Under the pieces are notes generated by a model. It ran no database searches, was not told where the DNA came from, and saw nothing but the letters and a program-made list of their open reading frames with translations. The position numbers and the translations under genes are program-made. Below, one piece after another: positions 1 to 34,577 of a stretch of DNA of 34,577 nucleotides. Each line of letters begins with the position of its first letter. Positions within the stretch are counted from its first letter, which is position 1. This stretch comes from Alteromonadaceae bacterium (GTDB taxonomy: Bacteria > Pseudomonadota > Gammaproteobacteria > Enterobacterales > Alteromonadaceae), in the NCBI GenBank assembly GCA_002691625.1, contig NZIK01000071.1:32578-67154 (forward strand). Direction: 5' to 3'.

Positions 1-17
1 CAATCTCATTCCTAGTC

Positions 18-1172
18 ATGACCCGATTTCTGGCCATTATTCTGTTGTTGCTCACCTCGGCAACCTCACAAAGTAAAGCGCTACAGGTTGGCGCTGAGCA
101 GCCAGAGCGTTACTTACCGCTGCTGGCAGGTAAAAAGGTGGGTCTGGTAGTTAACCAAACCAGCCGGGTAAAACAAACCCATCTGGTGGATTTCTTAGTG
201 AGTCGCAATGTGGCAGTGCAGGCCGTATTCGCGCCAGAGCACGGTTTCCGAGGCAAATTAGGCGCCGGTGAAAAAGTCACCGATGGCACAGATCCAAAAA
301 CGGGCCTGCCGATCCGCTCACTGTATGGCAAATATAAAAAGCCAGACCAGGCAATGCTCAGCGACATCGACCTGCTGGTATTTGATATTCAGGATGTCGG
401 CGCGCGCTTTTACACCTACATCAGCACCCTGCACTATGTGCTTGAAGCCGCCGCTGAACAATCCATCGAGGTTATTGTGCTGGACCGCCCCAATCCCAAC
501 GGGCGCTATGTTGACGGGCCCCTACGAGAAGCCGAGTTTACCTCATTCGTCAGTCTGGACCCGCTGCCGCTGCTACATGGGCTGACTGTGGGTGAGCTGG
601 CAACAATGATAAAAGGCGAAGCCTGGATAAATCAGGCAGAACAGCTAAGCCTCACAGTTATCCCGGTTGCCGGGTATAACAAAGCGCTCGACTATGCATT
701 ACCGGTGGCACCCAGCCCGAATTTGCCCAACAGCACGGCCATTCGCCTGTATCCGTCGCTATGCTTATTCGAAGCCACCGTAGTTAGTATAGGCAGAGGT
801 ACCGACTGGCCGTTTCAGGTTATCGGTCATAATGAGATAGCTCTTGGCGAGTTTACCTTTACCCCGCACCCCATGCCGGAAAGCGCGCCGACCCCAAAGC
901 TAAAGGGCGAATTATTATTTGGCCGTGATTTACGCGACAGCAACATTGAGGGCTTTAACATTGAATTGCTTTACGCAGTGTATCAGCAGTTTGAGGAACG
1001 TGGGCAGACCTTTATCGACCGTCCCGACTTTTTTGATCTGTTAAGCGGTACTGACAAGCTACGTAAACAGCTGAATGAAGGGCTTGACCCTGCCGCCATC
1101 CGCACAACCTGGCAACCGGGCCTGGATGCCTTTAAAGCACAGCGCCAGCCGTACTTACTTTACCCGCACTAA
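18..1172 (+). CDS. namZ: NamZ-like exo-beta-N-acetylmuramidase (DUF1343 family)
   Basis: The protein (384 aa) belongs to the DUF1343 family, whose founding member, NamZ of Bacillus subtilis (GH171), removes MurNAc from the non-reducing end of peptidoglycan fragments. Residues 1-21 form a signal peptide (hydrophobic FLAIILLLLTS), so the enzyme should be periplasmic or secreted. Family hallmarks are visible: VGLVVNQTSR at 41-50, FAPEHGFRG at 71-79 with the likely catalytic Glu74, and FDIQDVGARFYTY at 122-134. Length is normal for the family. The ATG at 18 is directly followed by the signal peptide, so the gene looks complete although its promoter lies outside the window. It is convergent with the MurR/RpiR-type regulator, with 11 bases between stops. 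The gene starts a block with NagZ, amidase and carboxypeptidase genes, which supports a cell-wall role. Family assignment is firm; the exact substrate is inferred. Confidence 0.9.
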   Translation: MTRFLAIILLLLTSATSQSKALQVGAEQPERYLPLLAGKKVGLVVNQTSRVKQTHLVDFLVSRNVAVQAVFAPEHGFRGKLGAGEKVTDGTDPKTGLPIRSLYGKYKKPDQAMLSDIDLLVFDIQDVGARFYTYISTLHYVLEAAAEQSIEVIVLDRPNPNGRYVDGPLREAEFTSFVSLDPLPLLHGLTVGELATMIKGEAWINQAEQLSLTVIPVAGYNKALDYALPVAPSPNLPNSTAIRLYPSLCLFEATVVSIGRGTDWPFQVIGHNEIALGEFTFTPHPMPESAPTPKLKGELLFGRDLRDSNIEGFNIELLYAVYQQFEERGQTFIDRPDFFDLLSGTDKLRKQLNEGLDPAAIRTTWQPGLDAFKAQRQPYLLYPH

Positions 1173-1183
1173 TCAGCCTTGGT

Positions 1184-2050
1184 TCAGCTACCCGGAGTAC
1201 CCGAACCGCCGCGTCGAAACTGAGAAACAATCTCGTTGGTTTTCTCCAGCAGTTTGCGGCCAGGCCGTGATGCCTGAGTAAGTGCAATAAACAGCATGTC
1301 GATAATCAGCTCCTGAGCGGTTCTGGCCAGGATTGAGGACAACCGCGCCGACGCTTCTTCGGCCACCGAATAAAGCTGCACATCAGCCGGCTCCGACACC
1401 GGCGTAGTGCCATATTTGGTAATGGAGATAACTTTGGCGTGATTATCTTTAGCCTGATTGACCACGTTAACAATCTCCCGGGTAGCGCCAGACTCAGAAA
1501 TGGCCACCACCACATCACTCTCGTTAAAAGTAGCAGCCAGCGCTAATTGCACGTGCCCGTCGGCCTCGGCAATTGCCATCATGCCGAGCTTTTGCAATTT
1601 GAATGAAAAATCTTTGCTCACCAGTCCTGAGCCGCCCACCCCACAGATCAGAATACGTTTGGCGTTTTTAATGATTTCAACCGCCTTCTCAAACTCCACC
1701 AGTTCGTTGAGGTTGCGGGTTTCATTGAGCACACTGATCTTACTGCTCAGCAGCTTGTCGGCCATTTGCTCAAAACCGTCATTGAGGGTTATTTTGCCAT
1801 GTAGCTGGGTGTTGGGAGTTTCCCGGTTGAGCGCATCAATCACTGCCAGTTTGAACGCCGGATAGCCTTTGTAACCGAGCTTTTGCGCGAACTTCACCAC
1901 ACTGGACTGGCTCACTCCCACCACATTGGCCAGCTCCTGGGAAGACAGGTCCCGCACAGCGTTAGGTGAATCCAGCGTAAAAGTCGCTAGTTTTGATTCA
2001 CTGCTCGACAATGAATGCTTTATTGCTTTAATTTTAACAAAAGCTGACAT
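1184..2050 (-). CDS. MurR/RpiR family transcriptional regulator
   Basis: This 288-aa protein has the two-domain RpiR layout. An N-terminal helix-turn-helix (about 30-75; LANVVGVSQSSVVKFAQKLG) is followed by a SIS sugar-phosphate-binding domain (about 120-255; ILICGVGGSG and VVVAISESGATREIV). Family members sense phosphosugars; MurR of E. coli responds to MurNAc-6-phosphate. It is transcribed away from the M14 peptidase gene across a 170-bp gap that holds a 13-bp AT-rich palindrome found again twice between nagZ and the amidase gene. This makes it the likely local regulator. The effector cannot be read from sequence; MurNAc-6P is inferred from the neighbours. It could instead answer another amino-sugar phosphate. 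Confidence 0.85.
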   Translation of the reverse strand: MSAFVKIKAIKHSLSSSESKLATFTLDSPNAVRDLSSQELANVVGVSQSSVVKFAQKLGYKGYPAFKLAVIDALNRETPNTQLHGKITLNDGFEQMADKLLSSKISVLNETRNLNELVEFEKAVEIIKNAKRILICGVGGSGLVSKDFSFKLQKLGMMAIAEADGHVQLALAATFNESDVVVAISESGATREIVNVVNQAKDNHAKVISITKYGTTPVSEPADVQLYSVAEEASARLSSILARTAQELIIDMLFIALTQASRPGRKLLEKTNEIVSQFRRGGSGTPGS

Positions 2051-2114
2051 GCGCTTGTTCCCGGTTGTCGGCGTCGGTTACTAAGCAAAGAAACCAACAA
2101 CAAAAATAACGAAA

Positions 2115-2127
2115 GAATTTTTTATTC
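2115..2127. promoter_or_regulatory. Candidate RpiR-type operator, copy 1
   Basis: The palindrome GAATTTTTTATTC lies in the divergent gap between the RpiR-type regulator and the M14 peptidase gene, about 65 bases from the regulator start and 94 from the peptidase start. Closely similar 13-mers occur twice in the nagZ/amidase divergent gap. The position suits autoregulation plus control of the peptidase gene. Binding is inferred, not shown. Confidence 0.45.
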
Positions 2128-2220
2128 AAATATAAACCAGTTGATAAGAATATCAAAATCTCTTTAAATAGTGTTTTCGGCGCTCTACGCGTTTAACTGT
2201 TTGTAAGGTTACCGTAAATT

Positions 2221-3570
2221 ATGAAAGCTGCCCATCCCCACGCGCCAGCACAGGCCATCGCCAGTCTCTGGGATTCTCATTATTTTAATACGTTGGATAA
2301 AGCCCATCTGCGCCACGAGGATATTCAGCCGGTGCTTGATGAAATTGGTGACTATCCGTCGATTACCCGTGAAACTATCGGTTACAGCTGCACCGGCAAA
2401 TCCATTGAGCGATTAAGTATGGGCAATGGTCCGCTGATTATCCTGGCCTGGACTCAAATGCACGGCGACGAGCCTACAGCTACCGCAGCGGTGCTCGACT
2501 GGCTGAAACTGCTACACCTCAATACAAGCAGTAATGCACTGGCATTAGGCAATGACTGGATGTCGCTGGTTACCCTGCACATTATCCCTATGCTGAATCC
2601 GGATGGCGCTGAGCGTGATACACGGGTGAATGAGCAGGGCATAGACATCAACCGAGATGCCAAACAGCTGCAAACGCCGGAAGGCAGATTGTTGTGGCAA
2701 CAGGTGCAAACGCTTAAACCGGATGTGGCCTTTAACCTGCACGACCAAAACCCTTACTATTCGGTTGGCCCAACGGCTTACCCGGCTACCATTGCTTTTC
2801 TTGCGCCGGCTTTTCATCCGGATAAGCATGTTGATGCGCCGCGCCTGCGGGCAAAACAACTGATTGCCTGCATGGCTGATACCCTGAGCCACTGGCTGCC
2901 CTGCCATATCGGCCGCTACGACGATACCTATTCGCAGCGCTCATTTGGTGACAACATTGCCGGTACCGGGGCCAGCACGATCCTGATTGAGTCCGGAGCA
3001 CACCCCAACGATCCCCATCGCCAGGTGGCAAGAAAGATGAATGTCATTGGCTTGCACAGTGCGCTGGAAGCTTTACTGGGGAATTTGTATCAGCAGAAGT
3101 CCCTGGCCGACTATTACCGCCTTCCCGATAATGTTGAAGATGGTCTGGTCGATATTAAATTTTCCCGGGTTGCGCAGCGCTGCGCCGGCCATGATTACGT
3201 GGCAGATATCAGCGTGAATGTAGATAAGCAGGGCCGCGCCACGGTAAAACATATCGGCGACCTGTCAGGACAGGCCGGTTTTACCAATATCAGCGCCTAT
3301 CAAACCACTATACTGCCGGTGAAGGCCTATCAACTCGACGGCCATTTGGTGCTAACAGAGAGTGATTACCTGGCGCTGCTAAAACAGGGTTTCAGTGTTT
3401 TTGCCGGTGATAGTTCGCAGCTTGATAATCAGAGTGGGCTGCCAGTGTTATGTTTACCGGAATCGCCCGCCTATTCCACCTTATATCCCGGCGCTGACGC
3501 TTTCTGGGTAATGCAGGACAGCGAGGGCCAACAACGGGCCGTGTTAAACGGCCAAATGATCAATCTTTAA
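2221..3570 (+). CDS. M14 family zinc carboxypeptidase, possible murein peptide amidase
   Basis: The 449-aa protein carries the M14 metallopeptidase signature. Zinc ligands are His81 and Glu84 (MHGDEPT) and His174 (FNLHDQ). Substrate-binding segments NPDGAER (126-132) and DINRD (142-146) and catalytic Glu257 (LIESG) are also present. There is no signal peptide, so it is probably cytoplasmic, like MpaA, which cleaves the gamma-D-Glu-diaminopimelate bond of murein tripeptides. About 150 C-terminal residues beyond the catalytic domain are not recognised. It is divergent from the RpiR-type regulator. Its stop codon overlaps that of the convergent solute-binding protein gene by four bases. Peptidase fold and active site are clear; the murein peptide substrate is inferred from the surrounding genes. 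Confidence 0.85.
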   Translation: MKAAHPHAPAQAIASLWDSHYFNTLDKAHLRHEDIQPVLDEIGDYPSITRETIGYSCTGKSIERLSMGNGPLIILAWTQMHGDEPTATAAVLDWLKLLHLNTSSNALALGNDWMSLVTLHIIPMLNPDGAERDTRVNEQGIDINRDAKQLQTPEGRLLWQQVQTLKPDVAFNLHDQNPYYSVGPTAYPATIAFLAPAFHPDKHVDAPRLRAKQLIACMADTLSHWLPCHIGRYDDTYSQRSFGDNIAGTGASTILIESGAHPNDPHRQVARKMNVIGLHSALEALLGNLYQQKSLADYYRLPDNVEDGLVDIKFSRVAQRCAGHDYVADISVNVDKQGRATVKHIGDLSGQAGFTNISAYQTTILPVKAYQLDGHLVLTESDYLALLKQGFSVFAGDSSQLDNQSGLPVLCLPESPAYSTLYPGADAFWVMQDSEGQQRAVLNGQMINL

Positions 3571-4301
3571 AAGGTCTGCCGGGTCAGCTCGGCAATCAGC
3601 GCCTGATTAAAGCGCTGCATAAACGCCTTATCTACCCGGTTGCGGCTAAACAGAAAATGCACCCGGGTTTCATGTATCACCTGTTTGGACACCATAAAGT
3701 CGTCAAGGCCCAGCTGCTGTGCAGCAGCCTCGAGCACCTTCCGGTCGCCGACAACCGCATCTACTCGCCCCATTTTCAACAACTGCATGCGCCGCATGGT
3801 CCCTTCTGCGTGGATCAGATTGCGGTCGTGATCATCGAGCGCATTGCGTTGAAACTCTTCACCAAACCAACCGCTTTTATTCACCGAAACCAGAAAGTTT
3901 TGCTGCAATAACGAACTGACATTTACGTCCCTGAAATAGGGATTACGGGAAAACCTGAAGCCAAATACGATAGTTTCCTTACGATAGGGTATTGAATAGA
4001 AGTTCTGGGCTTCGCGGGTCTTCGTATAGGCAGCGCCAAGGATAACGTCGACTTCGCCCTGTTTGAGCTCCAGCGCCATCCGCTGCTCAGGCAAGCGCTG
4101 CGCATTCAGCTCGTAGCCAAGCCGTTGAAGCGTGCGCCGCAGTAAACGTAAATCTTCGCCGTCAGGCTCACCCTGCTGATTGATATACAGGTAAGGCTTC
4201 CAGTCAACCGTAACGGCCAGATCGAATGACTCTTCACCGCGGGCATCAAAGCCCACTGTATACAGACAGACTGCCAGTATGAAGATAAACAAGTCGCGCA
4301 A
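3567..4301 (-). CDS. Exported SBP_bac_3-type solute-binding protein
   Basis: This 244-aa protein begins with a signal peptide (hydrophobic LFIFILAVCLYTVGF) followed by a periplasmic binding fold of the amino-acid type (SBP_bac_3). Typical segments are VDWKPYLYINQQGEPDGEDL, a central GEVDVILGA and GRVDAVVGDRKVLE near the end. No ABC permease or ATPase is adjacent, so it is an orphan. Such stand-alone domains are common in Alteromonadales, often of unknown function. It is the third gene after nagZ and the acyltransferase on the same strand, with a 77-base gap, so it may be the tail of that operon. Ligand unknown; an amino acid or muropeptide is possible but unsupported by sequence. Confidence 0.75.
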   Translation of the reverse strand: MRDLFIFILAVCLYTVGFDARGEESFDLAVTVDWKPYLYINQQGEPDGEDLRLLRRTLQRLGYELNAQRLPEQRMALELKQGEVDVILGAAYTKTREAQNFYSIPYRKETIVFGFRFSRNPYFRDVNVSSLLQQNFLVSVNKSGWFGEEFQRNALDDHDRNLIHAEGTMRRMQLLKMGRVDAVVGDRKVLEAAAQQLGLDDFMVSKQVIHETRVHFLFSRNRVDKAFMQRFNQALIAELTRQTF

Positions 4302-4378
4302 CGTCTTTCCCTGTGTTTGCGTTTACGGTGTGAAATGATTATTGCACCGGTTCCAGCCGGATGTGGACTTACCAGCGC

Positions 4379-5521
4379 TTAAATTCGCCAAAAAAAACCA
4401 TTATTATACATAAGCTTAATTGGATAATAGCAGATTATCAGAAAACCTGATGCCCACAACAGCGAAGCCATTTCCGCAGGCAGAGGGAGCGCTTCCATAA
4501 ATCGCCAGGCATGACCTTTCAGTGAAACACCGTCAATTTTAATAATTAGCAGTACCCGGGCGAGAATACCAGACAACATGAAAAAAGCGATGCTATTGGT
4601 CCCGGCAACCAGTAACGGATGGCCTTTGGGTAACGGACCAACTTTTCGTTCATACAGGATACTGAGCCAAAACAGGAGGGTTAGTATACCACTGGTTACC
4701 AGCACAAAAGTGGGCGACCAGAGCGCCTTGTTAATTGGGTTGATTACCGCCAGGCCATAGCCGGCACAAATGCCGGCCAGGGCCAGCATCATCAGTTTAT
4801 TCGGACAGCCGTGTTGCACCAGGGCGTAACGCCCCACCCACACGCCACTCAGGCAGGTCGCTACCGCAGGTAGGGTTGACAGGATCCCCTCAGGGTCAAA
4901 GGCAAATGGGTTCGCCGCGGAATAATAGACATGGTCTGCCCCTAGCAGGTGATGATCGAGATAAGCGGCAAGGCTGTTGCCGAATTCCCACTGGCCCTGA
5001 TAAATCCCGCCGCTGGCGTCAGTGTAAGGGATCCACTCCATCGCTCCCCAGTATCCGGCCAGTAATACGGCTGCTAGCAAGCCAATCCAGCGCCAGGAAA
5101 CAGCGAGAATAAGCATTACGGTGAGCCAGTACACTACACCGAGCCGAGGCAGTACACCGGCAAAACGCAGCGACAACAAACGCTCCTCAACCCAGTTGTA
5201 TCCGGCACTGCCGGTATTATACCAACACAGATATAATCCCCAGCCCAGTAAAATAAGCATGATAGCCCGGCGAGTAGTGTTTCTGACCACAGCCATCGTA
5301 CTGTTGAGGCGGGTTAGCTCCCGGGGTAAATGAATTGCTATGGTGACGCCCATCACAAAGATGAAGCCCGGAAAGATAACATCTGTTGGGGTCAGACCGT
5401 GCCAGTCTGCATGTTTTAGCGGCGCATAAATAGCCTGCCAGGAGCCCGGATTATTAACCAGCACCATGGCAATGATGGCCAGCCCCCGCAGGGCATCCAA
5501 AGCACTAATGCGCGCCGTCAT
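4379..5521 (-). CDS. nagX: NagX/HGSNAT-type membrane acyltransferase
   Basis: The protein (380 aa) is an integral membrane acyltransferase related to human heparan-alpha-glucosaminide N-acetyltransferase and bacterial NagX. The diagnostic N-terminus is present: ALDALRGLAIIAMVLVNNPG (8-27), then a HADWHGLTPTDVIFPGFIF stretch with the conserved His residues. About ten hydrophobic segments follow. The family moves an acetyl group from cytoplasmic acetyl-CoA across the membrane to terminal glucosamine; NagX genes often sit in GlcNAc-utilisation clusters. The start lies five bases after the nagZ stop, indicating translational coupling. A plausible role is re-acetylation of de-N-acetylated amino sugar from peptidoglycan or chitin, which is inferred. 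Family call is secure. Confidence 0.82.
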   Translation of the reverse strand: MTARISALDALRGLAIIAMVLVNNPGSWQAIYAPLKHADWHGLTPTDVIFPGFIFVMGVTIAIHLPRELTRLNSTMAVVRNTTRRAIMLILLGWGLYLCWYNTGSAGYNWVEERLLSLRFAGVLPRLGVVYWLTVMLILAVSWRWIGLLAAVLLAGYWGAMEWIPYTDASGGIYQGQWEFGNSLAAYLDHHLLGADHVYYSAANPFAFDPEGILSTLPAVATCLSGVWVGRYALVQHGCPNKLMMLALAGICAGYGLAVINPINKALWSPTFVLVTSGILTLLFWLSILYERKVGPLPKGHPLLVAGTNSIAFFMLSGILARVLLIIKIDGVSLKGHAWRFMEALPLPAEMASLLWASGFLIICYYPIKLMYNNGFFWRI

Positions 5522-5526
5522 GAGCC

Positions 5527-7362
5527 TTACTCGTCGATGGTGACAGGCGATTTACCAGGCATCGGCGAACGCCCGAGTAAGCCTTCTGCCAGCGCGGTAA
5601 AGACCGCCCCCTGGGCCCGAGCAGTACCTTGTTCTTCTGCACCGGTTACGGTGACGTTATAGCCAAAGGTAGCCACGGCAGCGCCGGCAAGATGGCGATA
5701 GTCCGAAATAATATAGGGTGCTCTGAGCGCAACGAATACAGCATTTACTGATTGTTCACCGGCACCGGCCAGCAGCCGTCTTATCCAGGTTTCCTGGATG
5801 TTTTTATCCGGTCGGTTGCGCCAGGCGCTCAGATCTGCCATGCCGCCCATTTCAGCGAGGCTGTGTTGTGGCGTAATATCGCCCACGATCACGGCATCGG
5901 TATCATTCAGATCAGGCAAGGCTTCATCAGGGTCTATGGCGGTTAACGCATCGCAGGTAAGTTGCAAACCTGGCTGCAGATTTAATAACGCGGCCGTCAT
6001 TGCCATGCAGCGGGCCTCGTCGGGCATTACCACGTAAAAGCGACTCCCTCTGAGTGGCAATACACCACGATTATAAACCTGGGTTATTGCAGCGCTGGCG
6101 AGCGCCATTTCGGTGCGCTGGCTCTCTTCCCCGGGTAGCGTATCCACAGCGCTTTGAATCCGCTCCGCCAGCGGCTTGTGGGTAAACTCATCAAGCTTAA
6201 ATTGCTGCTTGGCCTGCAAAATACGCTTAACCGACAACCGGGTTTGCTGACGGTCAATGTCTCCGCTGCTCATGGCCTGTACCCATTGCTGGTAGAGCTC
6301 CCAAAAACGACTGACACTTTGTGGATTGCGCACCGCATAAGGCATCAATGCGATATCCGCCCCGGCATTAAAGGTTTTTATCACCGCATTTTTATGATCA
6401 ACGTAGTGGGCAATACCAGCCATATCCAACGCATCGGTCACAATAATGCCTTCGTAGCCCATTTTATTGCGCAGTAAGCCGGTGAGAATTTTGTGCGAGA
6501 GAGTGGCAGGTACCAGGGTATCCTCTCCGTCGAGTGCCTTAAAACGGGTGTCATCAAGCAATGGGTACTGAATATGCGCGGTCATTATCATCGCCGGTGC
6601 CTGTCCCTGCTCGATGGCATAGCGAAAAGGCAGTAAATCAACCGCTTCCACGGTGGCCAGATCGTGATCTACCCTGGGCAGACCGGTGTGACTGTCGGTA
6701 TGAGTATCGCCATGACCGGGGAAATGCTTCAGGGCGCTGAGAATATTTTCACTCTGTAGCGCGGCCACGGCCGCTGCGCCGAGCTCGGCCACCATTTGTG
6801 GGTCTTCACCGTAAGACCGGACGTTAATAACCGGATTATCAGCATTAACATTAACATCCACAGTGGGGGCGAAATTTACATTAAACCCAAGCTTACCAAT
6901 ACTTGTAGCAATGCCTTTATTAACCCGCTCGGCAAAGGTAGTGTTATACAGCGGGTAAGTTGCTCCAATCGCCATATTGCCAACATAACGGGTTGCCACT
7001 TCATCCGGCAACCGCGCAACCCGGCCCCCTTCCTGATCGATGGCGATAAACAGTGGTGGTAAACCTTCCTCTTTGGCCAGTTGCTGAATGGCATAATTAA
7101 GCTCGATGATCTGCTGACTGTTATCGAGATTTTCTGCGAATAGGATCACCCCGCCAATATGGCCCTGACGAATAATTTCGGCAAACTCTGGAAGCAAGGT
7201 GGTAACCGGCGTTTTACAACGTTCCGCTGGTGTACCATCCACGCAGTAATAGCGCATGTCCAGCATCAGCTTCTGACCCAGCATAAACTCGGTGTCCTGC
7301 CCGCCGGAGCAGCCTACGGTTAACATTACAAGAAAACTCACCAGTACGGCTTTAGTACGCAT
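5527..7362 (-). CDS. nagZ: NagZ-type GH3 beta-N-acetylglucosaminidase, lipoprotein with C-terminal domain
   Basis: This GH3 enzyme removes GlcNAc from muropeptides. I place the start at the ATG at 7362, giving 611 aa that open with MRTKAVLVSF and a lipobox Cys 18 residues in (LTVGC). The frame continues upstream to a TTG at 7392, giving 621 aa. In that longer numbering the NagZ motif KHFPGHGDTHTDSH spans 222-235, with the catalytic Asp233/His235 dyad, and the nucleophile is Asp320 (VTDALDMAG). E. coli NagZ has about 340 residues and is cytoplasmic. This one is nearly twice as long, exported, and carries a C-terminal GH3-type domain (about 440-621), like B. subtilis NagZ. It heads a nagZ-nagX-SBP operon and is divergent from the amidase fusion gene. 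A candidate operator lies 65 bases upstream of this start. Confidence 0.9.
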   Translation of the reverse strand: MRTKAVLVSFLVMLTVGCSGGQDTEFMLGQKLMLDMRYYCVDGTPAERCKTPVTTLLPEFAEIIRQGHIGGVILFAENLDNSQQIIELNYAIQQLAKEEGLPPLFIAIDQEGGRVARLPDEVATRYVGNMAIGATYPLYNTTFAERVNKGIATSIGKLGFNVNFAPTVDVNVNADNPVINVRSYGEDPQMVAELGAAAVAALQSENILSALKHFPGHGDTHTDSHTGLPRVDHDLATVEAVDLLPFRYAIEQGQAPAMIMTAHIQYPLLDDTRFKALDGEDTLVPATLSHKILTGLLRNKMGYEGIIVTDALDMAGIAHYVDHKNAVIKTFNAGADIALMPYAVRNPQSVSRFWELYQQWVQAMSSGDIDRQQTRLSVKRILQAKQQFKLDEFTHKPLAERIQSAVDTLPGEESQRTEMALASAAITQVYNRGVLPLRGSRFYVVMPDEARCMAMTAALLNLQPGLQLTCDALTAIDPDEALPDLNDTDAVIVGDITPQHSLAEMGGMADLSAWRNRPDKNIQETWIRRLLAGAGEQSVNAVFVALRAPYIISDYRHLAGAAVATFGYNVTVTGAEEQGTARAQGAVFTALAEGLLGRSPMPGKSPVTIDE

Positions 7363-7426
7363 CACTATCAGGGCCCTTTCCAAATGCATCAACGTCGATA
7401 ACCAAGCTTACCCCAGCAACCGCAAA

Positions 7427-7439
7427 AAATAAATTATTC
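7427..7439. promoter_or_regulatory. Candidate RpiR-type operator, copy 2
   Basis: AAATAAATTATTC on the plus strand reads GAATAATTTATTT on the minus strand and contains the perfect palindrome AATAAATTATT. It lies 65 bases upstream of the nagZ ATG at 7362 (35 bases from the upstream TTG), a position suited to repressing nagZ. It matches copy 1 at 10 of 13 positions in that orientation. Confidence 0.45.
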
Positions 7440-7594
7440 CAACCTGACATTTTAAATCTTTGTTTATCAAATCCATATCAGCTTGCCACAATCAACCAAC
7501 GCTGCGCTCAATAACACACAAAGTCGTGTTTATAAAAGCGCTTAACGAATAATTAGTAGTTGCTGAAAGCGTTGAATTCCACACCACACAACAG

Positions 7595-7607
7595 GAATAT
7601 TTTATTA
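7595..7607. promoter_or_regulatory. Candidate RpiR-type operator, copy 3
   Basis: GAATATTTTATTA contains the palindromic core AATA-TTT-TATT. It lies about 100 bases upstream of the preferred GTG start of the amidase fusion gene (about 45 from the upstream GTG). It matches copy 1 at 11 of 13 positions and overlaps an AT-rich stretch (TATTAT at 7603) that could be a -10 element. Confidence 0.45.
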
Positions 7608-7706
7608 TGCAGAAGTCTTTCGAGTATGGTAGTTTGAGTAATATGCGCGTCTGTGCCTCAGGCAATCGCCCGGCCAACAAATAAACCAAAGAGTAGAGAA
7701 AAGATT

Positions 7707-10178
7707 GTGACCAGCCGAAGTTTTCGCGGTGTTTTGTTATGGACACTTTGTGCACTGCTTTTAATTAGCTGTAGCAGTCGACGGGTAATTGAAATGCCCT
7801 CGGCTAATTATGGCGAGCGGGTAAAATCACTGGTATTACACTTTACGGCAATTGACTATGCCCGCTCAGTCACAGCGCTGGTTGATGAAGGCGGTTTAAG
7901 CTCCCACTACCTTATCCCTGAATCCAATGATCCGAGCGATCCCGGCGGCAAGCCCAGAATAATCCAGTTAGTCGACGAAAACATGCGTGCCTGGCATGCC
8001 GGAAAAAGTTACTGGCAGGGGCGTACCGGCTTAAATGACCACTCCATTGGCATCGAGATAGTCAATGTGCCGGAATGTGAGCGTGACGGCGATATGGCCC
8101 CCTCACTGGCCGAGCATGGCTCAAACCGGTTATGCTTTTTTCCGGATTACGACCCGGCCCAAATCGAAGTAGTTATTGAGCTGGTAAAAGACATTATTGC
8201 CAGACACCCGGATATCGAACCCACTGCGGTTGTCGGTCATTCGGATATCGCTTTCGACCGCAAGAACGATCCCGGTCCTCGCTTTCCATGGTTTGAGTTA
8301 TATCAGGCTGGTGTTGGCGCCTGGTATGATAATGAAACATTGGCCAACTACTGGAAAACCTTTAACGAGCAGCCGGCCAGTATCGGTTTACTGCAAAGTG
8401 CACTGCGCGCTTATGGTTATGGCGTCATCGAAACCGGTATCGCCGATACCAGTACCCTCAATGCCATTTCCGCATTTCAGATGCACTTTCTGCCCTGGCA
8501 TGTCAGTGGTGAGCCTGATAGCCGGACCACGGCCGCCGTGTTTGCTTTACTCGATAAGTATTTCCCGGAGCAAAAAGACGCCCTGTTTAACCGTTATGAA
8601 AAAGAGCGTGAGCTGGCTATTGCCACCGCAGAAAGTGAATTGCCCACTGTTCGGCGTGGTCAGATAGATGCGCTGTTGCCAGACCTTAAGCCATCCAGGC
8701 GCGCCTTTGTTAAAGACCGCTTCGCGTTTAAAAGCTATGCCGGTCGCGGCGAACTGATCATTGAGAGTAACCTGCCAGCTTCGGCGACGGTGTCGGTGAA
8801 CGGCGAGGTACTGTCGCTGGATGAGGAGTTTGCTGCCGACAATACCTATCGTTATTCCCTGGCCCGCCGCACCCGAACCGGCATCAATACCCTGGCCGTG
8901 AGCAATATAGAACCGGCCGAAGCGCAGTTGCATATTCAGGTACCCTATCCTGAATTAAAAGACAACACTCAGGCATACCAGAACCACTTTACCGCAGTAG
9001 ACGAGCTCATCAGACAGGAAGTCGCTGAAGGCTTTCCGGGTGCGGTGTTACTGATAGTCAAAGAAGGCGAAATTATTAAACGCACAGCCTATGGATACCA
9101 GAAGCGCTACGACGAGGACGGTCTGCCGCTGACCAGCCCGCAACCGATGCGTACCGATACCATTTTTGACCTGGCTTCCAACACCAAAATGTTTGCCACC
9201 ACGCTGGCACTGATGCATCTGGTGGAAACCGGTCAGCTCGATGTGACGCAGCCCATAAAACATTATCTGCCGGAATATCAGGGGGCAGGACGAGAGGCAA
9301 GAAGGGTTAGCGACCTGCTGTCTCATCAGTCCGGCTACTCGCCAAGCATTGCTTTTTACGACCCGGAAAACCCGTTGGGCAAACGCTTTTATTCCCAGTC
9401 CCGCCAACGTACCAGCGAGCTGCTGATCACCCAGGCCCCCTTTGAAATCAGCAATGGGCTTAGCGCCTCCTACAGTGATGTTAACTTTATGCTGCTTGGT
9501 CTGATTGTGGAGCGCATTACTGGCATGCCTCTGGACCGATATTGTGAAGAGTGGCTGTATCAGCCGCTGGGGCTCAAAAATACGCTGTTCAACCCGCTGC
9601 AGAAAGGTCACCACAAAGGCGAATTTGCCGCCACCGAACTACGTGGGAATACCCGCGACGGCCGGATCACGTTTCCGAATATCCGTGAATATACCCTGCA
9701 GGGAGAAGTTCACGACGAAAAAGCCTTTTATGCCATGCAGGGTGTATCTGGTCATGCCGGGTTGTTCTCCACTGCCGATGAACTGGCCGTCATGGCACAA
9801 ATGCTGTTAAACGGCGGGGGGTACGGTGAAACACATTTGTTCGACAGCAATGTAATAAATGCCTTCACCAAACCAGATAATCGCTTCTGGCACTATGGGC
9901 TCGGCTGGCGCCGGGCGGCTAATGGCACCAACCGCTGGCACTTCGGCCCTTATGCCAGCGATCTGGCATTTGGCCACACCGGTTGGACAGGCACGGCAAC
10001 TGTTATCGACCCAGCCCTTGATTTGGCCGTCATCCTCTTGACCAACGCGCGCCATTCGCCCATTGTGGAAGAAGACGAAGAAAAGCTGCAATTTACCGGT
10101 AAGCAATTTGAAACCGGCCGCTACGGCAGCATCGTTTCACTGGTCTACGAAGCAATTCTGAACAAACAGGCCAATTAA
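7707..10178 (+). CDS. Lipoprotein fusion: AmiD-type zinc amidase, peptidoglycan-binding domain, AmiE-like serine hydrolase
   Basis: I prefer the GTG at 7707 (823 aa), because it directly precedes a lipoprotein signal (LLWTLCALLLISC). The open frame also extends to a GTG at 7653 (841 aa), and residue numbers below use that longer form. Lipobox Cys is 40. Residues about 55-225 form an AmpD/AmiD-type N-acetylmuramoyl-L-alanine amidase with zinc ligands His63, His196 and Asp206 and likely catalytic Glu135. Residues about 240-305 resemble a PG_binding_1 domain. After a beta-rich linker (about 365-430), residues 440-835 form a serine-beta-lactamase-fold domain: S509-NT-K512, Y607-SD, and H775-TG. 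In Bacillus a protein of this second type (AmiE) is also a MurNAc-L-Ala amidase. The gene leads an operon with the NhaC-like transporter and GGT. The domains are clear; the activity of the second half is inferred. Confidence 0.88.
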   Translation: MTSRSFRGVLLWTLCALLLISCSSRRVIEMPSANYGERVKSLVLHFTAIDYARSVTALVDEGGLSSHYLIPESNDPSDPGGKPRIIQLVDENMRAWHAGKSYWQGRTGLNDHSIGIEIVNVPECERDGDMAPSLAEHGSNRLCFFPDYDPAQIEVVIELVKDIIARHPDIEPTAVVGHSDIAFDRKNDPGPRFPWFELYQAGVGAWYDNETLANYWKTFNEQPASIGLLQSALRAYGYGVIETGIADTSTLNAISAFQMHFLPWHVSGEPDSRTTAAVFALLDKYFPEQKDALFNRYEKERELAIATAESELPTVRRGQIDALLPDLKPSRRAFVKDRFAFKSYAGRGELIIESNLPASATVSVNGEVLSLDEEFAADNTYRYSLARRTRTGINTLAVSNIEPAEAQLHIQVPYPELKDNTQAYQNHFTAVDELIRQEVAEGFPGAVLLIVKEGEIIKRTAYGYQKRYDEDGLPLTSPQPMRTDTIFDLASNTKMFATTLALMHLVETGQLDVTQPIKHYLPEYQGAGREARRVSDLLSHQSGYSPSIAFYDPENPLGKRFYSQSRQRTSELLITQAPFEISNGLSASYSDVNFMLLGLIVERITGMPLDRYCEEWLYQPLGLKNTLFNPLQKGHHKGEFAATELRGNTRDGRITFPNIREYTLQGEVHDEKAFYAMQGVSGHAGLFSTADELAVMAQMLLNGGGYGETHLFDSNVINAFTKPDNRFWHYGLGWRRAANGTNRWHFGPYASDLAFGHTGWTGTATVIDPALDLAVILLTNARHSPIVEEDEEKLQFTGKQFETGRYGSIVSLVYEAILNKQAN

Positions 10179-10212
10179 AATAACGACATAAAAACAACAA
10201 GGGTTCATTCGT

Positions 10213-11589
10213 ATGGATTGGGTTTCCATCATTCCACCAGTCATCGCCATTGTGATCGTTTTCTGGAAGAAAGAGGTCATTATGGCATTGCTGATGGCGG
10301 TTCTCAGTGCTGAGGCACTGATCCTCCTCACCGCCGGCACAGATAGCCTGTTGCTGGCACCGATTACTTCCATCGAACGGGTGGTAGAGGTAGCCACCAG
10401 CGCCGGTAATACCCGAATTTTATTATTCAGCGTTCTGGTAGGCGCGCTGCTGGCTTATATTCGTGACTCAGGCGGCGTAACCGCTACGGTAGACTGGCTC
10501 ACTAAACGCGGGGTCGCAAAAAGTCGTCGCCAGGTGGGTGGACTTACCATGCTTACCGGTATCGTTGTTTTCATTGAATCTAACCTTAGCGTACTAACAG
10601 CCGGTATTTTTGCCCGCGGCTTATTTGATAAGTTTGGCATGAGCCGTGCCCGTCTGGCATATCTTATCGACAGCACCAGTGCGCCAATTTGTATTCTTAT
10701 TTTGCTCAATGGTTGGGGCGCGTTTGTGCTTGGCATGCTCGATACTTACGAACTGCCCGCCTCATCAGCCAGTATTCTGTGGGGCTCGGTATTCTTTAAC
10801 TTCTACGCCATCATTGCGCTGCTCATCGCCGCTTACACCGTGTTTGCCGACAAAGTGCACGGCCCGATGGCCAAAGCAGAACAACAGTTAGAGAGCAATC
10901 AGCAGCAGCTTTCTGCCGCAGCGGCTACTAAAACCGGCTATATGGTGATCCCCATCCTAACCATGATAGTGAGCATGGTTGGCTTTATGCTGTGGACCGG
11001 CAATGGCGTACTCTCTCAGGGCAGCGGCAGTAAGTCGGTACTGTATGCAACCATTCTGGCCACCGCTGTGGCGTACCTGATGCTGGTATTTTCTAAACGC
11101 TTTACCCATCACGAAGCGGTAGATGTAGGCTTTATAGGCATGGGTGAATTACTGCCTTTAGTCACTATCGTATTACTGTCGCTTACCCTCGGAGGCAGTT
11201 TAAAGGTTTTGGGAACCGGTCTGTTTGTTGCTGGTATAGTTGGTGAGTACTTACCTTTATTCCTGATTGTCCCCATGCTGTTCTTAGCCGGCGGCATTAT
11301 GTCGTTTACTACCGGTACTTCCTGGGGCACTTTTGCCATTCTTATCCCTATTGGCGTGCCGCTGATACAGCAGCTCGGCCTGCCTCCGTCGCTGGTCATC
11401 GGTGCCATTCTGGGCGGCGGCGTGTTTGGCGATCACTGCTCGCCGATATCCGATAACACCGCCGTTTCGTCGATTGCCTCAGGCTGCGACCTGCTTGAGC
11501 ACGTGCGCACGCAAATGCCCTATGCCCTGACCGGCGGTGCATTAACCTTAGTCCTTTATGTCATAACCAGTTTAATCATGGTGGGTTAG
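10213..11589 (+). CDS. NhaC-family Na+/H+ antiporter-like transporter
   Basis: This 458-aa membrane protein has about eleven hydrophobic segments. It carries the NhaC-family signature GDHCSPISDNTAVSSIASG near residues 410-428 and an earlier TSWGTF element around 372. Known relatives exchange Na+ for H+ or for organic acids (MleN) and amino-acid-like substrates. An AAGGG ribosome-binding site sits nine bases before the ATG. The gene lies 34 bases after the amidase fusion and four bases before the GGT gene, so the three are almost certainly co-transcribed. The setting suggests transport of a muropeptide breakdown product, such as an amino acid, dipeptide or MurNAc, coupled to Na+. That is inference; simple Na+/H+ antiport is the conservative call. 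Confidence 0.82.
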   Translation: MDWVSIIPPVIAIVIVFWKKEVIMALLMAVLSAEALILLTAGTDSLLLAPITSIERVVEVATSAGNTRILLFSVLVGALLAYIRDSGGVTATVDWLTKRGVAKSRRQVGGLTMLTGIVVFIESNLSVLTAGIFARGLFDKFGMSRARLAYLIDSTSAPICILILLNGWGAFVLGMLDTYELPASSASILWGSVFFNFYAIIALLIAAYTVFADKVHGPMAKAEQQLESNQQQLSAAAATKTGYMVIPILTMIVSMVGFMLWTGNGVLSQGSGSKSVLYATILATAVAYLMLVFSKRFTHHEAVDVGFIGMGELLPLVTIVLLSLTLGGSLKVLGTGLFVAGIVGEYLPLFLIVPMLFLAGGIMSFTTGTSWGTFAILIPIGVPLIQQLGLPPSLVIGAILGGGVFGDHCSPISDNTAVSSIASGCDLLEHVRTQMPYALTGGALTLVLYVITSLIMVG

Positions 11590-11593
11590 TTTC

Positions 11594-13279
11594 ATGCGAT
11601 ATCTGTTAATAAGTGCCTTAATCATTGCTCTTACTGCCTGTTCAACCTCCGAACAGGTCACAACTACACCGGCCAGTACTGCTGAGTATGCGGTTGCCAT
11701 GCCCGATAAATTCGCGGCCCGGGTCGCTCTCGAAGTCATGCAGGACGGCGGTAATGCGGTAGACGCGGCCATCGCGGCGCAATTTGTTCTGGCGGTAACT
11801 TACCCCGAGGCAGGCAATATCGGCGGCGGCGGATTTATGACCATTTACATGGATAGCAGTGCCGATTTCCTCGATTACCGGGAAATGGCACCTTCGGGAG
11901 CCTCCCGTGACATGTACCTCGATGACAACGGCGATGTACACCCTACCGACTCATTGTTTGGCGCCAAGGCCTCAGGTATACCCGGCACTGTTGCCGGGAT
12001 GTGGGCTGCCCATCAGAAGTACGGAAAATTACCCTGGCAACGCTTGGTTCAGCCTGCAGTAACCTATGCCAGTGAGGGCTTTGAAGTCCCGGAGAAACTG
12101 GCAGGTCGGGTAAGTCGCTACATTAACCGCGTTGAAAAACGCGGCCTTGAAACCAACTTTGCCAACTATTTTGGCGAAGCCGCCACAGCAGGCGTGTTAT
12201 TTAAACAGCCTGAGCTTGCGGCCACTTTAAGTCGCATCCGTGATAACGGGCCGGCCGGTTTTTATAAGGGCGAAACGGCCGATCATATTGTTAGCTACAT
12301 GCAGGCCAATGGAGGCTTAATCAGTCATGAAGACTTAACCCGGTATCACGCCCAATGGCGCACACCGATTAAGTTTGAATGGCGCGGCTATCAGGTTGTC
12401 ACAGCCCCACCGCCTAGTTCTGGCGGTATCGCGGTGGCCCAATGGCTCGGCATGGTCGACAACGTGACCAGAACAAATGTATTACCCGCGCATAATTCAG
12501 CGCCTTATCTGCATCTGGTGAGTGAAGCCGGTAAACGAGTGTTTGCCGACCGCGCTGAATACCTCGGCGACCCGGACTTTTTCGCCGTCCCACAACCGAA
12601 GTTAATTGCGCCGGACTATATCGCCGAGCGAGCGCAGGAAATTAACCTGACAGCCATTTCGGCTACCCCACAAATCAAACCCGGACTTCACGAAAGTGAG
12701 GACACCACCCATTTCTCTATTGTAGATCAGTGGGGCAATGCGGTAGCGAACACTACAACCATAAACCTGAGCTTTGGTGCCGGCGTTGTGGCTGAAGGCG
12801 CGGGCTTTTTATTGAATGACGAAATGGATGACTTCAGTGCCAAACCCGGTGTGCCAAATTTCTTCGGCGCGATTGGCGGGGAAGCTAATGCTATTGAGCC
12901 ATACAAGCGGATGCTTTCATCCATGACGCCCACTATTGTGCTCGAGGACGGACAGGTTAAGCTGGTGACAGGTTCACCCGGTGGCACCACGATTATTTCC
13001 TCAGTAACGCTGTCGATTCTTAATACGCTGCTATACGATTTAACTGCAGAACAAGCAGTAAACCTGCCTCGTTTCCATCACCAGTTATGGCCGGAGGATC
13101 AGATCCGCGTACATGAAGGGTTCGACCCGGCTACACTGAATACGCTGCAAGACATGGGCTACAACATAAAAGAGAGTAACTTTGGCGATCTGCACCTGAT
13201 CATGCAACAAAACGGCAAACTATCGGCCGCTTCCGAAGCCCGTGGGCGGGGTAAAGCGGTAGTGCAGTCCGTAAAATAA
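11594..13279 (+). CDS. ggt: Gamma-glutamyltransferase, predicted lipoprotein
   Basis: This 561-aa protein is a gamma-glutamyltranspeptidase, made as a precursor that cleaves itself before a catalytic threonine. It has a lipoprotein signal (MRYLLISALIIALTAC, Cys16). The autoprocessing site is DTTHFS with nucleophile Thr371. Partner residues Asn391 and Asp413 keep the spacing of E. coli Thr391, Asn411 and Asp433. A GSPGGTT loop closes the active site, and Arg96 (DYREMAP) matches the glutamate-binding arginine region. The family hydrolyses or transfers gamma-glutamyl groups, usually from glutathione. Here, as the last gene of the amidase-transporter operon, it may attack the gamma-D-Glu bond of stem peptides. 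That substrate is unproven; glutathione use is the usual alternative. Confidence 0.92.
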   Translation: MRYLLISALIIALTACSTSEQVTTTPASTAEYAVAMPDKFAARVALEVMQDGGNAVDAAIAAQFVLAVTYPEAGNIGGGGFMTIYMDSSADFLDYREMAPSGASRDMYLDDNGDVHPTDSLFGAKASGIPGTVAGMWAAHQKYGKLPWQRLVQPAVTYASEGFEVPEKLAGRVSRYINRVEKRGLETNFANYFGEAATAGVLFKQPELAATLSRIRDNGPAGFYKGETADHIVSYMQANGGLISHEDLTRYHAQWRTPIKFEWRGYQVVTAPPPSSGGIAVAQWLGMVDNVTRTNVLPAHNSAPYLHLVSEAGKRVFADRAEYLGDPDFFAVPQPKLIAPDYIAERAQEINLTAISATPQIKPGLHESEDTTHFSIVDQWGNAVANTTTINLSFGAGVVAEGAGFLLNDEMDDFSAKPGVPNFFGAIGGEANAIEPYKRMLSSMTPTIVLEDGQVKLVTGSPGGTTIISSVTLSILNTLLYDLTAEQAVNLPRFHHQLWPEDQIRVHEGFDPATLNTLQDMGYNIKESNFGDLHLIMQQNGKLSAASEARGRGKAVVQSVK

Positions 13280-13287
13280 AAATAGGT

Positions 13288-13318
13288 AATAGCCTGGGGC
13301 CAGCGGCTTCAGGCTATT
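13288..13318. terminator. Convergent hairpin terminator
   Basis: AATAGCCTG (13288-13296) pairs perfectly with CAGGCTATT (13310-13318), and inner bases extend the stem to about 14 pairs including two G-U pairs. On the minus strand it is followed by a T-rich run (TATTTTTATTTT), so it best fits termination of the small membrane protein gene. That gene's stop codon lies inside the hairpin. It may also end the GGT operon. Confidence 0.6.
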
Positions 13319-13607
13319 CAGAAGCAAAGCCTGGGAAGCTCGAAGGCCAGTATCCGGAGTAAATAACCACTAAAACAAGCAGAATGAGTAAGCCGGTAGC
13401 CGCGCAGGTAAAACCCGTATGCGCTTTTTCCTGGCGAAAAATGGCTCGCTCGCGCTCAACTCGTCTGGGGTACTGACCAAGGGTGAGGATTTTACAAACC
13501 GGCCAGCCAACGATGTAGCACAACCGCCAGAACAGCAACTCCGCTACGAGAAAACCAATTCCCCTGAAAAACCCTTTGCCAGCCTGAGCGACGACTTCTT
13601 CAATCAC
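13314..13607 (-). CDS. Small two-helix membrane protein, unknown function
   Basis: This 97-aa protein is not recognised. It has two hydrophobic segments, about 14-42 (GIGFLVAELLFWRLCYIVGWPVCKILTLG) shortened by charged flanks, and about 68-87 (TGLLILLVLVVIYSGYW), separated by a basic, Arg/Glu-rich loop (RRVERERAIF). It reads from a stop inside the convergent hairpin and stands alone between the GGT operon and the VOC/aldehyde dehydrogenase pair. The well-placed membrane helices and the downstream terminator favour a real gene. No function is proposed. Confidence 0.6.
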   Translation of the reverse strand: MIEEVVAQAGKGFFRGIGFLVAELLFWRLCYIVGWPVCKILTLGQYPRRVERERAIFRQEKAHTGFTCAATGLLILLVLVVIYSGYWPSSFPGFASE

Positions 13608-13837
13608 GATAAATCCTGTCGGTTATTATTGTTGTTATAGGTTCAGCATAACACCTGGTGCATTGACTACTGCTGAGTTAATTTATCTGTCTTTAACTGA
13701 GTCACTTTTTGCCTGTGGGGCTAAGCAACTCTGTGACGCAGTTTACCCTCCGGCGTCACGGATACCATATTTAAATTATTACAAATCGCCAAAATTAACA
13801 ATCAGTTCGCATTATAGGGCAAGTACCTAAAGGGAGC

Positions 13838-14257
13838 TTAATCTGTCGCAAACAATTGGTTAATATCGGCAAATGCCTTGAACTCCAACGCGTTGCCCGC
13901 CGGATCCATAAAAAACATGGTGGCCTGTTCACCGGCCTGCCCCTTAAAACGCTCATACGGCTTAATGACAAACTCTATATTAGCAGCAGTGAGTTTATCG
14001 GCCAGGGCCTGCCAGTCATCCATGGTTAGCACCACGCCAAAATGCGGTACCGGTACACTGTGACCATCCACGGCATTATAATCCGGCACGGACGGCATGG
14101 CCTTAACCAGATGCGTTACCAGCTGATGTCCGGCTAAATCCCAGTCTATCCACTGCGTATCACTGCGCCCCTGTTTGCAGCCGAGTAACTGCCCGTAAAA
14201 TTCGCGGGCTTTATCCAGGTTGTCGACCGGAATGGCTAAATGAAAAGGTTGAGGCAT
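13838..14257 (-). CDS. VOC (glyoxalase/dioxygenase fold) family protein
   Basis: The 139-aa protein has the paired beta-alpha-beta-beta-beta layout of the vicinal-oxygen-chelate family. It starts with [20 protein letters not shown], has a second module starting PHFGVVL, and ends with [15 protein letters not shown]. Candidate metal ligands are His6, His72 and Glu125. Members include glyoxalases, extradiol dioxygenases and resistance proteins, so the reaction cannot be named. It starts 36 bases after the stop of the aldehyde dehydrogenase gene on the same strand and is probably co-transcribed with it, suggesting handling of reactive carbonyls, though this is only inferred. Confidence 0.85.
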
Positions 14258-14293
14258 GACGATACGGCTCCTTCGTCGTTGTTGAACATTAAA

Positions 14294-15676
14294 CTAAAGT
14301 AATTTTTTAAGTAAAAAGCGCTTTCGGGCACTTGAAGGCGCGTAACGAATAGCCACATCAAACCAGAAACTGCGTTGCATCACGCTTTTGAGATGACTGA
14401 AAGTATCAAAGCCAAACTTGCCATGGTAGCGGCCCATGCCGCTATTGCCCACCCCGCCGAAGGGCAGTTGCGGGTTCGCCATAAACATCATGGTGTCATT
14501 GATACACACACTACCGGCACTGACCTCATCAACAAATTGCTGCTGAATACTCTGAGATTCGCTGAATAAATACGCCGCCAGCGGCTTGTGCCGACGCTTT
14601 ATAAAATCGATAGCTTCGCTGACGCTGCTGACTTCAATAACCGGCAGAACCGGCCCGAAAATTTCTTCCTGCATGACCGGCGTGTCGATATCCGGATTTA
14701 AAATCACTGTGGGTGCCAGTTTCCTTTGCGCCTCATCGAGCTGGCCACCAATCACTATCTCATGCCCTTCGGTGTATTGCTTTAATCGCGTTAAATGGCG
14801 CTCATTAACAATGCGCCCGTAATCCTTGCTTTGCAATGGCTGATTGCCAAACTGGCGGGTGATTTCCTTACCAAGCTTATCGATGAGCGCGTCGGCACAG
14901 TTGCGCTCAACTAAAACATAGTCAGGTGCGATACAGGTTTGACCGGCGTTGGTCCATTTCCCCCATACGATTCGCCGCGCAGTGGTGGTGATATCAGTAT
15001 TGGCGTCTACCACACACGGGCTTTTCCCCCCCAGCTCAAGAGTGACCGGCGTAAGGTTTTGGGCCGCCGCCGCCATGACAATTTTACCCACGGCTTCACC
15101 GCCGGTATAAAAGATATGATCAAAGGGCAACGAGAGTAATTCGCTGGCAACGTCCTTATCGCCCTCGACCACCGCCACCGCATCACCATCCAGATACTTA
15201 GGAATAAGGCTGGCCATCAGTGCAGAGCTGGCCGGCGCCACTTCAGAGGGTTTAAGCAGCGCACAGTTACCGGCGGCCAGTGCTGTAACATAGGGCGCCA
15301 GCGTGAGTTGTACCGGGTAATTCCACGCACCGATGATCAACACAGTGCCTAGTGGCTCCGGTTGCAAAGAGCTGCGGGCCGGCTGTGCCACTAACGGTGT
15401 GCTGACCTTACGGGCTTTCATCCATTGGCGCAGGTGCTTTTTAGTGTGCTGTATATCACTCAGCAAAAAACCAATTTCGGTGGTAAAGGCTTCAGCCTCA
15501 CTTTTACCCAGATCGGTATTGAGGGCCTCAACAAACGCCGCTTCATTCTCGCTGAGCATACGCTGCAAGGCTTCCAGCTGCGCTTTTCGCCAGGCATAGG
15601 TTTTGGTTTTGCCCAGCACATAGGACTGCTGTAAACGCTCAAAAACTGACACGATGGCGCCCGTTGCTATACTCAC
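14294..15676 (-). CDS. Aldehyde dehydrogenase, class-3 / coniferyl aldehyde dehydrogenase-like
   Basis: This 460-aa enzyme oxidises an aldehyde to a carboxylic acid with NAD(P)+. The catalytic cysteine is Cys248 (NAGQTCIAPDY) and the general base Glu214 (LELGGKSP). PEPLGTVLIIGAWNYP (106-121) and FYTGGEAVGK (189-198) are the cofactor-binding segments. IAPDY after the active-site Cys and the shorter length place it in the ALDH3-like branch, which includes fatty and coniferyl aldehyde dehydrogenases. The C-terminus ends in a basic stretch (SSARKRFLLKKLL) that could touch the membrane, as in fatty aldehyde dehydrogenases. It precedes the VOC gene in a likely two-gene operon and is cut off from upstream purA by a strong terminator. 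Substrate uncertain. Confidence 0.88.
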   Translation of the reverse strand: MSIATGAIVSVFERLQQSYVLGKTKTYAWRKAQLEALQRMLSENEAAFVEALNTDLGKSEAEAFTTEIGFLLSDIQHTKKHLRQWMKARKVSTPLVAQPARSSLQPEPLGTVLIIGAWNYPVQLTLAPYVTALAAGNCALLKPSEVAPASSALMASLIPKYLDGDAVAVVEGDKDVASELLSLPFDHIFYTGGEAVGKIVMAAAAQNLTPVTLELGGKSPCVVDANTDITTTARRIVWGKWTNAGQTCIAPDYVLVERNCADALIDKLGKEITRQFGNQPLQSKDYGRIVNERHLTRLKQYTEGHEIVIGGQLDEAQRKLAPTVILNPDIDTPVMQEEIFGPVLPVIEVSSVSEAIDFIKRRHKPLAAYLFSESQSIQQQFVDEVSAGSVCINDTMMFMANPQLPFGGVGNSGMGRYHGKFGFDTFSHLKSVMQRSFWFDVAIRYAPSSARKRFLLKKLL

Positions 15677-15730
15677 GAAACTACTCCTGCAGGTACGATG
15701 TGTTCATACTAGCACTATTTCACAGCAATA

Positions 15731-15758
15731 AAAAAACCCCGCTTTCGCGGGGTTTTTT
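15731..15758 (-). terminator. Rho-independent terminator of purA
   Basis: A perfect 12-bp stem (AAAAAACCCCGC with GCGGGGTTTTTT) closes a TTTC loop just past the purA stop. The A/T tracts on both arms let it work in either direction; the purA transcript on the minus strand ends in a run of U. Confidence 0.92.
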
Positions 15759-15773
15759 AATCTTTAACCGTCT

Positions 15774-17084
<1,311 letters not shown>

Positions 17085-17144
17085 TTAAAAAATTAGGCGT
17101 GGATTCTATCAAAATTAAGGCCACTGGATCATCTGTTTTATGCA

Positions 17145-17173
17145 CAAATATTCAGCTGACCAGTGAATATTTG
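17145..17173. repeat. Interrupted palindrome upstream of purA
   Basis: CAAATATTC (17145-17153) is mirrored by GAATATTTG (17165-17173). Inner bases continue the pairing (CTG/CAG) with one bulged G and a two-base centre. It lies between the yjeT stop and the purA start, just upstream of the purA promoter candidate. With no T-run after it, it looks more like a protein-binding site than a terminator. Confidence 0.5.
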
Positions 17174-17185
17174 GCCTGTTTAGCG

Positions 17186-17374
17186 TTAATTCACTATAAA
17201 GTATAAACAAACTGAGCCAATCACCACCAGAGTGCCGCCAATCTGACGCAATTGGCTGGGCTCTGATTCGGCTACTTGCTTAAGATATTGCCGCCAGCGG
17301 TTTGGTATGAGCAAAGGCCCGATACCCTCAACGATCATTACCATAGCCAGTGCCGCCCAGAACCAATTTGGCAT
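17186..17374 (-). CDS. YjeT-like DUF2065 membrane protein
   Basis: This 62-aa protein matches the DUF2065/YjeT family. It has an N-terminal membrane helix (FWAALAMVMIVEGIGPLLIP), the conserved basic W/R/Y segment (NRWRQYLKQV), and a second helix at the end (IGGTLVVIGSVCLYFIV). The function of the family is unknown. In E. coli yjeT lies between hflC and purA. Here it keeps its place before purA, but the hflK/hflC genes are not upstream; a divergent STAS-like gene takes that side. Confidence 0.85.
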   Translation of the reverse strand: MPNWFWAALAMVMIVEGIGPLLIPNRWRQYLKQVAESEPSQLRQIGGTLVVIGSVCLYFIVN

Positions 17375-17481
17375 AGTTGTCTCAAAAATGCGTATGTTTG
17401 TCCCGCACTATAGCAAATAAATCACCGCATGCGACGCCGGGCGAGTTATAATTAAGTACGACAAATCACTAAGCACAGTAC

Positions 17482-17898
17482 ATGCTATTCCCTAACCTCG
17501 GTCAGTACAGCCTGACTGTTTCAAATAACATACTGGAGATATATGCCACCGGAGCGTGGGATGTGGGTATGGCAACTATGCTGAATGATGAGATGGCGCC
17601 CATCGCCAGGCAGTTTGAACAGCGCAACTGGGCAGCCATTGTAGATTGCCGGCGCTGGGTGATGAGCACCCCCGAGTGCCAGGGTATCGTGCGGGAAGGT
17701 ATTTTTGACAATATCCGCAATGGCTTAAAAAGAGCAGCCTATGTGGTGGATACCAATCACATAAAGCACGCCCAGTTGGAACGCACTCATCCGCAGATGA
17801 AATCGGACGATCCGATTTTAAAGGCCTACAAGCGTGAGTACTTTACTAACTACCTGGACGCCATAAAGTGGCTCAGAGAAGAGGGATACCAGCCCTGA
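17482..17898 (+). CDS. STAS/SpoIIAA-like small cytoplasmic protein
   Basis: This 138-aa soluble protein is not closely recognised. Its pattern resembles a SpoIIAA-like or STAS-like fold. A leading strand (GQYSLTVSNNILEIYATGAWD) is followed by a helix with MLNDEMAPIARQF, a buried strand WAAIVDCRRWVMSTPE, a helix, then RAAYVVDTNHI and a C-terminal helix. Related small proteins are common in marine gammaproteobacteria without assigned function. It is divergent from yjeT and convergent with cnoX, apparently a single-gene unit. The fold call is inferred from strand and helix pattern only. Confidence 0.7.
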   Translation: MLFPNLGQYSLTVSNNILEIYATGAWDVGMATMLNDEMAPIARQFEQRNWAAIVDCRRWVMSTPECQGIVREGIFDNIRNGLKRAAYVVDTNHIKHAQLERTHPQMKSDDPILKAYKREYFTNYLDAIKWLREEGYQP

Positions 17899-17932
17899 GC
17901 TGCCTTAATGACAGCCCTGAGCCGTTTTTATA

Positions 17933-18793
17933 TTAGTACATCAGGCTGTATACTTTACGACGATAACCAGACTTCAGTGAATCGCCATCCGGCAGGGCAT
18001 TGATAATATCGAGGATAAGCTTTTTCGCTTCGCCAAAACCGAAGTCTTTCAACAACACGCCATAGAGCAATTCCAGCGCTTCTTCAAAACGCTGTACCTG
18101 ATAAAGCGCTACGGCTAAATCCACCTTCACCTGTAAATCATCCGGATTGGCTGCAGCCTGTTCCTGTAACGCACGGATCTCGGGCGTATCAGCGGCCTGT
18201 TCAGCCAGTTCCACTTTGCCCTGCAGGGTATGATAACGCTGATCCTGATCCACCAGCTTTATCTCTGCCAGCAGTTCTTTTGCTGCAGGCACTGCGCCGG
18301 TTTCAATCAGGCAGTCAATATAAAGGTATTTGCTATCGACATTGTCCGGGTTAATTTCGTAGGCTTGCTTTGCCATGGGGAAAGCGCCGCTGTAGTCACC
18401 GCTGGCGATAAGCTCGGCAGCTTTGGCGAGAAATTCATCTTCCGGGCTGGGCAGGTATTTGCCCAACATGGCGCGAATTTCGGTTTCCGGCTGCATACCG
18501 GCAAAGCCATCTACGGGCTGCGCGTCTTTAACTACCATTACAGTAGGCAGATTACGAATGCCGAACTGAGCGGCGACCTGCTGCTCACGCTCACAGTCAA
18601 CACGGGCCAGTAACAGGGTGTCCGGATAGTCACCGGCAATTTTTTCCAGAATCGGCGATAACTCTTTGCAAGGCTCATAGCCTTCGGCCCAAAAGTCGAT
18701 TAAGACGATTTTCTCTTTAGATACTTCCAGAATGATCTGCTGAAAGTTCTCTACCGTTAAATCCACGATGTTGTTCGACATCAATTGCTGCAT
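17933..18793 (-). CDS. cnoX: CnoX (YbbN) thioredoxin-TPR co-chaperone
   Basis: The 286-aa protein pairs a thioredoxin domain (about 10-115) with a TPR region (about 120-286), the layout of E. coli CnoX/YbbN. That protein holds oxidation-damaged proteins and passes them to DnaK and GroEL. Similarity runs throughout, including LDAARVDCEREQ-like spacing around VDCE, the AADTPEIRALQEQ segment, and a closing YRRKVYSLMY close to E. coli YRRQLYALLY. The thioredoxin active site reads YEPC (39-42): the first Cys is missing and only Cys42 remains. E. coli also has a single Cys (SxxC type), so it is probably a chaperone rather than a reductase. A second Met four codons in (18781) is an alternative start. 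Confidence 0.92.
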   Translation of the reverse strand: MQQLMSNNIVDLTVENFQQIILEVSKEKIVLIDFWAEGYEPCKELSPILEKIAGDYPDTLLLARVDCEREQQVAAQFGIRNLPTVMVVKDAQPVDGFAGMQPETEIRAMLGKYLPSPEDEFLAKAAELIASGDYSGAFPMAKQAYEINPDNVDSKYLYIDCLIETGAVPAAKELLAEIKLVDQDQRYHTLQGKVELAEQAADTPEIRALQEQAAANPDDLQVKVDLAVALYQVQRFEEALELLYGVLLKDFGFGEAKKLILDIINALPDGDSLKSGYRRKVYSLMY

Positions 18794-18914
18794 GCTTATT
18801 TCGCCTGTTTGCTTTCGTTCGATTGTGGTTATGAATATGGGCGCGCTGGCCTTAATTACAAGTCCTTAAAATACAAATGCTACACTATCTTTGACAAATT
18901 ACTAAGGCGATAAG

Positions 18915-19226
18915 ATGACAACAACAAAACGCTTTACTTCATTCCGGGAATTTTACCCGTACTACCTGAGTGAACATCAGAATGTAACCTGTCGGCGACT
19001 GCATTTTATCGGTTCAACACTGGTACTCACCCTGCTGATATTGAGTTTATTTACCGGGCAGTTAATGCTGCTATGGTTACTTCCGGTAGCCGGTTATGGC
19101 TTTGCCTGGCTCGGCCACTTTAAATTTGAGCACAACAAACCTGCGACCTTTCGTTATCCCTTGTACAGCTTAATGGGAGACTGGGTCATGTATAAAGATA
19201 TCCTGCTTGGCAGGATAAAATTCTGA
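18915..19226 (+). CDS. Mpo1-like (DUF962) membrane protein
   Basis: The 103-aa protein matches the DUF962/Mpo1 family. FREFYPYYLSEHQN and RRLHFIGS are followed by two membrane helices (about 35-68), then GHFKFEHNKPATF and a final YPLYSLMGDWVMYKDIL. Conserved His residues at about 20, 30, 75 and 80 form the likely metal site. Yeast Mpo1 is an iron-dependent dioxygenase that shortens 2-hydroxy fatty acids; the bacterial role is unknown. It is divergent from cnoX and ends 25 bases before the S9 peptidase gene, so it may share a transcript with it. Confidence 0.85.
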   Translation: MTTTKRFTSFREFYPYYLSEHQNVTCRRLHFIGSTLVLTLLILSLFTGQLMLLWLLPVAGYGFAWLGHFKFEHNKPATFRYPLYSLMGDWVMYKDILLGRIKF

Positions 19227-19251
19227 CGACAGTAAGCAAGGAAAAACAATA

Positions 19252-21315
19252 ATGAATAACACCATAAAAGCTCTGGCAGCCAGCGTTATGCTGGGCTTGT
19301 CAGCCGGCGCGGCGGCCGATAACAGCGCCCCCACCACCTTTGATTACAAGGACGTGTTTGCCCTGGAGTATGCAGCATCACCAGTGTTTACCCCCGACAG
19401 CAAACACATTATTTATGAGCGTCGCAGCAACGATATTATGAACGATCGTATGCACATCAGTTTATGGCAGGTAGAAGTAAAGAGTGGTCAGCATCGCCCG
19501 CTGATTGCTGAGCATGCCAGTGTGCGCAGCCCGGTACTTTCTCCCGACGGCACCAAGCTGGCCTATCTGTCTGACCGCTCGGGCTCACAACAACTTTATG
19601 TGCGCTACCTCGACAGCGGTGAAGACGCCCTGTTAACCAATACGAGCTATGCGCCGGGTAATGTCGTCTGGTCGCCAGACGGACAATCGCTGGCATTTAC
19701 CCAGTTTACCCCGAAAGCAGATAAACCCTTGTTTACCGATATGCCAGGCAAACCGGCCAGGGCCAAGTGGGCTGAAACCGGTAAGTTTATTGATGACCTC
19801 AACTACCGCTCTGATGGTGCGGGTTACGTACCGGGCGGCTTTAATCAGATTTATCTGTTACCGGTAGAAGGTGGTACCCCCCGCCAGCTAACGTTTACCG
19901 ATTATCCGCTCAATGGCGATCTGAGCTTTTCAAACGATGGCAAACAGTTGTACTTTTCTGCCAACCCCAGCGACAACTACGCCATGGAAGTGATGAGCAG
20001 TGATATTTATACTCTGGATATTGCTTCGGGAGCGTTTACGCAGATCACCAGCCTTGAAGGCCCGGAGAGCACCCCGCAATTAAGCCCGGACGGCAAGTAC
20101 CTGGCGTTTAAACACACCACTGACCGCAAGTTAAGCTTCCAGAGCAGCGACTTATGGGTAATGCGTATGAAAGACGGCAAGCTGACTAACCTTACCGAAT
20201 CCTTCGACCGCACTACCGGACAGTTTGCCTGGGGCGAAGACAGCGATGAGTTATACGTCAGTTATCAGGATGCCGGACAAACCAAAGTGGCCGCTGTCGA
20301 GCTCGATGGCGACATGGATAAGCTCAACATCGCCTTGAGTGGTCAGTCGCTTGGGCGCCCTTACACTTCAGGCGAGTTTGCAGTGGCCGATAATGGCGCG
20401 CTGGCTTTTGTCAGCTCCGATGGCTCAACGCCGGCAGATTTGTTTATGCGCGAAAGCCGCGGCAAGGTAACCCGGTTAACCGCTCTCAATGAAGATGTGC
20501 TCGGTCACCTGAATATGCCGGCGATTGAAGCCATAACAGTAACGTCTACGGTGGATGAACGCCCTATTGATGCCTGGATGATTACACCGCCAGACTTCGA
20601 ACCTGACAAAAAATACCCGCTGATTCTGGAAATACATGGCGGCCCGCACACTGCCTACGGCCCGAACTTCAGTGCCGAGATTCAGTTAATGGCTGCCAAA
20701 GGCTATGTGGTGGTATGGTCGAACCCGCGCGGCAGCACCTCGTACGGCGAGGACTTTGCCAACTTAATTCATCACAACTATCCGTCAGAAGATTTTAACG
20801 ATTTAATGGACGTAGTAGATGGCGTCATCGCCAAAGGCTTTATTGATACCAGCAACCTGTTCATCACCGGCGGCTCCGGTGGCGGCGTACTGACCGCCTG
20901 GTCAATTGGTAAGACCGACCGATTTGCCGCCGCAGTGGTTGCCAAGCCGGTAATCAACTGGATGAGCTTTGCCTTAACTGCTGATGCTTATCCCTACTTT
21001 ACACAGTACTGGATGCCGGGCATGCCCTGGGAAATCCCGGACCATTTATGGGCCCACTCCCCTTTATCACTGGTAGGTAACGTGACCACGCCAACCATGC
21101 TGCTAACGGGTGAGTCTGATTACCGCACGCCAATCAGTGAGTCTGAACAGTTTTATCAGGCCCTGAAGCTGCGTGGTGTAGACTCGGCCATGTTGCGCCT
21201 GCCTGGCGCATCCCATGGCATCGCCTCAAAACCGTCACGGCTTATCCAGAAAGTCGGCAATATCCTCGCATGGTTCGAACGCTATCGTACCGAGCCGGAA
21301 ACAAAGGCCGAGTAG
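19252..21315 (+). CDS. Exported S9 family prolyl oligopeptidase-type peptidase
   Basis: This 687-aa serine peptidase has a signal peptide ending near Ala23 (MLGLSAGAAAD), so it should act in the periplasm or outside. The N-terminal half is a beta-propeller with repeated PD40-like strands (for example SPDGTKLAYLSDRSG, SPDGQSLAFTQ and SPDGKYLAFKH). The C-terminal alpha/beta-hydrolase domain carries the triad Ser542 (GGSGGG), Asp623 (GESDYRTP) and His655 (GASHG). The layout is that of S9C acylaminoacyl/dipeptidyl peptidases that trim short peptides. AAGGA lies upstream of the ATG. It is followed by a strong bidirectional terminator. The peptide preference cannot be read from the sequence. Confidence 0.92.
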   Translation: MNNTIKALAASVMLGLSAGAAADNSAPTTFDYKDVFALEYAASPVFTPDSKHIIYERRSNDIMNDRMHISLWQVEVKSGQHRPLIAEHASVRSPVLSPDGTKLAYLSDRSGSQQLYVRYLDSGEDALLTNTSYAPGNVVWSPDGQSLAFTQFTPKADKPLFTDMPGKPARAKWAETGKFIDDLNYRSDGAGYVPGGFNQIYLLPVEGGTPRQLTFTDYPLNGDLSFSNDGKQLYFSANPSDNYAMEVMSSDIYTLDIASGAFTQITSLEGPESTPQLSPDGKYLAFKHTTDRKLSFQSSDLWVMRMKDGKLTNLTESFDRTTGQFAWGEDSDELYVSYQDAGQTKVAAVELDGDMDKLNIALSGQSLGRPYTSGEFAVADNGALAFVSSDGSTPADLFMRESRGKVTRLTALNEDVLGHLNMPAIEAITVTSTVDERPIDAWMITPPDFEPDKKYPLILEIHGGPHTAYGPNFSAEIQLMAAKGYVVVWSNPRGSTSYGEDFANLIHHNYPSEDFNDLMDVVDGVIAKGFIDTSNLFITGGSGGGVLTAWSIGKTDRFAAAVVAKPVINWMSFALTADAYPYFTQYWMPGMPWEIPDHLWAHSPLSLVGNVTTPTMLLTGESDYRTPISESEQFYQALKLRGVDSAMLRLPGASHGIASKPSRLIQKVGNILAWFERYRTEPETKAE

Positions 21316-21320
21316 AATGA

Positions 21321-21348
21321 AAAAAGGGCTACCTCGGTAGCCCTTTTT
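21321..21348. terminator. Bidirectional rho-independent terminator
   Basis: AAAAAGGGCTACC (21321-21333) pairs with GGTAGCCCTTTTT (21336-21348) around a tight loop. It stands between the convergent S9 peptidase and sugar dehydrogenase genes and carries a T-run in both directions. Confidence 0.9.
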
Positions 21349-21349
21349 A

Positions 21350-22462
21350 CTAGTTAACCGGCGTTATCTGCAGTAACTTACCGTTACTTTCATCGGTTAA
21401 CAGATAAATCAGACCGTTGGGACCCACTTCGACGTCGCGGATCCGTTCGTTACGGTCGCGCAGGTACTCGGTTTGTGACTCCACTTCGCCGGCCTCATTA
21501 AAACTAATGCGGCGCAAGTGGCGAAACTTCAGCGCGCCCACCAGCAAATCGCCCTGCCAGTCTTTAAATACATCGGAAGCATAGAACGTCATGCCACTTG
21601 GGGCGATGGATGGGTCCCAGTATAGAACGGGCTGCTCCATGCCTTCCTGTTCAGTTTTATCGGAAATAATACTGCCATTGTAATCAATACCATAGGTAAT
21701 TTCCGGCCAGCCATAGTTGTTACCGGCTTTGATCAGGTTTACCTCATCTCCACCTTTCGGACCGTGTTCCATGGCCCATACTTCGCCCGTTTGCGGGTGC
21801 ACGGTTAAGCCCTGGACATTACGGTGGCCGTAACTGAACACTTCCGGGGCATCACCCTCTACAAACGGATTATCACCGGGCACATCACCATTACGCTTAA
21901 TGCGTACAATCTTGCCAAAGTGATTGTCGGTGTTCTGTGCTTCTTTCATGTACTTATAGCGGTCACCCAGCGAGACGAACAGGTGCTGGTCATTATCGAA
22001 AGCCAGGCGACAACCAAAGTGGAAACCATTATTCACCACCGAATCGGCCACAAATATATCTTTCACGTTGGTCAGACTGGTACCGTTGAGCTTGGCACTG
22101 GCTACGCTGGAACTGCTAGCACCGTCGGTGGGCCGCGAATAACAAAAATACACCGTCTGGTTATCGGCAAAATCCGGATCGGCAGTGATGTCCAGCAGAC
22201 CGCCCTGATTATCGGCAGCGACTTTGGGAACGCCGCTTAAGGGTTTACTCAGCCCGGTGGCAAAATTGAACTTGCGAATCTGACCGCTTCGTTCAGTAAT
22301 TAGCATCTCACCGGAGGGCAGAAAAGCCATGCCCCACGGATGGTCCAGCCCGCTGGCAAGTTCGTTTACATGCAGTGTTTCTGTCGCCTGGCTGCTAAAC
22401 GCAACAGCACCGGCCATAGCCAGTGCTGTAAACGTTGCAACCTTATATTGAGGTCGCTTCAT
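21350..22462 (-). CDS. PQQ-dependent soluble aldose sugar dehydrogenase (YliI type)
   Basis: This 370-aa protein has a signal peptide (ATFTALAMAGAVAFSSQA), then the six-bladed propeller of the GDH/sorbosone dehydrogenase family. Typical motifs are LASGLDHPWGMAFLPSGEMLITER near the start, FGCRLAFDNDQHLFVSLGDR in the middle, SYGHRNVQGL and WAMEHGPKGGDEVN. E. coli YliI (Asd) oxidises aldose sugars in the periplasm with PQQ as cofactor. No PQQ synthesis gene is in the window, so the cofactor may be made elsewhere or scavenged. It follows dps on the same strand with a 27-base gap. Family call is strong; the sugar is not known. Confidence 0.9.
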   Translation of the reverse strand: MKRPQYKVATFTALAMAGAVAFSSQATETLHVNELASGLDHPWGMAFLPSGEMLITERSGQIRKFNFATGLSKPLSGVPKVAADNQGGLLDITADPDFADNQTVYFCYSRPTDGASSSSVASAKLNGTSLTNVKDIFVADSVVNNGFHFGCRLAFDNDQHLFVSLGDRYKYMKEAQNTDNHFGKIVRIKRNGDVPGDNPFVEGDAPEVFSYGHRNVQGLTVHPQTGEVWAMEHGPKGGDEVNLIKAGNNYGWPEITYGIDYNGSIISDKTEQEGMEQPVLYWDPSIAPSGMTFYASDVFKDWQGDLLVGALKFRHLRRISFNEAGEVESQTEYLRDRNERIRDVEVGPNGLIYLLTDESNGKLLQITPVN

Positions 22463-22489
22463 GATCGTCTCTTGATGTTTTAAATTGTG

Positions 22490-22960
22490 TTATTGCACCA
22501 TCGCGCGTAGCATCCATGCGGTTTTTTCGTGCACGCGCATCCGGTCTGAGATCAGGGCTACGGAAGACTCGTCATCAGCCTGCTGGGCAACTTTAAGCGC
22601 TTCACGACAAGTTTTCACTACCTGCTCATGAGCGTGGGTCAGTAGCTGCACCATTTCACTGGCTTCCGGTACACCTTCTACTTCTTCAATTGCGCTGAGT
22701 TCGGCAAATGCTTTGTAAGTACCAGGCGCGGCAACACCCAGGGTGCGGATCCGTTCGGCAATATCATCTACCGCGACAGCGAGCTCAGTGTAATGTTCTT
22801 CAAACATCAGGTGCAATTCACGGAATTGCGGGCCCGTTACATTCCAGTGAAAATTATGCGTTTGCAGATACAGGGTGTAGGAATCTGCCAGTAATTTTTT
22901 TAAGCCATGGGCAACCGCTTCGCGATCTGCTTCTGCAATACCGATATCAATCTTGCTCAT
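22490..22960 (-). CDS. dps: Dps family ferritin-like DNA-protection protein
   Basis: Dps forms a 12-mer that stores iron oxidised by peroxide and shields DNA in the cytoplasm. The ferroxidase signature is intact: [12 protein letters not shown], then [23 protein letters not shown] start at the ATG at 22960 (156 aa, MSKIDIG), because an AAGGAG box lies six bases before it. An adjacent ATG would give one more residue, and the open frame runs on to 22984. Its neighbours, a copper chaperone upstream and a PQQ dehydrogenase downstream, suggest a metal or oxidative-stress group, though co-transcription is not shown. Confidence 0.92.
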
Positions 22961-23046
22961 CATAAACTCCTTGGTTTGTTCCAATTATAGTATTCATAGC
23001 AATAATGCACTGATTTGGATTACATTCTTTTTACAGCGACCCGTTG

Positions 23047-23532
23047 TCAGTGGTGGTGATGTCCACCCTGTTTTCCCTGCTCACCCACGGTAACCTCTAC
23101 CGTTTTGCTTTGCTGATCAGCAAAATGCAGCGTCAGGTTAAACTTATTGCCTTTGGTCAGGGGGTTAATCAGCCCCATAAGCATTACATGGTAGCCGCCG
23201 GGCTTAAATTCAACCATATTGTCAGGCGCCACATCGATGCCATCGGTTACTTGTCGCATCCTCATCATGTCGCCTTCCATCACCGTGGTATGGATCTGTG
23301 CTTCGCTGGCAATGTCTGCCGGCACACTCACACCGGTTAAGGTAAAGGTACTCTCGCCATGATTCATCAGAGTAAGGTAGACGGCAGCGGTGGTTGCCAT
23401 GGCAAAGGTCGCCCGGGCATTAGCGTTGTGCACCATAACACCGTGCTCCATCTTCGCCCCGGCAGGTAAAGCCAGTTGCAAGCCCAGCGCCAGTACCAGA
23501 CATTGCCAGTAACGGTTAATCATTGTTGTCAC
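23047..23532 (-). CDS. PCu(A)C-type periplasmic copper chaperone
   Basis: This 161-aa protein has a signal peptide (LVLALGLQLALPAGA) and the PCu(A)C copper-binding pattern H-x10-M-x22-H-x-M: His81, Met92, His115 and Met117 (GGYHVML). Such proteins carry Cu(I) in the periplasm, usually to the CuA site of cytochrome oxidase. The C-terminus ends in a short His tail (GGHHHH) that may bind extra metal. It sits after the purK terminator and before dps on the same strand. No cytochrome oxidase or SCO gene is nearby, so the acceptor is unknown. Confidence 0.9.
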   Translation of the reverse strand: MTTMINRYWQCLVLALGLQLALPAGAKMEHGVMVHNANARATFAMATTAAVYLTLMNHGESTFTLTGVSVPADIASEAQIHTTVMEGDMMRMRQVTDGIDVAPDNMVEFKPGGYHVMLMGLINPLTKGNKFNLTLHFADQQSKTVEVTVGEQGKQGGHHHH

Positions 23533-23549
23533 TCCTGTTACTTTACAAC

Positions 23550-23580
23550 AAAAAAAGACCCCACTAACGAGTGAGGTCCT
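23550..23580 (-). terminator. Rho-independent terminator of purK
   Basis: Read on the minus strand, GACCTCACT and AGTGGGGTC pair around CGTT with one mismatch, then a run of at least seven T. It lies 11 bases beyond the purK stop and separates it from the copper chaperone gene. Confidence 0.85.
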
Positions 23581-23590
23581 GATGGTTATT

Positions 23591-24745
23591 TTAGCTTACT
23601 GAAGTCAGCCTGCTCGCTTCATCGACCAGACAGGGGAAATTCGCCAGCGAAAGGTATTCACTGAGCTTTTGCAGTTTGCTGCCCAGCTCAGCGTAACTCG
23701 ATGCCGTCACATTGATGTGACCCATTTTGCGCTTTTGACGCACGGACTTACCATACCAGTGGAAATGCACACCCGGCACGCTTAATAATGCCATCTGATG
23801 GTCGTCGCAACCAATAATATTAATCATTGCACTAACCGCTGCTTCGCCCCCAGTGTTACAGGCAAGACCTAAAGGTAAATCAAGCACAGCCCTTAAATGA
23901 TTTTCAAACTGACTGGTAGGTGAACCTGCCTGACTCCAGTGCCCGGAATTATGTACCCGCGGTGCCAATTCATTAACCAGCAGCTCGTCGCCACACTGGA
24001 ATAACTCAACCGCCAGTACACCAACATAGTCCATACCATTAACCAGCCTGGTAAAGATGTCTTTGGCCTGGTCGTTTAATGCAGCAGTGCTTGCACTTGC
24101 CGGCGCCACCGAAACATGAAGCTGCCCTTCGTGATGAAGGTTTTCTGCCAGAGGGTAAACAACCACTTCACCACCAGGACTACGAGCGCCAATCAGCGAT
24201 ACCTCGCGGTCGAAATTTAGCATCTTCTCTACCACCAGCGGCACGGCTTTCAGATCAAGCTCAGCTAGCTGAGACTTAAGCGCCGGTAACTCACTGGCTG
24301 CTTTTAAGCGCCACTGACCATAGCCATCGTAGCCGTCACGGCTGGCTTTGATTATCAGCCGTTCACCGAGGTTATCAACACAGCTGTCCAGTTGCGCCAG
24401 GTCATCGACAACCTGATAAGGACAATTCGGGATAGACAGGCTGCTCAGCAGTTGCTTTTCACGTACCCGGTCGGCTCCCACCAGGATAGCGTCGATCCCG
24501 GGGTGTAGTTTACCGGATGCTTCGGCCTGCTCTAATAAGGTCTCAGGGACATGTTCAAACTCAACAGTCAGCGCGTCTGCCAGTTCAATAGCCTGCTCAA
24601 GGGTATAATCGAGCGGCGCTTTACTGACCGGGTGGACCACAGCGTTATTACTAACATCCACCGCCATAACTTTAATGCCCAACGGCGCGCCATCAAGATA
24701 CATCATCTGTGCCAGCTGTCCGGCACCGTATACCAGCACCTGCAT
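23591..24745 (-). CDS. purK: N5-carboxyaminoimidazole ribonucleotide synthase
   Basis: PurK (384 aa) is an ATP-grasp enzyme that adds bicarbonate to AIR using ATP, giving N5-CAIR in purine synthesis. The opening VYGAGQLAQMMYLDGAPLG is the substrate-binding Rossmann-like loop. KASRDGYDGYGQW and VVEKMLNFDREVSLI belong to the ATP-grasp core, and ELAPRVHNSGHWS is the conserved metal/phosphate segment. It starts two bases after purE, its partner in the next step, so the two are translationally coupled. A hairpin terminator follows. Confidence 0.97.
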   Translation of the reverse strand: MQVLVYGAGQLAQMMYLDGAPLGIKVMAVDVSNNAVVHPVSKAPLDYTLEQAIELADALTVEFEHVPETLLEQAEASGKLHPGIDAILVGADRVREKQLLSSLSIPNCPYQVVDDLAQLDSCVDNLGERLIIKASRDGYDGYGQWRLKAASELPALKSQLAELDLKAVPLVVEKMLNFDREVSLIGARSPGGEVVVYPLAENLHHEGQLHVSVAPASASTAALNDQAKDIFTRLVNGMDYVGVLAVELFQCGDELLVNELAPRVHNSGHWSQAGSPTSQFENHLRAVLDLPLGLACNTGGEAAVSAMINIIGCDDHQMALLSVPGVHFHWYGKSVRQKRKMGHINVTASSYAELGSKLQKLSEYLSLANFPCLVDEASRLTSVS

Positions 24746-24747
24746 TG

Positions 24748-25233
24748 TTACAGCTCCAGTTTACCGTTTGCTAAAACCGTGTCAGTTTGTTGTTGGCGAA
24801 AAGCAATAATTGCTTCACGGACTGCCGGGTCCTGTAAAGCAACGACCTGAGCAGCCAGCAAGCCGGCATTTGCCGCACCCGCTTCGCCAATCGCCAGAGT
24901 GCCAACCGCTACGCCTTTGGGCATTTGTACGATGGACAGTAATGAATCCAGACCATTTAATGCTTTAGACTTCACCGGGCAGCCAAATACCGGTAAGTGA
25001 GTATGAGCGGCAATCATGCCTGGTAAATGGGCGGCCCCGCCTGCGCCAGCAATAATGGCACAAAACCCATTTTGCTCTGCCTGTTCGGCAAATTCGACTA
25101 ACAGATTAGGAGTACGGTGTGCCGAGACAACCTGTGCCTCAAATTCAACACCGAATTGTTTGAGCATTACTGCCGCGTTTTGCATTGTTGGCCAATCCGA
25201 TGTCGACCCCATCACAATTGCGATTTTCGCCAT
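24748..25233 (-). CDS. purE: N5-carboxyaminoimidazole ribonucleotide mutase
   Basis: PurE (161 aa) converts N5-CAIR, made by PurK, to CAIR. The class I signature is complete: [11 protein letters not shown] at 8-18, VSAHRTPN with the catalytic His, and [17 protein letters not shown]. It is the first gene of the purEK pair and is divergent from a LysR gene across about 240 bases. A PurR-type operator was looked for upstream without a convincing match. Confidence 0.97.
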
Positions 25234-25474
25234 TTTGCCGTCCTCACAGACTTTGCGTTTACTAATCCGCTTAACTCATGGTTGAGCAGTGCTTGAAAAG
25301 CGGCCGATATTAGCTCATTTTGGCCCGTTTGCCCATAGTAAGCATCTATTTGTGGTCAATTACAAACTGCCTGTAAACGGATATTTCCCCAGTTTCAACG
25401 CAGCCCGGCAAATATAGATAGAGATAAATGAGTTTTTAGTATATTTTTAGACAAACGCTATAATGGGATGCTTT

Positions 25475-26359
25475 ATGAATACATTGACGTTCAGACTACT
25501 TGAAGTTTTTCAGCAGGTTGTTGATTGCGGTTCAGTAACCGCCGCCTCCAATGCCCTGCAACTATCACAGCCTACCGTGTCACTTCAGCTTAAAAAACTA
25601 AACAGTATTATTGGTCTGCCCCTGATTGAGCACTTTCAGGGCAGCGTGCAACTCACAGAAGCCGGTGCTGCCGTATACCGCTGCGCTCAGGAGATTTTAT
25701 CTTCACAGGACAAACTGAAAAGCCAGATCAGCGCCTTGCAGGGAGTGGAAGTTGGCTCACTTAAACTGGCTGTAGTGACCACTGCCAAATACATCATTCC
25801 GCCAATGCTCAGCCCGTTTTGCAAACAACATCCTAATATCGATGTACGCTTTACCGTGGGTAACCGCGAGCAAATTGCCGAGCGTCTGATGCAAAATCGT
25901 GATGACCTGTATATTTTCACCTATCCGCCCGAAGATGACGACTTGGTCTGCGAACCGTTTCTGGCCAATCCGCTCGTTGTCATTGCCCCGCCAGATTACG
26001 ATGGCCCGGATAACTGCCGTTTAGCCGAGCTGCAAAACGCCAAGTTCCTGCTCAGAGAGAAAGGCAGTGGTACCCGCCGCACGTTGGATGAGTACTGCGA
26101 TAAGCACGATGTGCAGTTGCGCAACTCTATGGTAATTGAAAGTAACGAGGCGATTCGCCTGGCCGTTTCTGCCGGTTTAGGCCTGGCGGTGCTATCCCAG
26201 CATACGCTCGATCAGTCAGCTATCGACAGCGTTAAAGTACTTAATATCACCGACTTCCCGATTCAAAGTACCTGGCAGGTGGTGACCAACCGCCGCCGCC
26301 CAATCAGTCTCTCGGCCCAGGCGTTTCGTCAGTCACTGCTTGATAACCCACGTACTTGA
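25475..26359 (+). CDS. LysR family transcriptional regulator
   Basis: The protein has the LysR layout: a winged helix-turn-helix in residues 1-60 ([23 protein letters not shown]) and a periplasmic-binding-like effector domain (about 90-290). [16 protein letters not shown] resembles the CbbR/RbcR/CysB-like branch. I start at the ATG at 25475 (294 aa); an ATG at 25463 would add four residues but overlaps a TATAAT at 25459 that could be the -10 element. The last 56 bases overlap the end of the convergent sensor kinase gene. Targets are unknown; purEK, divergently transcribed, is the nearest candidate by position only. Confidence 0.9.
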
Positions 26360-29120
26360 TCAACATGGTAAATAAGCTGGTGCGTCGCACCGGCTTACTT
26401 AAATAATCATTCATACCGACACTCAGACAAGCTTTGCGATCATCGTCAAACGCATTGGCAGTGAGGGCAATAATAGGAATGCCGGATTTGTCACCAGGTA
26501 AATCGCGGATCGCCCGGGTTGCAGAAAAGCCATCCATCACCGGCATCTGACAATCCATTAACACCAAATCAAAATCAACTTTAGGGATGACTTCCAGCGC
26601 CGCAGCGCCGTTTTTGGCACGGAGACATTTAACGCCTGCATCCTTGAGCATATCGAGAATAATTTCAGCATTAATGTCATTGTCTTCCACCACCAGGATT
26701 TTTAAGCCTTCAGGAAGTGTTAGCACAACCTCTTCCGGCGCCTGCTCTACCTGGGCAGACGTGGGCAATGGTAATTTAACAATAAACTCACTGCCCTGTT
26801 GCTGTTCACTGTTAAGTTCGATGGTACCGCCCATTAAATCAATCAGTTTGCTGGTAATCGACAAACCCAGCCCGGTGCCGCTGAACTGCCTGGAGCTTGA
26901 ACCATCGGCCTGAACAAATTGTTCGAAGATCGTCTGCTGCTCCGCTTTTTTAATACCAATACCGGAGTCTTTGACCACCATTACGAGCTCGCCATCCTGG
27001 TACGAGACCTTAATTACAACCCCGCCGATCGCGGTAAATTTCACAGCGTTACTTAGCAGGTTATTTAAGATTTGACTTATCTTGCCGGCATCGCCGAGCA
27101 GAAAAGACGGTATGCTTTCATCCCAAACCACTTCGAGGTTGATCTGCTTTCGACTGGCTGCCTGACGATGAATTTCGGCACAAGCCGGAATTATATGTTG
27201 TGGTGAAAAAGGATGGCGGGTCACTTTCATTTTACCCGCTTCAATCTTCGACCAGTCCAGAATGCTGTCGAGGATCAGCAGCAGGTTATTGGCCGACTGC
27301 ACTATAACCTGAATTCGCCGCCTGACATCATCTGGTAAGGATTGCTCAAGGAGATTTTCACAGGTGCCCAGAATACCGTTCATTGGCGTGCGGATCTCAT
27401 GGGACATATTGGCCAGAAATTGAGATTTCGAGACGTTGGCCGCCTCGGCCTGGGCCAGCGCCTGAATTAACGAGGCCGTCTTCTCCTCTACCCGTTCAGT
27501 GAGGGTGAGGTTGAGCTTTTCCAGCTCTTCATTGAGCGTCCGCTGACGCTGGCGCGAGGTGGAAAGCTCGTTAAAAGCACTCACAAGACGCTCTCCCAAC
27601 TCGCTAAACTCTATCGCTAACCCGGATATTTCTTTCAACTGCAGGCGATTGTGGCTGAATGAGGACATTGGCACCGGTGACTCCGGAGAATACCCGGCGA
27701 AGGTTTTCATTAATTCGCGCAGCGGCCGGGCAAAAATCTGCGCCACTCGTCCACCAACAATAATCCCTACCAGCCCCAACGCAAGAAGCAGAAACAGCGC
27801 CCAGCGCACATAGTCCGTACTCATAGCCATATAGCTGCTGTTTTCAAACAACATGGTTATCGTCCAGCCCGAGATTGGATCGCGCGATTGTGCAATAAAC
27901 CAATCCCGCGACAGCGCAGATTGGCGGAAAAAACAACTGTCCTGTTCACAATCTGGCAAGTCAGGGCGCTGCAAGGCCTCGAGCCGGAGCTCCGGCGAAG
28001 CATAAACCACTTTCCCGGCCTCATCCCGGTAAATCGTCCAAAATCCGGCTAAATTACGACTGTCATATTCAATAAAGCTGCTGAGATTGAGCGAACCTTC
28101 AAGGATCCCCCTAAGGTTGCCTCCTCCGTCGTAGAGCGGGCTGGCAATGGCTACAATGGGGTCGTTACCAAAACCCCGCCCCTGAAACGCCTGCGATACA
28201 AAGGTCGACTCGGTCTGCATGGCCTGAATGAAATATTCGCGCTCAGTCACTACCGCCTGATTCAGTCGCTTTGCCCGGCTCAGCAGGTTAGTCGGGTAAG
28301 AATGGGTAATGGCACCTTTTTCATCGGCAATCAAAAAAGTGAGAAACTCGGGAAACTCCTGAGCCAGGTTAGACAGTGTTTCATCAGCGATGGCCGGTAA
28401 CGGCGCACCGTGCTTCTGCGCAATCGCCATCGACCTGGCTGTATTGCTTATAGCGCCGGCATGCCCATCGAGAAAACGGCTTAGCTCGGTACTCATCACT
28501 TGCGCCCGCTGAGTCATGTATAAGGTTAATTGTTGCGCCTGCTGGCGTTGTAACTGGCCGACATGTACATAAGTCATTATCAGTACAACAAAGAAAAACA
28601 GTGTAGCAAACATGTAGCGGAACAGGGTTTCTACATTAAAGTGAAGTTCGTTGCCTGCCGGCAGATAACGCAGCAGCGTCATAAACAATAAATGGCCAGA
28701 CAAACAGGAAAAAATGCCGCTTATCCAGGTAATAGAATAAGCCGTAAAGGCCATGGTAGGAGAGCCACTGTAGGTTGCATAAGCAAACACGATATAAACG
28801 GGCAAAATCAGCGCGCTCCACCAACCAATACCCAGTTTCAACGGACTCAGCGCATCCGCTTTGTTTGACAGTGCATTCACCAGCAAAGGCTGCACAGCCA
28901 GAAAGGCAGTCATAAATGGGTCGTTGCCATGCACCAGCAACACAGCATATACGGCAGTAGAAACCACCAGTGTAAGGGAGAAAGAAAGTAATAACGCGGC
29001 AGCGATGGCGAAACCACCACCAAAAAACACCACCCCGCCAGTTTCCAGCGGAGCAGGGATTAGATTAACCGCAACTCCGGCCAGCGCCAGAGCAAGCGCC
29101 TGCAGTAACCTATTTTCCAT
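26304..29120 (-). CDS. Hybrid sensor histidine kinase with multi-pass membrane and extracytoplasmic sensor domains
   Basis: This 938-aa kinase opens with about six membrane helices (1-190), like an integral-membrane sensor domain. A seventh helix follows, then an extracytoplasmic Cache-like domain (about 205-435), another helix and a HAMP-like linker (about 440-500). A coiled segment and the HisKA dimerisation domain follow, with phospho-acceptor His574 ([10 protein letters not shown]). Next come the HATPase domain ([27 protein letters not shown]) and a receiver domain with Asp856 ([13 protein letters not shown]). No Hpt or output domain follows, so the phosphate must pass to a partner encoded elsewhere. 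The gene begins five bases after the M20 amidohydrolase stop, so the two are coupled. Signal unknown; the Cache domain suggests a small molecule outside the cell. Confidence 0.92.
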
Positions 29121-29125
29121 AAGGC

Positions 29126-30436
29126 TTATTCTGCGTTTGCGTCCATGTAATCCAGGGTCAGATTGGTGAGTACCCGAACGCCCAGTTTCATCCCGGCATC
29201 GTCAACATAAAATTCCGGCGTATGGTGAGCAGGCGAGTCTTCCACAGATACATCAAGCGGTTTACCGCCCAGCCACATAAATAACCCCGGCACTTTTTCC
29301 TGATAGAAAGAAAAGTCCTCAGCACCGGTGACCGGCTTGGCCAGTATGGTGTTTTGCTTGCCCGCCGTGCGTTCCACTGTTGGGATCATTTGTGCGGTTA
29401 ATTCTGGGTCGTTATAGGTAATAGGGTAATTATAATCCAGTGGCAAAGTGAGCTCGGCCTTTGCGCCCATACTGTCGGCAATGCCTTTAACCTTGCGAGC
29501 CATCGCCTCGTAGACGTGCTCCCGGGCGGCATGGTTAAGGGTACGAATGGTACCTACCAGTTCTACTTTATTAGGAATGATATTTGAGCGGTTACCGCCG
29601 TGAATGGAACCAATGGTGACTACCGCGGCATCATCAATGATTTTCAGCTCGCGGCTGACAATGGTTTGCAGCGACATGATCATCTGTGCAGCCGTGGTGA
29701 TAGGGTCGACACTCTTCCACGGGTAAGCGCCATGAGCCTGCTTACCGTGGATGACGATTTTGAAGGGGTCTACCGCCGCCATTGTACCGCCAGGGTTATA
29801 GCTCACCGTACCGATATCGTTATTAGCGCTGATGTGCAGGCCGAAAATCACATCGACATCCGGGCTCTTTAACACGCCTTCCTGCACCATTACTTCGGCT
29901 CCGCCCTTTTCACCAGCAGGAGCACCTTCCTCTGCAGGCTGGAAGATAAACTTCACCTTGCCATGCAGCTTATCTTTCATTGAAGTTAATACCGACGCTG
30001 CCCCCATCAGCATAGCCATATGGGTATCATGACCACAGGCATGCATGACCGGCACGTCATTACCATTGTATTCGCCGCGCTGTGTAGAACGCCAGGTCAG
30101 ATCATTTTCCTCAGGTACCGGTAAGCCATCCATGTCAGCCCTTAACGCGACCACCGGGCCAGGCCGGCCACTGTCCAGGATTGCCACTACGCCAGTTTTA
30201 GCGACACCGGTTTGCACCTCAAGATTTAGCGAACGCAGGTGCCGGGCCACGTATTCGGCAGTTTTAAATTCGCGATTAGATAACTCAGGATATACATGCA
30301 AATGGTGACGCCAGCTAATTACCTCACTCTCAATTTCATTGGCCAACCGATCCACTTCACTGGTCTGGGCAAAAACAGACAGAGAAAAAAGAGGTAGCAG
30401 GGCAGCAAGTACGACGCGACGCATAATATTATCCAT
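29126..30436 (-). CDS. Exported M20D family amidohydrolase
   Basis: This 436-aa metallohydrolase has a signal peptide ([17 protein letters not shown]), so it acts outside the cytoplasm. Metal-site motifs of the M20D group (hippurate, IAA-amino acid and N-acyl-amino acid hydrolases) are intact: Cys134 and His136 in [10 protein letters not shown], and [11 protein letters not shown] after [16 protein letters not shown] is the usual third segment, and a late [15 protein letters not shown] carries the last ligand. Start may be the ATG at 30436 or four codons in (30424, MRRVVLA). It leads a two-gene unit with the hybrid sensor kinase, suggesting the kinase may sense its product, though this is inference. 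Confidence 0.92.
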
Positions 30437-30480
30437 AAAATTACAATAACTTTACACTACCCCGTCTGGTGGAAAATCAC

Positions 30481-30511
30481 AAAAAAAAACCGCTGTCAGG
30501 CAGCGGTTTTT
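30481..30511 (-). terminator. Rho-independent terminator of rho
   Basis: AAAAACCGCTG (30485-30495) pairs with CAGCGGTTTTT (30501-30511) around TCAGG, 21 bases past the rho stop. The minus-strand transcript ends in a long U run (nine A on the plus strand at 30481-30489). Confidence 0.92.
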
Positions 30512-30531
30512 AGAAAAATATAAACTAATGA

Positions 30532-31797
30532 TTAACTCCGCTGGCGCTTCATCGCGTCGAAGAACTCATCATTGGTCTTGGTCATGGAGAGTTTATTAAT
30601 AAGGAATTCCATGGCGTCGATTTCTGACATTTCATGCACAATCTTGCGCAGGATCCACATCTTCTGTAATTCTTCCTGACCGGTCAACAACTCTTCACGG
30701 CGTGTACCTGAGCGGTTAAAGTCGATGGCTGGGAATACCCGCTTTTCAGCAATCTTACGATTAAGGTGCAGCTCCATATTACCGGTACCTTTAAACTCTT
30801 CGTAGATAACTTCATCCATCTTAGAGCCGGTATCAATCAGTGCAGTTGCGATGATGGTTAAGCTACCACCTTCTTCCACGTTACGGGCGGCACCAAAGAA
30901 ACGCTTGGGTTTGTGCAATGCGTTAGCATCCACGCCACCGGTGAGCACTTTTCCTGATGACGGGATAACCGTGTTATAAGCACGGGCCAGACGGGTGATT
31001 GAATCTAGCAGGATAACCACATCTTTTTTGTGCTCAACCAGGCGCTTGGCTTTTTCAATAACCATTTCAGCGACCTGTACGTGGCGGCTGGCCGGCTCAT
31101 CAAAGGTTGACGCAACCACTTCACCACGCACCAGACGGTGCATTTCGGTAACTTCTTCAGGGCGCTCGTCAATCAGCAACACCATCAGTTCACACTCAGG
31201 GTGATTAGCCGCAATAGATTGTGCGATGTTTTGCAGTAATAAGGTTTTACCCGCTTTTGGCGGTGCTACGATCAACCCCCGCTGGCCCCGGCCAATTGGC
31301 GATGCCAGATCCAGTACCCGGGCAGTAATATCTTCTGAAGAACCATTGCCTCGTTCCATCCGCAGCCGGTCATTGGCGTGCAGTGGGGTTAAGTTTTCAA
31401 AGAGGATTTTATTACGGGAGTTTTCTGGCTTATCGAAGTTAACTTCGCGGATTTTTAACAGGGCAAAATAACGCTCACTGTCTTTCGGCGGGCGAATTTT
31501 CCCGGCGATAGTATCTCCCGTACGCAGGTTAAAGCGTCTGATTTGGCTGGGAGAAACATAAATATCATCTGGCCCCGCAAGATAAGAAGAGTCAGCAGAG
31601 CGCAGGAAGCCGAAGCCGTCCTGGAGGATTTCCAGTACGCCATCGCCAAAAATGTCTTCGCCACTTTTTGCGTGGGATTTTAGAATCGAGAAAATAATGT
31701 CTTGTTTTCTCGCGCGGGCCATATTTTCGAGGCCCATTTCTTCGGCAAGGGCGACCAATTCGCTGATTGGCTTATTCTTAAGTTCCGTTAGATTCAT
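30532..31797 (-). CDS. rho: Transcription termination factor Rho
   Basis: Rho (421 aa, the usual length) is the hexameric RNA helicase that ends transcription at unstructured C-rich RNA. An N-terminal helical domain (1-47) and cold-shock-like RNA-binding domain (about 50-125; DGFGFLRS) precede the ATPase. The Walker A motif is PPKAGKTLL (179-187), Walker [18 protein letters not shown], and the RNA-engaging Q-loop lies near [15 protein letters not shown]. It is read from a leader of about 120 bases and is separated from trxA by trhP rather than lying next to it. Confidence 0.98.
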
Positions 31798-31862
31798 ACT
31801 GGTGGGTCTTTGTGCTTGAACGTCTTTTAGGGAAATTCGTTAATTAATAAGAATAGTGCTTG

Positions 31863-31929
31863 AGCCCGGAGACGGGCTAGTAAGGATGTCAGGCAAGCCT
31901 AGACTCAGTAAAGGTAGCACCATATTTTA
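31863..31929 (-). promoter_or_regulatory. Candidate rho promoter and leader hairpin
   Basis: On the minus strand a TAAAAT -10-like element (plus 31924-31929) sits about 130 bases before the rho start, with a TTGCGG 19 bases further up. Within the leader AGCCCG (31863-31868) pairs perfectly with CGGGCT (31873-31878) around four bases. In E. coli the rho leader mediates autoregulation by attenuation; a like role is plausible but unproven. Confidence 0.35.
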
Positions 31930-31996
31930 CTATCGTCCAGACTAAATCCCGCAAATGTTAAAAAAAGATTGCGAAACCCTCACAGCCCTTTTTTCT

Positions 31997-33331
31997 CTAT
32001 GCCCGCACCGACTGTGGTTGCTCAATACAGCGTAACAGCATGGCCATCTCAGGTGAGAATCCCTCAACCGCCGGGATCTTAACTTTATAACCACTGCCCG
32101 GTGCGACCACTACCGTCTCATTCTGCTGGGAGCGCAGGGTATCAAGGGCAATCTCGGTATTGCCGGCCGGCGTCATCACTTCCAGTTTGTCGCTAACGCT
32201 GAAGCGGTTCTTCACTTCCACGTACCACCAGTCGCTGTCACCATGGGTTACCTCTCCCACCAGCTGACGGGTATCACTGGCTGAATTACCGCGGGCATAT
32301 TGTTGATAGTCCTGGTGGTTATGCCGTTGCAAAAACCCATCGGTATAACCGCGGTTAGCCAGGTGCTCCAGTTCCAGGAACCAGTCGGCATCGAATGCTT
32401 CGCCTCGCCACGCCGCATCAATAGCCTTACGATAAACCTGAGCGGTCCGTGCGCAGTAGTAAAACGACTTGGTACGCCCTTCTATTTTCAGCGAATCCAC
32501 GCCAATCTCCACCAGCTGCTGAACATGCTGAATTGCCCGTAAGTCGCGGGAGTTCATAATGTAAGTCCCATGCTCATCTTCAAAGGCGGGCATAGGTTCA
32601 TCGGGGCGCTGGGGTTCGGTTAATAAGAATGCCTGGTCAGTAGGCGTGCCTGTACCCAGAGTTGGCTCAACGGCATCACGAGCAGGAATAAACTGGCCTA
32701 CTTCATTATCCACTGCCGCTTCCGCTTTATATTCCCAGCGACAGGCATTAGTGCAGGCACCCTGATTAGGATCCCGCTTATTGATATAGCCGGACAACAG
32801 GCAACGTCCCGAGTAGGCCATACACAAAGCGCCATGCACAAACACTTCAAGCTCGATATCCGGGCAACGCTGGCGAATTTCTTCGATTTCGTTTAAGCCC
32901 AGTTCCCGCGACAGGATAACCCGCTTGATCCCCTGTTGCTGCCAGAACTTTACGGCCGCCCAGTTCACGGCATTGGCCTGTACTGAGAGGGGAATTGGTA
33001 AGTCAGGAAAATGCTCGCGAGTGAGCATTATAATGCCCGGGTCCGACATAATCATAGCGTCGGGCTGTAACTCAGCCACCGGCGCCAGGTCTTGCACGAA
33101 GGTTTTTAACTTGGTGTTGTGTGGTGCAATATTATTAACGATATACAGCTGCTTATGATGAGCACTGGTGTAATCCCGGGCTTCCTGCAATTTGGCCAGG
33201 GTAAATTCGTTATTACGCACTCGCAGAGAATAACGGGGCTGGCCGGCATACACCGCATCGGCGCCATAGTGCAGTGCGTATCTCAGGTTTTTCATCGACC
33301 CGGCGGGTGACAGTAATTCAGGTTTTCGCAT
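31997..33331 (-). CDS. trhP: tRNA hydroxylation protein TrhP (U32 family, YegQ)
   Basis: This 444-aa protein is very close to E. coli YegQ/TrhP, a U32-family protein needed to make 5-hydroxyuridine at position 34 of tRNA from prephenate. Near-identical blocks are ELLSPAGSMKNLRYAL, GADAVYAGQPRYSLRVRNNE, IPLSVQANAVNWAAVKFWQ and VFVHGALCMAYSGRCLLSGY. Cysteines in that last block and in ACTNACRWEY are the conserved iron-sulfur ligands of the family. The C-terminal domain (about 350-444) is beta-rich. It lies between trxA and rho, whereas in E. coli these two are neighbours and yegQ is far away. Confidence 0.95.
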   Translation of the reverse strand: MRKPELLSPAGSMKNLRYALHYGADAVYAGQPRYSLRVRNNEFTLAKLQEARDYTSAHHKQLYIVNNIAPHNTKLKTFVQDLAPVAELQPDAMIMSDPGIIMLTREHFPDLPIPLSVQANAVNWAAVKFWQQQGIKRVILSRELGLNEIEEIRQRCPDIELEVFVHGALCMAYSGRCLLSGYINKRDPNQGACTNACRWEYKAEAAVDNEVGQFIPARDAVEPTLGTGTPTDQAFLLTEPQRPDEPMPAFEDEHGTYIMNSRDLRAIQHVQQLVEIGVDSLKIEGRTKSFYYCARTAQVYRKAIDAAWRGEAFDADWFLELEHLANRGYTDGFLQRHNHQDYQQYARGNSASDTRQLVGEVTHGDSDWWYVEVKNRFSVSDKLEVMTPAGNTEIALDTLRSQQNETVVVAPGSGYKVKIPAVEGFSPEMAMLLRCIEQPQSVRA

Positions 33332-33426
33332 AACGTTAAAGTGACCGGTTTAAAAAAGCCGCTGAAGCTTAACCAACCTGTGCAGCAAGGGTATTAACCG
33401 AGATCAAATAAAGCGTATTTCAGATA

Positions 33427-33452
33427 CAAAAAAACCGGCCTTAGCCGGTTTT
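33427..33452 (-). terminator. Rho-independent terminator of trxA
   Basis: On the minus strand AACCGGC and GCCGGTT, flanked by A/T pairs, form a stem around TAAG, followed by seven T. It lies about 20 bases past the trxA stop and isolates trxA from trhP. Confidence 0.9.
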
Positions 33453-33473
33453 CTCAGGACGATTTTCACCGTA

Positions 33474-33800
33474 TCAGATGTTTTCGTTCAAAAACTCAGT
33501 CAGCTGCGCTTTTGACAGTGCACCCACTTTAGTGGCTGCAACATTACCGCCTTTAAACAGCAATAACGTAGGGATACCACGGATACCGTATTTCGGCGGA
33601 GTTTCATTATTTTCATCGACATTCAGCTTGCCAACTGTTAACTTTCCTTCAAAGTCGGTTGCGACCTCTTCCAGAATAGGGGCAATCATTTTACACGGGC
33701 CACACCATTCAGCCCAGAAGTCAACCAGCACAGGACCTTCAGCATTGATAACATCTGCTTCGAACTTATCGTCAGTCAACTGGATAATTTTGTCGCTCAT
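33474..33800 (-). CDS. trxA: Thioredoxin 1
   Basis: TrxA (108 aa) is the small cytoplasmic disulfide reductase. The active site WCGPCK lies at about 32-37 in [15 protein letters not shown], and the cis-proline loop [11 protein letters not shown] follows at about 75-85. Length and sequence are typical. A GGAG box sits six bases before the ATG. It is divergent from rhlB, the same pairing as in E. coli, and ends in its own terminator. An inverted repeat (GCTGAA-TTG-TTCAGC, 33825-33839) lies in its 5' region. Confidence 0.97.
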
Positions 33801-33899
33801 TCTTTTCTCCGTAATTGGTCTGTCGCTGAATTGTTCAGCTCTACCATAAGTGTTATATAGAAACTGTCTTTTAATGCAAGCACTGATAAGCTATAAGCT

Positions 33900-34577
33900 A
33901 TGCAAACAACTCATTTAACCGAAACACATTTTTCCGATTTACCCATCAATGGCAAAGTCATTGATGCCTTAAATGCTGCAAATTTTACGCATTGTACACC
34001 AATTCAGGCGCTAAGCTTACCTCCATTATTAGAAGGTAATGACATAGCCGGCCAGGCCCAAACCGGAACGGGTAAGACCATGGCATTTCTGGTCGCAACT
34101 TTCCACCACATTTTGAGCCGGGAACCAAATCCTGACGGTGAAAAGGAAGGGCCAAAAGCCATTATTATGGCACCTACACGGGAACTTGCCGTACAAATTT
34201 ACAATGATGCAGAACTGCTTAGTAAGCATACAGGGCTTTCACTTGCTCTCATTTATGGGGGCGAAGGTTACCAAAGTCAACGCGAAACTTTGCAGGATGG
34301 GGTAGATATCGTTATAGGTACGACAGGCCGCATACTGGATTATTATAAACAAGGCGTGTTTTCGCTGAATAATATTCAGGTGGCCGTGCTCGATGAAGCC
34401 GATCGTATGTTCGACCTCGGCTTCATCAAGGACATTCGCTTTTTATTCCGTCGTATGCCGCCTGCCGCCGAACGCCTGAGCATGCTGTTCTCAGCCACGC
34501 TAAGCTACCGTGTGCAGGAACTGGCTTACGAGCATATGAACAATCCTACTCACGTACAGGTTGAAGCGCAGCAAATG
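33900..34577 (+). CDS. rhlB: ATP-dependent RNA helicase RhlB, 5' part (runs off the window)
   Basis: An open frame starts at the ATG at 33900 and stays open for 226 codons to the window end, with no stop. It encodes the N-terminal RecA-like domain of a DEAD-box helicase: a Q-motif ([14 protein letters not shown]), Walker A ([12 protein letters not shown]), [23 protein letters not shown] ([10 protein letters not shown]) and SAT (LFSATLS). RhlB unwinds structured RNA in the degradosome. The divergent arrangement with trxA and the opening [20 protein letters not shown] match RhlB of E. coli. The C-terminal helicase domain and RNase E contact region lie beyond the window. Confidence 0.95.

Follow-up and report, generated by a model that had tools for sequence, protein, structure and literature searches.

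A probable periplasmic muropeptide-catabolism regulon in Alteromonadaceae that resembles the Bacillus subtilis MurNAc rescue cluster

Background

In the textbook Gram-negative recycling of peptidoglycan, AmpG imports anhydro-muropeptides that are dismantled in the cytoplasm, a route that in some species also triggers the induction of AmpC beta-lactamase. The murQ-murR-murP-amiE-nagZ-namZ(ybbC) cluster of Bacillus subtilis is described as acting by extracytoplasmic cleavage (PMC5061867, PMC10653849), and its amidase AmiE belongs to PF00144 according to PMC10653849. A Gram-negative precedent is Tannerella forsythia with ybbC-murT-murK-murQ, whose importer MurT is presented as distant kin of NagX in PMC9007349 and as a member of the sodium symporter superfamily in PMC5790795. 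For Rhodothermus marinus, a periplasmic, AmpG-less reading is proposed in PMC6987092. No description of a gammaproteobacterial cluster of this kind was recognised among the papers listed by searches of the open-licence PMC literature.

Gene content of the locus

The window, that is the whole stretch of 34,577 nucleotides analysed, comes from an Alteromonadaceae genome (G000) that is 87% complete and contains ambiguous bases. Through domain profile searches, eight proteins have been identified in its first 13 kb, each where the first-pass annotation had placed it: NamZ (NamZ_N/NamZ_C), an RpiR/MurR-type regulator (HTH_6 and SIS), an M14 peptidase (Peptidase_M14), a NagX-like protein (HGSNAT_cat), a Bacillus-type NagZ (GH3), an amidase fusion (Amidase_2, PG_binding_1 and Beta-lactamase), an NhaC-type transporter (Na_H_antiporter) and a gamma-glutamyltransferase (GGT). 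A ninth gene, which had gone unmentioned, encodes an orphan SBP_bac_3 solute-binding protein (3567–4301, minus strand). It was rejected as part of an importer, because none of the 23 relatives has it at the locus and the scanned proteins include no ABC partner.

The window cuts through an operon: an SSS-murQ-namZ unit starts to the left of it and closes with namZ. Window base 1 corresponds to L002:10001, and the murQ gene (L002:9080–10015, plus strand) stops two bases short of the namZ start codon. Its product, with 20 ambiguous residues, scores 337.3 bits against NF009222 (cut-off 255) and 301.3 bits against TIGR00274, just below the cut-off of 302. Leftward of murQ lie genes for a sodium:solute symporter (SSS), an alanine racemase (Alr), a ZIP protein and a BcrAD/BadFG kinase (PF01869). 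The absence of MurQ and MurK reported from the window alone was therefore an artefact of its edge, and murQ stands in the cluster as it does in the B. subtilis type. The kinase gene, 4.6–5.6 kb left of namZ on the opposite strand, is not part of the murQ operon here; in three relatives kinase and MurQ share one frame, a coupling of the Tannerella type. The kinase resembles the GlcNAc kinase NagK (288.5 bits, cut-off 370); its nearest solved entry is 1zc6, and the MurNAc/GlcNAc kinase 8zo3 ranks third. The SSS protein is a relative of the solved entry 5nv9, presumably the sialic acid transporter SiaT. No PTS domain, and with it no MurP importer, was seen among the 27 proteins scanned in the window and L002.

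Export signals were judged by eye and with a lipobox pattern, without a predictor. Of the four proteins previously credited with signal peptides or lipoboxes, the fusion (LLISC) and GGT (LTAC) carry clear lipoboxes, NamZ has a plain signal-like N-terminus, and the lipobox of NagZ (TVGC) is weaker and escaped the pattern; a canonical one is present in several relatives. NamZ (18–1172, plus strand), a predicted exported exo-beta-N-acetylmuramidase, contains both domains of the family (PF07075, 259 bits; PF20732, 101 bits) and matches PDB 4jja at E=1.1e-99. NagZ (5527–7392, minus strand; PF00933, 265 bits) is a two-domain GH3 N-acetylglucosaminidase of the B. subtilis YbbD type and a probable lipoprotein. 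Its best solved matches are the B. subtilis YbbD/NagZ entries, residues 36–585 align with 3bmx, 3lk6 and 4gyj, and the KHFPGHGD..DSH stretch is conserved. The view of the locus as one for muropeptide catabolism, with exported or lipoprotein glycosidases and an amidase, is thus supported.

The amidase gene (7653–10178, plus strand) encodes a lipoprotein in which an AmiD/AmpDh3-type zinc amidase, a PG_binding_1 domain and a linker precede a PBP4B (AmiE-family) serine hydrolase. The protein matches the solved structures 4bxd (AmpDh3) and 2bh7 (AmiD), and the zinc ligands, PG_binding_1 domain and lipoprotein nature of AmiD/AmpDh2-3 are all present. The C-terminal domain belongs to PF00144, yet it scores as PBP4B (NF002968, 488 bits; curated cut-off 385). 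This model also matches eight of 14 control genomes, including E. coli and B. subtilis, with one match over the cut-off, taken to be that of E. coli. Invariant in the four aligned rows are H63, E135, H196 and D206, presumably with the roles of zinc-amidase residues, as well as S509xxK512, Y607-S-D609 and H775-T-G777, which we take to be the SxxK, YxD/N and H/KTG motifs of the serine domain.

The M14 zinc carboxypeptidase (2221–3570, plus strand; PF00246, 34 bits) falls far under the cut-off of the MpaA model (18.3 bits against 157). Its H81xxE84, H174 and E257, invariant in four homologues, are assumed to have the residue roles usual for the family. No signal peptide is visible in the window genome or in four relatives; one is present in three homologues at 38–39% identity. 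The NagX-like transmembrane N-acetyltransferase (4379–5521, minus strand) remains below the NF046061 equivalog cut-off (142.8 bits against 480). It probably works like NagX because the catalytic histidine is conserved: H37 aligns with HGSNAT H297 (8vkj) and is invariant in eight homologues, two of them from Flavobacterium. The distal genes encode the NhaC/Tet(35)-like transporter (10213–11589, plus strand; PF03553, 136 bits) and the lipoprotein GGT (11594–13279, plus strand), which reaches 554 bits against PF01019, exceeds the TIGR00066 cut-off and fits the lipobox pattern.

Conservation of the cluster

One genome (G152), with a single weak NamZ match below the cut-off, was excluded from the synteny and association counts. 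Of the 23 NamZ-positive relatives, 16 have murQ immediately upstream of namZ and 21 have it within 6 kb. Genes found near namZ include nagZ (18 relatives), a murR homologue (15), nhaC (12) and SSS (12), with the kinase between SSS and murQ in seven. NagX and M14 are present in only 3/23 and 4/23 neighbourhoods, and both are therefore optional. An SSS protein (E<=1e-60) is encoded in 15 of 31 genomes, in every case at the cluster and in a MurQ-positive genome. The kinase and MurQ form a single frame in G147, G072 and G052; no BadF-type kinase was detected at the cluster in three SSS-bearing same-genus genomes (G106, G121 and G224). Among the relatives, Alishewanella agri (L083) and Rheinheimera pacifica (L095) are cultivable and combine the genes for SSS, the kinase, MurQ, NamZ, NagZ and NagX.

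Scattering of the homologues in related genomes had been named as evidence that would speak against the proposed locus. Most relatives keep the genes clustered, with exceptions: nagZ lies on a different contig than namZ in G121, G263, G194 and G244, and other contigs likewise hold the PBP4B match in G254 and the fusion in G058. Clusters of relatives also contain NlpC/P60-SH3 proteins and TonB receptors, together with an FAD/Fe-S oxidase presumably akin to D-lactate dehydrogenase and an enolase-superfamily member presumably akin to dipeptide epimerases. Of the best 80 NamZ loci, 63 are from outside the Gammaproteobacteria, and murQ was detected in only four of these 63. Four Flavobacterium loci have the order namZ-murQ-SSS-(GH3 plus beta-lactamase)-nagX, with the NagZ-beta-lactamase fusion in one frame of 1006–1029 codons.

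Regulator and promoter palindrome

The RpiR/MurR-type regulator (1184–2050, minus strand) has its best NCBIfam matches below the equivalog cut-offs (185 bits against 408 for MurR), and a homologue with 35–81% identity lies within 20 kb of namZ in 15/23 relatives. A palindrome is shared by promoters of the cluster. In the window it occurs at 7425–7441 in the nagZ/fusion divergent gap (four mismatches) and, as a weak match with five mismatches that is stronger in relatives, at 2113–2129 in the murR/M14 divergent gap. With the source locus excluded, sites with at most three mismatches were found in 12/79 cluster gaps versus 0/271 other gaps (Fisher p=8.8e-9), and with at most four in 25/79 versus 10/271. 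The palindrome was chosen once promoters from nine sequences of the test set had been inspected, so the test was not blind; gaps shorter than 40 or longer than 700 bases, with more than 20 N, or lacking a gene start were left out. Genome-wide, only six of the 20 sites with at most two mismatches are at the cluster, and the control gave nine hits. The SSS promoter of the window genome has a three-mismatch site that is absent from the listed hits of the test, likely on account of the ATG-only ORF caller. The palindrome appears to mark cluster promoters and is a candidate operator, possibly for the MurR-type regulator.

Classical recycling genes

A search of the whole genome revealed AnmK, AmpD and cytoplasmic-type NagZ; the AnmK missed in the window is thus encoded elsewhere. 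The periplasmic scavenging route of the first-pass annotation consequently needs qualifying: because these three proteins are also encoded, it would run parallel to classical recycling or replace it in part. The cytoplasmic-type NagZ is present in two copies, on contigs C54 and C60, in surroundings that are alike by eye. This suggests assembly contamination, and little weight is therefore placed on presence or absence calls in G000.

AnmK is encoded in 31/31 genomes, and AmpG exceeds its cut-off in 25/31. The six genomes with absent or weak AmpG, including the incomplete G000 in which no match was found, all carry the fusion. Four cluster-bearing genomes rated 100% complete gave no AmpG match; two of these lack namZ. 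G031, G204 and G214 possess murQ-namZ-nagZ and AmpG without SSS, as does G194, with nagZ on another contig. Within one family, MurU exceeds its cut-off in 6/6 MurQ-less versus 3/18 MurQ-positive genomes. The p values of such association tests overstate independence, since a single family supplies 24 of the 31 genomes and several are congeneric. The split is visible within genus g9: G183 has NamZ, MurQ, SSS and the fusion and lacks both an AmpG match and a MurU above the cut-off, whereas G172 has AmpG and MurU and lacks all four.

Proposed function and alternatives

Gene content, domains, conserved catalytic residues, clustering, the kinase-MurQ fusion in relatives and the shared palindrome point, with a probability of about 0.78, to a periplasmic muropeptide-catabolism regulon like murQRP-amiE-nagZ-namZ of B. 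subtilis. In it, SSS and a kinase would replace the PTS; an AmiD amidase and a PBP4B/AmiE-family serine hydrolase are combined in one lipoprotein. By homology, NagZ and NamZ would remove GlcNAc and MurNAc units singly from non-reducing ends. The fusion would cleave the MurNAc-L-Ala bond, the AmiD-type zinc domain in larger or anhydro fragments and the serine domain in small MurNAc-peptides. NagX may re-acetylate de-N-acetylated amino sugars with cytoplasmic acetyl-CoA. Free MurNAc would enter through the SSS symporter and be phosphorylated by the BadF-type kinase, after which MurQ would yield GlcNAc-6-P and D-lactate. A peptide arm would comprise GGT, the M14 enzyme as a proposed cytoplasmic stem-peptide peptidase and alanine racemase, and NhaC may transport a product of this arm. 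The MurR-type regulator would silence the set until MurNAc-6-P or a similar signal appears.

The same enzymes could be accessories to recycling of the cell's own wall, trimming in the periplasm and leaving most fragments to AmpG and then to cytoplasmic NagZ, AmpD and AnmK, with MurQ serving mainly the AnmK product. The ubiquity of AnmK, the frequency of AmpG, the cytoplasmic-type enzymes of G000 and the genomes that keep murQ-namZ-nagZ and AmpG without SSS agree with this. However, there would be no need for a MurNAc importer and kinase if nothing but anhydro-muropeptides entered, and AmpG was found neither in G000 (87% complete) nor in the four fully complete cluster genomes; we consider this alternative possible but rather doubtful. 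In a chitin or GlcNAc utilisation locus with a hitch-hiking MurQ, the GH3 enzyme, NagX, the NagK-like kinase and the RpiR regulator would serve chito-oligosaccharides. NagX is often part of chitin operons in the account of PMC9007349, and PMC9537276 describes an RpiR-regulated chitin-oxidation cluster of Pseudoalteromonas with a beta-hexosaminidase and a kinase. The NagZ, however, is of the Bacillus muropeptide type, and chitinase and chitoporin models had no match among the proteins scanned at the locus. We know of no use on chitin for NamZ, MurQ, the AmiD amidase, PBP4B or GGT; chitin was for this reason rejected as the main reading and is very improbable.

Both SSS and the NagX-like protein are candidates for a MurT counterpart, and NagX could be the MurNAc importer, with SSS carrying another solute. 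PMC9007349 reports a distant relationship of NagX to TfMurT, and TfMurT with TfMurK let MurP-less E. coli grow on MurNAc, as stated in PMC5790795, which nevertheless assigns MurT to the sodium symporter superfamily. NagX also retains the HGSNAT catalytic histidine and is near namZ in 3/23 relatives against 12/23 for SSS, which accompanies murQ in 15/15 genomes. NagX as importer is accordingly unlikely.

The catabolic regulon may stand in for textbook recycling in some relatives. A broader proposal, to which we give somewhat less than even odds, is that a PTS-free, AmpG-independent regulon of Alteromonadales-type bacteria replaced the classical cytoplasmic route more than once: a lipoprotein with two different MurNAc-L-Ala amidase folds would free periplasmic MurNAc, SSS would import it and a kinase-MurQ pair, fused in some species, would burn it, with AmpG- and MurU-bearing lineages re-using MurNAc for the wall. 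Dismantling before import would not present AmpC-inducing signals and would let bacteria feed on the walls of dead neighbours. The system offers a test of a PTS-free MurNAc importer, and the near-exclusion of MurQ and MurU in one family would make a "burn or re-use" choice studiable between sister species.

Comparison with known systems

With the classical AmpG-NagZ-AmpD-AnmK route the genome shares AnmK, AmpD and cytoplasmic-type NagZ; the enzymes of the locus are instead exported or lipoproteins, and AmpG was not found in the 87% complete genome. E. coli, as presented in PMC5061867, resembles the locus in encoding a PBP4B protein alongside MurQ with control of the MurR type (murQ-murP-yfeW with murR), but has a PTS importer and a PBP4B described as a separate protein. 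It also has no NamZ, not being among the control genomes that match NamZ_N. Rhodothermus marinus (RmNag3) and the Flavobacterium fusion combine GH3 NagZ with a beta-lactamase-family domain; there the serine domain goes with NagZ, whereas the window has it joined to AmiD and encodes a stand-alone NagZ. The T. forsythia operon, in the descriptions of PMC5388701 and PMC5790795, shares a NamZ homologue, a PTS-free importer, a BcrAD/BadFG kinase and MurQ in a Gram-negative; as outlined in PMC5388701 it contains AmpG and neither NagZ nor an amidase-PBP4B fusion, in an organism that is a MurNAc auxotroph. The B. subtilis cluster, on the accounts of PMC5061867 and PMC10653849, shares NamZ, Bacillus-type NagZ, MurQ, an RpiR/MurR-type regulator, a PF00144 hydrolase and, as predicted for the present locus, extracytoplasmic cleavage. 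In contrast to it, the present locus has SSS and a separate kinase with no PTS importer seen, a serine domain that shares one protein with an AmiD zinc amidase, and added NagX, GGT, M14, Alr and NhaC. It appears to be a variant of the known Bacillus-like system, set apart by its importer and by a two-in-one amidase.

Gene content of the locus

The locus analyzed here is a real, conserved cluster with a predicted role in muropeptide catabolism in the envelope. Pfam and NCBIfam bore out the gene list of the first-pass annotation, which had passed over one gene: successively NamZ (18-1172), an RpiR-type regulator (1184-2050), an M14 peptidase (2221-3570), the overlooked orphan SBP_bac_3 protein (3567-4301), a NagX-like membrane protein (4379-5521), the GH3 enzyme NagZ (5527-7392), a fusion of Amidase_2, PG_binding_1 and beta-lactamase domains (7653-10178), an NhaC-type transporter (10213-11589) and GGT (11594-13279). 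MurQ and a MurK-like kinase, described there as missing, have both been found left of the window; since the contig continues leftward, that statement reflects the window edge. In the stretch reaching left (L002; window base 1 is L002:10001), murQ (L002:9080-10015; NF009222 337.3 bits, cut-off 255; TIGR00274 301.3, slightly below the cut-off of 302) ends two bases before the namZ start and is preceded by a sodium:solute symporter gene (SSS; L002:7444-9024), their translations containing 20 and 29 ambiguous residues, respectively. An alanine racemase, a ZIP transporter and a BcrAD/BadFG kinase, nearest to the GlcNAc kinase NagK, are encoded on the strand opposite to SSS-murQ. A hybrid histidine kinase with a dCache sensor and a receiver domain (window 26304-29120) is unrelated to the cluster.

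Enzymes and proposed import

Residues 36-585 of NagZ, more than the catalytic domain alone, align to B. subtilis YbbD/NagZ structures, and the protein retains the KHFPGHGD...DSH stretch; NamZ residues 21-383 match structure 4jja. At its N-terminus the fusion resembles AmiD, AmpDh2 and AmpDh3 rather than AmpD (4bxd 2e-59, 2bh7 7.5e-49, AmpD 1j3g 2.3e-10), and with 488 bits its C-terminal part exceeds the PBP4B cut-off of 385. Amidase residues H63, E135, H196 and D206 and serine hydrolase motifs S509xxK512, Y607-S-D609 and H775-T-G777, which we take to have catalytic or ligand roles, are invariant between the window protein and three homologues, one alignment row stopping just past the last motif. 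A published table assigns B. subtilis AmiE to PF00144 (PMC10653849), and the E. coli murQ operon is described as encoding PBP4B (PMC5061867); the MurNAc-L-Ala bond is therefore an expected target of either of the two different folds in the fusion, the activity of the PBP4B half being a prediction. Shorter amidase lipoproteins occur in relatives G106 (L028-L029; 632 residues, without a listed PBP4B match) and G224 (L055-L056; 710 residues, PBP4B trace of 19.7 bits), where the serine domain looks as though it were decaying.

The regulator scores under the MurR equivalog cut-off. NagX has been proposed as a transmembrane glucosamine N-acetyltransferase, and the catalytic His named in that proposal (PMC9007349) is retained in the NagX-like protein. 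The Tannerella importer MurT is called a distant relative of NagX in PMC9007349 and placed among sodium symporters in PMC5790795; given these two placements, either SSS or NagX may be the carrier in the MurNAc import step that we infer for the cluster. A BadF-type kinase lies between SSS and murQ in 7 of 23 relatives. Kinase and MurQ share one reading frame of 620-636 codons in G147 (L059/L060), G072 (L040/L041) and G052 (L061/L062), a predicted natural MurNAc kinase-etherase fusion. The kinase left of the window may alternatively be a GlcNAc kinase.

Conservation among relatives

NamZ_N was matched in 25 of 295 genomes of the order (24 over the cut-off), and in 17 of 24 same-family genomes, own genome counted. 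Neighbourhoods of the 23 relatives over the cut-off were read up to 20 kb per side, less at contig ends. Of these, 16 have murQ as the immediate upstream neighbour of namZ and 21 have it at a distance of 6 kb or less, the exceptions being G244 and G001. NagZ is present in 18 neighbourhoods, a regulator homologue in 15, NhaC and SSS in 12 each, the fusion's amidase domain in 10, GGT in 7 (one partial) and the PBP4B domain, at a minimum identity of 58%, in 6; nagZ lies on another contig in G121, G263, G194 and G244. With M14 in 4/23 and NagX in 3/23, these two are not constant parts; the SBP_bac_3 gene, in 0/23, is probably a local insertion. This neighbourhood comparison, of a kind proposed with the first-pass annotation, together with the domains supports its reading of the locus as one for muropeptide catabolism. 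Family members G090 and G282, without NamZ, keep kinase-alr / SSS-murQ-M14-fusion-NhaC and the same purA flank.

Extra parts in relatives include an FAD/Fe-S oxidase and an enolase-superfamily protein, presumably of the D-lactate-dehydrogenase and dipeptide-epimerase kinds, NlpC/P60-SH3 proteins, DUF819 transporters and TonB receptors; D-lactate is a by-product of MurQ. A second cluster in the same genus (G121:C1, L157, 6909-14733) comprises a PBP4B-like hydrolase, a lipoprotein NagZ and a TonB receptor adjoining AnmK.

Among the best 80 NamZ loci of named genomes, a set overlapping the relatives (L077 and G183 have identical NamZ proteins), murQ is near namZ in 15 of 17 gammaproteobacterial loci and was detected in 4 of 63 others, all Flavobacterium, in the order namZ-murQ-SSS-(GH3+beta-lactamase in one frame)-nagX. 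The Flavobacterium fusion (L121, L128, L139, L156) spans 1006-1029 codons, and the SSS there is a distant one. In a NamZ tree of 104 rows, a supported set of 36 (35 gammaproteobacterial, one Robiginitomaculum) includes the window protein; gammaproteobacterial rows overall do not form one clade. NamZ of the same-genus genomes G031 (L053/L054), G204 (L047) and G214 (L049/L050), whose clusters lack SSS, groups with G052 and not with the window (support 92/95), perhaps a sign of two NamZ lineages inside one genus.

Promoter palindrome

Palindromes 5' of cluster genes share the core GGAATA...TATTCC (nine sequences viewed). Queried with the SSS-promoter site of locus L080, picked after some tested promoters had been viewed and thus not blind, at most three mismatches occur in 12/79 cluster gaps versus 0/271 other gaps, L080 excluded (Fisher 8.8e-9), in 13/82 versus 1/273 with L080 included, and in 10/54 versus 0/144 AT-rich gaps; at most four occur in 25/79 versus 10/271. 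Sites in the window's genome lie in the SSS promoter (L002:7329-7345, 3 mismatches), the nagZ/fusion gap (4) and the murR/M14 gap (5). Across 12 genomes, 20 sites have at most two mismatches, 6 of them at the cluster (reversed control pattern, 9); the motif is not exclusive to the cluster. A one-mismatch copy outside it (G198:C34:89628-89644, L182) may mark a further regulon member.

Relation to classical recycling

The search for recycling genes covered 24 genomes of the family and 7 further NamZ-positive ones, 31 altogether. AnmK is present in all 31 and AmpG over the cut-off in 25; G121 gave a weak AmpG match and G000 (the own genome), G183, G263, G090 and G282 none. All six AmpG-lacking or weak genomes carry the full-length one-frame fusion, whereas a PBP4B match over the cut-off occurs in 5 of the remaining 25, unfused in G254 (p=0.0006, kinship uncorrected); for strict absence, own genome excluded, the counts are 4/4 versus 6/26 (p=0.008, likewise uncorrected). 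Strict absence with fusion occurs in genera g5 and g9; g1 contributes only the weak match of G121 and the own genome, which is incomplete. Counted by eye, a separate short, AmpD-sized Amidase_2 frame (180-235 codons) is found in 25/25 AmpG-positive genomes and in 2/6 of the others (G000 and G263). SSS, present in 15/31 genomes and at the cluster in 15/15, accompanies PBP4B in 11/11 genomes versus 4/20 others, and MurU exceeds its cut-off in 6/6 MurQ-less versus 3/18 MurQ-positive family members, these counts and that of the Amidase_2 frame being uncorrected for kinship as well. These distributions suggest that some lineages use the cluster in place of AmpG-AmpD.

The whole-genome check advised in the first-pass annotation revealed AnmK, AmpD and two cytoplasmic-type NagZ copies in the own genome (87% complete, rated 3.2% contaminated), so that here the cluster route would run, in part at least, alongside the classical one. 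By eye, the genes flanking cytoplasmic-type NagZ in G000:C60 (L163) and G000:C54 (L164) form similar sets, an mfd-like gene among them, a likeness which suggests that the assembly mixes two organisms.

Compared to the Bacillus rescue cluster, the window cluster would work alike. As a Gram-negative variant it has no PTS at the locus, is paralleled in Tannerella and Flavobacterium, and carries the putative two-amidase lipoprotein in addition.
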